In this document: positions 1 through 64,000 of the stretch, one piece after another
Layout: each line of letters starts with the position of its first letter
Position numbering within the stretch: the first letter of the stretch is position 1
Assembly: GCA_913056185.1 (NCBI GenBank)
Contig: CAJXLV010000005.1
Coordinates: forward strand, 61,124-125,123
Length of the DNA stretch: 64,000 nucleotides
Reading direction: 5' to 3'
Origin: an uncultured Bacteroidota bacterium
GTDB taxonomy: Bacteria; Bacteroidota; Rhodothermia; Rhodothermales; Salinibacteraceae
Position numbers and translations under genes: made by a program
The notes under the pieces: generated by a model
What the model saw: the letters and a program-made list of their open reading frames with translations, nothing else
Database searches by the model: none
What the model was told of the DNA's origin: nothing

Positions 1-101
1 GTCACGGTGCCACTAATCTGCCGCTCCTGAGCATGGCCCGTGCCCACGCAGAGGGCCAGGCTCAGAAGCACAAGGGTAAAGATCGAGCCTCGGTATTGCA
101 T
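1..101 (-). CDS. N-terminus of a SusC/RagA-like TonB-dependent receptor (partial, runs off the left edge)
   Basis: Minus-strand translation from ATG at 101: MQYRGSIFTLVLLSLALCVGTGHAQERQISGTV; signal peptide followed by the start of a carboxypeptidase-regulatory-like domain. Too short for the ORF track. Confidence 0.6.
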   Translation of the reverse strand, partial: MQYRGSIFTLVLLSLALCVGTGHAQERQISGTV

Positions 102-125
102 AGGATGGATGCTGTGTCGATGATG

Positions 126-157
126 CAAAATTATACGAGGAGGGGCGGCCCCTCCAA
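126..157 (-). promoter_or_regulatory. Bacteroidota-type promoter (-7 TAATTTTG at 126-133, -33 TTG at 155-157)
   Basis: Matches TTG-N21-TAnnTTTG upstream of the ATG at 101; the spacer contains the palindrome GGAGGGGC-G-GCCCCTCC (139-155). Confidence 0.55.
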
Positions 158-241
158 CACCGGGGCGATGCTCGCAATTGGACGGCGCCCCTATGTGGCC
201 GACCCGTGCTTTGTATCCGCTGCAATGAACATCTTCTTTAT

Positions 242-253
242 GAAAGCGCTTTC
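242..253. promoter_or_regulatory. LacI-family operator-like palindrome GAAAGCGCTTTC
   Basis: Perfect 12-bp palindrome with central CG, upstream of the SusC-like gene and next to the lacI-type gene. Confidence 0.55.
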
Positions 254-317
254 TCCCGGAGCAGATCGGGCAGGCTGCGCAGAGGGCGAGTGCCTCTTTT
301 TGCTACGATGCTTTGCC

Positions 318-1406
318 CTACCCCGACGCCTCACTGAACGGAAACCGGGGCGACGCGCCCGGCTCGCCGTCCCGTGCGCCACAGGTTTGCCGCACCACGA
401 GCTCCGGTGAGAATACTGTACTTGAGACCGGGGGCTCCCCTGAGGCATCAATGCGCCGCAACAGGTTTCGCGTAGCTCGGATGCCCATGGTGCGGGCCGG
501 TTGGCGAAGCGTAGTGAGGCCGGCACAGCGGCTCAGCTCAATGTCGTCGAACCCAACAATGGCGAGATCGCCGGGCACGCGGAGGTCAGATTCACGGGCT
601 GCCTGAATTGCCCCGAAGGCCTGCATGTCGGAGGCGGCAAACACGGCGTCAGGGGGCGGCCTCTGGTTCAACAGGATGCGCATGGCCCGGTAGCCACCCT
701 CGGCGGAAAAGGCGAAGGGACGCTCATCGCTGGCCGCAATAAAGCCCTGATCCACCGATCGCCCGTCATCTCGCAGCGCTTGTTCGTACCCCTCGCGACG
801 GAGACGAGCCGGGGGCGGGTCATACTCCACCGTAATGTGCCCGATGCGCTCGTATCCGAGATCAATCAGGTGCTGCGTCGCCTCGTATCCTCCTTTCCGG
901 CTGTCGACTGCGAACGACTCGAACGCCGAATGCTCAATGTCGACCAGCACGATGGACTGTCCGCTTTCTCTCAGGCGCTTGGCCCACTCGTCGGTGAGCG
1001 GCACGGAGAGCAGCAGCAGGCCATCGCTGCGGCCGGGCTGAAGGGCCCGCGCTATGTGTGCGTTAAGCGGATCCGGGTCCGGCCGCTCGTGAATACGTCC
1101 CTGCGCCTTGGCCGGCGCGTGCACCACAAGGTCCATGTCTCGGTCGGCCAGCACATGCTGGATGCCGCGCATCACGTGCATGTAAAAGTAGTTGGCCACC
1201 ACAGGCGCCACGACAGCAATCTGGTTCGTGTGCTCCCGCGCAAGATTTTGCGCCGACGCGTGCGGACGGTAGTTGAGGACGTCCGCTGCCTCGATCACAT
1301 TCTGCCGGGTCTCCTCACTCACCCCGGGTTCGTCGTTGAAGACGCGCGATACCGTGGCGGTAGATACACCTGCTCGTTCAGCAATGTCGTAAATCGTTGC
1401 TGACAC
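318..1406 (-). CDS. LacI family transcriptional regulator
   Basis: N-terminal HTH IYDIAERAGVSTATVSRVFN, then periplasmic-binding-like domain; GTG start. Confidence 0.95.
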   Translation of the reverse strand: MSATIYDIAERAGVSTATVSRVFNDEPGVSEETRQNVIEAADVLNYRPHASAQNLAREHTNQIAVVAPVVANYFYMHVMRGIQHVLADRDMDLVVHAPAKAQGRIHERPDPDPLNAHIARALQPGRSDGLLLLSVPLTDEWAKRLRESGQSIVLVDIEHSAFESFAVDSRKGGYEATQHLIDLGYERIGHITVEYDPPPARLRREGYEQALRDDGRSVDQGFIAASDERPFAFSAEGGYRAMRILLNQRPPPDAVFAASDMQAFGAIQAARESDLRVPGDLAIVGFDDIELSRCAGLTTLRQPARTMGIRATRNLLRRIDASGEPPVSSTVFSPELVVRQTCGARDGEPGASPRFPFSEASG

Positions 1407-1434
1407 AAGGACGGAAGCTAACGCAATGTTTATC

Positions 1435-1446
1435 GTAAGCGCTTAC
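1435..1446. promoter_or_regulatory. LacI-family operator-like palindrome GTAAGCGCTTAC
   Basis: Perfect 12-bp palindrome 29 bp upstream of the regulator start, in the divergent spacer with the symporter; a related half-conserved site GAAACCGCTTAC lies at 1543-1554. Confidence 0.65.
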
Positions 1447-1673
1447 ATAGTATTTTTCCTGGAATCCAATGTCAAACCGGTGAGATTGCCCCCCGCAGGC
1501 GATCCTCTCTTGCGTCCCTGCTTGTCCCTTGATACTTTTCCCGAAACCGCTTACAACCATGCTGTCGCCAATTTTTGGGCTTGCTGAGGGCAAAGCCAGC
1601 CCCACAGGCCCCTGCCCCCTTGTCTCGCGTTCCTCGGTTTCGTCCGCGTCTCCTCAGAATTGACGCCGACTCC

Positions 1674-3251
1674 ATGTCCCCGGATTTTCCGCTCGCCACG
1701 CTGGATCTCGCCATCATTGTCGGCTACTTCGCGGTTGTCGGGGGGATCGGGTACGTGGTAGCCCAGCGCATCGACAGTGGTGACGACTTGTTTCTCGCCG
1801 GGCGCACGCTCGCGTGGGGAACGATTGGGTTCTCCCTCTTTGCGTCGAACATTTCGAGCACCACGCTCATCGGGCTCGCGGGGGATGCCTACCGCACGGG
1901 CATTGCGGTGTCGAACTACGAGTGGATGGCGGGAGTGGTGCTCGTGTTCATCGCCATCTTCTTCGTGCCGTTTTTCATCCGGTCGGGGCTTACGACCATT
2001 CCAGAGTACTTGGAAAAGCGGTTCGACGTGCGGTCACGCAAGTACTTTTCGGGCCTTACCATCTTCACGAGCGTCATTATTGACACGGCGGGGGGGATCT
2101 ACGCCGGGACCGTGGTGCTGCGGACGTTCTTTCCGGAGCTGCCGTTCGTGCCCACCGCACTGGCCCTGGCCCTCATTGCGGGCGTGTACACCGCGGCGGG
2201 CGGCCTCGCGGCCGTCGTGTACACCGACATCCTGCAGGCCGTCATCCTGCTCATCGGCTCCACGTTTATCGCCGGCATCACCTTCGCGGAGTTCGACTTC
2301 TCCTGGGCCAAGGCGACGGCCCAACTGCCGGAGGGTCACCTGTCGCTCATTCGGCCGATGGACAGCGAGGGGCTGCCCTGGCTCGGCACCCTCGTGGGCG
2401 TGCCCATCCTCGGCTTCTACTACTGGGGCCTTAACCAGTACATCGTGCAGCGCATCCTGGGCGCGCGCAATCTCAAGAATGCCCGGTGGGGCGCCATGCT
2501 CGGTGGCTTTCTGAAGCTGCTGCCGCTTTTCATCATGGTGCTTCCGGGCGCCTTTGCGCTGCAGCTGTATCCAGACCTGGGAAACCCCGATCAGGTCTTC
2601 CCGACGCTCGTCACGGACCTGCTGCCGGTGGGTGTCGTGGGGATCGTGATGGCCGGCCTCATCGCCGCCATCATGTCCACCATCGACTCCACGCTCAACT
2701 CGGCCTCGACGCTCATCACGATCGACTTCATCAAGCCCCGGCGCGAGAACCTTTCGCCCGAAGAGACCGGGCGCATCGGGCGCATCACCACCATCGTGCT
2801 GATGCTCGTGGCTGCCGGCTGGGCGCCCATGATTCGGTACTTTCCGGGGCTCTGGAGCTACATCCAGTCGGTGCTGTCATACCTCGTCCCGCCGGTGGTG
2901 GCCATCTTTCTGCTCGGCGTGTTCTGGCCGCGTACGAACGGGAAGGGGGCCTTTGCCACACTGGTGGGGGGGCACGCGCTGTCCCTCGGCGTCTTTGTGC
3001 TGAGTCAGATGGGACTGATCAACCTGCACTTCACCATCATCGCGGGCCTCCTGACGGCCGTCTGCATCGGGATGCTCGTGGTGTTCTCCCTTGTGCTGGG
3101 CGACGCGCCCGCGAAGGCGAAGGTCGATGACCTGACCTGGGCCAATCGGGTATCCGGGACCGGCTCCTCGGCCGTATGGTACAAAAACTACCGCGTCCAT
3201 GCGGCCACGGTGCTCGTCCTCACAGGGGCGATGCTGGTCGTGTTCTGGTAG
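1674..3251 (+). CDS. Sodium:solute symporter (SSS family)
   Basis: Multi-TM protein with SSS hallmarks (GGIGYVVAQRIDSGDDLFLAGRTLAWGTIGFSLFASNISSTTLIGLAG; AAIMSTIDSTLNSASTLITIDF). Start set to internal ATG. Confidence 0.9.
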   Translation: MSPDFPLATLDLAIIVGYFAVVGGIGYVVAQRIDSGDDLFLAGRTLAWGTIGFSLFASNISSTTLIGLAGDAYRTGIAVSNYEWMAGVVLVFIAIFFVPFFIRSGLTTIPEYLEKRFDVRSRKYFSGLTIFTSVIIDTAGGIYAGTVVLRTFFPELPFVPTALALALIAGVYTAAGGLAAVVYTDILQAVILLIGSTFIAGITFAEFDFSWAKATAQLPEGHLSLIRPMDSEGLPWLGTLVGVPILGFYYWGLNQYIVQRILGARNLKNARWGAMLGGFLKLLPLFIMVLPGAFALQLYPDLGNPDQVFPTLVTDLLPVGVVGIVMAGLIAAIMSTIDSTLNSASTLITIDFIKPRRENLSPEETGRIGRITTIVLMLVAAGWAPMIRYFPGLWSYIQSVLSYLVPPVVAIFLLGVFWPRTNGKGAFATLVGGHALSLGVFVLSQMGLINLHFTIIAGLLTAVCIGMLVVFSLVLGDAPAKAKVDDLTWANRVSGTGSSAVWYKNYRVHAATVLVLTGAMLVVFW

Positions 3252-3467
3252 CCCCCAAACCCTACGCGCTCTCGTCTTCACGAGGCCCCTCTTCGCGAGG
3301 CCTCTCGGCCGGCCAACAAGTTTCGCCCGCACCAGGAGCAGCGTGCGTGCCCGAATGGGCGCCCAGGAGCCCGTGCCGGCCAGTACGGGTTGCCCTCCTG
3401 CAGGGGCCCTCGACGGCGCCCCCCTGCTCCGCCCGTCCCCCCAGCACGCTCGCCCGCTTCCCGCAGC

Positions 3468-4466
3468 ATGCCCCCTTCCGTCTGTTTCGTTGTTCAGCAA
3501 GTTGCCCCGTCGGCCCCGCCGCTGTGGCTGGTCGCCCTCCTCGCAGGGACCGTGGTCGTAGGACTCGGCGTGCTTTATCGCCGCGCCTACCCGGGGATGC
3601 ACACGGGCGCCTCCTCGGACGAAGAGGAGGCGGGCACCGTCTACGTCCTGACCAACCCCGAGCACGAACACCTGGTGAAGGTCGGCTACACGACCCGGAG
3701 TGCCCAAACCCGGGCCAGAGAACTCTCGTCGGCCACCGGCGTGCCCGGCGACTTTTCCGTGGCCTACGAAGCCTCCACCCCAACCCCGCGGGCGGTGGAG
3801 CAGGCCGCCCACAGCCGGCTGTCGGATCACAAGGTGAAGCGGAACCGGGAGTTCTTTGAGGTGTCCCCACAAACAGCGCGTGAGGCCATCGAGGCCGAAA
3901 TCGGGGCACGCTCGTCGGGCGCGCGGCGCGGACTGGGGGGAGTGCTGTTGGCCGTCGCTCTCTTCGGCGGCCTGTCGCTGGTTACGTTTCATCCGGGAGA
4001 TCCGGCGCCGGAGTCTCCCCTCTCGATCGGGGACTCCCCGGAGACGGATTCTAAAAAAACCGGCGCGCACAACCTTCTCGGCCTGCCGGGCGCGTGGGGC
4101 GCGTCGCTCCTTATGCGATACGGCTTCGGCTACCTGACTCTGCTCCCAATCGGGGTACTGGGACTGGTCGGGGCTGCCTTCGTGCAGCGGCGTCCCCTGC
4201 GCCCTCTCCTGGTGCCCGCCCTGCTGATTCTCCTCGCCACCGCGGCCACTGCCAGCTTCCTCGGCGAACTCATCGCGACTGCCCCCGTCCCGGTTGGCTG
4301 GAACGGAGCCTCCCCGTCTCCGTCCGAGGTGCCTCTCTGGAACGGGGGCTACGGACAGACGCTCGCCGCGTGGCTTCGCGGGCTCTACGGCTCGGGGCGG
4401 GCCCTCCTGATTTCCGGAGCCACCGCGGGCGTCAGCACTGCCTGCCTCGCCTGGTGGGGGCGGTAG
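3468..4466 (+). CDS. Membrane protein: N-terminal TM, T5orf172/MUG113 GIY-YIG-like domain, then FtsK-type 4TM domain without an ATPase
   Basis: GTVYVLTNPEHEHLVKVGYTTRSAQTRARELSSATGVPGDFSVAYEASTP...EFFEV resembles T5orf172; TFHPGDP...AHNLLGLPGAWGASLLMRYGFGYLTLLPIGVLGLVGA resembles the FtsK 4TM domain. Confidence 0.7.
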   Translation: MPPSVCFVVQQVAPSAPPLWLVALLAGTVVVGLGVLYRRAYPGMHTGASSDEEEAGTVYVLTNPEHEHLVKVGYTTRSAQTRARELSSATGVPGDFSVAYEASTPTPRAVEQAAHSRLSDHKVKRNREFFEVSPQTAREAIEAEIGARSSGARRGLGGVLLAVALFGGLSLVTFHPGDPAPESPLSIGDSPETDSKKTGAHNLLGLPGAWGASLLMRYGFGYLTLLPIGVLGLVGAAFVQRRPLRPLLVPALLILLATAATASFLGELIATAPVPVGWNGASPSPSEVPLWNGGYGQTLAAWLRGLYGSGRALLISGATAGVSTACLAWWGR

Positions 4467-4823
4467 CGCGCGCCCCTCACATCATCACGAATCCGCGCGC
4501 CCGGACAGTGCATCCAGCTCGAGTACTGTCGAAGAATCCCTCTCGACGACGCATGAGCGATGAGACGACCTCCCTTCTGGTTGATGGCCTCCTGGTTGAT
4601 GGCCTCAACGGCGAAGGCCTGGGCGGCCCCCACGTCACGCTGATGCGCCAGATCAAGAGCGAGCCCCTCCCCGACCACGAACGCCGCCCAGGCGACCTTG
4701 TGATGATCCCGAGACAAGACCCGCGCCGCGTCGCGGGACCCCGTTGGGCTCCTTGTCGTTGGGGGCGGTGGAGCCCAAGTGGGCCCTGCTCGCCTCTTTC
4801 CACAGACGCCCCCCGTTTGCCCC

Positions 4824-7643
4824 ATGCGCCCCCCGTTCCTGCTCGTGCTGGTGACCCTTCTGCTCGCCGCCTGCACCACCGTCAACGTTCAACCACCCCC
4901 GCCGACCGACGACGAACCGGCCGCGCCGTCTGCAGAAACGGCCACGGCTAATGCCGAGACGAAGGACGACAAAGAGGCAGACGAGGACGAAGAAGACGAG
5001 GACGATCCGTTCACGCCCTGGAAAAAGGCCCTCGAGGACACCGAGGAGATTGAGGGCTTCCTCCCCCTCCACCGGACCGAGGACGGCACGCTCTACGCCG
5101 AAATCCCCGATGAGCGCCTCGGCACCCTCTTCGGACTCACCCTCCACATCAGCCAGGGCGCCGGCGTCTTTAACCTGCACGACGGCCTTCCGCTCAGCAA
5201 CACGCGCCTGATGCAGTTTCGGCGCGTAGACCACACGGTGCACCTCGTCCACCGCAACGTCCGCTTCCGCGCCGACGCAGGCCCGATGCGCCAATCGCTG
5301 ACCGACAACACGGCCCACTCCACCGTCCAGGCCTTCGACATCGTGAGCCGCAACGACTCGACGGGCCACGTGCTCGTTGAATTTTCCGACTTCCTGGTGT
5401 CCGACTATCCCCAGATCGGGGACCGCCTGCGGCTCTACTTCGGCGGGGCATCCGCCACGCTACAGCGCGGCAAGAGCTACGTGGACCGGGCGCTGGGCTT
5501 TCCGGACAACACCGAGATCGACGTGTCGCTCACCTACCAGGGGTCGAGCCCGCCACTCATTGGGGGCGAGGCGGTGCCCGACTACCGCGCCGTGCCCGTG
5601 GGCGTGCGGTACTCGCTGTTTGAACTGCCCGACACAAAAATGCAGCGACGGCTCGCCGACAACCGGGTGGGCTACTTCACCAACGCCGTAAAGGACTTCT
5701 CGCGCGACCCGCAGGCCTCCCCGTACGTGCAATACGTACAGCGCTGGCGGCTGGCCCCCAGCGACACCGCTGCGTACAAGGCAGGCGATCTCGTGGAGCC
5801 GGCCGAGCCGATTGTGTACTACGTAGACCGCACCGTTCCCGCGCGCTACCGCCCGTACGTGAGGCAGGGCATTGAGGCCTGGAACGAGGCCTTCCGGGCC
5901 GCCGGCTACAAGAACGCCGTGGTGGCCAAACGGGCCCCGGACGACTCTACCTGGAGCGCCGAGGACATCCGCTACTCCACCGTGCGCTGGACGGCGGCCC
6001 ACCAGATGGGCTACGCCATCGGCCCCTCGCAGACGGACCCGCGAACGGGCGAAATCCTGAACGCCGACATTCTCATCTCCTCCTCGTTCGTGCGCGGCTG
6101 GCAGCAATCCTTTCGTCAGCTCACGCCCGAAACGGCAGCCCCCGGCGACGCGGCGGGCCGCCTTCCGGTTCGCCCCCGCACGCCCCAGACGCTCCGCACG
6201 ATGCTCTCGCCCGCTCTCGCCCGCCGGGCCTGCTGGGCCGAGCGCGGCAAGGCCCAACAACTGGGGCTGCAGCGCACCCTGCTGCTCGCCCGCGGCCACA
6301 TGGAGCCCGGCGCTCCCATGCCCGACGACTACCTCGGCGCCGCCATCAAAGACCTTGTGATGCACGAGGTGGGCCACACGCTCGGCCTGCGCCACAACTT
6401 CAAGGCCTCCTCCGGCATCCCCAGCGACAAGCTCCACGACGAACGCTACACCCGGGAGCACGGCGTCAGCCTCTCGGTGATGGACTACGCGCCGGTAAAC
6501 GTGGCGCTCAACGAAGACAAGCAGGGCCACTACTGGAACCCAAACGTGGGGCCCTACGACGAGTGGGCCATCCAGTACGGCTACATGCCCATTGCGGAAC
6601 AGGCGGAGAAGGGCCCGCTCACGCAAAACGGCCCCCTGGCCGACACCCTGACCGCCGAGACGGCCGGGCTCGACAAGATTGCCGCTGCGTCGAGCGACCC
6701 GGAGCACCGCTACGGCACCGACGAGGACACCTGGCTGGGGGCCTACGCCGTCGATCCCCTCACCAACGCCTGGGAGCTGGGCCACGACCCCAAGGCGTTT
6801 GCCCGCTCCCGCACCCGGCTCGTGGACAAGGTGATGCCGAAGCTCGATGAACGGCTCGTGGCGGAGGGCGAACGCTACTCCCCCCTCCGCCGGGCTACCA
6901 CGTCCCTCCTCCTCACCCGCTACCAGGCGCTCCTCCCGGTCGCCAAATCCGTGGGTGGCAACTACGTGGCCCGCGACCACAAGGGCACGCCCAACGCCCG
7001 CCCCCCGCTCCGGCCCGTGCCGGCAGAAGAGCAGCGCGCGGCCGTGCAGTTGCTCGTCGACGACGCTTTTGCCCCCGACGCCTTTCAGTTTGAGGCCGAG
7101 CGCCTCAACAAGCTGGCGCCCAACCGCAACAACCACTGGGGCGCCTCGCTGAGCCTGCCGGTGGACTACCCCGTGCACAGCTACGTGGACCGCGTGCAGT
7201 CGAACCTGCTCCGCGAGCTGCTCCATCCGGCCCGCCTGCGGCGCATGATCGACAATGACGTGCGCACCTCGGGCGACACCTACCGGCCCGGTGCTCTCCT
7301 GCAGGACCTGACGGCGGCCATCTGGAGCGAACTGAATGCGAGCGCCCCCCCAACCCCCATCAACTCGTTCCGCCGCCCGCTGCAGCGCACCTACACCGAC
7401 CTGCTCATCGAGCTCATGATGGGCAAAACCAGCTGGATCACCATCACGATGGCCGGGGCCGACCAGGTGGAGTCTCCCGAGGACGTGCGCTCAATGGCGC
7501 GGCTCGAACTGGCCGAACTGGCCGACCGGGTCGCCCAGGCCCTTCAGGCCTCGGGCCTCGACCGGGAAACGCAGGCCCACCTCGCCGAGACGAAGGCCCG
7601 CCTCGACCGCGCCCTCAATGCCTCGCTGGACCTGGCCCCGTAA
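4824..7643 (+). CDS. Zinc-dependent metalloprotease lipoprotein (metzincin-like, DUF5117-type)
   Basis: Lipobox LLAACTT; catalytic HEVGHTLGLRHN and downstream SVMDYAPVN Met-turn. Confidence 0.9.
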   Translation: MRPPFLLVLVTLLLAACTTVNVQPPPPTDDEPAAPSAETATANAETKDDKEADEDEEDEDDPFTPWKKALEDTEEIEGFLPLHRTEDGTLYAEIPDERLGTLFGLTLHISQGAGVFNLHDGLPLSNTRLMQFRRVDHTVHLVHRNVRFRADAGPMRQSLTDNTAHSTVQAFDIVSRNDSTGHVLVEFSDFLVSDYPQIGDRLRLYFGGASATLQRGKSYVDRALGFPDNTEIDVSLTYQGSSPPLIGGEAVPDYRAVPVGVRYSLFELPDTKMQRRLADNRVGYFTNAVKDFSRDPQASPYVQYVQRWRLAPSDTAAYKAGDLVEPAEPIVYYVDRTVPARYRPYVRQGIEAWNEAFRAAGYKNAVVAKRAPDDSTWSAEDIRYSTVRWTAAHQMGYAIGPSQTDPRTGEILNADILISSSFVRGWQQSFRQLTPETAAPGDAAGRLPVRPRTPQTLRTMLSPALARRACWAERGKAQQLGLQRTLLLARGHMEPGAPMPDDYLGAAIKDLVMHEVGHTLGLRHNFKASSGIPSDKLHDERYTREHGVSLSVMDYAPVNVALNEDKQGHYWNPNVGPYDEWAIQYGYMPIAEQAEKGPLTQNGPLADTLTAETAGLDKIAAASSDPEHRYGTDEDTWLGAYAVDPLTNAWELGHDPKAFARSRTRLVDKVMPKLDERLVAEGERYSPLRRATTSLLLTRYQALLPVAKSVGGNYVARDHKGTPNARPPLRPVPAEEQRAAVQLLVDDAFAPDAFQFEAERLNKLAPNRNNHWGASLSLPVDYPVHSYVDRVQSNLLRELLHPARLRRMIDNDVRTSGDTYRPGALLQDLTAAIWSELNASAPPTPINSFRRPLQRTYTDLLIELMMGKTSWITITMAGADQVESPEDVRSMARLELAELADRVAQALQASGLDRETQAHLAETKARLDRALNASLDLAP

Positions 7644-7708
7644 GAGCCTGCGTCCTACCGAGGGTGGACCGGGCCCTCCCAGATGATCTCTCCGACTCCG
7701 ACGGTTGA

Positions 7709-7815
7709 TACGTGATGAGTGATTCGTGATCTTTGGGCTGGAGCGCCAATCACGCCTCACGCTCCACGCCTCGCGTTCCACGCCTCACACATCTCCCTCA
7801 CGCATTACGCCCCTC
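7709..7815. repeat. Degenerate short-period intergenic repeat (TCACGAATC / CACGCCTC units)
   Basis: GTGATGAGTGATTCGTGAT then CACGCCTCACGCTCCACGCCTCGCGTTCCACGCCTCAC immediately upstream of pncB. Confidence 0.6.
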
Positions 7816-7817
7816 CC

Positions 7818-9206
7818 ATGCCCTTCGACGACCACCTCCGCCCGGAGACATCTGCCCTGTACACGGACCTCTATCAGCTCACCATGCTCCAGGCCTACTG
7901 GCGCGAAGGCATGGACGCCCCCGCCGTGTTCGACCTCTTCGTGCGCCGCCTGCAGGGCCGCAACTACCTGCTGGCCTGCGGGCTGGAACAGGCGCTGGAG
8001 TTTCTCGAGACGCTGTCCTTCTCCGAGGCCGCCCTCGACTACCTCCACGACCAGGAGCAGTTCGACGATGCCTTCCTCGACTGGCTCTCGGGCTTCGAAT
8101 TTACCGGCGACGTGTACGCCGTTCCGGAGGGCACCCCGGTGTTTGCCGATGAGCCCATCGTGGAGGTCGTCGCGCCCATCGGCGAGGCGCAGCTCGTGGA
8201 AACCTTTCTGCTGAACCAGATCACGTTCCAGACCGCCATCGCCTCCAAGGCCTGCCGCGTGGTGGACGCCGCCCAACGGGACGACGCGGACCGGCTGGTG
8301 GCCGACTTTGGGATGCGCCGCATGCAGGGCACCGACGCGGCAATGAAGGGCGCCCGCGCCGCCCTCATCGCGGGCGCCGACGCCACCTCCAACGTGGCCG
8401 CCGGACAGGCCTACGACGCCCCCATCACCGGCACCATGGCCCACAGCTACGTCGAGGCCCACGACTCGGAGCTGGACGCCCTGCGCGCCTTCGCGCAGCA
8501 GTACCCGGAGACGGTCCTGCTGGTGGATACGTACGACACGCTCGACGGCGTGCGCAAGGTGATCGACCTCGTGACCGACCCCAAGCTCGACATCGAGGTG
8601 GGCGGCATCCGGCTCGACTCTGGCGACCTGGCGGCCCTGGCTCAGCAGTCGCGTCGCCTGCTCGACGAGGCCGGCCTCCACGACGTTCTCATTCTGGCCA
8701 GCGGCGGGCTCGACGAATACGCAATCGCGGAGCTCCTCGATCGCGGCGCGCCCCTCGACGGCTTCGGGGTGGGCACCAAAATGGGAACCTCGGCCGATCA
8801 TCCCGCGCTCGACAGCGCCTACAAGCTCTCGGGCTACGCCGGCGAGCCCCGCATGAAGCTCTCCAAGGCGAAGTCGAACCTGCCGGGCCGCAAGCAGGTG
8901 GTGCGGCAGTACGAAAACGGCATGGCCGTGCGCGATGTGATTGCTACGGACGCAGAGCAGGTCAGCGGCGCGCCCCTGCTGGAGCGCGTCATGGCCAACG
9001 GGCAGCGCACGGAGGCCGGCGCCTCGCGTCCCCTCACGGCCCTGCGCGAACACGCCGCGGCGCGCCTCGCGGAACTGCCGGCGCGCCTCCGGGCCCTCTC
9101 CCCCGACGTGCCGCCGCACGAGGTGGTCCTCAGCGACGGGCTGGAGGCGCGCCGCCGCTCTACCCGGCGCGCCCTCGAAGCAGAGATGGCCGCCGAAGCC
9201 TCCTAA
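7818..9206 (+). CDS. pncB: Nicotinate phosphoribosyltransferase
   Basis: LYTDLYQLTMLQAYWREG; GTMAHSYVEAHDSE; VGGIRLDSGDLAALA; GFGVGTKMGTS. Confidence 0.93.
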   Translation: MPFDDHLRPETSALYTDLYQLTMLQAYWREGMDAPAVFDLFVRRLQGRNYLLACGLEQALEFLETLSFSEAALDYLHDQEQFDDAFLDWLSGFEFTGDVYAVPEGTPVFADEPIVEVVAPIGEAQLVETFLLNQITFQTAIASKACRVVDAAQRDDADRLVADFGMRRMQGTDAAMKGARAALIAGADATSNVAAGQAYDAPITGTMAHSYVEAHDSELDALRAFAQQYPETVLLVDTYDTLDGVRKVIDLVTDPKLDIEVGGIRLDSGDLAALAQQSRRLLDEAGLHDVLILASGGLDEYAIAELLDRGAPLDGFGVGTKMGTSADHPALDSAYKLSGYAGEPRMKLSKAKSNLPGRKQVVRQYENGMAVRDVIATDAEQVSGAPLLERVMANGQRTEAGASRPLTALREHAAARLAELPARLRALSPDVPPHEVVLSDGLEARRRSTRRALEAEMAAEAS

Positions 9207-9468
9207 CGGTTCGCCGGCTGCTACAAAACGGGCATTCATTCTTTCGGCCCCGCGTGTGCCACGGATGCACCCGTCGGCCGATTTTGAAGTGGGGCTGCGC
9301 GCTACGAATCCTGCGCACTGTCGCCGCGGCTCCGTACAGCCCCCCGCGGCCCACCAGCCCCTCCCCGCCCGGATCATCTCTAATTCACAAATGTAACACG
9401 GCTGAAACCCAAATCGTCCTCGGCCACGCGCCGTGTGCCCTGCCCTCCGCGCCAAGCCGCCCTGCGCC

Positions 9469-10599
9469 ATGTCTGTGTCTCCCCCCGAATCTCAGCCCTC
9501 CGCCCCCTGCCCTGAGCAGGCGGCCCCCACCTCCGAGCCCCCGCTCCCTGCCCTGCTCGACCACCTCACCGACGCTTTCCTCACCGTCGACGCAGACTGG
9601 CGACTCACGTACCTGAACCCGTCGGCCGCTGCCCTCCTGGACCGCCCACGCGAGGAGCTGCGCGGGGCTCGCCTGTGGGACCTGCCCCTCTTCAGCCGTG
9701 CGCCGCTCCGCTCACGCTGCACATCGGCCGTGGCCGAGGACTGCACGGCCAAATTCACACTCCACACCGCGTCCGATCGCGCGCTGGACGTGCGGGCCTA
9801 CCCCCTGGCCCGTGGGCTCGCCCTCTTCGTCGAAGACGTCACCGACCGCGTAGCCGCACGCCGCGCCCTGGTAGCTGCGAAGGAGGATGCCGAGCGCGCC
9901 AACGAGCGAAAAGCCACGTTCTTCTCCAACGTCACGCACGACCTCCGCACGCCCCTTACCTCCATCATCGGATCGGTCGAAATGCTGGCGCCGCACGTCC
10001 CCGACGCCCACCAGGACAGCGTGCAGCGCATCGAGCGAAGCGCACAGCGCCTGCTCGCAACGATCAACTCCGTGCTCAACCTCTCGAAGCTGGAGACCGG
10101 CGCGGTGACGCCGGACTGGGAGCGCATCGACCTGGCAGACGAGGTGCTGGGCACCGCCGAAATCTTCCGCCCTCAGGCCGCAGAACAGAACATCTCGCTC
10201 AATACGGAGGTCAACCCGCCCCACATTGCGGTGGACCTCGACCCCACCCTCTTGCATCGCATCCTGGACAACCTGGTGAGCAATGCCCTCAAGTTTACCG
10301 ACGCGGGCGGCACGGTCACCCTGCGCGCGCAAGCAACCAAGGCGGCTGTTGTGCTGAAGGTGGCGGACACGGGCGTGGGCATCGACGAGGCATTTTTGCC
10401 GCACCTCTTTGAGTCCTTTGCGCGCGGCGACGAGGCCGACGCGCAGAGGGGAAGTGGGCTGGGCCTCCCCATCACAAAGCGCCTCACAGAGCTGATGGGC
10501 GGCACGATCCACGTGGAGAGCGAGTCGGGAGTAGGCACCACGGTTACCGTCCGCTTCACACGGTCGCCCCACATATGCAAGGACTCCCCCCACGACTGA
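9469..10599 (+). CDS. PAS-domain sensor histidine kinase (HisKA/HATPase)
   Basis: H-box FFSNVTHDLRTPLTSIIGSVEML; N-box DNLVSNALKFT; GSGLGLPI. Confidence 0.92.
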   Translation: MSVSPPESQPSAPCPEQAAPTSEPPLPALLDHLTDAFLTVDADWRLTYLNPSAAALLDRPREELRGARLWDLPLFSRAPLRSRCTSAVAEDCTAKFTLHTASDRALDVRAYPLARGLALFVEDVTDRVAARRALVAAKEDAERANERKATFFSNVTHDLRTPLTSIIGSVEMLAPHVPDAHQDSVQRIERSAQRLLATINSVLNLSKLETGAVTPDWERIDLADEVLGTAEIFRPQAAEQNISLNTEVNPPHIAVDLDPTLLHRILDNLVSNALKFTDAGGTVTLRAQATKAAVVLKVADTGVGIDEAFLPHLFESFARGDEADAQRGSGLGLPITKRLTELMGGTIHVESESGVGTTVTVRFTRSPHICKDSPHD

Positions 10600-10738
10600 T
10601 GGACTGGGGGCGCGTATTTTTTTGCTCGAACCGCCCGACGACGGCCGCATGGCGCTTTCCGGGGATCTCCGCATTCTCGGATCGGAAATTTCCTGACCCC
10701 CCTCCCAACCCACCCACCCCCCAATCGTTCTAACCTCC

Positions 10739-10760
10739 TTTTCTGTGAATTTACAGAAAA
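10739..10760. promoter_or_regulatory. 22-bp near-perfect palindrome TTTTCTGTGAATTTACAGAAAA
   Basis: 8-bp perfect arms (10739-10746 / 10753-10760) around AATT; lies between two kinase genes. Confidence 0.4.
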
Positions 10761-10925
10761 TAGAGGCGAAGAAATGACTCCCTGGTCTTGTACGCTTCGC
10801 CTTCTCGCCCCGGTCCGTCGGTGAACTTCCCCCCGCCCTGAGGCTTCACAAAGGCGCAGGCCTGTGTTCGGGGCTCCACGAGGCGCCCGTAACCGCTTTC
10901 CCTCTCTACACTGCGCGACATCCGC

Positions 10926-12677
10926 ATGCCTTCTCTCCGCCCGCTATCTCCGGAGGCCATTGCGGACTGGGAGGCCCTGCTGGACCTTCAGGCAGCAACG
11001 GACGCCGTGCCGCCATGGCGCACGCCGTTGCTGTACGCCTCCCACTCGGTGCAGGGCCTTTTTCGCTGCACCCTGCGGCCGAGTGGGCTCCTCGTGCTCA
11101 GTGCCGTGGCCCCGCCATCCGCCCCGCACGCGCCTGTGCCCCTCGTGCCCCCCTCCCAGCTTTACATCCTTTTCAGCGCGGATGAGGAGGCGGCCTTGCC
11201 CGGCCCAGCCCACGCCCCACTCTGCACGTCTCACTTCCCCAGCGCCGCCCTCCGCTCGCTGGAGGCGCGCGTGCAGGCCCTCCAGAACACCAGCCGCGAC
11301 CTGCGCAATCTGATGCAGGCCACTCAGGTGGTCAGCCTGTTCTTGAACCGAAGCCTTCGTCTTGAATGGTTCACGCCCCCTGTGCGCGAGCACTTTGGGC
11401 TGCGAGAGTCCGACAGGGGACAGCCCCTCTCAGCCCTTGCGGAGCAGCTTCAGTACGAGGGGCTGGAGGCAGACGCGGAGGCCGTCCTGGAGCGACTGGC
11501 CCCCATCGAGCGGGAGGTACAAAGCGTCCACGACGCATGGTATTTGGTGCGACTGCAGCCCTACCGCTCACTCGAGGATACGGTGGAGGGTATTGTCGTC
11601 ACGTTCGTAGACATCACGGATCGCAAACAGGCAGAATTGGAGGTGCGCAGGGACCGGAGCTTCATTGAAGGGCTCCTGGACACCGTGGGGGCGCTCATCG
11701 TGGTGCTCGATGCCGACTACCGCATCGTGCGCTTCAACCAGAAGTGCGAGTCGGTAACGGGATACTCCGCCGCAGAGGTAATGGGAGAGTCCATCTTTGG
11801 ACGCCTGATCCCTCCGGGGGAAGAGACAGAGCTCCGGTCATTGCTCGCGGCCCTGCAAAACGGCGTGGACCTGCCGCCCCACGAGGCCGCCCTGGTGACC
11901 CGAAGTGGAGAGTGGCGGCGGATTCGGTGGTCCAATACGCTTCTGCGCACCCAGGACGGAGCGGGAAAACACATCATCAAGACGGGGGTGGATGTGTCCG
12001 AGCGGCGCCGCCTGGAACGAGAACTGATCGCCATCAGCGACCGCGAGCGGCAGCGCATTGGGGAAGAGTTGCACGACATCCTGGCCTCGCACCTGTCGGG
12101 CACTGCCATGATGGTGCAGGGCCTGGCACAGCGCGTAGCGGAGGGGGACGATGTGGAGGCCGAGGAGATCCGCGAGATCTCAACGCTGGTGCAAGATGCG
12201 AGCGAGCAGGCGCGTAGCCTGTCCCACTCGCTTATGCCGCTCGACATCCGCGGCACGGGTTTGCTGAAGGGCCTTGAGAGCCTGGCGCGCCGCCGGGAAA
12301 ACATGGCCGCCGTCACCTGCACCGTCGACGGCCCGGACGCGCCGCCGTCGCTGGCCCCGGACATGACCTCTCACCTCTATCGCATCGCCAGCGAAGCCCT
12401 CCTCAATGCGATTCAGCACGGGAAGGCCGACCGCATCGACATCCGACTGGACGTCACCCCGGGGACCCTGGAGTTGTGCATACGCGACGACGGGGTGGGC
12501 CTGCCCGACGAGACAGCGAACGAGTCGGCACTCGGCCTCAAGATGATGCAGTATCGCACCGATCTGATTGGAGGGTCTCTGCATGTGGGCTCTGTGGACG
12601 ATGAGACGGGCGGGACCCTCGTCCGGTGTACCCTCCCCCTCGCCAAAGCCACACAATCCCCTACTCCACAGGCGTAA
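10926..12677 (+). CDS. PAS-domain sensor histidine kinase, NarX/HisKA_3 type
   Basis: PAS segment VLDADYRIVRFNQKCESVTGYSAAEVMG; DRERQRIGEELHDILASHLSGTAMMVQGLAQ; HATPase RIDIRLDVTPGTLELCIRDDGVGLP. Confidence 0.93.
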   Translation: MPSLRPLSPEAIADWEALLDLQAATDAVPPWRTPLLYASHSVQGLFRCTLRPSGLLVLSAVAPPSAPHAPVPLVPPSQLYILFSADEEAALPGPAHAPLCTSHFPSAALRSLEARVQALQNTSRDLRNLMQATQVVSLFLNRSLRLEWFTPPVREHFGLRESDRGQPLSALAEQLQYEGLEADAEAVLERLAPIEREVQSVHDAWYLVRLQPYRSLEDTVEGIVVTFVDITDRKQAELEVRRDRSFIEGLLDTVGALIVVLDADYRIVRFNQKCESVTGYSAAEVMGESIFGRLIPPGEETELRSLLAALQNGVDLPPHEAALVTRSGEWRRIRWSNTLLRTQDGAGKHIIKTGVDVSERRRLERELIAISDRERQRIGEELHDILASHLSGTAMMVQGLAQRVAEGDDVEAEEIREISTLVQDASEQARSLSHSLMPLDIRGTGLLKGLESLARRRENMAAVTCTVDGPDAPPSLAPDMTSHLYRIASEALLNAIQHGKADRIDIRLDVTPGTLELCIRDDGVGLPDETANESALGLKMMQYRTDLIGGSLHVGSVDDETGGTLVRCTLPLAKATQSPTPQA

Positions 12678-12843
12678 TGGGTGCTTCCGCCTGCTTTTAA
12701 CATCGACTCCATACGTCTCCCGCGGTTGAGACCGTTTTCAAGAGTATTCGGTCGACATTTCCTACATTTTTGTACTACCTTCCTAAAGGTACGCTTTTCT
12801 CTCCGGTACCTAACCCGGAACTCATAGCTCTCCTTTCTTTCCT

Positions 12844-13506
12844 ATGACCTACCAGATCTATATTGTCGAAGACCACCCCGTGGTGCGGCGCGGCTTGGCT
12901 TCTCTCATCACCCCCGAGCCGGACCTCACGATCTCCGGTGAAACCGGCTCTGCCAAGGAGGCCCGTGCAGACCTGTTTGAGGAGGCTCCCGACCTTGTGC
13001 TGCTCGATCTCTCGTTGGAAGAAGGCAGCGGGCTGAGTCTCCTCGACCACCTCCATAACACTCGTCCACATCTGCCGGTATTGGTCGTCTCGATGCACGA
13101 TGAAGCGCTTTACGCACGCCGTGCGCTCGACGCCGGAGCGCGGGGCTACCTCATGAAGAGCAACGCCGACACAAAAGTGGTGGAGGCCATTCGTCATCTC
13201 CTGAATGGCAACGTGTATCTGAGTCCCGAGATGACCTCGACAATCCTATCGGAGCACGTAGGGGGCGGGCCGCCCGAGGACTTGTCGCCGCTCGACCGTC
13301 TGAGCGACCGCGAGTTGGAGGTGCTCATTCTATTGGGCAAGGGCTACGAGCGACGGGAGATTGCGGATGAGCTTGCGCTCAGCCCAAAAACCATCGACAC
13401 GTACAAGAACCACCTTAAGGAGAAGCTCTCGCTTGAGAGCAATGCGTTGCTGCGCCGGTACGCGGCTGTGTGGGAGGCGTCGGACGATTTTCCCGCGCCG
13501 CAATGA
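12844..13506 (+). CDS. NarL/LuxR-family response regulator
   Basis: Receiver domain IYIVEDHPVVRRGLASLI...DLVLLDLSLEEGSG and C-terminal HTH LSDRELEVLILLGKGYERREIADELALSPKTIDTYKNHLKEKL. Confidence 0.95.
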   Translation: MTYQIYIVEDHPVVRRGLASLITPEPDLTISGETGSAKEARADLFEEAPDLVLLDLSLEEGSGLSLLDHLHNTRPHLPVLVVSMHDEALYARRALDAGARGYLMKSNADTKVVEAIRHLLNGNVYLSPEMTSTILSEHVGGGPPEDLSPLDRLSDRELEVLILLGKGYERREIADELALSPKTIDTYKNHLKEKLSLESNALLRRYAAVWEASDDFPAPQ

Positions 13507-13554
13507 GGGCCCGTCCTCCCTTTCTACGTCCTGCGTGGGAGGAGCCGCCCCTCT

Positions 13555-13971
13555 TCATTCCGGGCGGAGCCCGCGGCGCCCAAGGGATTTTTCGAGGGCA
13601 TCAATCACAAAGCCCGCAATCTCGTGGCCGAGCCGCGGAACGAGCGCAAGGGGCGTTTCCGCATCCGGCTCGCCGGAGAGGCAGTACACAAAGGTCTGAG
13701 TCGGCCCCTCGTCCATCGTGCAGTGGACGTCGTACACATTCCCGCCCACGTGCTGAACGGCGAGGCGAAAGGAGAAGGGCTCGTGCCTGGGGCACTGCAC
13801 CTGGAGACGCACGAGGGATTCCGCAGCGGCCCGCTCCACGGTCACTGTCTGGCCATGACGATCTGCGCACTGATCAGCGAAGGCATCTTGAAAGCTCCGG
13901 GACACCACATCGGCGATGCGGTTGCGCAGGGCTTTGGTGTCTTGAAACGGGGACGATGCGTGGCTGTCCAT
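13555..13971 (-). CDS. Hypothetical protein (139 aa)
   Basis: MDSHASSPFQDTKALRNRIADVVSRSFQDAFADQCADRHGQTVTVERAAAESLV...; plausible coding composition, no recognised family. Confidence 0.55.
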   Translation of the reverse strand: MDSHASSPFQDTKALRNRIADVVSRSFQDAFADQCADRHGQTVTVERAAAESLVRLQVQCPRHEPFSFRLAVQHVGGNVYDVHCTMDEGPTQTFVYCLSGEPDAETPLALVPRLGHEIAGFVIDALEKSLGRRGLRPE

Positions 13972-14192
13972 GGCGGAGGGGGCCGGTCGGTGTACGGCGG
14001 TCTCGTGCAGGGCGCCGCGCAACCGGCTTTGCGGACGGAGCGGCTTTGCGGACGGGGCGGCGCGTCTGGGCACTGCAAGGGCGCGAAGGCGGAGCCGTGC
14101 AGGCTGCCGACACGCCCGGGCTTGCCTGCCCCGCCCCACCTTCGCCGATCCGCGGCCGCAGCCCTACAGGGCAGTCTGCGAGGATCCGCGCT

Positions 14193-14234
14193 CCCCAAAG
14201 CGTGTGCCCCAAAGCGTGTGCCCCAAAGCGTGTG
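14193..14234. repeat. Tandem repeat, CCCCAAAGCGTGTG x3 (14 bp)
   Basis: Three exact consecutive copies at 14193-14206, 14207-14220 and 14221-14234. Confidence 0.95.
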
Positions 14235-14457
14235 CCCTGAAGGAACAGGGCTGCGGGGAAGCAGAGGAAGGCGACGCTGAGCAACAACATACCCCGTCTC
14301 TTGAGCCGGTTACAACCCGAGACATCCGTGTTGCTCGTTGGGAAATATTCCGGCGACGCGTACGAGCATTCCCCCACGCTCCCATTGCTTTTGGCATGGG
14401 GAGGCAGCCCGCGCCCTCCACGGTCTGTTGCAGGGCTGCCCCCCATTGGGGCACAAC

Positions 14458-17400
14458 CTATTGCTGGCCTCGCGGGGCCGGCGTGGGAGGGACGGGTTGG
14501 CGTCGGAGGGGGCTCTCGTCCGGAAGGCGCTGGAGGGCCTCCTGCACGGCGCGGTCGAGCTGCGGGTCGGCCCCATTGATGACAGCGCGCGGGCGCTGGA
14601 TCACCCGAATGTCGGGCGCCACGCCCTCGTTCTCCACGTCCCACGCGCCATCGAGGTTGTAAAAGCCGCCCCGTGGCACGGTAAGGGTGCCGCCGTCGAT
14701 GAGAGGCGGGGTGTCCCAGATGCCCACGAGACCGCCCCACGTGCGGCGTCCCACGGTGGGCCCCAGGTCGGCCTTCTTGAACATGTAGGGCAGCAGGTCG
14801 CCGCCGGAGCCGGCCGCCTCGTTGGTGATCATCACCTTGGGCCCCCAGATGCCGGCCCCGGGCGTGGTGAAGGGGGCCTTGTCGCCGATCGGGTTGTTAA
14901 AGAAGCCGAAGAGCTCGCGGTCCATGATGTCGATCATGTAGTCGGCCGCCGAGCCGCCGCCGTTGAACCGTTCGTCGACGATGATGCCGGCGCGGTCCTG
15001 CTGTGCAAAGTAGTAGCGGTTGAAGTAGGTGTAGCCGGCCTGTGCGGTGTTGGGCACCCACACGTACCCGATCTGCCCGTCGGTGGCTTCGGTGACGCGC
15101 TCGCGGTTGGCCTCCACCCAGGCGCGGGTGCGCAGCTCCGTCTCGCTGCCCACCGGCACGACCGTCACCTCGCGGGCGCCCTCCCGCGTCGGCACGTCGT
15201 TGATGAGGAGCGTGGTCTGGCGGTCCACTGTGCCCTCGAAGAAGCGGTACGGGTTCGCGTCGGCGGTCACGGCCTCCCCGTCCACCGCGATCAGGTAGTC
15301 GCCCTCCTCCACGTTCAGGCCGGGACCGCGGAGCGGGGCGCGCAGAGTGGGGTTCCAGCTCTCCCCGTCGTAGATGCGGGCGAAGCGCCAGCGGCCATTC
15401 GCCGCCTCAAAGTCGGCGCCCAGCAGGCCGGTGCCCGGCCCCTCCACCTCCGGCAGGTCGCCGCCGCCCACGTAGGTGTGGCCGAGCGAGAGCTCCCCGA
15501 TCATGTTGGCGATCAGGTAGTTGAGGTCGGCGCGGTGCTGCACGTGGCCGAGCCAGGGGTCGTAGAGGGTGCGAACGTTGTCCCAGTCGAGGCCGTGGTA
15601 GTTGTCCACGTAGAGGTAATCGCGGTAGAGGCGCCACGCCTCGTCGAAAATCTGCTCCCACTCCGTCTCCGGATCGACCTCCATGTCGAGGCCCGAGACG
15701 TCGATGGAGCCGTCCCCCACAGACGGGCTGCCCCCCGTTTCAACGATGCCCCACTGTCCACGGGCCTGGTAGAGCGCCTTCTCACCGTTGTGGGAGACGG
15801 AGAAGCTCATGACGCCGTCGAGGTAGGGCGTCGCCTCCCGCTCCGAGAGCTGGTAGCGGTGGATCTGCATGCCGGGCCCGTCGCCCCCCGTCTCGCCGAA
15901 GAAGAGGGTGCCCTCGGTGGCGGCGTAGAGCCCGTTGTAGGTGTCCACGGGCACGTCGAGAGACAGGATGCGCTGGTCGAGGCCGTCGAGGTCGATCTGC
16001 ACGTCGGCCCCCTCCTCCTCCGCGGCCGCGGTCCCGTCCTGCTCTTCGTCTTCCGCCACCGGTTCCTCGTCGCTCTCGGGGAGCAGGGGCGAGGGCTGAT
16101 CGGCGTCGAGCACGGCCATGTAGAGCCCACGCTCCACCGGGCGGCCGTACGAGCTCATGTCCAGCCAGCCGGTGTCGAGCCCGTAGTCGGTGCTGGCCAT
16201 GAAATAGAGGTACTCGCCGCTTTTGTCCCAGGTGGGGTGCACCGCATCGGCCAGTCCGTCGGTGAGGGCGAGGCTCGTGTCCCGTTCCAGCGAATACGTG
16301 TAGAGGACGCGGAACTGGCTGTCGGTGCGCTTCGAGTAGGCGATCCAGTCGCCATCGGGCGACCACTCGGGATTGAGCGAGCGCTCGGGATGGGCGTAGA
16401 GGTCGTAGTCGATTTTTTCCAGGGTGCCGGACTCCACCTCCAGGAGCCAGAGGGTGCGGTCGGCGTCCGTAAAGAGGAGGTGCGACCCGTCGGGCGACCA
16501 CTGCGGGCGGTAGTAGAACGAGGACGGCAGATCGATCCGGCGCGGGGCCTCCTGCCCGTCCTGCGGCCCGATGTAGAGCTCGTACTCGCCGGTGCGGTCC
16601 GAGAACCAGGCCACCTGTTGCCCGTCGGGCGACCACGCCGGAAAGCGGTCCGCGTGGCCGGGCGTCTCAGAGATGTTTCGCCAGTCGCCCTTCTCGGCGG
16701 GGACCGTAAAGAGGTCGCCGCGAGCGCTGAAGAGGGCGCGGACGCCGGAGGGAGAGAGCCCCGCGCTCATAATGTCGTCGCCCACCTCTTTCCACTGGGG
16801 CCGCGTCCACGGAAAGTCGCCCTGCACCGTGATGTCGAGCGTCGTGGTCTCGCCGGAGTTCAGGTCGAGCCGGTGGAGGCGCCCGGCCTGCTCGTAGACC
16901 AGCGTGCCGTCGGCAGCGCCCATCGACTTCACGTCGAACTCGGTGTGATTCGTAAGGGCCCGCACCGCGTCGCCCCCCACGGTGTAGGCGTGCACGTTGC
17001 GCACCATATCGGTGCGGTCGGAGATGAAGTAGACGGTGTCGCCGACCCAGAAGGGCCGCGTGTCGATGCCCCCCTCAAACGGAATTTCAGTGACGCCGTA
17101 GTCGTCCAGGTCGATAATCCAGAGGGGGTGCGTCTGCCCGCCGCGGTAGCCACGCCAGTGGGGCTGCCAGCGCTCGATGGGCTGGTACACCATCTGCTCC
17201 CCGTCGGGTCCGTAGCGGCCCACGTCGGCGCGGGGAATGTTGAGGGCGGTGGGCTTGCCGCCATCCGGCGAGACCGTCCAGAACCGGTCGTAAGACGCGG
17301 GGGCACTGTCGCGGCCCGACGCAAACAGCACGTGCGAACCGTCGGGCGCCCACCCCTGCACCTCGTCGCTGCTGGGGTGCCACGTGAGGCGCTCGGGCGT

Positions 17401-17709
17401 GCCGCCGTCGATGGGCACCAGGTAGACGTCCGTCTGCCCCTTGTAAGTGCCCGAGAAGGCCACCTGCTCGCCGTCGGGGGAGAGGCGCGGGTGCGAGGCC
17501 ACGCCGCGGAAGCTGGTGAGGCGCTCGGCGTCGCCCCCGTTGTGCCCCACCCGCCACAACTCGCCCGCATACGCGAACACAATGTGGTTCTGGCTGACGG
17601 TGGGCTGGCGGAGGAGACGCGTGGGATCCTCGTCTTGTGCCATCGCGGGATTGGCCAAGGCGGCAACGAGGAGGAGCAGCGCGCAGCGGCGGAGGGCTCG
17701 GGCGATCAT
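14458..17709 (-). CDS. Tricorn-like S41 family protease (WD40-like propeller, PDZ, S41)
   Basis: Signal peptide; repeated SPDG..VAF blades; S41 region ITNEAAGSGGDLLPYMFKKADLGPTVGRRTWGG. Confidence 0.92.
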   Translation of the reverse strand: MIARALRRCALLLLVAALANPAMAQDEDPTRLLRQPTVSQNHIVFAYAGELWRVGHNGGDAERLTSFRGVASHPRLSPDGEQVAFSGTYKGQTDVYLVPIDGGTPERLTWHPSSDEVQGWAPDGSHVLFASGRDSAPASYDRFWTVSPDGGKPTALNIPRADVGRYGPDGEQMVYQPIERWQPHWRGYRGGQTHPLWIIDLDDYGVTEIPFEGGIDTRPFWVGDTVYFISDRTDMVRNVHAYTVGGDAVRALTNHTEFDVKSMGAADGTLVYEQAGRLHRLDLNSGETTTLDITVQGDFPWTRPQWKEVGDDIMSAGLSPSGVRALFSARGDLFTVPAEKGDWRNISETPGHADRFPAWSPDGQQVAWFSDRTGEYELYIGPQDGQEAPRRIDLPSSFYYRPQWSPDGSHLLFTDADRTLWLLEVESGTLEKIDYDLYAHPERSLNPEWSPDGDWIAYSKRTDSQFRVLYTYSLERDTSLALTDGLADAVHPTWDKSGEYLYFMASTDYGLDTGWLDMSSYGRPVERGLYMAVLDADQPSPLLPESDEEPVAEDEEQDGTAAAEEEGADVQIDLDGLDQRILSLDVPVDTYNGLYAATEGTLFFGETGGDGPGMQIHRYQLSEREATPYLDGVMSFSVSHNGEKALYQARGQWGIVETGGSPSVGDGSIDVSGLDMEVDPETEWEQIFDEAWRLYRDYLYVDNYHGLDWDNVRTLYDPWLGHVQHRADLNYLIANMIGELSLGHTYVGGGDLPEVEGPGTGLLGADFEAANGRWRFARIYDGESWNPTLRAPLRGPGLNVEEGDYLIAVDGEAVTADANPYRFFEGTVDRQTTLLINDVPTREGAREVTVVPVGSETELRTRAWVEANRERVTEATDGQIGYVWVPNTAQAGYTYFNRYYFAQQDRAGIIVDERFNGGGSAADYMIDIMDRELFGFFNNPIGDKAPFTTPGAGIWGPKVMITNEAAGSGGDLLPYMFKKADLGPTVGRRTWGGLVGIWDTPPLIDGGTLTVPRGGFYNLDGAWDVENEGVAPDIRVIQRPRAVINGADPQLDRAVQEALQRLPDESPLRRQPVPPTPAPRGQQ

Positions 17710-18019
17710 GGCAATACCAGACAGGAGACAGAAGTGTGCGAGCGAAGGACGATTTTAGAGATGTATTGTAAAGATCTGCCTTCGCGTGCGGGAATTCAAC
17801 AAAGAGTTGCCCCTTCGCATGAGCACCACGGTGCACCGTGGGAATGCGGGCATCTGTGTACGCCACACGCCCCCACACACCGTTGCGGCCTGGAACGTGC
17901 CCGCACGCTGGACGTGATCGTTTTGTGACTGCCGACCTCCCCTGTGCCTTTTCCTGGCCGGTGCCTCTTCTCCGCGGCCACACCGTGCCGCCCCGACTCT
18001 CGCCGCCTTCGTCTTTCTG

Positions 18020-19135
18020 ATGCAGGTCGACACTCGATACACCGACGGCACCCTGGTCGTGCGGCCCACGGGCGACTGGACGCTCGACCGCCCCCTGCCC
18101 GACATCCAGGCGGTGGCGGTCAGTGCTGCGCCGTCGAGCCCCGTGCACGCGGTGGCCTTCGACACGTCCGACCTGGGCGACTGGGACAGCAGCCTCGTGG
18201 CGTTCCTGTACGAAACGGTGGAGTACGGCCGCGCCCACGACCTGGAGGTGCAGACCGATACCCTGCCGGCCTCCCTCGCGCGGCTCGTTTCTCTCTCGCA
18301 GGCCGTGCCCGAGCAGGACACGACGCGCACCGAGGCCCCGCCGTCCGTGCTCACGCGGCTCGGCACCTGGGGGCTGGCCGGGTACGACGAGGTGCGGGGG
18401 TTCGTCCGCTTCCTGGGGCAGGCGGTCCGGAGCCTGGCCGCCGTGCTGACGGGCCGCGGGCGAATGCGCTGGCGCACCTTCGGGGTGGCGCTGCAGTCGA
18501 GCACCGCCTCGGCGCTGCCCATCGTCACCGTCATCAGCCTCCTCGTGGGGCTCATCATCGCGTTTCTGGGGGCCGTGGTGCTGCGGCGGTTCGGGGCGGA
18601 GTACTTCGTGTCGTACCTCGTCAGCTACGGCATGCTGCGCGAGCTGGGCGCCCTCATGACCGCCATCATCATGACGGGGCGCACCGGCGCGGCCTTTGCC
18701 GCCGAGCTGGGCAGCATGAAGGTGGGGGAGGAGATCGACGCGCTGGAGACGTTCGGCATCTCGCCGATCGACTTTCTGGTGACGCCGCGCATCCTCGCGG
18801 TGGTGGTGGCCCTCCCCATGCTCACGCTCTACGCGGACCTCCTCGGCATCCTCGGGGGCATGGCCGTGGCCGTGACCATGCTCGACCTCACGACGACGCA
18901 GTTCCTCACGGGGCTTTTGGAGCCGGTCGTCCTCAGCGACGGCCTCATCGGGCTGTTCAAGGCCGTCGTGTACGGCAGCATTATCGGCCTGGCCGGGTGC
19001 ATGCGGGGGATGCAGACGGGCGACGACGCCTCGGCGGTCGGCAGCGCCACCACCTCCGCCGTCGTCACGGGCATCATCCTCATCGTCCTCGCCAACGCCA
19101 TCATCGACTGGGGCGCGGCCGTGCTCCAGTTTTAG
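18020..19135 (+). CDS. MlaE-family ABC transporter permease with N-terminal STAS-like domain
   Basis: N-terminal ~100 aa STAS-like (GDWTLDRPLPDIQAV...VAFDTSDLGDWDSSLVAFLYETVEYGR); MlaE core GALMTAIIMTGRTGAAFAAELGSMKVGEEIDALETFGISPIDFLVTPR. Confidence 0.9.
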   Translation: MQVDTRYTDGTLVVRPTGDWTLDRPLPDIQAVAVSAAPSSPVHAVAFDTSDLGDWDSSLVAFLYETVEYGRAHDLEVQTDTLPASLARLVSLSQAVPEQDTTRTEAPPSVLTRLGTWGLAGYDEVRGFVRFLGQAVRSLAAVLTGRGRMRWRTFGVALQSSTASALPIVTVISLLVGLIIAFLGAVVLRRFGAEYFVSYLVSYGMLRELGALMTAIIMTGRTGAAFAAELGSMKVGEEIDALETFGISPIDFLVTPRILAVVVALPMLTLYADLLGILGGMAVAVTMLDLTTTQFLTGLLEPVVLSDGLIGLFKAVVYGSIIGLAGCMRGMQTGDDASAVGSATTSAVVTGIILIVLANAIIDWGAAVLQF

Positions 19136-19265
19136 CGCGGCTCGCTGGCCCTGCCGAGAACGATGCGCCTGCCCCACCCGCAGACGGCCGGAGGGGGATG
19201 CGCAAATCGGAGCGTGTGGGCCGTGGCGGCCGGCCGGTCGTGAGCCGTGGGGACGCCTCACAAGG

Positions 19266-19309
19266 CTCTCATCATGACGCCCTCATCACGAATCTCTCAT
19301 CACGAGTCG
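19266..19309. repeat. Short degenerate intergenic repeat (CTCATCACGAATC units)
   Basis: CTCATCATGACGCCCTCATCACGAATCTCTCATCACGAGTC upstream of the ATPase gene. Confidence 0.6.
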
Positions 19310-19362
19310 CGCCGCATTCCGACTCGTCCTCGCGCACCGCTCGGCACCCGCAATCGTCGTCC

Positions 19363-20136
19363 ATGTCGCCTCCCGAATCCCCCCCCGTCATTTCGGCCGA
19401 GGATCTGCTGCTGGCCTTCGGCTCGTTCGTAGTGATGCGGGACCTTACCTTCGACATCCACCCGGGCGAGATTTTCGCCATTATGGGCGGCAGTGGGTCG
19501 GGCAAAAGCACGCTCCTGAAGCACCTGATCGGGCTGATGGAGCCGAGCGCGGGCACTGTGCGGGTGCGGGGGCGCGACCTCTGGACCCTCTCCGATGCCG
19601 AACGGGCGGCCATGCTGCGCGACATGGGCGTGCTGTACCAGGAAGACGCGCTCTGGAGCACCATGACCCTCGCCGAAAACGTCGCCCTGCCGCTCGAAGA
19701 GCACACTGCCCTTTCGGACACGGACATTCAGCGCATTGTGTCGCTGAAACTGGCCCTCGTGGGCCTACGGGGGTTCGAGGACTTTTCCCCCCACGAAATC
19801 AGCGGCGGCATGCAGAAACGCGCCGCTCTCGCCCGCGCCATCGCCCTGGACCCCGACGTGCTGTTCTTCGACGAGCCGACCTCCGGCCTCGACCCCCTCA
19901 GTGCCCGCCGCCTCGACGACCTCGTGCTGCAGCTGCGCGACAGCCTGGGCACCACCATCATCGTGGTCAGCCACGACCTCGAAAGCATCTTCACGGTTGC
20001 CGACCGCGCGCTGTACCTCGACATCGAGACCAAAACCATGACGGCCCTCGGGCCGCCGACGGAGCTGCGGCGCAACCCTCCGAACCAACAGGTGTACCAG
20101 TTTTTGACTCGGTCCCTCGACGCAGACTCGCCTTGA
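19363..20136 (+). CDS. ABC transporter ATP-binding protein, MlaF-like
   Basis: Walker A GGSGSGKSTLLKHLIGL, signature EISGGMQKRAALARAIALDPDVLFFDEPTSGLDP. Confidence 0.93.
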   Translation: MSPPESPPVISAEDLLLAFGSFVVMRDLTFDIHPGEIFAIMGGSGSGKSTLLKHLIGLMEPSAGTVRVRGRDLWTLSDAERAAMLRDMGVLYQEDALWSTMTLAENVALPLEEHTALSDTDIQRIVSLKLALVGLRGFEDFSPHEISGGMQKRAALARAIALDPDVLFFDEPTSGLDPLSARRLDDLVLQLRDSLGTTIIVVSHDLESIFTVADRALYLDIETKTMTALGPPTELRRNPPNQQVYQFLTRSLDADSP

Positions 20137-20201
20137 TTCTTGCGGACGCGCCCTGATCTCTGTCGCCGCCGGGGTGCCCGTTCACTGGTTCCGCACGCCC
20201 C

Positions 20202-21236
20202 ATGAGTCAACGCGCCAACCCGACGCTCATCGGCCTCTTCGTTCTCGGGGCCATCGCGCTCGCCATTGCCGGTGTGGCCGCACTGGGCGCGGGGCACTTC
20301 TTCGAGCAACGAACCACCTTCATCAGCTACTTCGACGAGTCGGTGAACGGGCTCGACGTGGGCGCCCCCGTCAAGTTCAAGGGCGTCCCCATCGGCGAGG
20401 TGACCGACATCAAGCTGCGCGTGGACCTCGAGAATGAGACCTTTCAGGTGCCGGTGCAATACGCCATCAATCTCGCCCCCGTGACGGACACCACCGGCGC
20501 CCCCCTCAACCTGGACCGCCCCCGGCTCCTGCGCGAGCAGGTGGACAACGGCCTCCGCGCCCAGCTCCAGCTCGAGAGCATTGTCACTGGCAAGCTCTAC
20601 GTGGAGCTGACCTACGTCTCGGAGCCCGACTCGGCCGTCTACGCCACCGCCCCGGGGCGCCGCCTCGAAATCCCCACTGAGCTCTCCCCCCTTGCCAAGC
20701 TGGGCGAGGGCGCCTCGGGCCTCGTCACCGACCTGCGCCAGTTTGACGTGACCCAGATCAACGAGAACCTCGTTACCTTCCTCGTCAACGCCAACGACAA
20801 GCTGGAGCAACTCGACGCCGCCCAGATCAACCGCGAAGTGCTGGCCACCATCGAGTCGGTGCAGGCCGTGGTGGAGTCCGAGGATGTGCGCGCCGCCCTG
20901 CGCGATCTGCCCAAGGCCACCGACCAGCTGCGCGCCACAATCAGCGATGCCCGGCAGCTCATCCAGCGGCTCGACCAGGGCGTCGACCCCACGGCCCAGG
21001 AGCTGAAAAAGACGAGCCGGGACCTGCGGGCCACCCTGCAGACGATGCGCCAGACCCTGCAACGGGCCAACCAGACCCTCTCCACCGATTCGGGGATGGG
21101 CTACCAGATGCAAGAGGCCCTCACAAACCTGTCCGAAGCGACCAAGGCCCTTCGCGTGCTCATTCAGTCGCTGGAGCGAAACCCCAGCATGTTCCTGCGG
21201 GGCCGCGAAGAACCTCCCCCTCCGAACCAGCAGTAA
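20202..21236 (+). CDS. MCE/MlaD family substrate-binding protein
   Basis: LIGLFVLGAIALAIAGVAALGAGHFFEQRTTFISYFDESVNGLDVGAPVKFKGVPIGEVTDI. Confidence 0.93.
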   Translation: MSQRANPTLIGLFVLGAIALAIAGVAALGAGHFFEQRTTFISYFDESVNGLDVGAPVKFKGVPIGEVTDIKLRVDLENETFQVPVQYAINLAPVTDTTGAPLNLDRPRLLREQVDNGLRAQLQLESIVTGKLYVELTYVSEPDSAVYATAPGRRLEIPTELSPLAKLGEGASGLVTDLRQFDVTQINENLVTFLVNANDKLEQLDAAQINREVLATIESVQAVVESEDVRAALRDLPKATDQLRATISDARQLIQRLDQGVDPTAQELKKTSRDLRATLQTMRQTLQRANQTLSTDSGMGYQMQEALTNLSEATKALRVLIQSLERNPSMFLRGREEPPPPNQQ

Positions 21237-21240
21237 TCGC

Positions 21241-21948
21241 ATGGCTTACTTCGCCCATTCCTCGTTTCGCCTGCGCCGGCTTGGGGTCTTCGCCCTTGCC
21301 GCCGGCCTGCTCGCGCTCTCGGTCGCGGGCTGCGTGCGCCTGCTGGAGCCGCGCACGAGCGACGCGACGTACTACCTGCTCGGCGAACGTGCGGCGCCCT
21401 CCGCGGCATCTCCGCAGGCGCCCTCTCCGACAGACACGACGGGGCTGCGGGTGGGCCTGCGCAAGCCCCGCCTCGCCTCGTACCTCGACGCCACGCGCAT
21501 CGTGACGCGGCGCGGCCCGCACCAGGTCCAGTTCGCTGAGTTTCATCGGTGGGGAGAGGAGCTGGATCGGGGCATCGGCCGCACGGTGGCCACCCGGCTG
21601 GCCGCACGGCCCGAGGTTCGAGGCGTGGAGGTGGTGCCCTGGTCGCCCGGTGCCTCGTTCGACTACGTGGTGGAGCTGCACGTTCTTCGGTTTGAGGGCG
21701 TGGGCCCTGCCCCCGATCCCGAGGCAGACGAGGACGCGCCGCCCCCCGACGGACACGCCCAGGTCGTCGTGGAGTGGACGGTTCTGCGCCCCGGCACCGA
21801 CGCCGTGCTGGCCCGCCAGACGACCCGTCACCGCGCTGCGGCGTGGCCCGTGGGCAACTACTCGGCCCTTGTCGCGCGCCTGGGAGCCGGCCTCGACACG
21901 CTGGTGGAGGAGGTGGCGGCGCAGCTGTCCCGGCTCAACGCATCGTGA
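21241..21948 (+). CDS. ABC-type transport auxiliary lipoprotein (PqiC-like)
   Basis: Lipoprotein signal LALSVAGCVRLLEP; TYYLLGE; LARYLD-type segment; follows the MCE gene by 4 nt. Confidence 0.75.
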   Translation: MAYFAHSSFRLRRLGVFALAAGLLALSVAGCVRLLEPRTSDATYYLLGERAAPSAASPQAPSPTDTTGLRVGLRKPRLASYLDATRIVTRRGPHQVQFAEFHRWGEELDRGIGRTVATRLAARPEVRGVEVVPWSPGASFDYVVELHVLRFEGVGPAPDPEADEDAPPPDGHAQVVVEWTVLRPGTDAVLARQTTRHRAAAWPVGNYSALVARLGAGLDTLVEEVAAQLSRLNAS

Positions 21949-21973
21949 CCCCCGCCCGCCTTTTGGCTTTTGC

Positions 21974-22747
21974 CTACTGGCTCGTCCAGTCGAGCCAGCC
22001 GGACAGGCCGAAGTAGAAGGCCGGGTAGAGAAACGAGACCCAGAGCACCCAGCCGTCCCCCCAGGCCGGGAGCTCGGGGAAGGTGGGCAACAGCGCCAGG
22101 AGCAGCCCCAGCCACGCAATGCCGCCCCCCGTCACAATGGCGCGCCACGGCGACGGCGCCTCGTTGGGGTAGACGAAACGAACCGGCACCAGGGTCAGCA
22201 CCGTCAGGAGCAGAACGGCGGCGAGCGAGACGTACGCCCCGTCCGTCCCGTACTCCACCGCAAGAAGCCCTACGTAGTACGCCACCACGTTCCAGTAGGA
22301 AGGGAAGCCGAGGAAGAAGCCTTCTTGGGCCTGCTTGGCCGACGTGTTGGCGAAGCCGAGGAGGCTGGCCACCATGGCAAGCACCACCCAGAGGCCGTCC
22401 CAGCCGGGCAGCCAGTCCATCCGCCAAACGAGAACGAGCGGGATGAAGGTAAACGTGAGGTAGTCGACAATCTCGTCGATGGTACCGCCCAAGATGCGGG
22501 AAGCGTACAGCTTTACGTCCCACGCTCGTGCCAGAGGGCCGTCGGCCGCGTCGATAAAGACGGCCAGGGTCAGCCACCCGAACACCCACCGGGGATCGAG
22601 GCCGGGCTGGACCACCTCGGCCATGGCCAAAAACGCAAATGCCACCCCCGACGCTGTGAAGAGGTGGACGAGGTATGCACGCGCCTTTCGCCCCAGCCGA
22701 ATCCGCTCGGACCGGTCTTTCAAATCACTCAGGTCGGTGGAGGGCAT
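21974..22747 (-). CDS. pcs: CDP-alcohol phosphatidyltransferase, phosphatidylcholine synthase-like
   Basis: DGPLARAWDVKLYASRILGGTIDEIVDYLTFTFIPLVLVWRMDWLP; Pcs-like spacing of the CDP-alcohol motif. Confidence 0.8.
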   Translation of the reverse strand: MPSTDLSDLKDRSERIRLGRKARAYLVHLFTASGVAFAFLAMAEVVQPGLDPRWVFGWLTLAVFIDAADGPLARAWDVKLYASRILGGTIDEIVDYLTFTFIPLVLVWRMDWLPGWDGLWVVLAMVASLLGFANTSAKQAQEGFFLGFPSYWNVVAYYVGLLAVEYGTDGAYVSLAAVLLLTVLTLVPVRFVYPNEAPSPWRAIVTGGGIAWLGLLLALLPTFPELPAWGDGWVLWVSFLYPAFYFGLSGWLDWTSQ

Positions 22748-23017
22748 GGCCGTGGAGGAATCTGCGGGACCCTGCTGGGGGGCGCCGCACAAGGAGAGAG
22801 AATTTGGTTCTTGCTTCTCATACAGACCAAGACGGGCGTGTGTCCGCCCACAATCTGCCTATTTTGTTTCCCCTCTCCGCCGTGGCTTCCCCGCCTCCGT
22901 GCAACGGCGAAGACGCCTCCCCGCCCCCACGGACACACATAGTGCGCATCAGCACACAGAGTGCCCATCAGATGGTGCCCATCAGGAGTTGTCCCCCTGA
23001 TTTGTAGACCGCAGCTC

Positions 23018-24316
23018 TTACTTCTCTTTGAACACCAGCGTCAGCGGCACGCCCTCAAACCCGAACGCCTCCCGCAACTTCCCCTCCAGGTACCGCTCAT
23101 AGTCGGTCCGGATGCCCTCCGGGTGGTTGGCAAAAAACGCAAACACGGGCGGCGCCTCGCGGACCTGCGTCACGTAGTTGATGTTTACGAACGCTCCGCT
23201 GCTGGTGGTGGGCGGGTGCTTCTCCTGCAGGGCCGCCTGCACCGCGTCGTTGAGGGCGCTCGTCTGCACGCGCTTCTCCCGCTCCTCCGCCACCGCCAGG
23301 GCCTTGTCCAGCAGCTCGTACACCCGCTGCTTGGTGACGGCCGAAACGTAGACGATGGGCGCGTGGTCGAGCCGGCCGAGGTACTGCTTCAGGTACTTCG
23401 TGTACTGCTTCATCGTCCCGCCGTCCTTGGGCACAAGGTCCCACTTGTTGACGGCAATCACCATGCCCTTCTTGTGCGTGTTGACCTCGTTGAGCACGCT
23501 GAGGTCCTGCTTGTGCAGCTCCTCGGTGGCGTCGAGCACCAGCACGCACACGTCGCCCGCCCTAATGGCCCGCTCGCTGCGGACGGTGGCGTAGAACTCC
23601 ACCCCCTCCGTCTTGGAGCGTTTGCGCATCCCGGCCGTGTCTACGAGCATGAGCTCTCGGTCCTCGTACTGCACCAGCGACTGCACCGTGTCGCGCGTGG
23701 TGCCGGGCTTCTCGGTGACGATGGCGCGGTCGAAGCCCAGGGTGGCATTCACGAGCGACGACTTGCCCACGTTGGGCTTGCCCACCAGCGAGATGCGGAC
23801 CCGGTCCGCGTCGGCGGCTTCTTCCGTGCCGGGCAGCGCCTCGACGAGCACCCGCATCATGTCGTCGATGCCCCGCCTGTTGGTGCTGCTCACAGAATGG
23901 ACGTCGCCGAGGCCCAGCTGGTAGAATTCGCTCGCCGCCCATTCGCGCTCCTGGTTGTCCGCTTTGTTGGCCACCACCAGAACCGGCGTGTCGGCCCGGC
24001 GGAGCACATTCGCAATCGCCTGGTCCGTGTCCGTGATGCCGGTGGTCACGTCCACCACGAAGAGGATGACGTCGGCGTCTTCGAGCGCAATCTCGGCCTG
24101 CTCGCGGATGGCCCGTTCGTAGGGGTCATCCGAGCGCGGGACGTAGCCGCCAGTGTCAACGAGGGGGATGGTGTGTCCCTCCCACTCGGCCTCGCCGTAC
24201 ACGCGGTCGCGCGTGACGCCGGGCGTGTCTTCGACGATGGCCTGGCGCGAGCCGGTAAGGCGGTTAAAAAGGGTGGACTTGCCGACGTTCGGCCGTCCGA
24301 CGATGGCTACAAGCAC
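23018..24316 (-). CDS. der: Ribosome biogenesis GTPase Der (EngA), two GTPase domains
   Basis: AIVGRPNVGKSTLFNRLTGSRQAIVEDTPGVTRDRVYG and second SLVGKPNVGKSSLVNATLG...; KH domain at C-terminus; GTG start. Confidence 0.96.
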   Translation of the reverse strand: MLVAIVGRPNVGKSTLFNRLTGSRQAIVEDTPGVTRDRVYGEAEWEGHTIPLVDTGGYVPRSDDPYERAIREQAEIALEDADVILFVVDVTTGITDTDQAIANVLRRADTPVLVVANKADNQEREWAASEFYQLGLGDVHSVSSTNRRGIDDMMRVLVEALPGTEEAADADRVRISLVGKPNVGKSSLVNATLGFDRAIVTEKPGTTRDTVQSLVQYEDRELMLVDTAGMRKRSKTEGVEFYATVRSERAIRAGDVCVLVLDATEELHKQDLSVLNEVNTHKKGMVIAVNKWDLVPKDGGTMKQYTKYLKQYLGRLDHAPIVYVSAVTKQRVYELLDKALAVAEEREKRVQTSALNDAVQAALQEKHPPTTSSGAFVNINYVTQVREAPPVFAFFANHPEGIRTDYERYLEGKLREAFGFEGVPLTLVFKEK

Positions 24317-24361
24317 AGGGAGTAGGTGATGGGTAAGAGGTAAGGGGTGACGGGGGCGGAC

Positions 24362-24733
24362 TTACGACTGGAGGGAGCGCATGAGGGAGAGGAGCATTTT
24401 GCTCTCTGTGGTCGTCTCACGGAGAAGATCGTTTCGCATATCCTCCGTGATGTACGACAAGCGCTCCGCAATGATGAGTTGCGTCTCCACCTCCAGCAGC
24501 GAACTCCGAGCCTGCTCCAGATAGTACACGTACTGATCGCGCGAACTGTATCCCCAGCCCTCGGCAATATTCGATGGAATTGCCACCGCGGCCCGACGCA
24601 GCTGCGAGGTCAGCTCGTACTGCTCCCGATCTGGAAATCCATCCGTCGCTTCGTACACCCGCTCCACGAGCACAATTCCCCGCTGCCACACCTCCAAATC
24701 CCGATAGCTTTCAACGGAGCTCTGGTCAGACAT
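24362..24733 (-). CDS. Four helix bundle protein (S23 / 23S-IVP family)
   Basis: YRDLEVWQRGIVLVERVYEATDGFPDREQYELTSQLRRAAVAIPSNIAEGWG. Confidence 0.9.
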   Translation of the reverse strand: MSDQSSVESYRDLEVWQRGIVLVERVYEATDGFPDREQYELTSQLRRAAVAIPSNIAEGWGYSSRDQYVYYLEQARSSLLEVETQLIIAERLSYITEDMRNDLLRETTTESKMLLSLMRSLQS

Positions 24734-24805
24734 GATTGGCTCTCTCCATTGAGGTGAGCAGCCAGTCCCTCTTCCCCCTTCCCCCCTACCTCTTCCCCCG
24801 AAAAG

Positions 24806-25621
24806 TCAACGTCGTTCCTTCCAGTCCAGATAGAGCGCCCGGGTGCACATGAAGGCCGACTCGGCGGTCTGCGTGGTGAACCAGTAGTTGACGCCCGCCC
24901 CCACGGCGGCCCCGGCCAGCGGGATCGTCTGCCCCAGCTTGCGCTCCAGAAGCGTCTTGGCAATCTCGCGGGGCAGGTGCCGGTTCTGGTCGCGGAAGGT
25001 GCCGGAGACGCGCCCTGCATAGTCGAGGTCGTCCGCAAACGCCGCCGCGGCCACGCTCACCTCACGCAGCGCCTCGTTGCGCGCCTCCCGCCCGCCCGAC
25101 GCGGCGACGTTAAAGATCGACAGCACGAGCGGCCGAAACATCGGCCCCTCCAGCGAAAAGCCGTAGCTGGCCGCGATCTGCTGGATCAGGCGGAGGTTGA
25201 TGGTAAACAGCAGCGGGATGTCGGCGGCGACGAAGGCGGTGCCCGCCAGCCCCGTGCCCCCTCCGCCCAGCGCCGCGAGAATCGTGTTCTGACGAAAGCG
25301 ACTGCGGGCCAGCGCGTCGAGGTCGGCAATGGGACGATTGCGCAGGTCTTTGACCGTGTCGGCCGGGATGCCGCGGTCTTCGGCCGCCGCCAGGATGTCG
25401 TCCGCCTCGTGGGTCCACTCCGAGGCGTCGCTCAGCGTAGAGAGAAACTGCTCAATGCGCTCCGTGACTGTGTCCATCTGCTCGGGCGCGACCACCTGCT
25501 CCACGGCCCAGTCGACGGGCCGCATGGCCCAGTTCATGGCCTGCGACGCCATCGAAGCGTCGGCGTGCTGCCAGTCTTCAATCTCGCGGCGAACGGCTCT
25601 TTCCTCGTCGGTCAGTCGCAT
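24806..25621 (-). CDS. EcsC family protein
   Basis: ALGGGGTGLAGTAFVAADIPLLFTINLRLIQQIAASYGF; general EcsC pattern. Confidence 0.75.
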   Translation of the reverse strand: MRLTDEERAVRREIEDWQHADASMASQAMNWAMRPVDWAVEQVVAPEQMDTVTERIEQFLSTLSDASEWTHEADDILAAAEDRGIPADTVKDLRNRPIADLDALARSRFRQNTILAALGGGGTGLAGTAFVAADIPLLFTINLRLIQQIAASYGFSLEGPMFRPLVLSIFNVAASGGREARNEALREVSVAAAAFADDLDYAGRVSGTFRDQNRHLPREIAKTLLERKLGQTIPLAGAAVGAGVNYWFTTQTAESAFMCTRALYLDWKERR

Positions 25622-25689
25622 GGGGCGGGGAAGGCGCGGGGAAAAGAATCGGCCGCGTGTATAACGCAGATCTCAGAGGAAAGATGCAG

Positions 25690-26387
25690 TTGACTTCTCC
25701 CCCGGATAAATCCGGGGGATTCTTGCTCACGCGACGGGCACGAAGCGACAGCTTCTATGCCTGTACTCAGAAGTACTCATTCACAGGACCATGCGCGTTC
25801 AGCCCGAATCGTTCGATCCGGTAGGCGTCCCGCGTCTTACTGTGTCCTCCAGAGTCACTCGCCTTGTCAAAGGCTCCCGCCAGCCCAGCGGTACGAATGT
25901 TTTCGGCAGCGTTCACGTCTCGGTCGTGACTGGCCTCACAACGAGGACAGTCCCACGACCGTACCGACAGCTTCTTGCCGTGCAGCGTGAAGGCGTTCGA
26001 CGCGAAGCGAGCGGCTTCTTTGTCGCGTCTGGACTTGAAGTTGGGATATCCGCAGCGCCCGTCGAAGAAGTTCTGAAACGCTTGGTCGAGGTCCCGGAGC
26101 TTCTGTTGGAGGGCTACGCTCGATACTTCGCGGAGCCATGTCTTCTCCTTCTTGAGATCCGTCAGACGCCGAGAGGTATCGGTGTAGCTAAGACTTTCGC
26201 CTTCTTCGTAGTAGGCGTTTGTCCGAAGTTCCAGGGCCCAATTCCAGACGTACCGGGTGTGTCCGAAGACGTTGGCGAGGACCGCCTCTTGTCTTTCGGT
26301 CGGATAGAACCGATACTTGAAGCCTTTCTTTCGAGCCATATCATTCACAGCAACAAGGTTGACTTCTCCCCCGGCGAAAGCCGGGAG
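25690..26387 (-). mobile_element. Degenerate IS200/IS605-family element (tnpB only) with terminal hairpins
   Basis: 17-nt direct repeat GTTGACTTCTCCCCCGG at 25690-25706 and 26358-26374, each leading into a hairpin, bounding a tnpB-derived ORF. Confidence 0.75.
25767..26339 (-). pseudogene. tnpB: Internally deleted TnpB (IS605 OrfB)
   Basis: N-terminus KYRFYPTERQEAVLANVFGHTRYVWNWAL and C-terminus WDCPRCEASHDRDVNAAENIRTAG are joined directly after LHGKKLSV; about half the expected length, central RuvC region missing. Confidence 0.85.
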
Positions 26388-26627
26388 TTTTACGGCCCTT
26401 CTCGCACTCTACCCAATACTATAACCGCCTCGGCGCGGCACTCTACGGGGGACGTGAGGGGCGACGCAATTGTTACGTGCAGAGCGTCGAGATGCCCAGC
26501 ACCCCCCACCCGTAGTACACCGGACTCCGCTCCACGAGCGCGGACGACACAGCGGACTTCTTCGAGGACGCCATCCCCTCCAATCTGCCCAACACGACGG
26601 CGAACGCTTCCCCCTTCCCCAAACATC

Positions 26628-27440
26628 CTACAGCAGCCAGAGCCCCAGCCCTCCGATGAGGAAGCAGTAGTACGCGAAGTACTGCAGATTCCCCCGCCGC
26701 ACCACGTCGAGCACCACGTAGATGGCCACGATGCCGGACCCGTACGCCGCCACCGTGCCCAGCAGGAGCGGCATGCCCGCCGTCCCGAGGCCCTGCTCCG
26801 CGAGCTCCAGGCCCTTGAGAATCGTCGCCCCGATCACCACGGGAAGCAGCATCAGAAACGAGAAGTTGGCCGCCCGCTCCGGCTTCACATTCTGGTAGAG
26901 CGCCGTGCAGATGGTAGCCCCCGACCGCGAGATGCCCGGAATCATCGCAAACGACTGCGCCACCCCCACGACGACGGCCTTGATGCCGTTCAGCTCGCCC
27001 CCCGGCTGCGGCCGAATCATCGTCAGCAGCAGAAGAAGGCCCGTCACCAGCAGCATGGCGCTCGTGAGTTGCGGACTGCTGAACGCCTGCTCCAGCGCAT
27101 CCCGAAAGAGCACGTACGCCACACCGGTGGGAACGAGCGTGACGAGGATGAACACACCGAGGCGAAAGGTGTCGTTCTCGGCGTAGCGCGCAGGCACCTT
27201 GGCCGGCGCCCGCAGGCCCGCCCAGGCCTCCCCCAGCAGCTCGGCCACCTCATCCCAGTACACCGTAAGAATGCTGAGCACCGTGCCAAAGTGCACGAAC
27301 ACCTCGAACGTCACATCGGCGGTCTCCTTGTCGAGCCCCAGCAGGTACTGGCCCAGGACCAGGTGGCCGGACGAGGACACCGGAATAAACTCGGTAAGGC
27401 CCTGAACGAGGCCGAGGAGCAAGGCTTCCCACCAGGTCAT
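26628..27440 (-). CDS. uppP: Undecaprenyl-diphosphatase
   Basis: MTWWEALLLGLVQGLTEFIPVSSSGHLVLGQYLLGL; IPGISRSGATI. Confidence 0.95.
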   Translation of the reverse strand: MTWWEALLLGLVQGLTEFIPVSSSGHLVLGQYLLGLDKETADVTFEVFVHFGTVLSILTVYWDEVAELLGEAWAGLRAPAKVPARYAENDTFRLGVFILVTLVPTGVAYVLFRDALEQAFSSPQLTSAMLLVTGLLLLLTMIRPQPGGELNGIKAVVVGVAQSFAMIPGISRSGATICTALYQNVKPERAANFSFLMLLPVVIGATILKGLELAEQGLGTAGMPLLLGTVAAYGSGIVAIYVVLDVVRRGNLQYFAYYCFLIGGLGLWLL

Positions 27441-27665
27441 CTTGGGAATGAGGAGTTGAGAAAAGAATTGGCATCTCCGCAATCTACAAAGCACACCGCC
27501 CCCGCCCAAGCGACTGTCTTGAAGCCAAGATGAGGTTGTGGACGATGCCCGAGCACGTTGACCCACCCCCCACCGGGGATCGAAGGGACAGCAGACTGGT
27601 TTCATGTGCGCGTCCATGCGTCCCCACATCCAGACGTCCACCCCCCTTCAGTCCGTCACGTCCCC

Positions 27666-30047
27666 ATGCCCACCTGCACCTACTGCGACGCCCCGAGCGA
27701 GGCCCCCGTGACGTCCGAGGACGTAGACGGCGTGTTCTGCTGCGGCGGCTGCCTGGAGGCGCACCGCGTCGCCACGGAACCCGAACGTCACGACCACGGC
27801 GATGAACACTGCTGCCACCACGATGACGACGGACACGACCACGCCTCCCCTCACGGAGCGCACGCCCCCGCGACGGAAACGGCGTTCCTCCACGTCCGCG
27901 GCATGCACTGCACCAGCTGCGAGGACTTCATCGAAACAGTCGCTGAGTCGACGGACGGGCTCCACGAGGCCGAGGCGAGCTACGCCTCCGACATGGCCAA
28001 GGTGGCGTACGACCCATCCCGGCATAGCGAGTCGGACCTCCCGGCCCTCCTCACGCAGGCCGGCTACGAGGCCCACCTGAAAGCGCCGGACGAGGACACG
28101 GCCGACCAAGACGCCGCTGTCCGGCTCGTGTTCGGCGGCTTTTTCACGATGATGGTCATGGCCGTGTACATCGTTCTCCTCTACCCCGTACACCTTGGCG
28201 GGGAGGGGCTCGTGGACCTCAGCGGCACGGGCGGCACGTACGCCCTCACCAACGTATGGGCCTACACCACCTTCGTCCTCCTCATGACCGGGTGGCCCAC
28301 GCTGCGGGGGGCGGCAGTGAGCCTGCGCGTGCTGCAGCCGAACATGGACCTGCTCGTGAGCCTGGCCGCCGTGAGCGCCTACCTGTACAGTGCGGGCGCG
28401 GTGCTCATGGGACAGACGGACGTCTATTTCGACGTGACGGTGGTCATCATTATGGCGGTGTCGCTGGGCCACTACTACGAGGATCAGGTGAAGCGCCGGG
28501 CCACCGACCTACTGAGTGCCCTTACCCGCGAGCAGGTGGACGAGGCGCGTCGGGCCACGGAGGCGGGCACAGAAACAGTGGCCGTCGACGCCCTCTCGCC
28601 GGGCGATCGGGTGTTGGTACGGGCGGGGGAGCGGATCCCGGTGGACGGCACGGTGGTGGACGGGCGCGCCGCCGTCGACGAGTCGCTGATGACGGGCGAG
28701 TCGCTGCCGGTGACGCGGGCAGAGGGGGACGACGTGATCGGCGGCGCCGTGGTGACGAACAACGCCCTGACGATTGAGGTGGGGGCTGCGGCCGAGAGCA
28801 CGCTCGACCGCCTCGTGAACCTCATGTGGAACATCCAGTCGAGCCAGCCGGGTGCACAGCGCGTGGCCGACCGCATCGCGGCCGTCTTTGTGCCGCTCGT
28901 GCTGGTGCTGGCGGCGGTGGCGTTCGGGTGGCAGCTCTGGAGCGGCGCCTCCGCCACCGCGGCCCTGCTCACGGGCCTCGCCGTCCTCATCGTGTCCTGC
29001 CCCTGCGCGCTGGGCTTGGCAACGCCGCTCGCCGTGGCTTCGGGCCTGCGGACGGCCCTGGAGAACGGCATTGTGGTGCGCGACGCCTCCCTCTTCGAGA
29101 CGGCGCCGGACGTGGACACGCTGGCGGTGGACAAGACCGGCACCCTCACCACGGGCGCCATGCAGGTGGTCGATGCCGTGGCCGACGACGCGGTGTGGCA
29201 ACGGGCCCGTGCCGTGGAGCAGCACGCCGCCCATCCCGTGGCTCGGGCCATCGTAGAGGCCGCTGCCCCTGGCGGCGACGGCGTTCCGGTCGGCGACGGC
29301 GCGCCGGCGACCGCCACCGACGTGCGCAGCCATCCGCGGGGCGTCGAGGGCCGCATCAGTGGCGATCGCGTGCGGGTGGGGCACCCCGAGTGGCTGCAGT
29401 CGGAAGGCCTCTCGATGAATGGTGATCTGACCGCCCGCGCCGAAACCGCTCAGGGCAACGCCCAGGTCCCGGTCGCGGTGGGGTGGAACGGTGCGGTGCG
29501 CGGCCTCATCGTGGTGGGCGACACGCTGCGCGACGAAGGCCTCGACGTGATGGACGCGCTGCGCGGCGACGAGCGAGAGGTGGTCGTCCTCACGGGCGAC
29601 AGCGCCGCGGCGGCCCGTCCGCTCCGCACCCAGGACGCCATCGATCGCGTGATCGCAGAGGTAAAGCCCGCCGAGAAGTCGGACATCATCCGGGGGCTGC
29701 GGGACGAGGGCGCCGTCGCCATGATCGGGGACGGCAGCAACGACGCCCCCGCCCTCGCCGAAGCAGACGTGGGCATCGCCTTCGGCCCCACCGCCCTCGC
29801 CGCCGATTCCGCCGACGTCGTCGTCCTGCGCGGCGACCTGACGCGGATTCCGACCGTCTTTTCCCTGGCGCAGGCGGCTCGCCGCCGCATCCGGCAAAAC
29901 CTGGCGTGGGCGTTCCTCTACAACGTCGTGGCCATCCCCCTTGCCCTGGCCGGCCTCATCAACCCCCTCTTCGCCGCCCTCGCCATGGCCGCCAGCAGCC
30001 TTGGCGTCGTCGGCAACTCGGCGCGCGCATTGCGCCAGGCCTCGTAA
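27666..30047 (+). CDS. Heavy-metal (copper-type) translocating P1B-type ATPase with Cys/His-rich N-terminus and HMA domain
   Basis: FCCGGCLEAH; HMA GMHCTSCEDF; SCPCALGLATPLA; DKTGTLTTG; GDGSNDAPAL. Confidence 0.93.
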   Translation: MPTCTYCDAPSEAPVTSEDVDGVFCCGGCLEAHRVATEPERHDHGDEHCCHHDDDGHDHASPHGAHAPATETAFLHVRGMHCTSCEDFIETVAESTDGLHEAEASYASDMAKVAYDPSRHSESDLPALLTQAGYEAHLKAPDEDTADQDAAVRLVFGGFFTMMVMAVYIVLLYPVHLGGEGLVDLSGTGGTYALTNVWAYTTFVLLMTGWPTLRGAAVSLRVLQPNMDLLVSLAAVSAYLYSAGAVLMGQTDVYFDVTVVIIMAVSLGHYYEDQVKRRATDLLSALTREQVDEARRATEAGTETVAVDALSPGDRVLVRAGERIPVDGTVVDGRAAVDESLMTGESLPVTRAEGDDVIGGAVVTNNALTIEVGAAAESTLDRLVNLMWNIQSSQPGAQRVADRIAAVFVPLVLVLAAVAFGWQLWSGASATAALLTGLAVLIVSCPCALGLATPLAVASGLRTALENGIVVRDASLFETAPDVDTLAVDKTGTLTTGAMQVVDAVADDAVWQRARAVEQHAAHPVARAIVEAAAPGGDGVPVGDGAPATATDVRSHPRGVEGRISGDRVRVGHPEWLQSEGLSMNGDLTARAETAQGNAQVPVAVGWNGAVRGLIVVGDTLRDEGLDVMDALRGDEREVVVLTGDSAAAARPLRTQDAIDRVIAEVKPAEKSDIIRGLRDEGAVAMIGDGSNDAPALAEADVGIAFGPTALAADSADVVVLRGDLTRIPTVFSLAQAARRRIRQNLAWAFLYNVVAIPLALAGLINPLFAALAMAASSLGVVGNSARALRQAS

Positions 30048-30053
30048 CCGTTG

Positions 30054-30875
30054 TCACCGCCGCTCTCGGCCCGCGCCGGTGGAGCCCCCCGGGGGCGGCG
30101 GCGCAGAGGACACTGGGCCCTCTTCCGGAATGTACGTTGTCTCTTCCACCGTCTTGTTGATATAGATCACGTCATACACCACGGAGTCGCTCCGCACCAC
30201 GTACACCATGTCTCGCACCCGCACAGTGTCCGGAGGGCCCATGTCTGGCGGCTCAAACCGCATCCTCGACTCGTCGTAGTTCCACATCTCGACCGTAAGC
30301 CCCTGATCGGTGCGTTCCAACAGCACGCTCAACGAATCGCCCGAGTAGTTGCGCTGCACCGCTTCCAGCAAGTCCGCCGTGATGCTGTACTGGGCCGGCT
30401 TGCGCAGCCCAGCCGCTCCGGCACGCACAGAATCTGACCGCGACGCCCCGGCCTGCGCCGTGTCGGGACGGAGCGAATCGGCCGCAATGAGCGCCCCGTC
30501 GTACTGAAACTCCGACTCCAGCCGCCAGCTGCTCATAATGTCCGCCACCCGCTCGGTGATCATGCCCGGCTGGATGTTAAACGTTTCTCCGGACGGATAC
30601 ACCACCACCAGGTCGTCTGGGCCGTATCCGTTTTCCGTCACGTCAATCACCTCGATGCGGCTCACGGAGTCGCGAGGAATGCGGGGGGTAATGATCAGTT
30701 CGTTCATCAGCCGGTTGATGGCCCCGCGCTGCGTAATCTGGGCCACTGGCCGGGTCACTTGTGTAAAGGCGGCCCCCCGCAGGCTGTCCATCGGGGCCTG
30801 TGCCCATCCCGCCAGGGGCATTAGGGCCGCCGCGGCCAGCAGCCCGGCCAAGAAACGTCGTGTGCAGTGCGTCAT
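30054..30875 (-). CDS. Secreted protein of unknown function (cluster distal gene)
   Basis: Signal peptide MTHCTRRFLAGLLAAAALMPLAGWAQ; follows the TPR lipoprotein gene by 24 nt. Confidence 0.75.
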   Translation of the reverse strand: MTHCTRRFLAGLLAAAALMPLAGWAQAPMDSLRGAAFTQVTRPVAQITQRGAINRLMNELIITPRIPRDSVSRIEVIDVTENGYGPDDLVVVYPSGETFNIQPGMITERVADIMSSWRLESEFQYDGALIAADSLRPDTAQAGASRSDSVRAGAAGLRKPAQYSITADLLEAVQRNYSGDSLSVLLERTDQGLTVEMWNYDESRMRFEPPDMGPPDTVRVRDMVYVVRSDSVVYDVIYINKTVEETTYIPEEGPVSSAPPPPGGSTGAGRERR

Positions 30876-30899
30876 GTCGGGGGCAGCGTCAATCGGTAG

Positions 30900-32414
30900 T
30901 TATCGAGCCTCGCGTCGCAGCGCCATGAATCGCTTGCGGTAGGCAACCGCCTCCTCGCGGTTCCCGAGGCGACGGTGCTGGTTGACCAGGGTGCGGTAGA
31001 GGCGCATCTTGTCCTTCGTTCCCAACTCGTCCGGGCGCTGAGCGGCGCGCTCAAGGTAGTCGATGGAGGCTTCCACATCGTTGCGCAGGAGCTGCCCGAC
31101 CTCCAACTCGGCCAGCGCCCGCTGCTTCCATGCCACCGCGGCCGACTGTTTTAAGTATTTCAGAGCGGTGCGGAGGTTCTTGCGCCGGAACCGGCGGCCC
31201 AGGTTCAGGCAGATGGTGCCGTAGGTATTCAGGTATCGCTGCGTGGTGGAATCCGCGGCGGCGCTCGCAGTCGTGTCAGGGCGCGGGGCAAGGCGCTGCA
31301 CAAGCCGCTGCAATCGGTCGGCCGCCGGCTGGCGCTCGCCCAGCTGGTACTCAGCCTGGGCCAGGCGCCAGTCAACCTCGTTGCGGGCCGACGCGGTGCG
31401 GAGCTGTGATTTGAGCGCGCGAAAGCCTTCCGCAGCAGCGGCAGCGTCGCCGCGGCCCGCCAGCTGCTGCAAGGAGTCCCGCGCAAAACTGGCGGCGATA
31501 TTCCCGTCGTCCCAGTTGATCCACTCCACCCATCCCTGCATCGACCGCCGCTGGGCGGGGGTGATGGCATACGTCTTGGCCCGGCGGTAGGCCCGAAGCG
31601 ATTGCTCCGCCTCCCGCGCGTACCGAAATGCCTCCGCCTCCGCTCGGGCGTAGTTGTACACCCGCCCGGAGTCCACCCGGACAGAGTCCAGCGCAAGCTC
31701 TACCGATTCGAGATACGTATCGAGCGCCCGGCCGTAATTGGTCGCCGCTGCGTCGTAGCGCTCAATCTGGAAATAGACGTTGGCGAGACCGAGGTACAGG
31801 CCGGGCTGATCCTTCCGGAGACGCGTAAGCTTCTGATAGATGGCAATTGCCTTCTGGTAGTCTTCCTCGCGCCCCAGCCGATTTGCCCGTCGCTGGTACA
31901 CCTGCGCCAGCAGGCTCTGCGTGCCCTGGTCGTAGGGATTGAGCTGAATGGCCTCTTCAAATGCCGTCTGTGCGTTTTTCAAGAGGTCAGCCTGCATCTG
32001 GGCCAGCTTCGCACTGTCCAGCTCTGCCGCCCGCGTCACCTTTTGGTACTTAATCAACGATTTGGCACCGCGGTTGTAGGCGCGCAGGGCCTCCGCACGT
32101 CGGTCCTGGCCTACACTGTCGGCCGCACTCGTATCGGCGGCCAGGTCGAGATATTTCCAGAGCGTATCGCTCACCTCCACCAGTGAGTCCCCCCTCTCGA
32201 CTTGCGACCGGGCCTCCTGCTGTTTCTCCAGAGACACGAACGCGTCCTGTGCCATGGAATCGGCCCTCTGAGCCGTACTGCTGTCCACCCCTGGCGGCAC
32301 ATACGCACGAAAGCTACGGGAGGAGGCGTCCGGCGTAGGGGCTGTGGTGGGCTCGCTCGTCCCACATCCCACAAGAAGCACGGCAACGGCAAGAATCGAG
32401 AGCGATCGCATCAT
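30900..32414 (-). CDS. TPR-repeat lipoprotein
   Basis: Lipobox LLVGCG; TPR-like AIQLNPYDQGTQSLLAQVYQRRANRLGREEDYQKAIAIYQKL. Confidence 0.8.
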   Translation of the reverse strand: MMRSLSILAVAVLLVGCGTSEPTTAPTPDASSRSFRAYVPPGVDSSTAQRADSMAQDAFVSLEKQQEARSQVERGDSLVEVSDTLWKYLDLAADTSAADSVGQDRRAEALRAYNRGAKSLIKYQKVTRAAELDSAKLAQMQADLLKNAQTAFEEAIQLNPYDQGTQSLLAQVYQRRANRLGREEDYQKAIAIYQKLTRLRKDQPGLYLGLANVYFQIERYDAAATNYGRALDTYLESVELALDSVRVDSGRVYNYARAEAEAFRYAREAEQSLRAYRRAKTYAITPAQRRSMQGWVEWINWDDGNIAASFARDSLQQLAGRGDAAAAAEGFRALKSQLRTASARNEVDWRLAQAEYQLGERQPAADRLQRLVQRLAPRPDTTASAAADSTTQRYLNTYGTICLNLGRRFRRKNLRTALKYLKQSAAVAWKQRALAELEVGQLLRNDVEASIDYLERAAQRPDELGTKDKMRLYRTLVNQHRRLGNREEAVAYRKRFMALRREAR

Positions 32415-32449
32415 GCAAACGGGAAAACTGAAAAGATCTGTGCACAACG

Positions 32450-33505
32450 TCACACGTCTGCCTTCGCCTCGTCCCACCACGAAAGAAAGACGCTGTAGAA
32501 CTGCTTCGACTTCTGTCCCCTCGACTGGGCGCGGGTCTGCACCCCGATGATGGTGCCGCCGCTGCGGCGAATCGGCCCGACTCGAAACTTCCGGCTCTGC
32601 TTCTGGAAGCTGCGGTCAACCAGGTACTTGGCCTCTCCGTTCTGCACAAGGACTACGTGGATCTCGCGAAGATCGGGCTTGCACATGAGGTACATTTCGT
32701 ACTCGCCCTGACTCGTTGACAGGTCGCTAATCGTGGACGATAGAAAGCTGGGCTGGTACCCCACGAGCTGATTGATGCCAGGCGGGAGGGCGGCAGGATT
32801 CTGGCGCATCCACTGAATCAGCTTGCTCGCTTCTACGCTCGTATAGTCCTCCTGGCTGGCGTCCTGAATGGTTACCGCTGCCGCGCCGTCGCCTTCTGAG
32901 TCCGCCTCCTCCGCCCCCGCCGCGAGGGGACCGCCGCTCGCAAATGCGTCCTCGCCCCCGCCCCCGGATGATCCATCTCCGGCCTCCTCCACCGCGATGC
33001 CGGCCCCGCTGCCACTGCCGCCTGAAGGCTGCGACGGGGCGTTGGGCAGGGCCGCCGCCGTGGGCGAACGGGACGATTCGGATGCATCGAGCCCGCCCAC
33101 CTGAGTCCGCTCCACCGATACCTCGCCGCCGCCGGACGAGGCCTCCACCTCGGCCTCCGACTGCGCGTCCGCGGCCGCCGTGGCCTGGGGGGTGGGCTCT
33201 TGGGTGGGAGAGTTGAGCTGCAGGTCCGGCGCCTCGATCCGCTCCGGCGTTGTCTCCGGCTCTTCCTCCTGCGGCTCTTCCGGCTCCTCCTCCGGCTGCT
33301 CCGTGGACTGCTCCGGGGGGGGATCGGGGCGCAGCTGGGTGAGCTGCGCCGGGTCGATCTCCTTAAATGTGTCGCGGGGACTCCGAAATTCCGGCACGCT
33401 CACCACGGCCATCAACACCGAGGACAGCACCACCATGCCCACTGTTGCCAGTGCGGCGACGCGGCGCCGGACAGAACTGTCATCCCGAGGAGACGGTGTA
33501 ATCAT
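32450..33505 (-). CDS. TonB/TolA-like protein: single TM, Pro/Glu-rich spacer, non-canonical C-terminal domain
   Basis: TM VAALATVGMVVLSSVLMAVV then PDPPPEQSTEQPEEEPEEPQEEEPETTPE; directly after two ExbD-like genes. Confidence 0.65.
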   Translation of the reverse strand: MITPSPRDDSSVRRRVAALATVGMVVLSSVLMAVVSVPEFRSPRDTFKEIDPAQLTQLRPDPPPEQSTEQPEEEPEEPQEEEPETTPERIEAPDLQLNSPTQEPTPQATAAADAQSEAEVEASSGGGEVSVERTQVGGLDASESSRSPTAAALPNAPSQPSGGSGSGAGIAVEEAGDGSSGGGGEDAFASGGPLAAGAEEADSEGDGAAAVTIQDASQEDYTSVEASKLIQWMRQNPAALPPGINQLVGYQPSFLSSTISDLSTSQGEYEMYLMCKPDLREIHVVLVQNGEAKYLVDRSFQKQSRKFRVGPIRRSGGTIIGVQTRAQSRGQKSKQFYSVFLSWWDEAKADV

Positions 33506-33507
33506 GG

Positions 33508-33933
33508 CTACAGCTGAAGCTCACTCTTATTGATGTTTTTGGCGATGCCCAGGCGGTCGCACACGTCCATCACGTCGACGGTGTGCTGTACGGCCGACTC
33601 GTCGCTGGGCTCAATCAGCACAATGGGGCGGCGGTCGTTGCCCTCAAGCCGGTCCTTCGTTGCACGCAGACAGTCTTCCAGGGCGGCCCGCCCGTCTGGG
33701 GCACAAATCTCTTCTGCAGGCTCCACTTGTCGCACGACGAATTGCCCCGCCTTTGCCACATCCACCCGCACGAACGTAAGCGACTGCTGCTGCGACGCCT
33801 CGCTCTGCTCTGGCGGCTTGTTGGGCATCTCGATGTGCGTGAACGAGCTGATGTCGCTGATCCAGAGAAACCCGAGCAGCAAGATGAGCCCAATGTCGAT
33901 AAACCGAATCAAAAATCCGCTGCTGCTGAGCAT
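33508..33933 (-). CDS. ExbD/TolR-like protein (copy 2)
   Basis: RFIDIGLILLLGFLWIS TM helix with ExbD-type Asp; 141 aa; next to copy 1. Confidence 0.7.
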   Translation of the reverse strand: MLSSSGFLIRFIDIGLILLLGFLWISDISSFTHIEMPNKPPEQSEASQQQSLTFVRVDVAKAGQFVVRQVEPAEEICAPDGRAALEDCLRATKDRLEGNDRRPIVLIEPSDESAVQHTVDVMDVCDRLGIAKNINKSELQL

Positions 33934-33948
33934 AGAGGGAAAGAACCG

Positions 33949-34344
33949 TTAGCGTGAGCGATTAATTTCGACCTCGATGGACTTCGGAATGCCAAGCTGT
34001 TTGCAGATCTTGGCCGCCTGCATAAGGTAGTAAATTGGGGCTGTCTGGCTGCTGCGGAGGCGCGCTTTCATCTCCGCTCGGCCGAGGGCGTCTCGCTTCT
34101 GCCGTAAGAATGTCCGGAGCTTCGCAGGGGTGCGCAGTGTTCGGCGTTCATCCTCCACGAGAAACGACCCGTCGTTTTGGATGCTCACAAAAACGATTTG
34201 GCTCGGGTCGATGTTTTTGTAGGGGGCCTCAGAACTCTCCGGGGGCTGCACGCTGCTGGGCTTGATGCTGGAGATGCAGATGAACCCGAAGAGCAGAATG
34301 AGCACGATGTCGACGAAGCGTAGCAGGTATCCGGCCTGTCCCAT
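33949..34344 (-). CDS. ExbD/TolR-like protein (copy 1)
   Basis: RFVDIVLILLFGFICISSI TM helix with Asp; 131 aa; downstream of ExbB-like gene. Confidence 0.75.
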   Translation of the reverse strand: MGQAGYLLRFVDIVLILLFGFICISSIKPSSVQPPESSEAPYKNIDPSQIVFVSIQNDGSFLVEDERRTLRTPAKLRTFLRQKRDALGRAEMKARLRSSQTAPIYYLMQAAKICKQLGIPKSIEVEINRSR

Positions 34345-34420
34345 GTCGCACGAAAGGGAAGTCTAAACAGGAAAGCGGAGAGGAACGGGGCTCCTGCCCC
34401 AGCGTCTACTGCCTCGGCGT

Positions 34421-35947
34421 CTATTGCCCCAGCGTCATGGCCTGAAACTGCACCGTCTCACTCCCGATGCTCGCTTCTACGGTGTTTAGCCCGGGCTCTG
34501 CGCCGACGGCGAAAGGCACCGCCGCCTGCCCTTCCTCGTCGGTGGTTACCTCTTGGGTTTGCGCCCCGTCGCCAAAGGTGCCCCCGCCGGAGACGACCTC
34601 AAACCGGACGGTGTGGTCGGGAACGGGATTTTTGTATTCGTCGGCCAGCGCCACGAGGAGGGGATTGGGCAGTTCCTGCCCCCCGGCCGCGCCCTGGTTG
34701 TTGCCCTGGGTGCGGTAGTGGTGGGGCGCCGCGGGGCGGGCCTGTACGCTGAGGGTGCGAGCGGCCGATGCCTCAGCGCCCGGCAGCTGGGCCTCCGCCG
34801 TGCAACGGCCCGCCGCCTCGGGCAGCGCCCAGTCAAACTGCACCGTACCGTCTTCCTCTGTCCGCAGCGTCACCTCGGCATGGCTTCCGTTGAGGGTGCC
34901 GTCGTCCGCCCCTACCCGTACCTGTACCGGCACATCAGGGACAGGCGTGCCGTCTTCTGCCGCGGCCCGGAGCTGCACCGCAGACAGCTCGGTCCCGACC
35001 ACGCCCTCCTTCGGAATGCCAACGAGCTCCAGGCGCTGGGGCGTGGGGGGGGCGGCAGTTGCCGTGGCGGAGGCTGTGGAGGCCGGGACGCCTGCGTCCG
35101 GCGCGCCCGCCGCACTGGCTTCCGCGGGCGAGGGGGCCGCCGGGGACGCCTGCCCGTCTCCGCTGCCGTCCGGGACGGAGCCCTCGGCGGCGGCGCCGTT
35201 TTTATGGGGCGACAACTCCAGAAGGCGGAAGCGCAACTCATCGCCCTCGTCCTCAATCTGATCGATGCGGCTGTCGAAGAAGCTGTAGACTTCCGTCGAG
35301 ATGAGGTTGAGGGTAATGCTCGCAATGAGTCCCAGGAGCGTCGAAATCAGCGCAACGCCCATGCCCCCAAGGATGGCCTGCTTGTCGCTGATGTTGCCAC
35401 CGTAGAAGAGCGTAAACATGCCCCATACGGTTCCGAGCAGGCCCACGGCGCCCGCCGTGTCCGCCAAGAAATCGACCCGCCGCTTAAACGTATCGAACCG
35501 CTCGCGCTGCGACTGCACAAAGTTGGCCACCTCCTCGTGCAGGGTTCCGGCGTCCTGGGTGGTGCGATACACATTCAGCAGCGTCGCGTGCATCTCCGCA
35601 AGCATGCTCTGCTGCTGGTCCTGCACCAAGTCCACGATCTCCTGCGTGCCCATCTCCGGAATGTGCGCCTCCTCCAGTGCAGCCCCCGCCCAGCGGTCCT
35701 GAAACAGCTCGTACACCTTCGCGAGGATGAGGAAGAGCCCGATCGCCAGGATGCCCAAAATGGGCCATTGGAAGCCCCCTGCCTTTCCAATAATGTTCCA
35801 CAGAACGAGCCCGCCCTCCGAGCCCGCCGCGGCCGTTGTGTCGGCGGCTTGCTGGGCATAGCTGACGCCTGCAGGGCCGCCAATCAGGAATAGAGTGACA
35901 AAAGCAATCCGAAAGCACGTATTCATTGCGCGCATGGGCCAGTTCAC
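34421..35947 (-). CDS. MotA/TolQ/ExbB proton channel protein with C-terminal Ig-like (Big_1-type) extension
   Basis: VGLLGTVWGMFTLFYGG...GGMGVALISTLLGLIASITLNLIS; then Ala/Pro linker and two Ig-like segments including LPNPLLVALADEYKNPVPDHTVRFEVVSGGGTFGDGAQTQEVTTDEEGQAAVPFAVG. GTG start or in-frame ATG downstream. Confidence 0.85.
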   Translation of the reverse strand: MNWPMRAMNTCFRIAFVTLFLIGGPAGVSYAQQAADTTAAAGSEGGLVLWNIIGKAGGFQWPILGILAIGLFLILAKVYELFQDRWAGAALEEAHIPEMGTQEIVDLVQDQQQSMLAEMHATLLNVYRTTQDAGTLHEEVANFVQSQRERFDTFKRRVDFLADTAGAVGLLGTVWGMFTLFYGGNISDKQAILGGMGVALISTLLGLIASITLNLISTEVYSFFDSRIDQIEDEGDELRFRLLELSPHKNGAAAEGSVPDGSGDGQASPAAPSPAEASAAGAPDAGVPASTASATATAAPPTPQRLELVGIPKEGVVGTELSAVQLRAAAEDGTPVPDVPVQVRVGADDGTLNGSHAEVTLRTEEDGTVQFDWALPEAAGRCTAEAQLPGAEASAARTLSVQARPAAPHHYRTQGNNQGAAGGQELPNPLLVALADEYKNPVPDHTVRFEVVSGGGTFGDGAQTQEVTTDEEGQAAVPFAVGAEPGLNTVEASIGSETVQFQAMTLGQ

Positions 35948-37767
35948 TTTTTGTTAGGAGCAGGATCGTCGTCGGTGCGGATCTCGATGGCGTCGGACGG
36001 GGCCTCCAGGACGCCGGGTTGTTGTGTCACTTCGAAGGTGATTTTCCGGACGGTTTTCTGGACGGTGAATTTTTTCTTGTTCGACCGGTAGGTGCGCCCG
36101 TTCAGGCCCTCCCATTCCAGGACGTAGGTGTATACGCCCTGGTCCAGCGGCTCGCCCTGGTCGTCGGTCCACGACCACGTCAGCTGTGCAGGCGGCACGC
36201 CGCGCCCACGGAAGAGGCGCACCGGCACACCGGCCCGGTCCTGGATGCGGACGCGCCAGAGGCCGTCTCGCCCCTTCAGGTAGGGGAAGAGGAGCGTAAA
36301 GGTGGTGCGTTCGGGGTTAAGGATGTGCAGGCGCGTTTCTCGCGGAAGGCGGAGAGAGTCGGCAGGCGCGGCGGCGGCGGTGTCCGTCGGCGCAATCACG
36401 CGAAGCTGCTCCGGAGACAAATCGGTGGTTTCGCGGAGACGGTTGTACAGCCCGTAGGTCCGGAGGCTGTCCTTTGCGCCCGCAATGAGCTGTAGCGTAT
36501 TGGGCGACTGGGCAGCGAGGCGCTGCGAGAGCCGGCCGAAGGTGGAATCGTACGTCGCCGTGAGCACATCGGGGAGCTTCACGTAATCGGGCACAGCGTC
36601 GACGGGCCGGCCGGGCGTGCGGCCACGCGTGGAAGCAAAGCTGCTGTCGAGGCGCCCCAGGCCTTGCTCTGCCAGGGCCGCCTCTACGGCCGGCGGCACG
36701 TCCACGGCACGCTCCACCCGCTTTTCCAGGTGCTGCATGGTGGGGTGCGGAGACGAGATGTACAGGCTTGGGCGCAGGCGTGGCGCGACCTCCGTTCGCT
36801 CCGCCTCCAGCATCAGTGACGGTGGCTCCGGCATCTCCGGCGGCTCCGGCGCCCGGCCAAATTCGTACACCACCCCAAACCGGTGGGAGCCAGTGGAGGC
36901 GCTGCGCAGGGACGAGGTCGGCAGGGTGTACTGATAGTTTACGCTCAGCGGCCCCCCGACATGCAATTGTCCCTCCACGCGGCCGGTGTTGAACATCGCG
37001 TCGCTCCCCACCCGCACGTATGAGCCGTCGGTCGAGTACGCCTCCACGCCCGCCCGCACGTCCAGTCCATACTCGCCGTGCGACACTTCCGCCCGCGCCC
37101 GGATGGGGCCGACGGCATAGGACGCGCCCCCAAAAATCTCCGGTTCGGCCCGGAAGGTGCCACCTCCGAGAGCGAGATTGGGCCGGTTGAGATTGCGCAC
37201 CCCCGCGGCAAGATTGAGCGCGGGCAGCGGCTTGGCAAACAGCCCAAGCGTGCCGGTAAGCGTGGTTTTGCCCGTGCCTTGCTCAAACACCGGATCGGGC
37301 TCTACCCCTACGAACTCGCTTCGGTTGTACGACAGGTTGAGGGCCGAGACCCGCGCCCCGACCGAGAACACCTGCAGGAAGCGCCCCGAGACGCTCAGCC
37401 CAAACGCGCGCTTCTTAAAAATGGGCGTGTCAAAATAACGGACGGCGCCCCCCACTCCCAGCCAATCGCCCACCAGGAATGGGGTCGAGGCCGCAAGGTA
37501 TCCCTGCCGCAGCGGCACCCCCGATGCGCTGCCCAGGCCTACGTGGTGCGCCTTGGCACCCAGCGCAATTTGTGTACGGTGAAACCCCATGGTGGCGGGA
37601 TTGCGCAGCATCGACGTTGCATCGTCGAGCGCCATGGACGGCCCCGTGATGAAGCGCTGCGCGTGGCTTATAGGCGGCAACAGCGCGCCGACCAGCAGCA
37701 GAAGAGCGCCCCAGGCCCATCCAGAATGTCTGGAAACGTCAATCATGCTGTGTATCCCGTTTCCCAT
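35944..37767 (-). CDS. PorP/SprF-like outer-membrane protein with extended C-terminal region
   Basis: Signal peptide; ITGPSMALDDATSMLRNPATMGFHRTQIALGAKAHHVGLG...; barrel-like repeats, FlgD-like WSWTDDQGEPLDQGVYTYVLEWEG near C-terminus; start overlaps upstream stop (TAATG). Confidence 0.65.
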   Translation of the reverse strand: MGNGIHSMIDVSRHSGWAWGALLLLVGALLPPISHAQRFITGPSMALDDATSMLRNPATMGFHRTQIALGAKAHHVGLGSASGVPLRQGYLAASTPFLVGDWLGVGGAVRYFDTPIFKKRAFGLSVSGRFLQVFSVGARVSALNLSYNRSEFVGVEPDPVFEQGTGKTTLTGTLGLFAKPLPALNLAAGVRNLNRPNLALGGGTFRAEPEIFGGASYAVGPIRARAEVSHGEYGLDVRAGVEAYSTDGSYVRVGSDAMFNTGRVEGQLHVGGPLSVNYQYTLPTSSLRSASTGSHRFGVVYEFGRAPEPPEMPEPPSLMLEAERTEVAPRLRPSLYISSPHPTMQHLEKRVERAVDVPPAVEAALAEQGLGRLDSSFASTRGRTPGRPVDAVPDYVKLPDVLTATYDSTFGRLSQRLAAQSPNTLQLIAGAKDSLRTYGLYNRLRETTDLSPEQLRVIAPTDTAAAAPADSLRLPRETRLHILNPERTTFTLLFPYLKGRDGLWRVRIQDRAGVPVRLFRGRGVPPAQLTWSWTDDQGEPLDQGVYTYVLEWEGLNGRTYRSNKKKFTVQKTVRKITFEVTQQPGVLEAPSDAIEIRTDDDPAPNKK

Positions 37768-40700
37768 TAGCGTGCAAGCGTGATGTGGCCGGACGAAACC
37801 GTCTCGCCCCCGTCCTCCACGACGTATAGGTACACCCCTGGGGGTTGCCCATCGCCTCCAGAATCGGTACCATTCCACCGGAGCTCTCCGGCCTGGAGCT
37901 GGTCGATGGTGCGCAGCTCTCGCCCCTCAAACGTGTAGATCCGCAGCACAGGCTGCCGCAACCCAAACTCGCTCACCTTGAACCGGACAGTGTCGTTAAT
38001 GCCGTCTCCGTTCGGGGTGAACGGATTGGGCGCTACCGACAGCTGGTCGGGGCGCTGAACGGTAAGGGTTAGCACTGCAGTGTTGTTGTCCAACCGCCCC
38101 CGCTCGTCAACCTGCTCCTCCGGATCCACTTCGCAGCGAATCTCCGTGCGGCCCTCTTGCGGAAATGCGATCGATATGGTTGGCGTCTGCGCGGCCGCCC
38201 CCACCCCCAATCCCTCCACGGTCTGGGATTCTACGGTCGTCCCTCCCCGCGAGACGCGCACCTGGAACGGGCCCGCATCGGCAGAGCCCTGGTTGGCATA
38301 GTCGCAAACAACCCCCAGCGTGTCATCGATCTGGACGTTATCGGCACTGCGCCCGACGCTCCGAAGATCTTCGGCGACCAGGTCGGGCGCCGGGGGCGGC
38401 TGGACCGTCAGCGTGCGCTCCACGACATTATTGGTCGTTCGCCCACGCTCGTCCACCTCTCCCTCTGCGTCCGCCGTACAGCGGATGGTTACCGTCCCCG
38501 CGGCCACCAGCGGAACGGTCGTCGTGTCCGTTTGCACCGTGGCCCCCACCGACAGCGAGTCCACCGTCTCCTCTTGCACCCGCGCGCCGTTGCGGGCAAT
38601 CCCCACCAAAAACGACCCCGCCCCCTCACTGCCCGCATTCGAGATCGTGCACGCCACCGCCACCGAATCCGTCACGCGCAGCGGACTCGGCACCTCCCCC
38701 ACCAAGTCCAGCGACTCCGCGACCAGGTCGGGCGCCGGGGGAGCAAGCACCTCGATCGTTCGCTCCACCCGATTGTTGTCCTCCCGTCGTTCGTCCACCT
38801 CCGCGTCCGCGTCCACAACACAGGCCAGCCGTGCGGTGCCCGGCGTCGGAAACGATACCTGGACCGCTTCCGCGCGAACCGTCGCCCCCGTCGCCAGGGA
38901 ATCGTAAGAGCGAGTCTGCACCCGATTGCCGTCCCGCAAGACGGCGAGGGAGAAGGGGCCGCTCGTGGTGTCGCCCTGGTTGGAAAACTCACACACCACC
39001 CCGCGGCGTTCGGTCGCACGTACGGTATCGTCAGGGCCGTCCACAATGTCCAGCGCCTCGGCCACGAGGTCCGCCTTCAGGGGCGCGGTGCTCCCCCGAA
39101 GCACCACCTTCGTCGTATCGGCGCCACAGTTGCCAGACGTGATTACCGCCGCGGTGTCGACATAGGCACGGTTTGGCTCCGGTGGATCGAACCGAAAGGT
39201 GGCCGTTCGCCCCCCTCGATCCGGAATGAGCGCAGGCATCTGCTCCACAGCAAACGCCGCGCCATCAAGCCCCAGCACTGTATCGACCTGCGCGTCGATA
39301 TTGCCGTCGTTCTCGAGGGTGGTTTGACGCGTTGCCGTACTGCCGGCGTAGACCTCCCCGAAGGAGAGAGTGTCCGGGATGGCGGCAATAGCCGCCTCTA
39401 CGCCGGTGCCCGACAGGTTGATGGACACGCCCTGTGTCCCCATCGCCGTTCCAGTCTCTTCGGTCAGCTCCAGCACCAAGCTGCCCCCGTAAAGGCCACG
39501 CTGTGTGGGGGCAAAGGCAATCTCAAGCGCGCGGCTCTGGTCCGGCGCCAGGGTATCGGGGACGGAGGAGACCAGCGCAAAGCCGTCGGGAACCGACAGC
39601 GCACGCACCACCAGCGGCCGATTCGTGAGATTGGTCACGGACACGGTCGCTGTGCTATCATCGCCCACGCACACTTCCCCAAATGCAACCTGCGTGCGAC
39701 TCACGATGCCAAGTCCCGGGCGTCCACCTTGGTTTCTGAGAACCTGAAGACGGCCGCCCGATTGGTCGGCCACTACGTAGTCCTGGTCCTCATCCCGGTC
39801 GAGGTCCAGTGCGGCCCCGCCCACCGGCGGAAAGGCGGTTTTCACGAGGCGATCCGGAATAAACTCGTCGTTGTCTCGGTTGCCCGCAACCTGTACCGTA
39901 TCCTGGGGGGAGTGGGTGCTAAACAGGTCCAGATCATAGGTCGATTCCTGCTCCGGGTCCACATCCGCAAGGCCGACAGTGCGGGCGGGAGACGACGGCG
40001 ATGCAATGTCCTGCCGGTCGAACGCAAACTCGCCCGTGCCCCGGTTCGCAAACCCGAGCACCCGGTCCTGGTCTTGGCCGGCAACCACCAAATCCACCCA
40101 TCCATCCCCCACCGTTCCCCCCTGCGTTCCGAACACATCCCGCGCCGCAAGCACAGCCGGCACGAAGGGCAGCGACTGGCGCCCCGCCCCGACCGAAAAC
40201 GTGCCGGCACCCTCATTCTTGAGCCAAAGGATCGCCTCCTCCGCAGCACTCGTCACGAGCAGATCCAGGTCTCCATCCCGGTCCACGTCCCGCGCAACAA
40301 CACTGGTGAGCGCCGCGCTTCCGACGGTCGGCTGCCCCTCGGAAAACCCACCAGTGCCGTCGTTCACGTGCACCACACTTCCGCTTCCACCAAACGGCGT
40401 GACGACAAGGTCCGGGGCTCCGTCCCCAGTTACATCTGCAATCTCTACGTCCGTGGGCCGTGATCCTGTCGGCACCCGAGAGATGCTCCACCCGCTCGGC
40501 TCGTTCAGAAGGATGCCGAGGGAATCTTGAAAGCTGTGTACCGTCACAAGATCGGGCCGCCCATCGCCGTTCACATCCCCCTGCGCAAGGGTGACCGCCC
40601 CCGGCATGGAAATCAACGACGCGTTGGAGAGCGTACTTCCATATCGCACCTGCACAGTGTCACTGGGTTGATGCACGACCGCGACATCGGCCCGTTGGTC

Positions 40701-41252
40701 CTCATTGAAGTCTGCCGACACCACCGCCGACGGGATGGACACGCCTCCCACCTTCACAGGCGGTGCCTCCGCCTCGGCCCCTGCTCTTGCCAGCGCCTGC
40801 GGCCTCTGCACGGGCGGCTCCGGCTCGAAGATGCCGGTTCCGTACTCGGTACGAACCGTGAACTGCCACACGTACGGCGCCCCGATCGGCGTGCCCCCCA
40901 CCTGCAGGTCCTCGGAAAGCACCACCGTCACCTGCTCTCCCGGGCGAAAAGGCTCATCGGGCACGTACAAAAGCGTGTCCCCCGTCGGCCGCCCCGTCCC
41001 TGAGATGCGTCCGGAACGGCTGCCGTACACGTCAACCAGGTCTTGCCCGGGCGGGATCTCCACCGCCCCCGCGAACTCGACCCGCACAGAGTCGGTCGGC
41101 TCCGCCACGACCGACCCCTGAGCCGGCGCGACGGCCTGGACCTCACCCGTCTGCGCGTGGGCCTGGGACAACGCCACCGCGCCCCACAGCCCACAGAAAA
41201 GAAGGAGCACGAGCCACCACCGGCCCGTCGCGCTCAGAGCGCTTGCCATCAT
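37767..41252 (-). CDS. Large secreted protein with FG-GAP/VCBS-like repeats, CARDB-like repeats and a T9SS type-B/FlgD-like C-terminal domain
   Basis: DFNEDQRADVAVV, GDVNGDGRPDLVTV repeats; three PDLVAE.. units; C-terminus VAPNPFTPNGDGINDTVRFKV...GVYLYVVEDGGETVSSGHITLAR. Confidence 0.85.
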   Translation of the reverse strand: MMASALSATGRWWLVLLLFCGLWGAVALSQAHAQTGEVQAVAPAQGSVVAEPTDSVRVEFAGAVEIPPGQDLVDVYGSRSGRISGTGRPTGDTLLYVPDEPFRPGEQVTVVLSEDLQVGGTPIGAPYVWQFTVRTEYGTGIFEPEPPVQRPQALARAGAEAEAPPVKVGGVSIPSAVVSADFNEDQRADVAVVHQPSDTVQVRYGSTLSNASLISMPGAVTLAQGDVNGDGRPDLVTVHSFQDSLGILLNEPSGWSISRVPTGSRPTDVEIADVTGDGAPDLVVTPFGGSGSVVHVNDGTGGFSEGQPTVGSAALTSVVARDVDRDGDLDLLVTSAAEEAILWLKNEGAGTFSVGAGRQSLPFVPAVLAARDVFGTQGGTVGDGWVDLVVAGQDQDRVLGFANRGTGEFAFDRQDIASPSSPARTVGLADVDPEQESTYDLDLFSTHSPQDTVQVAGNRDNDEFIPDRLVKTAFPPVGGAALDLDRDEDQDYVVADQSGGRLQVLRNQGGRPGLGIVSRTQVAFGEVCVGDDSTATVSVTNLTNRPLVVRALSVPDGFALVSSVPDTLAPDQSRALEIAFAPTQRGLYGGSLVLELTEETGTAMGTQGVSINLSGTGVEAAIAAIPDTLSFGEVYAGSTATRQTTLENDGNIDAQVDTVLGLDGAAFAVEQMPALIPDRGGRTATFRFDPPEPNRAYVDTAAVITSGNCGADTTKVVLRGSTAPLKADLVAEALDIVDGPDDTVRATERRGVVCEFSNQGDTTSGPFSLAVLRDGNRVQTRSYDSLATGATVRAEAVQVSFPTPGTARLACVVDADAEVDERREDNNRVERTIEVLAPPAPDLVAESLDLVGEVPSPLRVTDSVAVACTISNAGSEGAGSFLVGIARNGARVQEETVDSLSVGATVQTDTTTVPLVAAGTVTIRCTADAEGEVDERGRTTNNVVERTLTVQPPPAPDLVAEDLRSVGRSADNVQIDDTLGVVCDYANQGSADAGPFQVRVSRGGTTVESQTVEGLGVGAAAQTPTISIAFPQEGRTEIRCEVDPEEQVDERGRLDNNTAVLTLTVQRPDQLSVAPNPFTPNGDGINDTVRFKVSEFGLRQPVLRIYTFEGRELRTIDQLQAGELRWNGTDSGGDGQPPGVYLYVVEDGGETVSSGHITLAR

Positions 41253-41253
41253 G

Positions 41254-42276
41254 CTATTCGTCCTCATCGGTTCGTACACGCTGTAGGCGAGTCCGGAGCT
41301 CGTTCACGGCGGCCTCATCGCCGAGTCGTTCGTACGCAATCACCAGCCGCTGCAGGGCCTGCAGGTCGTCGGGGCGCCGCTGCAAGACGCGACGGTAGGT
41401 CTGTGCCGCCGCCTCTGCGCGTCCCAGCGCTCCGTAGGCCTCTCCCAGTGCCCGAAGCACCTTCACGGAGGTCTCTCCACCGGCCAGCCGCTCCAGCAGG
41501 GGCAGGGCTTGCCCGTACTTCTCACGGTTGAACAGCAGAAACGCATAGTCACGGCGCACCGTGGACGACGGTGCGGTCTGGAGCAGCTTGTCAAACGCCC
41601 CGAGCGCCTCGGGCCACTGCTCGGTCTCCACAAACGCATACGCCAGTCGCTTACGAATCCGGGGCTGGGGCGACGACTGCTCCAGGGCACGCCGACCGTA
41701 CCGAATGGCTGCAGAGTAGTCGTCGGCCTCCGCCGCCAAGGCCGAAAGGTTGTTGAGGAGCTCAATGTCCTCGGGCGCCATCTCCAGCGCCTCGCGGTAG
41801 GCGGCCCGCGCCTCCTCGGGGCGCCCCGCCTCCACCCGCACCTGCCCCAGGGCTTTCACCGGTGCCACATTGTCCGGTTGGATCACCCGCACGGCCTGAA
41901 AAGCCGCCTCCGCCGCTCCATACGCGCTGCTCTCCAGCGCCTTCGTCCCCGTCGCAAACTCCTCGCGGGCGTGCTTCTGCTTCACATACCGGATTTGCTC
42001 GGCAAATCGTGGAGACTGTGCCCGAGAAGCGTCGAGAGCAGAGATGCCCTTCTTGTACGCGCCCTCGCGCATGTACAACCGCCCGAGTAGAAAATGGGCT
42101 TCTGCATTTTCCGGCTCGCTACGCGTGGTCTGCACGAGCAACTGCTTCGCGGCTGCCGTATCGTTCATCCGCTCGTAATTGCTGATGCGGCGGGCAAGAT
42201 CGCTCTCACACCCCCCAAGCACCACCATCACGGCCAGGAGCAAAGGCAACCGATACGGTAACGCAGAAGGAAGCAC
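41254..42276 (-). CDS. TPR-repeat lipoprotein
   Basis: Lipobox MVVLGGCESD; multiple TPR units (AEAHFLLGRLYMREGAYKKGISALD; PRIRKRLAYAFVETEQWPEALGAFDKL); GTG start. Confidence 0.88.
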   Translation of the reverse strand: MLPSALPYRLPLLLAVMVVLGGCESDLARRISNYERMNDTAAAKQLLVQTTRSEPENAEAHFLLGRLYMREGAYKKGISALDASRAQSPRFAEQIRYVKQKHAREEFATGTKALESSAYGAAEAAFQAVRVIQPDNVAPVKALGQVRVEAGRPEEARAAYREALEMAPEDIELLNNLSALAAEADDYSAAIRYGRRALEQSSPQPRIRKRLAYAFVETEQWPEALGAFDKLLQTAPSSTVRRDYAFLLFNREKYGQALPLLERLAGGETSVKVLRALGEAYGALGRAEAAAQTYRRVLQRRPDDLQALQRLVIAYERLGDEAAVNELRTRLQRVRTDEDE

Positions 42277-43052
42277 GCAGTGGTAAAAGGCTATGTATAG
42301 GTCCTTGACGCATCTTTTTCCTGAACGTGGTCCTCAGCTCTGATCCTGGAGTGTGCCCCTCATGCGTTGCTGCTTTTCTTCAGTCTGTTTTGCCCGAACT
42401 GCGTTGCTCTTCCGATGTCTCCGTGCGGGCACAAGCAGAAAAACAACCTCTCAACTCGTTCCTGTCTTCGCAAGTGCCAATGTGCATGCCCCCCTCCATC
42501 GCTTTTCGTGTTCGTCTCTTCTCGTCCGTTCCGAGCCTCTTCTCCGCCTCGCTAACCGCGACGGTAGGCTCACAGATTGGGCAACGGCTGCGATGGAATG
42601 ACCAAAGTGAGACATCTTCGCAAGGATGACTCCTCTCCACATGGGCAGGCTGCTGAACAAACCGTTGCTACGCTCATGATTTAATACGCAGTGCACACAA
42701 GAACTGGAAAGCGCCCATGCCTCGCCTCTTCACGCTGGCCCTATCTGTGGCCTCGTTCTATTCTATGGCTTCTCATGCGGTCTCTCATGCGCGCGGCCCG
42801 AATCACAGCACCGCATCATGGAACGGGGGTGGATTCCATTTGCGTACATGCCCCCCTAACGGTACCGATATTGGTGAGACTTTTCAATGGCGGGGCTTAT
42901 TTCCGCCTGAGAGAGTCCTAACGCCTTTCCAGGGTACCTGTTGATTCTTGGAAAATCAAATTTTTTATCTTTATAAACCATTGCGCCAAGACATGCGTTC
43001 GCCTCTTGCCAGCACGGCTTCTCTTCTCTAACCGTCTTCTCTTCCCTCCCTC

Positions 43053-43262
43053 ATGACCCACAACGACTGGAGCTGTCCCAAGTGCGATCACGATGCCTTC
43101 GAGACCGCCGAACTCCGCGCGTCCGGCGGCGCCCTCTCCTCAATGTTCGACGTTGAGAACCAACAGTTCACGACGGTTACCTGCACGCAGTGCCGGTATA
43201 CCGAGCTCTACGCCACCGACACGGGCTCCCTCCAGCAGGTCCTCGATTTTCTGGCGACGTGA
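43053..43262 (+). CDS. Small zinc-ribbon protein
   Basis: WSCPKCDHDAFE...FTTVTCTQCRYTELY (two CxxC pairs), 69 aa. Confidence 0.85.
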   Translation: MTHNDWSCPKCDHDAFETAELRASGGALSSMFDVENQQFTTVTCTQCRYTELYATDTGSLQQVLDFLAT

Positions 43263-43296
43263 CTCGCGCACGAACGCTCACACTCCCAAACGCCCC

Positions 43297-43914
43297 ATGG
43301 ACCTCCTCCTCTTCAGCGACGTGCACGGCGATCTCGACGCCTGCCGCCACCTCGTCGATCGCGCCGCGGACGTGGACGTAGTCGTCGGCGCGGGTGACTT
43401 TTGCGTGGCGCGGCGCAACCTGGCAGCCCCCATCGAGACGCTTTCGGCCATCGACACGCCCACCGTGCTGGTGCCCGGCAACGCCGAAACCGAGGACGAG
43501 ATCGCCGCGCAGGTGTCGGCCGCGGGCTGGGACGCGGCGCACGTGCTCCACGGAGACGGCGTCACCATCAACGGGCAGTCGTTCTTTGGGATTGGGGGCG
43601 GCATTCCCATCACCCCCTTCGGCCCGTGGAGCTACGACTTTAGCGAGGCGGAGGCGCGGGACCTGCTGGCGGGGTGTCCGGAGGGGGCGGTCCTCGTTTC
43701 CCACTCCCCGCCCAAAAACGCCGTCGATCGCGACTCGAAGGGCCAGTCGCTCGGCAGCACCGCCGTCCGGGCCGCCATCGAAGAGACCCGCCCCGTGCTG
43801 ACCGTCTGCGGCCACATCCACGGCAGCTGGGACGAGGCCGCCGAGATCGGGACCACGTCTGTCGTCAACGCCGGGCCGGAGGGCGTTGCCTGGGCACTGT
43901 CCTCCCGGACCTAA
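43297..43914 (+). CDS. Calcineurin-like metallophosphoesterase
   Basis: LLLFSDVHGDLDACRHLV...VVGAGDFCV...VPGNAE...VSHSPP...CGHIHGSWDEA. Confidence 0.92.
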   Translation: MDLLLFSDVHGDLDACRHLVDRAADVDVVVGAGDFCVARRNLAAPIETLSAIDTPTVLVPGNAETEDEIAAQVSAAGWDAAHVLHGDGVTINGQSFFGIGGGIPITPFGPWSYDFSEAEARDLLAGCPEGAVLVSHSPPKNAVDRDSKGQSLGSTAVRAAIEETRPVLTVCGHIHGSWDEAAEIGTTSVVNAGPEGVAWALSSRT

Positions 43915-43963
43915 GCCCGAGCCCGCCGTTGCATTTTCCCTCCGCGCCTCCTACGTTTGGCGT

Positions 43964-44052
43964 GAAGCTGGGGGTGTTCGGCGCCACGCGGCGGCCGGGC
44001 TGAGAGAGTCCCTCCGAACCTGATCCGGTTCACACCGGCGCAGGAAAGCCCA
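43964..44052 (+). promoter_or_regulatory. TPP riboswitch (THI element)
   Basis: GGGCTGAGAGAGTCCCTCCGAACCTGATCCGGTTCACACCGGCGCAGGAAAGC matches the CUGAGA...ACCUGAUCYGG...CCRGCGYAGGRAA core, upstream of tenA. Confidence 0.93.
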
Positions 44053-44128
44053 CATCGCAGTCGTTTTCCGCGGGTGTGTCCCGCCCCTGGCTTCGCCTCC
44101 TCGTTCGTCGCATCGATTCTGCGAAGCC

Positions 44129-44848
44129 ATGCCCGCCTCCCTTGCCGCTCCCCTCGACACGCGCGCGTTCTCCGTCCCGCCCTTCGCGGAGGCCTGCCTC
44201 GAACACGCCCACGACGCGTGGACGGAGGCTTTCGACCATCCGTTCGTGCACGCCCTGGCCGAGGGCACGCTGGACGCGGACGCCTTCACGTTCTACCAGA
44301 TGCAGGACGCGCGCTACCTGGAGGCCTTCGCCGACGCCGCCTCCCTGCTCTCCACCCGCTGCCCCGCCCCCGACGACAAGCTCTGGTTTATCGACGCGGC
44401 TCGGCTGGCACTCGTGGTGGAGGGGGAATTGCACGAAGGCTACGGCGAGGAGCTCGGCTATGGCCCGGACGACATCCGGCAGCTCACGCTTACGCCGAAC
44501 AACCGCGCCTACCAAAACCACATGATGGAGCGGGCCCAGCGCGGGACGCTCGTGGAGGGCACGGCGGCCCTCACCCCCTGCCCCTGGCTCTACGTGGAGC
44601 TCGGCCAGCGCCTTGAGCGCGAGATGGGCGCCATTCCGGACAACCACCCGTACGCCGAGTGGCTCGCCCTATACCGCGACCCGGAGTTTAACGAGTACAT
44701 GGACAACCTGCTGGCACGCCTGCAGCGATTCGCCGACGCGGCCGACGCCTCGGCCCGGCGCCGCGCCAAGACGGCCTTCACCACCAGCGTCCGCTACGAG
44801 TGGATGTTCTGGGACCAGGCCTGGACCCAGCAGGAGTGGCCCGTGTAG
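44129..44848 (+). CDS. tenA: Thiaminase II / TenA family
   Basis: DHPFVHALAEGTLDADAFTFYQMQDARYLEAFADAASL; WLYVELGQRL; preceded by TPP riboswitch. Confidence 0.93.
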   Translation: MPASLAAPLDTRAFSVPPFAEACLEHAHDAWTEAFDHPFVHALAEGTLDADAFTFYQMQDARYLEAFADAASLLSTRCPAPDDKLWFIDAARLALVVEGELHEGYGEELGYGPDDIRQLTLTPNNRAYQNHMMERAQRGTLVEGTAALTPCPWLYVELGQRLEREMGAIPDNHPYAEWLALYRDPEFNEYMDNLLARLQRFADAADASARRRAKTAFTTSVRYEWMFWDQAWTQQEWPV

Positions 44849-44854
44849 GCTGCT

Positions 44855-45439
44855 TCAGCGCTGCATGCGCACCGGCACGTGCCCGAACGAAACGCGACGG
44901 CGCACGGTACGGGTCGAGTCGCCCGCTCCCTCCCACTCGGCCACCGCCGTGAGGGCTCGGGGGCGGGCCTCCGCCCCAATCGGCCATGTCGCCACGAGGC
45001 GCGTGGAGTCGCCCGGCGCACACGTGACCGACGGCGCCTCCTCGTAGACGGTCCCGTCGTCGGCCTCCAGGGCCTTGAGGGAAAGGCGGTACTCGCCCTC
45101 TCCCGTGTTGGCCACCTCCACCGTCAGCCGAAAGGCCCATGCTCCCCCCGAGCGGGCCTGCATTCGCATTCGAGCAATGCGCTCCGAGACGGCCGTGCTG
45201 GGCAGCAAATCGTCCCCGATCCCCAGGGCGGGCGGTTCATCGGTCGCATCCGCCTGCTGCTCGGTCGGCTCCTCTCCGTCCAGAAGGTACGACCGCACCA
45301 GGGTCATCCCCTCGATGCCGAACGCGACCCCGAACGCGAGAATGAGGAAGAGGCGCACCACCCACGGGCGTACGCCGTCCGCGTCGTCGGACGCAGGCCG
45401 CGCGGGGGCCTCATCGGCATCGGGAGGTGGAGGACTCAT
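44855..45439 (-). CDS. Hypothetical single-TM protein next to ba3 oxidase genes
   Basis: TM VRLFLILAFGVAFGIEGMTLV followed by periplasmic-like domain; co-directional with oxidase genes. Confidence 0.7.
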   Translation of the reverse strand: MSPPPPDADEAPARPASDDADGVRPWVVRLFLILAFGVAFGIEGMTLVRSYLLDGEEPTEQQADATDEPPALGIGDDLLPSTAVSERIARMRMQARSGGAWAFRLTVEVANTGEGEYRLSLKALEADDGTVYEEAPSVTCAPGDSTRLVATWPIGAEARPRALTAVAEWEGAGDSTRTVRRRVSFGHVPVRMQR

Positions 45440-45550
45440 CGAATGAGGAAAGGAATCCGGCAGACCGCTGCCCTTCACGAAGACGGGCAGCCACGACCGC
45501 TGTTCAGTGCCCACACCAGCCGTCCCCCCCAGCTCCCCCCGGCACCTGGT

Positions 45551-47224
45551 TTATACCGGGGCAGGGAAGGCGCCCGGCGAGAACAACCCGTCCATCACCA
45601 TCTCAGCGAGCGGGAGCGAGTACGCGATGAGGACCAGCGCCACGGCCACCCCCACCCATAGCTTCAGGTTGTCCAACACTTTCGGCGAGTGCTCCGGCCC
45701 CGAAAGCGGCGGCGGAATGGTGTCGTCGACGTTTGTGGCGGGCGCCCCGGCCCAGAACGTGCCACCCACGACCACCAGGAAGAAGATCAGCGCGACGAAC
45801 AGGGTGATGCCGCCGATCGCGACCTGCCAGTTCATCTCCGCCATCGTGCCAAACGGCACGTCGTAGCTAATGCCTGCGTATTCCGGCTCCGAGACGCGGC
45901 GCGGCACGCCGGCGAGGCCCTGGCGGTGCAGTGCATTGGACATCAGTGTCATTCCAATGAACCACGTGTAGGGCTGCGCCAGGGCGAGGCCCTTGAACTT
46001 GAGCTCTTTCCCCGTGAGCTGCGGCAGCAGCCAGTACGTAATCGCCATAAAGGTAAGCGCCGTCGCCGTGCCGACCGTCAGGTGGAAGTGGCCCGGAATC
46101 CAGGCGGTGTTGTGCACCAGCATATCGATGTTGAGCGAGGCGTTAATCATGCCGCTGAAGCCGCCCGCGGCGAACATGATTCCGGCCAGCGCACAGCCCA
46201 CAAACGCGGGCCGTCCCCACGGCAGCGCGCCCATCCACGCAAAGTAGCCGCTGCCGCCCCGCTGCCGGGCCCCGTGCTCCATCGACGAGATGACCGTAAA
46301 CGCCGTCATGAGGCTCGGCAGCAGAATGACGAGCGTCATGATAAGCGCCCACATCTTGTAGACCAGCGAGATGCCCGGGTCGGCGTACTGGTGGTGGTAC
46401 CCGATGGGCGTAGACAGCAGAAGGAAGAAAATGAACACCACCCGCGTGAGCGGATCGCTGAAGAGGCGTCCCCCCGAGAGCTTCGGCAGGATGGAGTACC
46501 ACACGAAGTAGGCCGGCAGGAGCCAGAAGTAGACCACCGCGTGGCCGAAGAACCAGAACAGCGTGCGGGGCAGCAGCGGATCGATTTTTTGCACAATGCC
46601 GAGCGACCACGGAATGAGAAGCACCACCACCTCCAGCGCCACGCCCAGCGAGCAGATGTACCACATGAGCCACGTAAAGATGACCATGTAGGTCTGCAGC
46701 GGAATGCGGGCGTCCGGGTTGTTGGCCCGCCACTTTCGGTAGCTCCAGAACCAGTCGCCCCCGGCCATCCAGGACCCGACCACCAGCAGTGCGAGGCCGA
46801 TGTAGAAGAGCGGATGGCCCTGCAGGGGCGGATAGAAGGTGTAAAGCACGGCTGCGCTCATGCCACTGCCGGGCACGAGGCCAGCGAGAATGGCCGTGGC
46901 CGTCATCACTGTGCCCACCACCATCATCACAAACCAGGACCACGAGAACGTGGTGTTTTCCGGCTCTCGCTCCATGGTGCGCGTCACGCCCCACTGGTAG
47001 AGACCGGTGATGAAGAACGTGGTGAAGACAAGCGCCAGCAGGACGCCGTGGCCAGTGAGCACGTCGTAGTACTCCACCGAGGACACAAAGCCCCGAAAGA
47101 CGTCCGTGCGGTGCAGGGCCTGGATGAGGCCGAAGAAGCCCCCGATGGCAAGGGCCACGAAGGCGACAATAAAGTTCGCCTTCACCAGGCGCGCCGCTTT
47201 CGGGTAGTGGTTGACAAACGTCAT
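45551..47224 (-). CDS. cbaA: Cytochrome c oxidase subunit I, ba3-type
   Basis: GHGVLLALVFTTFFITGLYQWGV; FGHAVVYFWLLPAYFVWY; WIPGHFHLTVGTATALTFMAITYWLLP. Confidence 0.93.
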   Translation of the reverse strand: MTFVNHYPKAARLVKANFIVAFVALAIGGFFGLIQALHRTDVFRGFVSSVEYYDVLTGHGVLLALVFTTFFITGLYQWGVTRTMEREPENTTFSWSWFVMMVVGTVMTATAILAGLVPGSGMSAAVLYTFYPPLQGHPLFYIGLALLVVGSWMAGGDWFWSYRKWRANNPDARIPLQTYMVIFTWLMWYICSLGVALEVVVLLIPWSLGIVQKIDPLLPRTLFWFFGHAVVYFWLLPAYFVWYSILPKLSGGRLFSDPLTRVVFIFFLLLSTPIGYHHQYADPGISLVYKMWALIMTLVILLPSLMTAFTVISSMEHGARQRGGSGYFAWMGALPWGRPAFVGCALAGIMFAAGGFSGMINASLNIDMLVHNTAWIPGHFHLTVGTATALTFMAITYWLLPQLTGKELKFKGLALAQPYTWFIGMTLMSNALHRQGLAGVPRRVSEPEYAGISYDVPFGTMAEMNWQVAIGGITLFVALIFFLVVVGGTFWAGAPATNVDDTIPPPLSGPEHSPKVLDNLKLWVGVAVALVLIAYSLPLAEMVMDGLFSPGAFPAPV

Positions 47225-47742
47225 TGCGATATCAGGTTGCTCTCGTCAAACTCGGATGGGGGGACGACGTTGATCTTGCCCTGCATGTTGTGATGGGCCG
47301 CCCCGCAGTACTGGTGGCAGATGATGCCGTAGCTTTTGGCCTCAGGGAAGCGCGTGCTAAAGGTCGCAATCTGCCCCGGAATGATTGTCGCATTCAGGCC
47401 GCTTCCCGGCACTTCAAACCCGTGCATGACGTCTGGGGCCGTCATGTGGAAGGTAATCCTGGTGTTGGCCGGGAGGGTCAGGGGCTGGGTGCTTCCCGGC
47501 CGGAAGATAAACTGCTGGGCGATCATGTAGACCTCGTAGTGGTCGTCGCTGATCTTGCGCACCCCCGGCCTGGAAAACTCTTCGTCCGAGAGAACGGTTG
47601 TCGGGTCAACCTGTCGACCCTCCTCAATGCCGGGCACCTTCAGGTCCATCACTGTGAAGCCGAAGAGCACAATGCCGATGAACCCTGCGATCAGGAGCAG
47701 GGACAGCCCGATCCAGAGCTTTTCGAAACGGTGGACGTGCAT
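47221..47742 (-). CDS. cbaB: Cytochrome c oxidase subunit II, CuA domain, ba3-type
   Basis: CuA motif CHQYCGAAHHNM; DVMHGFEVPG; overlaps subunit I start. Confidence 0.93.
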   Translation of the reverse strand: MHVHRFEKLWIGLSLLLIAGFIGIVLFGFTVMDLKVPGIEEGRQVDPTTVLSDEEFSRPGVRKISDDHYEVYMIAQQFIFRPGSTQPLTLPANTRITFHMTAPDVMHGFEVPGSGLNATIIPGQIATFSTRFPEAKSYGIICHQYCGAAHHNMQGKINVVPPSEFDESNLISQ

Positions 47743-47916
47743 GGTCGATCAGGACGTAACAGGGTTGGGTAGAGCGCAAGAAGACGACCGCTGATGGGGC
47801 GAACGCGGCATCACGTGGCGTTGCCGACCTGTGCGAAACGGGCTGTCCCCCCAAGACTCTTCCCGCTTGTACTCCCTCTTTCCCCCCGTGCGTGCCTCGC
47901 CTCTGCCGGGGGTGTA

Positions 47917-48120
47917 TCAATCAATGATGTGGGGAGCATGCGTGGCAAACTCGACGAAGTACAGCAGTGCGTACAGCACGAGCAGGAGCACGAAGTAGGA
48001 GCCGGTGACGGCGAGCGTCCCGTAGGGCTCAAACTCGTCGAGAGAAATTTCCTTCGATCCCTCCGAGGGTGCCTCCGGCCCAGAGGCCTTGCCCGGCGCA
48101 GCAGACTCAGGAGTCGACAT
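47917..48120 (-). CDS. Small single-TM protein, probable ba3 oxidase subunit IIa
   Basis: FEPYGTLAVTGSYFVLLLVLYALLYFVEFATHAPHI; immediately upstream of cbaB. Confidence 0.7.
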   Translation of the reverse strand: MSTPESAAPGKASGPEAPSEGSKEISLDEFEPYGTLAVTGSYFVLLLVLYALLYFVEFATHAPHIID

Positions 48121-48460
48121 GAAAACCAGAACGCGATTGTGAGAAACGAGGGAGCGGGGAGGGGCGGGCACTTCCAATTGCACCGCGAACCACGGCCACA
48201 TGTTACGAGATGAAAGCATTTCCTTCAAGGACAGCCGCAGAAATTTGAGGAAGTGGGGCATTCCCCCACTCTTTCTCTGTCGTGTAGCGGCTCAGGGCCG
48301 TGCGACCGAACGGCCTCGGGCTCGCTCTGCCTTCTGCGCAGGGCCAACGCTCGGGCGAGACCAGCCGCCTCCCGGCAGTCCCCGAGCCACAGCGGACGTG
48401 TGTGCCACAGCGGACGTCCGCCCAAAAAGCGTTGCCCCTCGCCGGCCACTTCGCCCTGGA

Positions 48461-51400
48461 CTAAAAGCCGGGCGAGACGCGGAAGCCAAGCTCCCAAGTC
48501 GTGTCGCGGCGCTGGAAGGGACGGGCGTAGTAGGCCTCCAGCAAGAAGCTGCCCAGGATGTTGAAGCGGGCCGCCACGCCGGTGCTCACAACCGGGAGGG
48601 TCGTGTCGGCGCTCTTCGTCTCGAAGGCGAGAGTGGGGGCCTCGTCGCCGGTCCACGTGACGCCTGCATCCACAAACGGCGCCAGCGTGGTCGGCAGGTA
48701 CCGAAACGGAATCAGGCTGAGGCGCTCCGGCCCCAGAAGTGGAATGCGGACTTCAGCGCGCGTTGTAACGGCCCGCGTTCCGTACAGCCGGTCGATCTCG
48801 GCGCAACGCGAGCGCGTGGGGTCGCCCTCCACCGGCGTGCAGCCTCCGTTTTCCCGAATGCCATTCGCAATGCTCTGCACGCTGTAGCCGCGCACGAAGC
48901 CCTGGCCGTAGGGGTAGCCAATGTACTCGTTCCCCACGCCAAACTCGTCGCTAAACGAGGCGCCGTAGTTTCCCACGTGCAGCGCCTGAAACGCGAGGGT
49001 CACCGGCTCCGCGTATACGTACCGACGCAGGTCGGCGCGGGCCGTCACGAAGTTTTGCGTCCCCACCGTGGGGGCCACCTCCAGCCGCCAGCGGCCGCCC
49101 TGCAGCGGGCCCGTAAGCCCATTGGTCGTAAAGTCGCGCACGTAGGCCACACTTGCATTCGCGAGGTACTTGGGGGTGCGGTCGCCAAAAGACGCCTCCA
49201 GTTGCTCCGCGGTGCCGTCGGGGACGAGCCCAGCGGTGCGCACGTTGGTGCCAAACCCGTATCGCGTACCGCCGAGCGCAGCCTCAAACCGCCGCGTAGG
49301 GCCGAGTGGATACGACGCAGTGCCACTGGCGGACGTGATGTATGCTCGCTGGACCACGCTCGCCAGTCCGGTGACCTGTCCCCCCTCCGATCTTACCGGC
49401 ACCGTTCCGGCGGAGAAGATGAGCGGCGTGTGGCTGAGGGTGCCGCCCCAGTTGAGCTGGCCGCGCCGGTTGACGTAGGAGACCCCGCCGCCGATGTCCC
49501 GAAAGCTGCCCTGCGCCTGCACGGCCACCGTAAGGCTGCGGTGGCCCAGCATGTCGCCAAACCGGAACCCAATCCCCCCCGAGAGCCCGCCCCCAAACGG
49601 CCCCCCGATGGAGGCCCCTACGCGCGGCGGAGCAATGGCCTCGAGGCGGAGGGTGGGCTCGTAGTCTTCTGCCTCATACGTCGTGGAGGCAGGAGGAAGC
49701 CCGGTGGACGCGTCGCGGAGATTGGCGGCCACCAGCCCTTCTTCTTCTGCCCCGCCGGGCGGAAGCACCCCTGCCGGCTCCGCCGTATCGGGCGGGGCCG
49801 CAGCGACCGCCGGCGCAGCCGCGGTGGTGTCTCGGCTGTGGGGCGTCCCCACAGAACGAGCGCCTCCCGACGCCACGGACGACACCGGCCTGCCCTCCAC
49901 CTTGTCCGCCGGGCGGCGCACGCCGGTGTACTCCCCGTCGGCGTAGACGGAGAACAGCATGTCGCCGCTCCGTTGCGCGACAGAGAGGGCCGGCGAGAGC
50001 GCGGTGATGCCGGTCACGCCGGTCTTGAGGCGCGTCACCCGTGCACGCTCCCCACTCGACAGGCCCACCCGATAGACGTCCTTAAATCCATCCTGGTCGC
50101 TAATGAAATACAGGCTCTGTCCATCCGGGGCAAACTGCGGGGTGTGGTGCAGCGCATCCCCAAACGGCTCGCGCACCGTCACCGCCCCGCTCGATACGTC
50201 CAGAAGCCCCAGGTCCATCCGAGACGAAGGATTGAGCGCCCCGAAATCGGTTTCCGCCCGGTCGGTCGTGAACGCAATCGTCTCCCCATCCGGCGCCCAG
50301 GTGGGCTGGAGGTCGGCGTAGCGATCGTTCGTCAGCTGGCGCACCTTCTCAGTGTTCAGGTCGAGCACGTACAGGTCGCTGATGCCGCCGTCGGTGCCCG
50401 TGAAGGCCAACCGCTCTCCGCCCGGCGCCCACGCAGGATTCTTCATCGACGTGACGCCGTCCACCGAAAAGCTCCGCTCAATTTCTTCCGTCACCACGTT
50501 CCAGAGGGTGATCTGGTTGTCGCCGTCTTCGTAGCTCACAAAAGCGAGGCGGCGCCCGTCCGGCGACCAGGTGCCCGACGAGCTGATAAAGCGCAGCGCG
50601 TTGAAGTGGCCGGTGGTGCCGGCGCGGTCGAGCTCCGCGATCACCTCGCCGGTTTCCGCATCCGCCACGTACAAGTTGAAGGAAAAGAGCTCCTGCTCCG
50701 AGATAAACGCCACGTAGCGCCCGTCGGGGCTGAGAGAAGGGGCAATGTTGACACGACCGCCGTTCGTCTCGGGGCTGAGCACCGTCTGCCCGGCCGAATC
50801 GGGCGGCGTGCGGCCCTCCAGAAGCGGCAGGTACGCCTCGCGGGTGGCCGCGCCCCACTCCTCGACCAGCGAGTCGGCCGAGACGCCAAAGAGCTCCTCG
50901 TGGGCGGCCTTCACCCCCACCTGGCCGCCGCGCTTAAAAAGATCCGTCACGGATTGATCGCCGTACTTGCCGCCGAGGTAGGCGAGGTAGGCCTGCCCGT
51001 AGCGGTACGGAAAGTACTCGCGGGGATTGGCCAGGGCCTCGAACGACGGCATGTCGTCGCGGCGCACCGCATCGCGCATCCACAGGGCCGTATGGGTGTC
51101 CTGCCGCCCCAGCGACAGATACTCGGCCATGCCCTCAATGAGCCACGTGGGGAAGTTGCGGAGGTTAAGGCCGAGGGTGTCCTGGTTGAGCGCCAGGTCG
51201 TACTGGAAGGAGTGCACCAGCTCGTGGCCGAGGACGTGGCTCGTCTCGCCGTAGGACGTCGTGAACGGCATGACCACACGCTCCTGGAGGGGCTCCGTGA
51301 AGCCGCCGGTGCCGGGGCCCAGCGGCGCCTGCGTCACGTTGGTCTGCTGGAAGTCCGCGTCGTTGGCGTAAAAGATGATGGGCTTCTTCTCGTCGAAGCG

Positions 51401-51649
51401 GTGCAGAAAGACCTCCGTGTGGCGCTCGTACCAGCGCTCGGCCATGCGCGCAGCATCCCGCACGGCCCGCTCCTCTTCGGGGTAGAAGTAGAAGACGAAG
51501 TGCTCGGTCTCCAGAGTGCGAAAGTCGAAGGCGTCGTACTGGACCTTGTTTTTGCCAAAGTATTGCGCCTGTGCCGGGGGAGCCCACGCAACCAGCAGCG
51601 GAAGCAGCCCCAACAGAAATGCAAGGGACGTGAGGGACAGTCGTCGCAT
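48461..51649 (-). CDS. Gluzincin peptidase + WD40-like propeller + C-terminal outer-membrane barrel
   Basis: Signal peptide; SHVLGHELVHSFQYDLA; repeated WSPDGRRLAFVS blades; C-terminal beta-strand-rich region ending ELGFRVSPGF. Confidence 0.85.
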   Translation of the reverse strand: MRRLSLTSLAFLLGLLPLLVAWAPPAQAQYFGKNKVQYDAFDFRTLETEHFVFYFYPEEERAVRDAARMAERWYERHTEVFLHRFDEKKPIIFYANDADFQQTNVTQAPLGPGTGGFTEPLQERVVMPFTTSYGETSHVLGHELVHSFQYDLALNQDTLGLNLRNFPTWLIEGMAEYLSLGRQDTHTALWMRDAVRRDDMPSFEALANPREYFPYRYGQAYLAYLGGKYGDQSVTDLFKRGGQVGVKAAHEELFGVSADSLVEEWGAATREAYLPLLEGRTPPDSAGQTVLSPETNGGRVNIAPSLSPDGRYVAFISEQELFSFNLYVADAETGEVIAELDRAGTTGHFNALRFISSSGTWSPDGRRLAFVSYEDGDNQITLWNVVTEEIERSFSVDGVTSMKNPAWAPGGERLAFTGTDGGISDLYVLDLNTEKVRQLTNDRYADLQPTWAPDGETIAFTTDRAETDFGALNPSSRMDLGLLDVSSGAVTVREPFGDALHHTPQFAPDGQSLYFISDQDGFKDVYRVGLSSGERARVTRLKTGVTGITALSPALSVAQRSGDMLFSVYADGEYTGVRRPADKVEGRPVSSVASGGARSVGTPHSRDTTAAAPAVAAAPPDTAEPAGVLPPGGAEEEGLVAANLRDASTGLPPASTTYEAEDYEPTLRLEAIAPPRVGASIGGPFGGGLSGGIGFRFGDMLGHRSLTVAVQAQGSFRDIGGGVSYVNRRGQLNWGGTLSHTPLIFSAGTVPVRSEGGQVTGLASVVQRAYITSASGTASYPLGPTRRFEAALGGTRYGFGTNVRTAGLVPDGTAEQLEASFGDRTPKYLANASVAYVRDFTTNGLTGPLQGGRWRLEVAPTVGTQNFVTARADLRRYVYAEPVTLAFQALHVGNYGASFSDEFGVGNEYIGYPYGQGFVRGYSVQSIANGIRENGGCTPVEGDPTRSRCAEIDRLYGTRAVTTRAEVRIPLLGPERLSLIPFRYLPTTLAPFVDAGVTWTGDEAPTLAFETKSADTTLPVVSTGVAARFNILGSFLLEAYYARPFQRRDTTWELGFRVSPGF

Positions 51650-52045
51650 GACGGAAGGCAGATTGGCAAAAAGTCAAGCGAGTGCATGCGGAAAAGAAAA
51701 GGGATAGTTGAACGTGTCCACGCCGGGGGATATTGTTTTGGGCACGGCTACGCAGGGTTTGTTACAACATCGAGCAACACGCCCGCATTCTCACGCACAG
51801 CCCCCGGGCCGGAGGACGCGTTCCCGCACGTCGTGCCCAATGGTGCTCCGCCGTCCCGGAGCCTGTGAGCGTGCCCTTCGCCACTGGAGAGCCGAGCGGG
51901 GGCCATCTTCTGCATCATCGCGCCCCGCTGGTTGGTGCCAAAGTGCCCTCGACCCTCCGGCTCGTCCGCACGCTGCATCCAGCTGGGCGCCCCGCCGTAC
52001 CAGCGGTGTGCCGCTTCCTATTGCCTCTCACCCTCCGTCTTCCCT

Positions 52046-53218
52046 ATGCTTCGTCCATTTCTATACAGCATCGCCGGTCTGTTCGTCCTCGTCCTGCTCG
52101 GCTACTTCACCGTCGCGGCCCCTGTTGCCGACGCCCGCTTCAACCCAAAGCCGGAAGCCCCCGCAGCACCGCCGTCCGCTCGTGCACAGGCCCTGCACGA
52201 CTCGCTCCTCGTGGCCGATCTCCACAACGATCTTCTCCTCTGGTCCCGCGATCCCCTGGAGCGTCACGACTACGGCCACACCGACGTGCCCCGCCTCCGC
52301 GACGGCGGCGTGGGGCTGCAGGTCTTCGCCGCTGTCACCCAGAGCCCCTCCGACCGGAGCTACGCCGGCACCGCCGGCGACTCCGACCAGCTTCCCTACC
52401 TCGTGGCGGCTCAGCGCTGGCCCGTCCGTACCTGGACGAGCCGCCTGGAGCGTGCCCTGTACCAGGCGCAAAAGCTTCGTCGCGCCGTCGCCCGCGACGA
52501 CCCCCTTACCCTCCTCCGTACCCGGGCCGACCTTGACCGTACCCTGGACCGGCGCCGGGACGCCCCCGCGACGATGGGCACCCTCCTCGCCATCGAAGGC
52601 CTGCATGCCCTGGAGGGCACCGCTGCGAACGTCGACACGCTCGTGGACGCCGGCTACCGCATGATGAGCCTCACCCACCTCCACGACAACGCCCTCGGCG
52701 GGTCGAATACCGGCCTCGAAAAGGGCGGGCTCACGCAGTTCGGCGAACACGTACTCCGGCGGATGAGCGCCCAAAATGTCCTCGTCGACCTCGCCCACGC
52801 CTCCAACGCCCTCATCGAGGACGTCCTCACCCGCACGGACGCCCCCGTGGTGGTGTCCCACACCGGCGTGCGCGCCACCTGCGACACTCCCCGCAATCTG
52901 AGCGATCGACACCTCCGCATGATCGCCGCGCAGGACGGGGTTGTCGGCATCGGCCTCTGGGAGAGTGTCGTCTGCGGAGAATCGGCCGCGGCCACCGCCC
53001 GCGCCATGCGTCACGTGGCCACCCTCGTGGGGGTAGAGCACGTGGCACTCGGCTCCGACTACGACGGCACCGTCTCGGTCCCGTTCGATGCCACTGGCCT
53101 GCCCCACCTCACCGAGGCCCTGCTGGACGCGGGCTTCTCGCCGGACGAGATCGAGCAGATCATGGGCGGAAATGTGGCCCGGCTCCTTCGCCAGACGCTG
53201 CCCGCCGCCGATGCCTGA
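52046..53218 (+). CDS. Membrane dipeptidase (renal dipeptidase, M19)
   Basis: VADLHNDLLLWSRD; GTLLAIEGLHALEG; MSLTHLHDNALGGSNT; VVVSHTGVRATCDTPRNLSDRHLRMIAAQDGVVGI. Confidence 0.93.
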   Translation: MLRPFLYSIAGLFVLVLLGYFTVAAPVADARFNPKPEAPAAPPSARAQALHDSLLVADLHNDLLLWSRDPLERHDYGHTDVPRLRDGGVGLQVFAAVTQSPSDRSYAGTAGDSDQLPYLVAAQRWPVRTWTSRLERALYQAQKLRRAVARDDPLTLLRTRADLDRTLDRRRDAPATMGTLLAIEGLHALEGTAANVDTLVDAGYRMMSLTHLHDNALGGSNTGLEKGGLTQFGEHVLRRMSAQNVLVDLAHASNALIEDVLTRTDAPVVVSHTGVRATCDTPRNLSDRHLRMIAAQDGVVGIGLWESVVCGESAAATARAMRHVATLVGVEHVALGSDYDGTVSVPFDATGLPHLTEALLDAGFSPDEIEQIMGGNVARLLRQTLPAADA

Positions 53219-53377
53219 CCCCCCCGCCCCATTGGCCTCTTCCGCCCCCGGCGCCCAAAGAACGCTGTGGCCAAAAATGTTGATCTTGTCTTCATTTTTT
53301 CGTAGCCTCCCAGGTACCGTCTGCCCCCCGGCGGCCCCCCATGCAACCGTCCGTCTCATCCACCGCTGCGCACCGCT

Positions 53378-56347
53378 ATGCCCTCTCTGCTCCCTGGCTC
53401 AGGGTTTTCCCGATGGCTTTTTGGAACCGCTTTTTTCCTCCTCGTTGTCCCCTTCTCGGCCACCGCCCAGGACACAGCCGTAGTCACCGGCACGGTGGTG
53501 GACGGCGCACAGGGCACGCCCCTGCCGGGCGCCAACGTGGCCTTTCGCACGGAGGAGACAGCCGCAATTGCCGGGGCCTCCACAGACGCTGACGGGTCGT
53601 TCCGAATTGAGGGCCTTGCCCCGGGGGCGTACACCGTCGAGGTTCGGTTCGTCGGGTACGAGGCCCGAACGGTCTCGGTAACGCTCACCGCAGGGAGCAC
53701 GCGCACGCTGGACGTGAAGCTGTCGCCGGCCACCCAGAGCCTCGAGACGATCGTCGTGTCCGCCTCCCGCCGGCAGGAGAAGATCTTGGATGCGCCCGCC
53801 TCCATCTCCGTCCTGCAGCCGGAGGAGATCCAGCGCGAGGTCAACACCTCCTCGATTGAAGCCATCCGGTCGGCCCCGGGCGTCGACATGGCACAGACCG
53901 GCATCGACCGGCGTGAGGTCGTGCTGCGCGGCTTCAACGAAGCGTTCAGCGGCTCCGCCTACGTGCTCACCGACTACCGCGAGGCGGCGGTGCCCTCGCT
54001 GGCCGTAAACCTCCACGCCATCATGCCCAACATGTCCACCGATATCGAACGGATGGAGGTGGTGCGCGGGCCCGGCTCGGCCCTCTACGGGCCCGGTGTG
54101 GACAGCGGCGTCATCCACTACTTCACCAAAGACCCCTTCCAGTACCCGGGCACGACGGTCTCCGTCGCGGGCGGCTCGCGCGAGTACTTCGCCGGGCAGT
54201 TTCGCAACGCCGGCACCTTTACCGACAACCTCGGCTACAAAGTCACCGGCCAGTACGCCCGCGCCGACGAATGGGGGCTCGATCCCAGCGACGCTCCCGA
54301 CGCCCGCGAGATTGGGCGGTACCGTGTCTACGAACAGCAGAGTCAGGTGCCCGACGGGCGCGACGTTCAGGAGGCCGACCTCGACGACGACGGTGATAAC
54401 GAATTTCAGCTGCGTCGCGAAGACCTCTACCAGAAGTTTAACGTCAACGGCCTGCTGCAGTACAAACCGGGCGACGCAACCACCCTCTCCCTCAACGGCG
54501 GCTACGCGGAGCTGACGGGCGTCGTGCAGTCCGGCATCGGCACGCTCCAGGCGGACGGGTTCGGGTACGCCTACGGGCAGCTTCGCGTCCAGTCCGGCGG
54601 GCTGTTCGGGCAGTTCTACCTCAACGCCAACAATTCCGGCACCGACACCTACGTCTACGGCTCCGGGGACCGCGTCATCGACGAGGGACTGCAGTGGAAC
54701 GGCCAGTTGCAGTACGATTTCGACCTCGCCTCGCTGGGCACGCAGATGGTGACGGGCGTCGACGCCGACATTGTGGTGCCCCGCACGGACGGGCGCATCG
54801 TGGGACGCAACGAGGGCAGCGACCGCATCGAGGCGTACGGCGGCTACGTGCAGACGACCACGGGCCTCACCGACCGGCTCGAACTGACCCTGGCCGGGCG
54901 GCTCGATTACAACAACGTCGTGGAGACCCTGCAGCTCTCCCCCCGCGCCGCACTGGTCTACAAGGCGACCCCGCAGAACACCGTCCGCGCCAGCTACAAC
55001 CGCTCCTTCTCCTCCCCGGGCACCAACTCGCTGTTCCTCGACATTGAGGCCCAACGACAAACGCTCGGCTCCACCCCCGAGGGAGAACCTCTCGACTTTG
55101 TGCTTCAAGGCCTCGGAGCGGCAGAGGGGTTCTCGTTCGAAAATTACAACCAGGACGGCACCGTTCGCTTCTCACTCCCCGTGCCAGGGTTTTTCAATCA
55201 GGCGGTTCGCATCAGCAGCCTGCCGTACTACCCGATGCACGCCGCCGTGGCAAGTCAGGCGCTGACGGACGAGGGGGGGTTTACCCCTCAAATCTCACAG
55301 CTGTTGTCCCAGAACGGCGTTCCGTCCTCCCAGCAGAACACGCTAGCAACCCTCTTCGGCTATCTGGCCCAGACCCCGGGCGTGCTGAGCGGCACGTCCG
55401 TGTCTCGCGCCTCGGTCCAGCTCGGCATTCCTGACGACAGCGACGACGGCTTCTCCCCCCAGGAAAACCCCGAGCGGGTGCCAAACATTCCGCCGCTCGA
55501 CCAGACGATCACTCAGACGTTTGAAGTAGGCTATAAGGGCGTGATCTCCGATCGCGTGATCCTCAACATTGACGGGTACTACGAGCGCAAGGAGGACTTT
55601 ATCGGTCCGCTCGTGGTCGAATCCCCCCTGGCGTACCTGCAGCAGCAGGGGCTTACCCAAGAAGGGGCTCAGGCACTCGGGACGGCGTTCGCCTCAACGA
55701 GCGACCCAACCGTCCAGAACCTTCTCGGTAATTTGCAGGCCGCCGGCCTATCCCCGCAAGACGTGGCGGGCCTCTTTGGCACAATCACCGGCACCGGCCT
55801 CAACAATACCCCCGCGGCCGTTGTCCAGCCGGACCAGCAGGTGCTGCCGGGCGGTGGGGGTGCGAATGCCGTAGGCGGCTTCCTCAGCTACCGCAACTTC
55901 GGAACGGTGGAGTACTGGGGCCTCGACGCCTCGGTGCAGGTGCAGGCCACCGATCAGCTCGACGCCTTCGCGAACGTGTCGATCGTCAGCGACGACTTTT
56001 TCGACAACGAGGAGCTCGACGAGGCGAACCAGGACCTGAGCGTGGCCCTCAATGCGCCCTCGTTCAAGGCGAAGGGCGGGGCCGACTACCGCTTCGACGA
56101 CCTGGGCCTGTCGGTGGGCGCCTCCGGCAACTACGTCGAGGGCTTCCCGGTGGAGACCGGCCCGTACGTGGGCGAAGTGGACAGCTACTTCCTCCTCGAC
56201 GCCCGCCTCGGGTACGATTTTTCGGCCATTCCGGGGCTGCGCGGCAACCTGACGGTCAAAAACGTCCTCAACAACGAGCACCGCGAGTTTGTGGGGGCGC
56301 CGGAGCTGGGACGCCTGATTATGGGCCGCCTCACCTATTCGCTATAG
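53378..56347 (+). CDS. TonB-dependent receptor with CarboxypepD_reg-like N-terminus
   Basis: Signal peptide; GTVVDGAQGTPLPGANVAF; plug domain VVLRGFNEAFSGSAYVLTDYRE, IERMEVVRGPGSALYGPG; terminal RLIMGRLTYSL. Confidence 0.94.
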   Translation: MPSLLPGSGFSRWLFGTAFFLLVVPFSATAQDTAVVTGTVVDGAQGTPLPGANVAFRTEETAAIAGASTDADGSFRIEGLAPGAYTVEVRFVGYEARTVSVTLTAGSTRTLDVKLSPATQSLETIVVSASRRQEKILDAPASISVLQPEEIQREVNTSSIEAIRSAPGVDMAQTGIDRREVVLRGFNEAFSGSAYVLTDYREAAVPSLAVNLHAIMPNMSTDIERMEVVRGPGSALYGPGVDSGVIHYFTKDPFQYPGTTVSVAGGSREYFAGQFRNAGTFTDNLGYKVTGQYARADEWGLDPSDAPDAREIGRYRVYEQQSQVPDGRDVQEADLDDDGDNEFQLRREDLYQKFNVNGLLQYKPGDATTLSLNGGYAELTGVVQSGIGTLQADGFGYAYGQLRVQSGGLFGQFYLNANNSGTDTYVYGSGDRVIDEGLQWNGQLQYDFDLASLGTQMVTGVDADIVVPRTDGRIVGRNEGSDRIEAYGGYVQTTTGLTDRLELTLAGRLDYNNVVETLQLSPRAALVYKATPQNTVRASYNRSFSSPGTNSLFLDIEAQRQTLGSTPEGEPLDFVLQGLGAAEGFSFENYNQDGTVRFSLPVPGFFNQAVRISSLPYYPMHAAVASQALTDEGGFTPQISQLLSQNGVPSSQQNTLATLFGYLAQTPGVLSGTSVSRASVQLGIPDDSDDGFSPQENPERVPNIPPLDQTITQTFEVGYKGVISDRVILNIDGYYERKEDFIGPLVVESPLAYLQQQGLTQEGAQALGTAFASTSDPTVQNLLGNLQAAGLSPQDVAGLFGTITGTGLNNTPAAVVQPDQQVLPGGGGANAVGGFLSYRNFGTVEYWGLDASVQVQATDQLDAFANVSIVSDDFFDNEELDEANQDLSVALNAPSFKAKGGADYRFDDLGLSVGASGNYVEGFPVETGPYVGEVDSYFLLDARLGYDFSAIPGLRGNLTVKNVLNNEHREFVGAPELGRLIMGRLTYSL

Positions 56348-56357
56348 CCAGCCACGG

Positions 56358-58004
56358 TCACTCCGGCACGCCCGGCTCCACCATCAACACCTCTTCGCGC
56401 TGTACCCGCACCACGCCCGGGTCGGCGCCTTTGGGGCTCGTGACGTACTTGCGCTCGGTCACCATCACGGGCGCCACGTCGCTGCCCTTGCTCTTGCTGT
56501 AGTGAGCAGCGATGGCCGCGGCGGTGTAGAGGCGGCGCTGGCCGGGCTCGGCGTCGCGGTTGGGGCGATGGAGCACGGTGTGCGCGCCCGGCACGCCCCG
56601 AGCGTGCAGCCAGAAGTCGTACGGCTGGCTGGCATGGAACGTGAGCTCGTGGTTCTGGCGCGCATTCTTGCCCACCCACACCTCAAAGCCGCCCCCAAGG
56701 TCAAATCGCCGAAACGGAAACGTGTCGACGTCTGCATCGGGCCGCTCCACAAATGGAGCCAGTGCGTCTTCGCGCTCGTCCCGGAAGGCCTTGATGCCGT
56801 CGAGCGTGTCGATCTGGCGGAGGGCCTGGAGGAGCGCCTCGGCCCGTTCGGCCCGCTCGATCGTGTCGTCCAGTCGGCCCTCCGCCTCCTCGCGGGAGCG
56901 GCGCGTGCTCCGGGCCCGGTCGTAGTAGCGTTCGGCGTTCTCGACGGGCGACTGGGCGGGGTCGAGCGGAATGGTGACGGGCGCCCCGTCCTCGAAGAGG
57001 TCGGGCACCTCGACCTCCTCCGCCCCGTCGGGCACCTGGTCCTGCTGGGCCATGAGGAGGTGGCCCCATCGCTCGTAGCGCCCGGCCCGGCTCTCGCTCT
57101 GAAGCTCCTCCACCATGCGCTCGGCGCTGCGGCGTTCGTGCGCGGCGGCCGATTCGAGGGCCTCCTCCAGCGGGTCGTAGAGGCGGTGGAAGTGCTGCTC
57201 CGCCAACCGTCGCCGCACGAAGTCGGCCACCGCGGCGTCCACCGTGTCGAAGCGCTCGGCGGGGGCGTCTTCGCGGTGACGCAGCGGGATGAGCGAGAAC
57301 GCGTCCGGGAACTGCCCCGCGCCGTAGAGTACGGGGGCCGGGTCCTGTAGCGCCTCGCGGAGGGCCATCGACGCCTCGAAGAGGGCCCGCCGCTCTTCTT
57401 TCGAACAGCCCTCGGGCGCATCGGTCGTGACGCCGGCGCGGTGCAGGGTCTCGCGCGCCAGGTCGCCCCCAAAGAGCGACACGGCCGACTGCACGGCCTG
57501 CCGCGTCTTGTTGCGGTTCGTCCGCCACCGATCCTCGAACTCGGCAAATGTCTCGGGCATCGGTGCCGGATACGGCTCCGGCGCCTCCGTTCCGGTGAGC
57601 GCGTCGTGCCGCTGGAAGGCGGCGACAATCGTGTCGTCGGGCGCTACGTGAAAGGCGTTGGCCCGCGCGCCGAAGAGCTGCCACAGGAGGCGCCCCCCGC
57701 CGCCCAACTCGATGGACACGAGCCGGTCGCGCTCCGCGATGGACACCCCCCGCACCGTGCGGCCCCGCGCGTCCTCAAAGAGGGTGGCGACGTTGCGGCG
57801 CGCCTTGTGGTAGCCGGGGCGGCGAAACAGGTACAGAAACGGCCGCTGCACCGAGCCGCGCACCATCCAGTCTTGCTCTGCCCCGCCCAGCACGACCGTC
57901 AGTTCGTTCTTGGTCTGCGAGTAGATGTCCCGAACCGTCGTGCCGTGCAGGTCGGGTCGCCACTCGCGGACGAGGGCGCGGAGCGTGTAGTAGTTGTTGA
58001 CCAC
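56358..58004 (-). CDS. NFACT/RqcH-like protein (fibronectin-binding A domain)
   Basis: NNYYTLRALVREWRPDLHGTTVRDIYSQ; NHELTFHASQPYDFWLHARGVPGAHTVLH; GTG start chosen from homology pattern. Confidence 0.88.
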   Translation of the reverse strand: MVNNYYTLRALVREWRPDLHGTTVRDIYSQTKNELTVVLGGAEQDWMVRGSVQRPFLYLFRRPGYHKARRNVATLFEDARGRTVRGVSIAERDRLVSIELGGGGRLLWQLFGARANAFHVAPDDTIVAAFQRHDALTGTEAPEPYPAPMPETFAEFEDRWRTNRNKTRQAVQSAVSLFGGDLARETLHRAGVTTDAPEGCSKEERRALFEASMALREALQDPAPVLYGAGQFPDAFSLIPLRHREDAPAERFDTVDAAVADFVRRRLAEQHFHRLYDPLEEALESAAAHERRSAERMVEELQSESRAGRYERWGHLLMAQQDQVPDGAEEVEVPDLFEDGAPVTIPLDPAQSPVENAERYYDRARSTRRSREEAEGRLDDTIERAERAEALLQALRQIDTLDGIKAFRDEREDALAPFVERPDADVDTFPFRRFDLGGGFEVWVGKNARQNHELTFHASQPYDFWLHARGVPGAHTVLHRPNRDAEPGQRRLYTAAAIAAHYSKSKGSDVAPVMVTERKYVTSPKGADPGVVRVQREEVLMVEPGVPE

Positions 58005-58177
58005 AAGAGGACATCCTAAATCTGTGAGGAACAGCGACTGAGGCCGGGTCGTCCTTTCGGCAAACGCGCTTCTCGCAACGGGCCCGGCCATTCCGTCGCA
58101 GCCTCTCTCCGCGGCCCCCGTTGCCCCAAGCACGAGATGCTCGTCCGCTTCTCTTCCAACTCTTTCCGTCTTTCGTC

Positions 58178-58951
58178 ATGGCTACGACCCCATTCAAAAA
58201 ACGATTCGACGCCCTCGTAAAAGAGGTGGGCTTTTCGCTCCTTCAACTCATCGAGCAAGGCCTGGTGCGCTACTCCCCACACGGGGATCCCACGTTCTTC
58301 GACACGCAGGACTTTCCGTGGACCGACCTTCTCGAAGAGCACTGGGCCCCCATCCGGGCCGAACTCGATGCGGTGCTGTCTCACCGCGACGCGCTGCCCA
58401 ACTTTCAGGACATCTCGGAGGACCAAACGGCCATCACGACCGACGACAACTGGAAGACCTTTTTCCTATACGGGTTTGGGCACAAGGCCGAAAAGAACTG
58501 CCGGCTCGTCCCGAAGACGACCGAGGTTGTGGAGCGGATTCCGGGCATGAAAACGGCCTTCTTCTCAATTCTGGCGCCCGGAAAGCACATTCCGGCCCAT
58601 CGCGGGCCGTACAAGGGCGTGATGCGAGCCCACCTGGGCCTAAAGGTTCCCGATGCAAAAGAGGACTGCCGCATCCGCGTGGGCGACGACATACGCCACT
58701 GGGAGGAAGGCGAGGTGTTGCTCTTCGACGACACCCACGACCATGAGGTATGGAACGACACCGACGAGACGCGGGTCGTGCTCTTTCTCGACGTGGTTCG
58801 CCCCTTCGTCCCCCCAGTGGACACTCTCAACCGGGCCCTCATCACGCTTATCAGCTACTCCCCCTTCGTGCAGAACGCCAAGGAGAACCAAGAGCAGTGG
58901 GCCGAGCGCATTCAGGCGGCGATGGACGAGAAGGCGCCGGTTGGCACGTAG
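58178..58951 (+). CDS. Aspartyl/asparaginyl beta-hydroxylase family protein
   Basis: FSILAPGKHIPAHRGPYKGVMRAHLGLKVP; DDTHDHEVWNDTDETRVVLFLDVVRP. Confidence 0.9.
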   Translation: MATTPFKKRFDALVKEVGFSLLQLIEQGLVRYSPHGDPTFFDTQDFPWTDLLEEHWAPIRAELDAVLSHRDALPNFQDISEDQTAITTDDNWKTFFLYGFGHKAEKNCRLVPKTTEVVERIPGMKTAFFSILAPGKHIPAHRGPYKGVMRAHLGLKVPDAKEDCRIRVGDDIRHWEEGEVLLFDDTHDHEVWNDTDETRVVLFLDVVRPFVPPVDTLNRALITLISYSPFVQNAKENQEQWAERIQAAMDEKAPVGT

Positions 58952-59069
58952 CCTGAGCGGCGGGCGACTGCGGCCTGCCAGGAGGCGTGCCCGCAGCCCC
59001 CTCTTCCATGCCGGCCACACCGTTGCGCATACAGAGCCCCGTGCCGTGCACGACCCCGCCCTCCGCGAC

Positions 59070-59837
59070 TCAGTTTCCTGAGATGAGGTCGCCCAGAATG
59101 CCGGTGCCGGCTGGCCCCTCGCTCTCGCCCCGGTTGGCAAACTCTCCCGCCACGATGCGGTCGGCCAGACGGGCGAACGGGAGGCTCTGCAGATACACCG
59201 TGCCCGGACCGGTGAGGGTGGCCAGAAAGATTCCCTCGCCGCCGAACAGGGCATTTTTAAAGCCGCCAACGAACTCGATGTCGTAGCCAACGCCGCTGGA
59301 AAATGCGGCGACGCAGCCCGTGTCTACGCGCAGCGTCTCGCCGGCGTCGAGCTCTCGCGTCACAACGGTGCCGCCCGCGTGGATAAACGTCCACCCCGCA
59401 CCCATGAGGCGCTGCAGGATGAAGCCTTCACCGCCGAACAACCCTGCCCCCAGGCGCTTCGTGAAGGCCACTTCAATTTCCACGTTGGCGTTGGCACAGA
59501 GAAACGCGTCCTTCTGGCACAAAATTTCGCCGCCGAAGTCGTCGAGCTGCACGGGGATGATCTTGCCAGGATAGGGCGCCGCAAATGCAACGTGGCTCTT
59601 GCCCCTGCCCTCGTGGACGAAGGTCGTAATGAAGAAGCTCTCGCCCGACACCATGCGCTTGAAGCCCTTAAAGAGGCCGCCTCCAGTGTCGGTCTGCATG
59701 CGGATGCCGTCATCCATGTAAATCATGGTTCCGGCCTCGGCACGCACGCCTTCTGCAGGGTCGAGCTCAACCTCCACGAGTTGCATGTCGTCGCCCACAA
59801 TGTCGTAGTCGATGCCGTCGGTGCGGATGGTGCTCAT
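59070..59837 (-). CDS. AIM24/TIGR00266 family protein
   Basis: YDIVGDDMQLVEVELDPAEGVRAEAGTMIYMDDGIRMQTDTGGGLFKGFKRMVSGESFFITTF. Confidence 0.92.
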   Translation of the reverse strand: MSTIRTDGIDYDIVGDDMQLVEVELDPAEGVRAEAGTMIYMDDGIRMQTDTGGGLFKGFKRMVSGESFFITTFVHEGRGKSHVAFAAPYPGKIIPVQLDDFGGEILCQKDAFLCANANVEIEVAFTKRLGAGLFGGEGFILQRLMGAGWTFIHAGGTVVTRELDAGETLRVDTGCVAAFSSGVGYDIEFVGGFKNALFGGEGIFLATLTGPGTVYLQSLPFARLADRIVAGEFANRGESEGPAGTGILGDLISGN

Positions 59838-60482
59838 GGGACCAAAGGGGTGGTGCGTGAGGGATGGCGTGTTGCGGGGCCACAGGAGGCCGCGGCGCGC
59901 CCGTGTCTGCGCTGTCCAACGCCAACATACAAAACGAAGAGGACGGAGGGAAGGGGACTCCGAAACCCTGGACGGGGTCGATGCGGAGCGGCAGCGGGGA
60001 AGGATCCTCCCTCTTCACTGTCTGTTTTTGCCGATCGCTGCTGTTCCCGAAGCCGCCGTGCGTGCGATGCTCGCACCTCAGCCCCGCGCAGAGATGCACC
60101 AGGAGCGGTGGCGGAAGAGCGTCGCCGATCCGTCCCTTCGTGATCTCTTCCACAAGGCTGCGCCCAACCGCCGCGGCCGGGCCCTGAGCCTCCCTAAAAC
60201 CGCCACGTCCGACAGCAGACACTCGCGCCCAGAGGCCTCGCTCCCTCTCCGATCCGGACGCCCCTAATCCGGAGCCCCCGTTCCAGCGTGGGCACTCCCT
60301 GTGAGCGGAGGGGCCGAAGCAGACCGACACGGCCTGTGGGCTCCTGACGACCGACCCGGAGAGATTGGGAGAACGGCGGAGGAGGGCGATCCGACGACGC
60401 TCGCTCCGGAAGCCTGCATCGTGGTGATGAGCAAGGCGCTTGTGGCGGACCCGACCGGTTCCGTAACCTGCCCTCGCCCAAC

Positions 60483-61114
60483 ATGACCCAGCCCGAGTAC
60501 ATCGCCGCCCTGCTCTCCATCATCGTCGGTCTCGGACTAACAGATCTGGCCCAAAGTCTTCGGGAGCTGGTCCGTCCCCGACGACGGGTGAACTGGCACT
60601 GGCTTCCCCTCCTCTGGGCCGCCACCGCGTTTCTCCTTGCCGTTCAGATTTGGTGGAACTCGTTCTCGTTTCTCACGGGAGCCCCCCGGCGTTTTTCATT
60701 GCGTATCTCTTGACGTTTCTGCTCCTGTACTTGGCCTGCGCATTCGCACTGCCGGATCCAGAGTGGGAAAAGTCCCGCACGGCGACAACCGTCGGGGAGG
60801 GCTCCGTCAAGACGTCCGCCACCCAGGCCCCGCTGGACTTAGAGGCGTTTTACTTCTCGGCCTCGCACCGGCGTTGGTTTTTCGGGGTATTTATTGCCTT
60901 CATCGTCATGAGTCAGGTCGGAAGTCAGACGGCCCGCGCACTCAGCGAAGGCTTCGGGGTGAACGAGCAGGAGTTTTTCACAAACGGCGTAGCGATCGCA
61001 TTTATCGGGACGCTCCTCGTGACCGATCGGTGGTGGGTTCACGTCTGCATTTCGGTGCCCTACTTTCTGGCAGTTGGCTGGACCACAACCAACAGCATTT
61101 TGGGATTCTTGTAG
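60483..61114 (+). pseudogene. Multi-TM membrane protein split by a -1 frameshift at a C6 tract (60682-60687)
   Basis: Frame 1 ...VQIWWNSFSFLTGAP and frame 2 PAFFIAYLLTFLLLYLACAF... form one continuous membrane protein if one C is added. Confidence 0.8.
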
Positions 61115-61159
61115 GGGCACGCCATCGTCGCTTCTCCGGCCTCAGGGCCCAGGGACGAA

Positions 61160-63817
61160 TCACGCCGACTCGGCGGCAAGCACGGCTTCGGCCGCGGGGG
61201 AACGCAGGTTGTACTGGTTGCTCATGCTCGCCCCGTAGGCCCCCACCGTGGCCACGAGCAGCGTGTCGCCCGGCTCGGTGGGCGGCAGGCGGCGGTCGTG
61301 GCCCAGCACGTCGCCGGTTTCGCAGATGGGCCCCACCACATCGGCAGTCATCGTCGGCGCGTCGTCGAGGCGGCTCAGGTTGACAATGTTGTGGTGGGCG
61401 CCGTAGAGGGCGGGGCGGAGGAGGCTGTTCATGCCGGTGTTGAGGCCCACGTAGCGGACGTCCCCCTTCGTTTTGGTCTGCGTCACGCGGGCCAGGAGCA
61501 CCCCGGCCTCTGCCACCAGGTACCGACCCGGCTCCATCCAGAGCTCGTACTGCGGGTGCTGCGCGGCGGCGTCGCCAAGGGCCGTCTCGATGGCACGCAG
61601 GTCGAGCGTGCGCGCCCCCGATGGACCGCCAACGGCCAGGCCGCCTCCAACATTGATCGCGTGAACCTCCGGGAAGTCGGCCGCAAGACGGGCCAGGACG
61701 TGCAACAGATCAGCCCACGTCTGCTCTTCTTCGACCCCGCTCCCCACGTGCGCGTGCAGTCCCACGACCGTCGCCCCAGCGCGCTCCACCGCCGTCTGCA
61801 GTCGGTCCAGCCGGGCAGGCACCACGCCGAACTTGGACTCTGCGCCGGCCGTTCGCACCTTTTCATGGTGCCCGTGCCCCTCGCCCGGGTCCACGCGGAC
61901 GAAGATCTCCTCGCCGCCGAAAAGGTCCGGATGGGCGGCCAGGGGTTGCTCATTGTCGACGGTAACGTGGACGCCGTGCTCGAAGGCCTCGGCGTACTCG
62001 TGGGGCGCGGCAAAGTTGGGCTGGAACAGGACGCGGTCGGGATCGAGGGCCGGAAGGGCCTCAAAGACGCGCCGGACTTCCCCGAGTGAGACGCACTCGA
62101 AGCCGATGCCGTACCGCGCCAGGAGCCGAAGCACTTCGGGGTGCGGGTTGGCCTTCACTGCGTAGAAGGCCCGGTCGACGGGGTCGAGCGCGCGGATCTC
62201 TCGGCTTCGCTCCCGAATGGTCGGCGCATTGTAGACGTAGCGGGGGGCTTCCGCGTCGGCGAGGGCAAGGAGCGCATCCTGGCGGGCGTGCCACCACGGC
62301 GTCCTGGCTGAGCTGGCTTCCGTGACAGGCGCCCCCTTTGCCTGCGGGGGGGCGGCCTGTGCGGGGGCCAGGGCATCCCAGCGCGGCCCAAAGGCCTCGC
62401 CCCGCACCTGCCCCCCAAAAAACTGGGCGTGCAGTTCGCGCACGAGGCCGGGCGCCTGCTCCTCCTCCACCACAAAACTCATGTTGAGGTCGCTGGCGGC
62501 CTGCGTGACCAGGTGCACCGTTTGCTCCTCGAACACTTCCAGGGCGGGCCCCAGCTCGCCCAGGAGCGACCGCAGGCGCCGTCCTACCAGGCTCACGATG
62601 GCGCACGAGCGAATCAGCTCCGCGTCGCAGTAGCGGCGCAAGCCCTGCAGCAGGCGGTCGAGCACGGCCGGGTCGAGGGCGTTGGCCATGGGGTCGAGCG
62701 TCACCGTTACGTTCGCCTCCGAGGTGGCCACGAGGTCGACCGACAGCCCGTGGTGCTTAAACACCTGAAAGACATCGGCCAGGAAGCCCACCTCCTGCCA
62801 CATGCCAAGCGTGTCCATGCGAACGGCCGTGATGCCGGTCTTGGCCGAGATGGCCTTCACCTGAGGACTCGTGTCCCCGTGCGGGGCAGCGGCGACCGTC
62901 GTTCCCTCCAGCGAGGGATCGTCGGTGGAGCGGACATAGAGAGGGATGGCGTGGTCGCGCACGGGATCGAGGCAGCGCGGGTGCAGCACGCGCCCCCCCA
63001 TCGTGGCCAGCTCCTGGGCCTCGTCGTAGCCGAGGCGGCGCAGCAGCCGGGCCGAAGAAACCGTGCGGGGATCGGCGGTAAAAAGCCCGGGCACGTCCGT
63101 CCAGACCTCGAGGCGGTCCGCCTCCAGCTTTGCCGCGAAGTGAGCGGCAGAGGTGTCCGAGCCGCCACGGCCCAGCAGCACCGTTTCGCCGAGGGCATTG
63201 CTCGCGATGAAGCCCTGCGTGAGGCACACCGCCTCGGGGGCGTCGGCGAGATGGGCCTGCAGGCCTCGGTCCGGCGGGGCTGTACAGGTGGCCGCGAGGT
63301 ACTGGCGGCGGGGAGGCGCGTGCGGAACCTCGGTGGCGCGCAAAAACTGGCGGGCATCGAGCCACTGAACCGGCACGCCCCGTTCCGAGAGCGCTGCGGC
63401 GCCGAGGCGGCTCGAAAGCAGCTCACCGGCCGACAGAATGGCCGCCTGCTGGGCCGGCGTGGGGCCGTCCTCACCTGCGGTGCTCTCCCGAACCTGTTGC
63501 GCCAGCCGCTCGAACGGAGCCCCCAGCACCTCGTCGGCCGAGACGCCGAGCGCATTGGCCAAGGCCCAGTGACGATCGTGGAGGGCTTGCAGCGTGGCGT
63601 CCCGGTGAGAGGCAGGCGGCGGCTCCCCCGCAGATGCCCCACAGAGTGCCTCCAACTGGTCCGATACGCCCGCCAGCGCCGAGCACACGAGGAAGGGACG
63701 CCGCCCCGCCGCCCGATGCTCGGCCACCACCTCAGCGATGGTGGCCCAGTCGGCTGCGCTCGAGACGCTGGTGCCGCCGAACTTGGCGACGACCCAGGAC
63801 GTGGGCGATGAAGGCAT
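61160..63817 (-). CDS. lysAC: Bifunctional aspartate kinase / diaminopimelate decarboxylase
   Basis: N-terminal VVAKFGGTSVSSAADW (aspartokinase) and ACT-like region; C-terminal FYAVKANPHPEVLRLLARYGIGFECVSLGEVRRV and GPICETGDVLGHDRRLP (DAP decarboxylase). Confidence 0.94.
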   Translation of the reverse strand: MPSSPTSWVVAKFGGTSVSSAADWATIAEVVAEHRAAGRRPFLVCSALAGVSDQLEALCGASAGEPPPASHRDATLQALHDRHWALANALGVSADEVLGAPFERLAQQVRESTAGEDGPTPAQQAAILSAGELLSSRLGAAALSERGVPVQWLDARQFLRATEVPHAPPRRQYLAATCTAPPDRGLQAHLADAPEAVCLTQGFIASNALGETVLLGRGGSDTSAAHFAAKLEADRLEVWTDVPGLFTADPRTVSSARLLRRLGYDEAQELATMGGRVLHPRCLDPVRDHAIPLYVRSTDDPSLEGTTVAAAPHGDTSPQVKAISAKTGITAVRMDTLGMWQEVGFLADVFQVFKHHGLSVDLVATSEANVTVTLDPMANALDPAVLDRLLQGLRRYCDAELIRSCAIVSLVGRRLRSLLGELGPALEVFEEQTVHLVTQAASDLNMSFVVEEEQAPGLVRELHAQFFGGQVRGEAFGPRWDALAPAQAAPPQAKGAPVTEASSARTPWWHARQDALLALADAEAPRYVYNAPTIRERSREIRALDPVDRAFYAVKANPHPEVLRLLARYGIGFECVSLGEVRRVFEALPALDPDRVLFQPNFAAPHEYAEAFEHGVHVTVDNEQPLAAHPDLFGGEEIFVRVDPGEGHGHHEKVRTAGAESKFGVVPARLDRLQTAVERAGATVVGLHAHVGSGVEEEQTWADLLHVLARLAADFPEVHAINVGGGLAVGGPSGARTLDLRAIETALGDAAAQHPQYELWMEPGRYLVAEAGVLLARVTQTKTKGDVRYVGLNTGMNSLLRPALYGAHHNIVNLSRLDDAPTMTADVVGPICETGDVLGHDRRLPPTEPGDTLLVATVGAYGASMSNQYNLRSPAAEAVLAAESA

Positions 63818-64000
63818 TCGTGATCACTGCATTTGCCGAAAGCAACGCGCACCGTCCCGACCGCCATCGAGATGCGCCCCGAACAAACAGGAGGCGCCTC
63901 CCGAGCGCCCGACAACGGACCGTTTACAGTATTGAGTAGAGCACGAGAAGAGCGATAAAGCGCGCCCCTTCACGGGGCGTGATACATGGACTCTTCTCGT

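Follow-up and report, generated by a model that had tools for sequence, protein, structure and literature searches.

A T5orf172 domain joined to the FtsK 4TM region in one Salinibacter genome: a candidate membrane-tethered nuclease

Why should a protein carry a nuclease-like domain together with the membrane region of FtsK, and no FtsK motor? Near the start of the window (the whole 64,000-nucleotide stretch analyzed), an open reading frame with an ATG start (3468..4466, + strand) encodes 332 residues in the order TM helix, T5orf172 domain and FtsK 4TM region, and an in-frame TTG at 3390 offers a possible longer N terminus. Its composition is that of coding DNA by codon-position G+C, with GC3 of 0.81 and 0.80 in the two halves, and the frame outscores the other five. 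The frame lies inside a 125-kb contig of a draft genome (93.9% complete, 79 contigs), and the fusion is known from this one sequence. The first-pass annotation had read the same succession of TM, T5orf172/MUG113 and FtsK 4TM, allowing that either domain might fall short of significance. That reading stands, as both domains were significant in Pfam and above the curated cut-offs; since all these matches exceed curated thresholds, they are not chance hits. Matches to PsbJ were set aside as chance matches of a hydrophobic helix.

The T5orf172/MUG113 domain, a member of the GIY-YIG superfamily, spans residues 56-142 (3633..3893, + strand; PF10544, E 6.5e-18, 65.5 bits against a cut-off of 20, profile positions 1-98 of 101), and MUG113 (PF13455) matches in Pfam at residues 70-142 (1e-11). 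Across 28 aligned T5orf172 sequences, Y59, K71, G73, T75, R82, E111, E128 and F130 are invariant and H115 is nearly so. The catalytic Arg and Glu of the superfamily are present as R82 and E111, and the Tyr and Gly equivalent to those of GIY/YIG as Y59 and G73. These four positions appear equivalent to residues of I-TevI and of SNIPE, a GIY-YIG nuclease that is anchored in the membrane and cleaves phage DNA as it is being injected (PMC13190303), and alignment with the SNIPE-like relatives L152 and L153 points to E111 as the counterpart of the SNIPE catalytic Glu. SNIPE activity is lost in the E414A mutant (PMC13190303); likewise, the T5orf172 domain of ICP1 Gp88/Odn retains the catalytic Arg and Glu (PMC8263062), and Odn nuclease activity requires the Glu (PMC10448857). 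We infer from its residues that the T5orf172 domain of the fusion is probably a nuclease.

Structure prediction and profile searches addressed the same domain. AlphaFold2, given an alignment of T5orf172 relatives without FtsK rows, modeled the nuclease block with pLDDT of 88-98 in beta-beta-alpha-beta-alpha order and the 4TM part poorly, and a single-sequence model of the protein was poor (pLDDT 50). Foldseek returned strong matches to viral T5orf172 models; against the PDB the best match (0.46) was not significant, and three of the top four were the GIY-YIG proteins Slx1 and UPF0213. Among PADLOC profiles, the nuclease part alone matched PDC-S57 (5.6e-26) and PD-Lambda-1, the SNIPE profile (1.4e-6).

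The FtsK_4TM region occupies residues 159-325 (3942..4442, + strand; PF13491, 2.8e-12, 47.1 bits against a cut-off of 23.1, profile positions 11-156 of 171). In an alignment that includes 32 distinct FtsK sequences, it covers all four helices and stops where the FtsK linker would start, so that linker and motor are both missing. Of the 34 near-invariant columns of the FtsK 4TM (at least 85% one residue), 23 are kept, but identity to any FtsK reaches no more than about 31-33%, hydrophobicity is weak in the last helix (1.37), and the region falls on a long branch whose place in the tree is uncertain. The retention of core positions despite such divergence suggests that the 4TM has long been under selection.

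An origin as a truncated or frameshifted ftsK was rejected. No FtsK_SpoIIIE motor was found in the frame, which ends at the fourth FtsK helix, as the first-pass annotation had noted in saying that the protein stops before any motor/ATPase region, and no motor match lies near it. Genome-wide, there are two FtsK_4TM regions and one FtsK_SpoIIIE motor; the sole motor and the stronger FtsK_4TM (1e-25) belong to a single open frame of 930 aa on another contig, C24. Because the only motor of the genome belongs to this separate FtsK, the fusion is not a broken ftsK, and the intact FtsK that the first-pass annotation had proposed to look for also disposes of its concern that a sequencing error had cut the protein from its ATPase. 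Two short FtsK_4TM frames in relatives were rejected as comparators: the one in G001 runs off the contig end and the one in G037 continues in another frame, so neither supports free-standing 4TM proteins. In the single-contig genome of G037, ftsK itself (C1, near 3613453) is split over two frames by a frameshift or sequencing error.

Ahead of the nuclease domain lies an N-terminal transmembrane helix, predicted N-out (residues 19-40; 3522..3587, + strand), with a mean hydropathy peak of 2.28 at residues 19-37 and an AlphaFold2 helix at 19-40; such an N-terminal membrane anchor is also a feature of SNIPE. In all, five TM helices are predicted, the assignments resting on hydropathy and AlphaFold2 only. 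Lys and Arg number 0 in residues 1-18, 14 in the nuclease loop, 3 in the eight-residue loop 239-246 and 0 in loop 268-300, a positive-inside pattern that predicts an N-out, C-in protein with a cytoplasmic T5orf172 domain. In this topology the 4TM would be oriented as in FtsK.

The closest T5orf172 domains found, 43-55% identical, belong to three proteins on S. ruber plasmid pSR60 (NZ_CP030371.1; WP_162893031.1, WP_118827736.1 and WP_118827737.1), each joined to a different multi-TM N terminus: Pmp3 in P0003 (8.3e-9), a zinc-ribbon-like region with four hydrophobic segments in P0004, and two hydrophobic segments, read from the sequence and without a family match, in P0005. These proteins come from the same genus as the fusion and, like it, place a related nuclease domain on multi-TM membrane segments, but their anchors are all N-terminal and none is FtsK-like, whereas the FtsK 4TM of the fusion follows the nuclease domain. 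P0004 and P0005 adjoin an MmeI-family type IIG restriction-modification enzyme and a protein with an SNase domain, and the whole region (46560-59046 of the pSR60 record), with its three anchored T5orf172 proteins, is a candidate defence cluster. Since the relatives use several unrelated, non-septal anchors and some lie in a defence cluster, the common feature seems to be attachment to the membrane.

Such tethering is not general among T5orf172 proteins: a predicted TM segment is absent from most of the viral and bacterial ones sampled, the exceptions including SNIPE-like proteins and two viral proteins with C-terminal segments. The latter, on IMG/VR contigs L098 (2986-3618) and L103 (2962-3414), could be superinfection-exclusion nucleases, judging from their predicted TM segments. 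A full SNIPE (PD-Lambda-1, 3.9e-164) occurs in a different family of this order (L155; G058:C1 near 703527), and no true SNIPE relative was found in the fusion-bearing genome.

Mapping the two domains across genomes, we found their combination once. No second genome with both appeared among 60 relatives or 396 genomes of the phylum, nor in a T5orf172 search of 114 genomes of the order; the two were not found together in phage and plasmid records, whole-protein scans of viral and genome contigs with short peptide patterns, which are not exhaustive, gave no relative, and none of 13 genus genomes has an orthologue. The same architecture was not found in the open-access literature searched. All these searches agree with the first-pass statement that no protein of this architecture had been described, and the architecture is so far that of one genome. 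T5orf172 itself is accessory in the family, with a match, mostly weak, in 8 of 27 genomes.

Downstream of the fusion, the next conserved gene on the + strand, a Met-zincin (4779-7643), is present in all 13 genus genomes, and the region upstream of it varies between species. Among the neighboring proteins scanned, no defence genes were seen. Upstream of the fusion, window positions 318-3251 and a further 12 kb hold a carbohydrate-use locus (SusC/SusD, alpha-amylase, LacI regulator and sodium:solute symporter), and no symporter match was found beside the Met-zincin in the congeners examined. Elsewhere in the window, a cluster on the - strand (30900-42276) encodes MotA/TolQ/ExbB-like, ExbD-like and TPR proteins and a large CARDB/FG-GAP protein that bears a type IX secretion (CHU_C) signal.

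We put at about an even chance the explanation that the fusion is a SNIPE-like membrane-tethered nuclease that has borrowed its anchor from FtsK. It would be an inner-membrane protein whose T5orf172 domain forms a cytoplasmic loop, flanked by a single N-terminal helix on one side and the captured FtsK 4TM bundle on the other. Anchoring would keep the nuclease domain away from the host chromosome and position it at the sites on the inner membrane through which foreign DNA arrives, during phage injection and possibly other DNA uptake, and the tethered nuclease would then cut the incoming DNA; the 4TM would be an interchangeable anchor that could also bias the protein toward the division site. 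The features that argue for this explanation are two significant domains in one coding frame, active-site residues invariant in 28 sequences, PADLOC matches to PDC-S57 and PD-Lambda-1 (nuclease part only), a charge pattern that places the nuclease domain in the cytoplasm, pSR60 relatives on three membrane N termini, two of them adjoining a type IIG enzyme, and the precedent of SNIPE, whose homologues carry FtsB, PilO, PspB or DivIVA-like modules (PMC13190303). Against it stand the occurrence in a single genome, a neighborhood of carbohydrate-use genes and a Met-zincin with no defence genes seen, the lack of DUF4041 or another recognition module, and PDB fold matches short of significance.

That the fusion is a recent accident without selected function, now drifting, or an assembly artefact, is unlikely, although the fusion is a singleton without an orthologue in 13 genus genomes, with its 4TM on a long branch, and comes from a draft of 79 contigs. 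The intact frame inside a 125-kb contig, the coding composition of both halves, and the survival of active-site residues and, despite high divergence, of FtsK core positions all speak against it. Slightly less probable is septal targeting through the FtsK 4TM, as the first-pass annotation had suggested. In this reading the nuclease would be a defence or chromosome-processing enzyme with the divisome as its address, and its substrate would be DNA entering at the division site or already present there (trapped chromosome, dimers or plasmids). The N-terminal domain of FtsK serves as its anchor and interacts with proteins of the divisome (PMC13277299), and in one model septal localization of the SpoIIIE complex is due to its TM domains (PMC4423119). 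The 4TM of the fusion also retains 23 of 34 near-invariant positions. However, low identity to any FtsK, the long branch and the weak last helix argue otherwise, the anchors on close relatives of its nuclease domain have no septal link, and nuclease activity at the division site would put the chromosome at risk. No description of divisome-addressed GIY-YIG nucleases was found in the open-access literature. Targeting to the septum or terminus is thus possible but not the reading best supported by our analysis.

Two further explanations concern the nuclease domain itself. It might merely bind DNA or RNA and tether nucleic acid to the membrane without cutting, in keeping with the many viral proteins whose T5orf172 domain is annotated as DNA-binding; this is improbable, because the catalytic Arg and Glu of the superfamily are retained and that Glu is required by the T5orf172-type domains of Odn and SNIPE (PMC8263062, PMC10448857, PMC13190303). 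Finally, T5orf172 is often carried by phage homing endonuclease genes (PMC10448857) and is accessory in this family, but it is highly improbable that a protein with five predicted TM helices, no DNA-binding module and a gene outside any intron, intein or phage belongs to a mobile homing endonuclease lineage or is a remnant of one.

SNIPE, published in 2026, showed that membrane anchoring of a nuclease lets bacteria distinguish incoming phage DNA from their own (PMC13190303). If, despite lacking DUF4041, the fusion and its Salinibacter cousins share this mode of action, membrane-tethered T5orf172 nucleases would form a broader class, in which a constant nuclease domain is combined with a swapped anchor, be it Pmp3, another multi-TM anchor or the FtsK 4TM. 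The FtsK version would then test whether a tethered nuclease can be aimed at one membrane site.

Among known systems, SNIPE, like the fusion, combines a membrane anchor with a GIY-YIG/T5orf172-type nuclease domain, cytoplasmic by prediction in the fusion; SNIPE is toxic without its anchor (PMC13190303). SNIPE homologues have N-terminal regions resembling FtsB, PilO, PspB and DivIVA (PMC13190303), envelope modules borrowed as anchors, where the fusion carries the FtsK 4TM; FtsK goes unmentioned in the main text of that paper (PMC13190303). However, SNIPE has one N-terminal TM, a middle DUF4041 and a C-terminal nuclease, whereas the fusion has a central nuclease followed by a four-helix FtsK bundle. 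The DUF4041 recognition module is needed for SNIPE defence (PMC13190303); neither a Pfam match to it nor another recognition module was found in the fusion, and the PD-Lambda-1 profile is matched at positions 352-448 of 496 only. Since DUF4041 is absent, the fusion is not SNIPE. PDC-S57, a PADLOC defence candidate, is the best profile match of the nuclease domain, but its models run to about 210-245 aa and only the first 90-100 positions match (3-91 of 212), the C-terminal part being missing in the fusion. With FtsK/SpoIIIE, the fusion shares a 4TM membrane domain in the same predicted orientation; it lacks their linker, motor and gamma domain and adds a helix and a nuclease domain before the 4TM. 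Like ICP1 Odn (Gp88), it is a chimera of a T5orf172 nuclease domain and a captured targeting module, which in Odn is the DNA-binding RepA_N rather than a membrane anchor (PMC8263062). Membrane-tethered GIY-YIG nucleases with borrowed envelope modules are already known, and the pairing of the FtsK 4TM with T5orf172 appears new against the genomes and open-access literature searched.

Follow-up and report, generated by a model that had tools for sequence, protein, structure and literature searches.

A nine-gene Rhodothermales cluster with a PorP/SprF-like barrel, a type IX surface protein and an ExbB/ExbD motor: a candidate proton-driven envelope machine

Organization of the Cluster

The window analyzed here comprises 64,000 nucleotides of contig CAJXLV010000005.1, part of the 3.27 Mb draft genome of an uncultured Salinibacteraceae bacterium (assembly GCA_913056185.1). 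Between positions 30054 and 42276, its minus strand is filled by nine genes that overlap or are separated by short gaps (Table 1). The original prediction had described nine tightly spaced, co-directional genes on this strand, and all nine open reading frames were found in place. The domains it had assigned were likewise recovered in the genes of the cluster, where Pfam and NCBIfam were used. Gene 2, given earlier as 1162 residues, has to be corrected to 1170 when counted from the first possible start. Relatives suggest that the true start of gene 3 lies near Met45 (37746) and that of gene 8 near Met23 (32414), and with these later starts the apparent overlaps of the two genes vanish. A lipobox-like cysteine is combined with TPRs in both gene 1 and gene 8.

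Table 1. Genes and domains of the cluster, with positions counted in the window
Feature	Position	Strand	Description
Gene 1	41254..42276	-	TPR lipoprotein of 340 aa with the lipobox LGGC; relatives also have it as the first gene
Gene 2	37767..41279	-	Secreted surface protein, up to 1170 aa; FG-GAP, choice-of-anchor-D, and CARDB repeats, C-terminal type IX sorting domain
Gene 2, T9SS C-terminal domain, type-B-like	37782..38033	-	Residues 1083-1166; the part kept in all relatives
Gene 3	35944..37878	-	PorP/SprF-like outer-membrane barrel with periplasmic extension; likely start near 37746
Gene 3, 14-strand barrel	36859..37614	-	Residues 89-340; AlphaFold2 model, Foldseek
Gene 3, extension	36025..36741	-	Residues 380-618; OmpA-like beta-alpha-beta-alpha-beta, then FlgD/CTD-like Ig domain
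Gene 4	34421..35947	-	ExbB-like channel with C-terminal Ig-like tail, 508 aa
Gene 4, Ig-like tail	34436..35050	-	About residues 300-504; predicted cytoplasmic
Gene 5	33949..34344	-	ExbD paralogue 1, TM-helix Asp12
Gene 6	33508..33933	-	ExbD paralogue 2, TM-helix Asp
Gene 7	32450..33505	-	Transducer resembling TonB/TolA in layout only; a single TM helix is followed by a Pro/Glu-rich linker and a C-terminal domain that forms a family of its own
Gene 7, C-terminal domain	32462..32830	-	Residues 226-348; two helices, six strands, helix with invariant WW
Gene 8	30900..32480	-	TPR lipoprotein; likely start near 32414; Cys39 invariant
Gene 9	30054..30875	-	Secreted periplasmic protein; most members of its family in the loci examined adjoin this motor

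The Surface Module

Gene 2 carries a signal peptide and, at its C terminus, a type IX sorting domain matched by CHU_C (PF13585, at 33.1 bits, above the cut-off of 27). Against TIGR04131, the window copy reaches 29 bits and stays below the cut-off of 35; this model matches gene 2 in every relative tested, in one case above the curated cut-off and in the others below it. In Balneolales loci (f20), gene 2 spans about 158 residues and consists of a signal peptide and the C-terminal domain (CTD), with little else. Since all gene 2 products tested match the type-B domain and this version is minimal, the CTD is regarded as the constant partner of the gene 3 barrel. Type-B CTD proteins were reported to be bound by cognate PorP/SprF-like barrels and to need them (PMC9143113, PMC12618676).

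The window copy of gene 3 matches TIGR03519 weakly and under the cut-off (E 2.3e-5). Among its relatives, TIGR03519 is found in 18 of 18 (best 1.7e-11) and PF11751 in 16 of 18 (best 2.3e-8). A PF11751 search of the host's own genome gave no match anywhere, and the controls were likewise silent, so that the PorP call is based on NCBIfam and on the relatives. AlphaFold2 modeling placed 14 strands ahead of an OmpA-like beta-alpha-beta run and a FlgD/CTD-like Ig domain; as the mean pLDDT is 65, the broad layout of this model is what can be trusted. The best Foldseek matches of the model are FadL barrels, with E values of 1e-8 to 8e-8 for FadL and 8gl6_F, and the T9SS translocon chains 8gl6_F and 6h3i_F both rank within the top twenty. 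The predicted 14-strand barrel supports the PorP-like assignment, for which the original prediction had named structure modeling as a check. A FlgD_ig domain occurs in 7 of 18 gene 3 relatives and the profile of the extension matches FlgD and the PorU CTD, while the stretch preceding the Ig domain may be read from the model as OmpA-like. For gene 1, NCBIfam returned generic TPR similarity to GltE and nothing more specific.

The Ion Motor and Its Putative Transducer

Gene 4 combines a MotA/TolQ/ExbB domain (PF01618, 3.8e-14) with Big_1-like Ig domains (9e-10), and ExbD (PF02472) is matched by gene 5 (5.8e-9) and gene 6 (6.4e-10). The best NCBIfam matches of these three genes are TolQ/TolR-like. 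In a 5:2-type ion motor, a pentamer of ExbB surrounds a pair of ExbD proteins. When the cluster proteins were aligned with the other motors of the host, Thr173 and Thr203 of ExbB and Asp12 of ExbD proved invariant, which supports the presence of the channel residues of such a motor in gene 4 and genes 5/6; the ExbD pair is probably a heterodimer of the gene 5 and gene 6 products. Absence of a glutamate in TM3 of ExbB was considered as a diagnostic feature and dropped, because another ExbB of the host lacks this glutamate as well.

A separate observation concerns the junction between the channel and the Ig tail of gene 4. Seven loci of f20 Balneolales have a conserved tract of 10-11 A directly ahead of the end of the ExbB frame; from this tract the Ig tail resumes in another frame, mostly without a nearby start codon. 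No other run of at least 10 A or T exists in the 86 kb of these loci, and none of the seven Ig frames has a signal peptide of its own. The simplest reading suggested by these sequences is programmed slippage that would yield ExbB with and without the Ig tail; phase variation or an assembly error common to the loci may also explain them. With no signal peptide on the Ig frame, this arrangement also fits a cytoplasmic location of the tail.

The host encodes further TolQ/R- and ExbB/ExbD-type genes at two Tol/Ton-type motor loci (C21 and C23). A third locus (C8) carries divergent GldK (2.9e-55) and GldM (1.2e-10) genes plus a GldL-like protein with two TM helices. No GldL or GldM is present in the cluster, where the motor genes are of the ExbB/ExbD type; the GldL model TIGR03513 gave no match in 20 genomes, but neither did it in the controls. 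SprA was detected in 250 of 252 genomes of the class, the host included, and in all 82 KSB1 genomes. Because SprA is nearly universal and the host has its own GldK-GldM, the motor of the cluster is viewed as an addition to the T9SS motor and not as its replacement, at least in the genome of the window.

Gene 7 had been predicted to be TonB/TolA-like. Its layout agrees with this description; the C-terminal domain and the His/SHLS motif of the TM helix do not. Profile searches found no TonB C-domain (TonB_C), and the motif, which serves TonB/TolA-type transducers as motor-binding site (PMC12204202), is absent from gene 7 in the aligned members. Lacking both the TonB/TolA C-domain and the His motif, gene 7 argues that the cluster is neither Ton nor Tol. 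No specific relative was found for it in Pfam, NCBIfam, or the PDB, where profile searches gave nothing credible. The C-domain was modeled with a pLDDT mostly above 90; the fold search of gene 7 against the PDB gave a best E value of 0.066, which is noise, with the disordered linker dominating the query. Searches of Pfam, NCBIfam, and the PDB with gene 9 were likewise without a credible relative.

Conservation, Distribution, and Descent

Sixty genomes were searched with gene 3, and the loci were then read for gene order as far as the contigs reach. Strong relatives turned up in eight other genomes, whose regions show identical genes in identical order up to the contig ends, mostly at 28-60% identity. 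A scan of the genome collection with an ExbB alignment added Balneolales and one KSB1 genome with the nine genes in order. Altogether, the complete order is found in Salinibacter altiplanensis (including strain AN15), other Rhodothermales, Balneolales, and the candidate phylum KSB1. The synteny that the original prediction had asked for is thus conserved, and its wording 'specific to this lineage' turned out too narrow, as the cluster extends to Balneolales and KSB1, and only 3 of the 13 genomes from the window's own genus have it. Chance co-location, or an unrelated operon, is ruled out by this synteny, since lineages that diverged deeply share the order of all nine genes. A literature search of open-access papers found no published description of the cluster.

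With the gene 9 profile, 31 of 82 KSB1 genomes were positive. Five KSB1 loci (L116, L117, L118, L123, L124) hold the nine genes in order, and in L121 gene 1 is partial, at the contig edge. Loci L131-L135 are rearranged and contain the barrel, ExbB, CTD proteins, ExbDs, and genes 7-9. Within the host's class, 37 of the 252 genomes have gene 9. When 398 genomes were drawn evenly across the phylum, 15 matches resulted, every one inside this class. A tree of genes 8 and 9 recovers Balneolales (support 0.99), KSB1 (0.99), and the Rhodothermales variant described below (1.0) as clades, with Rhodothermales basal, and fits old descent plus many losses. The genes flanking the cluster differ between the window and its congeners. 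Recent horizontal transfer is not claimed on these grounds, as the GC content is unremarkable and the tree follows taxonomy.

In the variant loci, from the Rhodothermales families f14 and f15, homologues of gene 9 occur with ExbB, two ExbDs, and homologues of genes 7 and 8 (in locus L081, for instance, at 127 bits for gene 7 and 247 bits for gene 8). The place of genes 1-3 is taken by DUF4402 proteins together with two others, one of 255 and one of 750-820 residues. For the latter two, Pfam, NCBIfam, and the PDB yielded no informative family and no solved structure; judged by size and neighborhood, they are possibly chaperone- and usher-like. This replacement, together with the rearrangement in KSB1, indicates that genes 4-9 are constant and that the surface module is variable.

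A Candidate Trans-Envelope Machine and Its Alternatives

In the T9SS literature, surface proteins held by PorP/SprF barrels are tied to GldLM, and ExbB/ExbD motors to Ton, Tol, and Agl-Glt. The original prediction of an SprF-like module clustered with a motor of its own is borne out by the PorP-like barrel and the type-B CTD protein, which lie beside an ExbB/ExbD motor and a transducer of TonB-like layout. From sequences and models, we lean, by a modest degree, towards the reading that the nine genes encode one proton-driven trans-envelope machine acting on a surface protein, with genes 4-9 as the engine and genes 1-3 as the exchangeable part. In such a machine, gene 2 would be exported by SprA, and the gene 3 barrel would then take over the CTD and keep the protein at the surface. 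The ion motor (genes 4-6) would move gene 7, whose C-domain would pull or turn the periplasmic side of the barrel, i.e. its OmpA/Ig extension, via lipoproteins 1 and 8 and gene 9. The output could be the assembly, release, anchoring, or movement of surface proteins. With a gene 2 as short as that of some relatives, the dragging of one large adhesin is less favored than assembly, anchoring, or a use of surface proteins other than gene 2. Counted against a single machine are two KSB1 loci, one with genes 1-3 and 7-9 and no adjacent motor (L122) and one with genes 1-3 and 9 in a different arrangement (L125), as well as the missing SHLS/His motif of gene 7 and the lack of known relatives of genes 7 and 9.

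A further-reaching suggestion, advanced tentatively and with the balance of probability tilted against it, is that genes 4-9 represent an unrecognized class of proton-driven trans-envelope engine that would power the export or assembly of surface proteins. The transducer fold (gene 7) and the periplasmic factor (gene 9) would be peculiar to such an engine, and its front end would be exchangeable, being either of the PorP/type-B-CTD type or a chaperone/usher-like set with DUF4402 proteins.

Among the alternatives, the one that survives best is a gliding or adhesin-moving machine, in which the motor drags barrel-held gene 2 along the surface as GldLM does with SprB/SprF; the original prediction had named a gliding-like system, next to a Tol-like one, as a possibility. 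An SprB/SprF-type pair and a proton motor in one cluster, and FG-GAP, CARDB, and choice-of-anchor repeats suited to an adhesin, speak for it. However, the short gene 2 of f20 Balneolales implies that what is conserved is something other than a large adhesin, the distribution is patchy, and a search for motility data found none, which leaves this explanation unlikely. Less probable again would be that the cluster is a divergent offshoot of Agl-Glt/Nfs, the core complex found in Myxococcus and Gammaproteobacteria. Similar parts are gathered there in one region, namely one ExbB, two ExbDs, the TonB-like GltG, and the TPR proteins GltC and GltE (PMC3169522), but the likeness of gene 1 to GltE does not go beyond TPRs in NCBIfam, and the published core genes include neither a PorP barrel nor a type-B CTD protein.

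A Tol-like machine that attaches or clears the outer membrane, with gene 2 as a passenger, would account for the TolQ/TolR-like top matches of genes 4-6, the TPR lipoproteins, and the OmpA-like stretch of gene 3. It is nevertheless considered quite improbable: TolB and Pal are missing from the cluster, gene 7 has neither the TolA C-domain nor the His motif, and other TolQ/R-type genes exist in the host. Moreover, most relatives do without the cluster, among them 10 of the 13 genomes in the genus, so that it is not essential. A Ton-like importer, whose motor would open the barrel for uptake, matches the gene order ExbB-ExbD-ExbD-transducer and the FadL-type hits of the barrel, but is highly improbable, as neither a TonB-dependent receptor nor a plug is encoded in the cluster, gene 7 ends in a domain other than that of TonB, and what constantly accompanies the barrel is a secreted CTD protein.

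If the reading as one surface-directed machine holds true, the cluster would add a new proton-powered outer-membrane machine beyond GldKLM, with two uncharacterized protein families, in at least two phylum-level lineages. Direct powering of surface-protein assembly by ion motors would become testable, and one engine core with interchangeable surface modules offers a natural comparison for finding the target of the motor.

Comparison with Known Systems

The surface module resembles the T9SS type-B CTD and PorP/SprF-like shuttle pairs (SprB/SprF, PG1035/PorP) in that genomes with SprA encode a PorP-family barrel of 14 strands next to a type-B CTD protein. SprA, type-B CTD, and PorP barrel, the parts of the type-B/PorP definition that were tested, are all present. 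Unlike in these pairs, the barrel here has a periplasmic extension of 300 residues, and the pair is embedded with its own ExbB/ExbD motor, a transducer, and two TPR lipoproteins. With GldL/GldM (PorL/PorM), the cluster shares a proton motor in T9SS-bearing organisms and a presumed action on PorP/SprF-held proteins. Its motor, in contrast, is built from a three-TM ExbB, two ExbDs, and a transducer, and GldK/GldM of the host are encoded elsewhere.

Ton (ExbB-ExbD-TonB) and Tol-Pal (TolQRA-B-Pal) have in common with the cluster the motor superfamily and a transducer composed of a TM helix, a Pro-rich linker, and a C-domain. They differ from it in the features of TonB/TolA that gene 7 lacks, and the cluster has no receptor, TolB, or Pal. 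Force transducers with a vWA domain, a family reported in Rhodothermota, were described beside a TolQ-like gene, a TolR-like pair, and a TPR gene (PMC12204202), so that here, too, a new transducer adjoins TolQ-like, paired TolR-like, and TPR genes. The C-domain of gene 7, however, is a small alpha+beta domain and not a vWA domain, and neither a PorP nor a CTD partner is described in that work.

The Agl-Glt core (AglRQS, GltC, D, E, G) likewise unites one ExbB, two distinct ExbDs, a TonB-like TM protein, and TPR proteins. The likeness is one of content only; a specific sequence link was not found, and the cluster adds a PorP barrel and a type IX CTD protein. By analogy, the Agl-Glt core complex, which is also spread patchily across distant phyla (PMC3169522), would be the nearest functional parallel to the cluster.

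Variants of the motor core and the surface module

In ten loci from two Rhodothermales families (L081-L090, f14 and f15), genes 4-9, encoding the ExbB/ExbD motor with its TonB-like transducer, TPR lipoprotein and secreted protein, are present with DUF4402 proteins in place of the surface module (genes 1-3). This replacement module possibly also includes chaperone/usher-like proteins, and within this set a single genome, G205, harbors five copies of gene 9. In the candidate phylum KSB1, L122 and L125 carry the barrel, the CTD protein and gene 9, with no ExbB or ExbD genes adjoining them; L122 retains genes 7 and 8, and gene 9 is duplicated (two copies) in L125. Five further KSB1 loci (L131-L135) show a rearranged cluster, where proteins of 320 aa and 820 aa with FlgD/CTD-like domains at their C-terminal ends are encoded between ExbB and the ExbDs. 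In L128 and L130, also KSB1, the genes ahead of the motor core encode a regulator of the NtrC type, coiled-coil proteins, a 352-aa protein that is barrel-like and a pair of ~300-aa lipoproteins; together they may represent a third kind of surface module.

Gld-like genes and a possible mobile-element remnant in the same genome

The genome containing the window encodes a divergent Gld locus on contig C8. The NCBI GldL model yields no match there despite the presence of a GldL-like gene, and the GldK, GldL-like, GldM and GldN-like matches lie mostly under the curated cut-offs. Approximately 4 kb from the nine-gene cluster, a short ORF resembles, as judged by eye, a decayed IS200/IS605 TnpB.

A poly-A tract at the end of the ExbB frame

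In seven Balneolales loci, a conserved run of 10-11 A closes the ExbB frame, and the Ig tail is located in a different frame. This tract is the sole A/T run of at least 10 nt across 86 kb of sequence of these loci, a candidate programmed slippage site that would yield two forms of the motor protein.

Positions of the Gld locus, the TnpB-like ORF and the poly-A tracts
Feature	Locus	Position
GldK - GldL-like - GldM - GldN-like	L136 (G000 contig C8, ~68.6-71.7 kb)	755-3892
TnpB-like ORF	window	25767-26348
A10-11 run	L031	5093
A10-11 run	L032	5705
A10-11 run	L033	5337
A10-11 run	L034	4553
A10-11 run	L035	3001
A10-11 run	L036	7073
A10-11 run	L038	10683

Follow-up and report, generated by a model that had tools for sequence, protein, structure and literature searches.

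An open question about 5:2 motors is whether their pentamer is held or controlled from the cytoplasmic side, and by what means, and the locus described here bears on it: it encodes an ExbB/TolQ-type motor subunit that ends in two tandem Ig-like domains of invasin type, domains that are otherwise extracytoplasmic. What such domains do on a proton-channel subunit, and on which side of the membrane they stand, is the question that the locus raises. It lies in a stretch of 64,000 nucleotides, hereafter the window, from an uncultured bacterium of the Salinibacteraceae (Bacteroidota; Rhodothermia; Rhodothermales), and an earlier note on the same DNA had drawn attention to it from the letters of the sequence.

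Cytoplasmic extensions of the motor pentamer are already known from GldL and ZorA. ExbBD-like motors with paired ExbDs (AglRQS), or with unusual transducers such as those of vWA type (PMC12204202), are known as well. As for the present architecture, the earlier note had advised checking that it was not already catalogued; no published description was found of a Big_1 tail on ExbB, of the nine-gene operon or of slippage in exbB, and a literature search on ExbB with Ig-like domains and TolQ gave nothing besides a paper on Poribacteria (PMC5087111). The 2025 stator survey in mBio does not mention Ig-like or immunoglobulin domains, nor is ExbB or TolQ mentioned in the main text of the 2013 survey of conserved frame transitions.

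The ExbB-Ig protein

The exbB-Ig frame starts with a GTG at 35947, which shares 4 nt with the TGA of the gene upstream, and runs to a stop at 34421; the earlier note had these ends right, while the strand is here corrected to minus. Both motifs that the note had picked out, VGLLGTVWGMF and GGMGVALISTLLGLIASI, are found in the product. Regarding its layout, ExbB-Ig begins with a cleavable-looking signal peptide (residues ∼1–31, by inspection), continues with the ExbB core (∼45–250) and a disordered Ala/Pro linker (∼249–300), and closes with Ig1 (∼302–404, MG4-like) and Ig2 (∼405–508, Big_1). Three Pfam profiles match above their cut-offs: MotA_ExbB at residues 127–231 (E 3.8e-14, 53 bits against 22.9), MG4 at residues 324–383 (E 3.4e-7, 30.8 bits against 24.7) and Big_1 (PF02369) at residues 417–498 (E 9.3e-10, 38.9 bits against 34.9).

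The AlphaFold2 model, built on a nine-sequence alignment, has a confident helical ExbB core, a linker that is disordered over residues 249–298 (pLDDT < 50), and an all-beta region, residues 301–508, that forms two beta-sandwich domains with pLDDT of about 77–96. In comparisons with the PDB (Foldseek and VIA-align), residues 48–254 superpose on E. coli ExbB (5sv0; Z 16.3, rmsd 3.2, 207 aligned), and residues 298–508 on the adhesin FdeC (Z 13.6, rmsd 2.9, 192 aligned), followed by invasin and intimin. These profile and structural matches bear out the claim that an ExbB/TolQ unit and two Ig-like domains share one protein; the lack of an Ig-like fold in residues 310–508, which the earlier note had named as grounds for dropping that claim, is not what was found, because the matches to FdeC, invasin and intimin cover the region. 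By its profile and its modeled fold, Ig2 is an invasin-type bacterial Ig domain. MotA_ExbB and Big_1 both match in 12 of the 12 aligned fusions, and T173 and T203, the threonines of the channel, do not vary among them.

ExbB-Ig scores far less well against the equivalogs for ExbB and TolQ proper, TIGR02797 (23.7 against a cut-off of 206.2 bits) and TIGR02796 (30 against 221 bits); it shares the superfamily with ExbB/TolQ, and not the equivalog.

A nine-gene operon

Among nine consecutive minus-strand genes, numbered in operon order in Table 1 and separated by intergenic gaps of −112 to +76 nt, exbB-Ig comes fourth.

Table 1. Genes of the exbB-Ig operon, with their positions in the window
Gene	Position	Strand	Length (aa)	Product	Basis
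1	41254..42276	(-)	340	TPR lipoprotein	Pfam TPR; lipobox GGC by inspection; conserved neighbor
2	37767..41279	(-)	1170	Large surface protein with FG-GAP, CARDB, choice-of-anchor D and a C-terminal type-B type IX sorting domain (CHU_C)	Pfam
3	35944..37878	(-)	644	PorP/SprF-like outer-membrane barrel protein with C-terminal FlgD-Ig-like part	Remote profile matches
4	34421..35947	(-)	508	Motor subunit of ExbB/TolQ type ending in tandem Ig-like domains (ExbB-Ig)	ORF, Pfam, AlphaFold2, Foldseek/VIA; fusion conserved in relatives
5	33949..34344	(-)	131	ExbD/TolR-like subunit 1, membrane Asp kept (RFVDIVLILLFGF)	Pfam ExbD 5.8e-9; conserved beside exbB
6	33508..33933	(-)	141	ExbD/TolR-like subunit 2, membrane Asp kept (RFIDIGLILLLGF)	Pfam ExbD 6.4e-10; conserved neighbor
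7	32450..33505	(-)	351	TonB-shaped putative force transducer	Membrane helix at the N-terminus; linker rich in Pro and Glu; C-terminal domain (∼211–351) conserved in relatives
8	30900..32480	(-)	526	TPR lipoprotein	Pfam TPR; lipobox LVGC by inspection; conserved neighbor
9	30054..30875	(-)	273	Small secreted protein, signal peptide by inspection	Conserved neighbor

The motor that these genes specify is, with high confidence, of the ExbBD/TolQR kind, as indicated by the MotA_ExbB match together with two ExbDs in Pfam, the ExbB fold, the invariant T173 and T203, and the retained ExbD aspartate. The type-B CTD gene and the PorP-like gene stand side by side. The product of the former is, by its profile, type-B cargo of type IX secretion, with CHU_C above its cut-off (33.1 against 27 bits) and TIGR04131 just below (29.1 against 35 bits). 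As for the barrel, the kinship to PorP/SprF suggested by the profiles is a remote one and no more, because the window protein lies under the cut-offs (TIGR03519, E 2.3e-5, 24 against 90.55 bits; PF11751, E 0.015, 15.3 against 22.3 bits) and its homologue in one KSB1 locus (L070) lies above (42.6 against 22.3 bits). The secreted protein of gene 9 has no family match in Pfam or NCBIfam.

The product of gene 7 has the layout of TonB and TolA, with a membrane helix, a long Pro-rich linker and a globular C-terminal domain, as seen in its sequence and alignment. The C-terminal domain (window 32450–32893, minus strand) is conserved at the same place in relatives and across phyla, and is modeled (pLDDT 86) as three helices, six strands and one helix. 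Pfam has no match to the protein, this domain included, and in the PDB the domain has none at a Foldseek E ≤ 0.001 (best E 0.035; best VIA Z 5.9); a TonB/TolA or vWA fold was considered for it and set aside, no convincing PDB match having been found, which does not imply that the fold is new. The SxHxLxS motif, defined as the motor-binding motif of TonB and TolA (PMC12204202), was not found by inspection in the membrane helix of any of the eight aligned rows. By its position, the protein is the best candidate for carrying force to the outer membrane.

Two other genes of the window may be mentioned. A heavy-metal P-type ATPase with an N-terminal HMA domain (27558–30047, plus strand) adjoins the end of the operon and is convergent with it, and a TonB-dependent receptor-like protein (53378–56347, plus strand) carries at its N-terminus a CarboxypepD_reg domain with some likeness to Big_1 as well.

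Side of the membrane

The earlier note had weighed two topologies, an altered one and one with the Ig domains in the cytoplasm, and had likened the tail to the periplasmic force-transmitting rod of GldM/PorM. The second topology is favored here: the Ig domains are expected in the cytoplasm because the ExbB fold ends there, and three observations combine to make this the most likely location. The core is a full ExbB fold with its three customary membrane helices, and is colinear with structures that have a cytoplasmic C-terminus; a hydropathy scan showed none of 15 fusions to have another membrane helix after TM3 and ahead of the Ig domains; and in seven genomes in which the gene is split (see below), the Ig part comes straight after the C-terminus of ExbB, out of frame with it, and has no signal peptide. 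Judged by fold and sequence, the Ig domains of ExbB-Ig would thus very probably be cytoplasmic.

An inverted ExbB topology, or an extra membrane pass, would instead put the tail in the periplasm. Such a placement would suit Ig domains that are normally extracytoplasmic and whose structural matches here are outer-membrane adhesins, and a model for it exists, since GldM is a periplasmic rod with Ig-like domains. It is nevertheless very unlikely, given the whole ExbB fold with its usual helices, the lack of any further helix ahead of the Ig part in the 15 fusions scanned, and the signal-less Ig frame behind the A-tract of the split genes; besides, the operon already encodes a periplasm-spanning candidate. 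The rod is not supported and was rejected: the Ig domains are predicted to lie across the membrane from where a rod would stand, and the part predicted to span the periplasm consists of separate proteins, namely the TonB-shaped protein (gene 7) and the two ExbDs.

Distribution and states of the tail

The fusion also occurs in other species of the genus, in other families and in another order, and its four closest relatives are 49–56% identical over nearly the full length. Judged by this conservation across species, families and another order, and by the presence of both profiles in all 12 aligned fusions, it is not a chance event. Other species of the genus share the gene order, as do other families of the order, and it recurs in a further order of the class (Rhodothermia, Bacteroidota); the operon, in part or whole, extends to KSB1, Krumholzibacteriota and two unclassified bacterial MAGs; the run PorP-like, ExbB, ExbD, ExbD, TonB-shaped, TPR recurs, again in part or whole, in many loci. 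Strong matches among 296 sampled Bacteroidota genomes came from the window's class only, and 3 of the 13 genomes of the window's own genus carry the operon. ExbB matches at 1e-8 are present in 20 of 49 genera, the operon in fewer.

Three states of the tail were distinguished, leaving out one locus (L036) that ends at a contig edge. In the first, one or two Ig domains are fused to ExbB (the window, L032–L035, L037–L039, L059–L062, L066, L068 and L069). In the second, ExbB is tailless and has the same or similar neighbors (family f3, with ExbB frames of about 220–270 aa, and L058, L070, L071 and L072). In the third, found in seven genomes of one Balneolaceae-type genus (L051–L057), ExbB and the Ig part are split by an A-tract. 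In a tree of the ExbB core, the split genomes form one clade (100/98), with fusions as the sister rows (85/80), and since this clade is nested among fusions, a single origin of the split from a fused ancestor is probable; the deep branches of the tree are long and poorly resolved, so that the number of tail gains and losses is not settled by it. The tailless relatives, with the same or a similar operon, show that the basic motor can dispense with the tail.

The surroundings of tailless ExbB vary. Family f3 loci, which belong to the window's order (L040:8370–12328, minus strand; L043:8530–12851, minus strand), have ExbB, ExbD, ExbD and the transducer beside secreted proteins of about 800 and 290 aa and small DUF4402-like secreted proteins, which replace PorP and the CHU_C protein; the set resembles a chaperone-usher pilus, the usher being a guess, and usher Pfam profiles gave no match on these neighbors. 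The KSB1 versions of the operon (L070:3535–7397; L071:10811–14037) have secreted CHU_C-like or vWA/FlgD-Ig proteins between the tailless exbB and exbD.

A split frame behind an A-tract

Each of the seven split genomes closes its exbB frame with CAA AAA AAA AAN and a stop 2–4 codons after the A-run, which is A10 in six genomes (e.g., L051:7073–7082) and A11 in one (L053); throughout the 79.5 kb of the split loci, these tracts are the only A or T runs of at least 10. From the tract, the Ig frame is open for 116–267 codons, in the −1 register in six genomes and the +1 register in one (L057). Its dN/dS is about 0.1–0.45, mostly 0.15–0.28, with synonymous sites near saturation in many pairs, and that of ExbB in the same genomes is about 0.05–0.1 in the more distant pairs; by this measure, the split Ig frame is under purifying selection.

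Poly-A tracts are recognized slippage sites in bacteria (PMC1088944), and Citrobacter rodentium offers a close precedent: in its tssM, transcription slips on an A11 that precedes the stop, both protein forms and their ratio being required (PMC4256274). The likeness to TssM extends to the poly-A just before the stop, the C-terminal domain in a shifted frame and the two length forms, which here are predicted; the machine is a different one, and the present tract is conserved in seven genomes. At all seven loci an A-run of at least nine precedes the stop and the downstream frame is open and under selection, the features sought as marks of programmed transcriptional slippage, and it is likely that slippage on the tract would yield tailed and untailed ExbB from one gene.

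The split might otherwise reflect a homopolymer error in sequencing or assembly, A10 runs being error-prone on some platforms, or a separate Ig protein with a start of its own inside exbB or shortly after it, for which L051 offers a TTG and L057 an out-of-frame upstream ATG. Either explanation would have to hold for seven genomes, two of them separately named Balneolaceae/Balneolales MAG records (L064, L065); a single uniform error in run length is excluded because the correction needed differs among the genomes, and the other five (L052–L056) have no ATG, GTG or TTG ahead of the interior of the Ig region. With purifying selection on the Ig frame added, error or a separate start appears a good deal less probable than programmed slippage.

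Comparison with known motors

The present system shares with ExbB-ExbD-TonB and TolQ-TolR-TolA the ExbB/TolQ fold, the ExbD/TolR partners and a TonB-shaped third protein with a membrane helix and a Pro-rich linker. It differs from them in having two different ExbDs, an Ig tail on ExbB and scores far below the ExbB/TolQ equivalog cut-offs; further, its transducer has a C-terminal domain without a TonB/TolA match and a helix without SxHxLxS, and its operon adds the PorP-like barrel and the type-B CTD protein.

ZorA of Zorya is likewise a MotA/ExbB-like subunit with a long cytoplasmic extension. The ZorA profile matches ExbB-Ig weakly and in the core region only (4.4e-5, 20.7 bits), and the two ExbDs have no PADLOC match, so an identity with ZorAB was rejected. 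We know of no Ig tail in AglR-AglQ-AglS, the gliding motor of Myxococcus. In composition, rather than by tree, that motor is close to the present one, with one TolQ-like and two TolR-like proteins that drive a surface machine (PMC9389320), whereas its outer-membrane partners are different. In Poribacteria, a protein annotated as MotA/TolQ/ExbB with a carboxypeptidase regulatory-like domain (PMC5087111) also joins ExbB to a beta-sandwich domain beside ExbD and ExbD*, but the domain is CarboxypepD_reg, the report is an annotation mention only, and the region is that of a microcompartment.

As for GldL-GldM and PorL-PorM, they too form a proton motor that works with PorP/SprF and type-B CTD proteins, and a cytoplasmic tail of the pentamer has been proposed as its anchor (PMC9389320). 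GldL differs from ExbB-Ig in its two membrane helices and its conserved Glu (PMC8986121), and the periplasmic shaft resides in GldM, which was not found in the order: the GldM profile (PF12081) matches in 0 of 113 genomes, and in a phylum-wide sample the same model matches in 14 of 61. SprA (SprA_N) is present in 109 of the same 113. The operon might then be taken for the core motor of type IX secretion, a reading that this pattern favors, as do the type-B CTD protein and the PorP-like barrel encoded in it. The pattern could also arise if the Pfam model misses diverged GldM, and most SprA genomes, including 10 of 13 in the window's genus, lack the operon; for this last reason the operon is not a general type IX motor, and the reading, highly improbable, was rejected.

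Proposed machine and role of the tail

In our preferred reading, the products of the operon form a proton-driven 5:2 motor that works on a complex of surface protein and barrel, and the Ig tail anchors or regulates this motor from the cytoplasm; the probability of the reading as a whole is put at roughly one in two. Five ExbB-Ig would surround one or two kinds of ExbD, and the motor, driven by the proton gradient, would pull through the TonB-shaped transducer and the TPR lipoproteins on the PorP-like barrel and the type-B CTD surface protein. These two are the likely target, since a barrel and a surface protein of these kinds bind one another in P. gingivalis and F. johnsoniae (PMC9143113). 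From each tailed ExbB, a flexible linker of about 50 residues and two invasin-type Ig domains would extend into the cytoplasm.

Regarding the tail, its simplest function would be to hold or regulate the pentamer, by analogy with GldL: a review points out that GldL would rotate to no effect if the pentamer had no anchor, for which its cytoplasmic tail may serve (PMC9389320). The Ig tail may similarly attach the pentamer to some partner in the cytoplasm, to keep it from rotating or to set the on/off state or the location of the motor; this anchoring or regulatory role is offered tentatively, and no such partner was identified within the operon. The tail would not be needed on each subunit, given the mixed forms expected from A10 slippage in one Balneolaceae-type genus and the tailless relatives, a combination that would be consistent with a part of which few copies suffice or for which another solution can stand in.

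A simpler account would make the tail a passive add-on, a common Ig module recombined onto exbB and tolerated without a specific job. The rest of the motor is indeed kept in tailless relatives, and the tail evolves faster than ExbB (49% identity to L003 against 67% for ExbB; dN/dS about 0.2 against about 0.08). Yet the fusion has been kept across families, one order boundary and apparently phyla, its Big_1 domain persists in all 12 aligned fusions, and the Ig frame is under purifying selection even out of register, all of which makes a tail without function unlikely.

In conclusion, the locus places adhesin-type Ig domains on what is predicted to be the cytoplasmic side of an ExbBD-type motor, and may belong to an undescribed class of proton-driven trans-envelope machines in Rhodothermia, KSB1 and relatives, in which invasin-type Ig arms would serve as an anchor or clutch and the number of arms would be set genetically: five in the fusions of most lineages, a fraction through A10 slippage in one genus, and none in tailless forms; this wider proposal is put forward as possible rather than probable. 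With SprA near-universal and GldM undetected in the order, the question also arises of what powers type IX secretion in the class. Discrete, foldable Ig arms in the cytoplasm, together with relatives that naturally lack them and a mixed state predicted for one genus, would make the anchoring of the pentamer a testable question, and the operon, in which a PorP-like barrel and a surface protein are joined to a motor of ExbBD type, suggests a powered device of the cell surface beyond nutrient uptake, Tol-Pal and GldLM.
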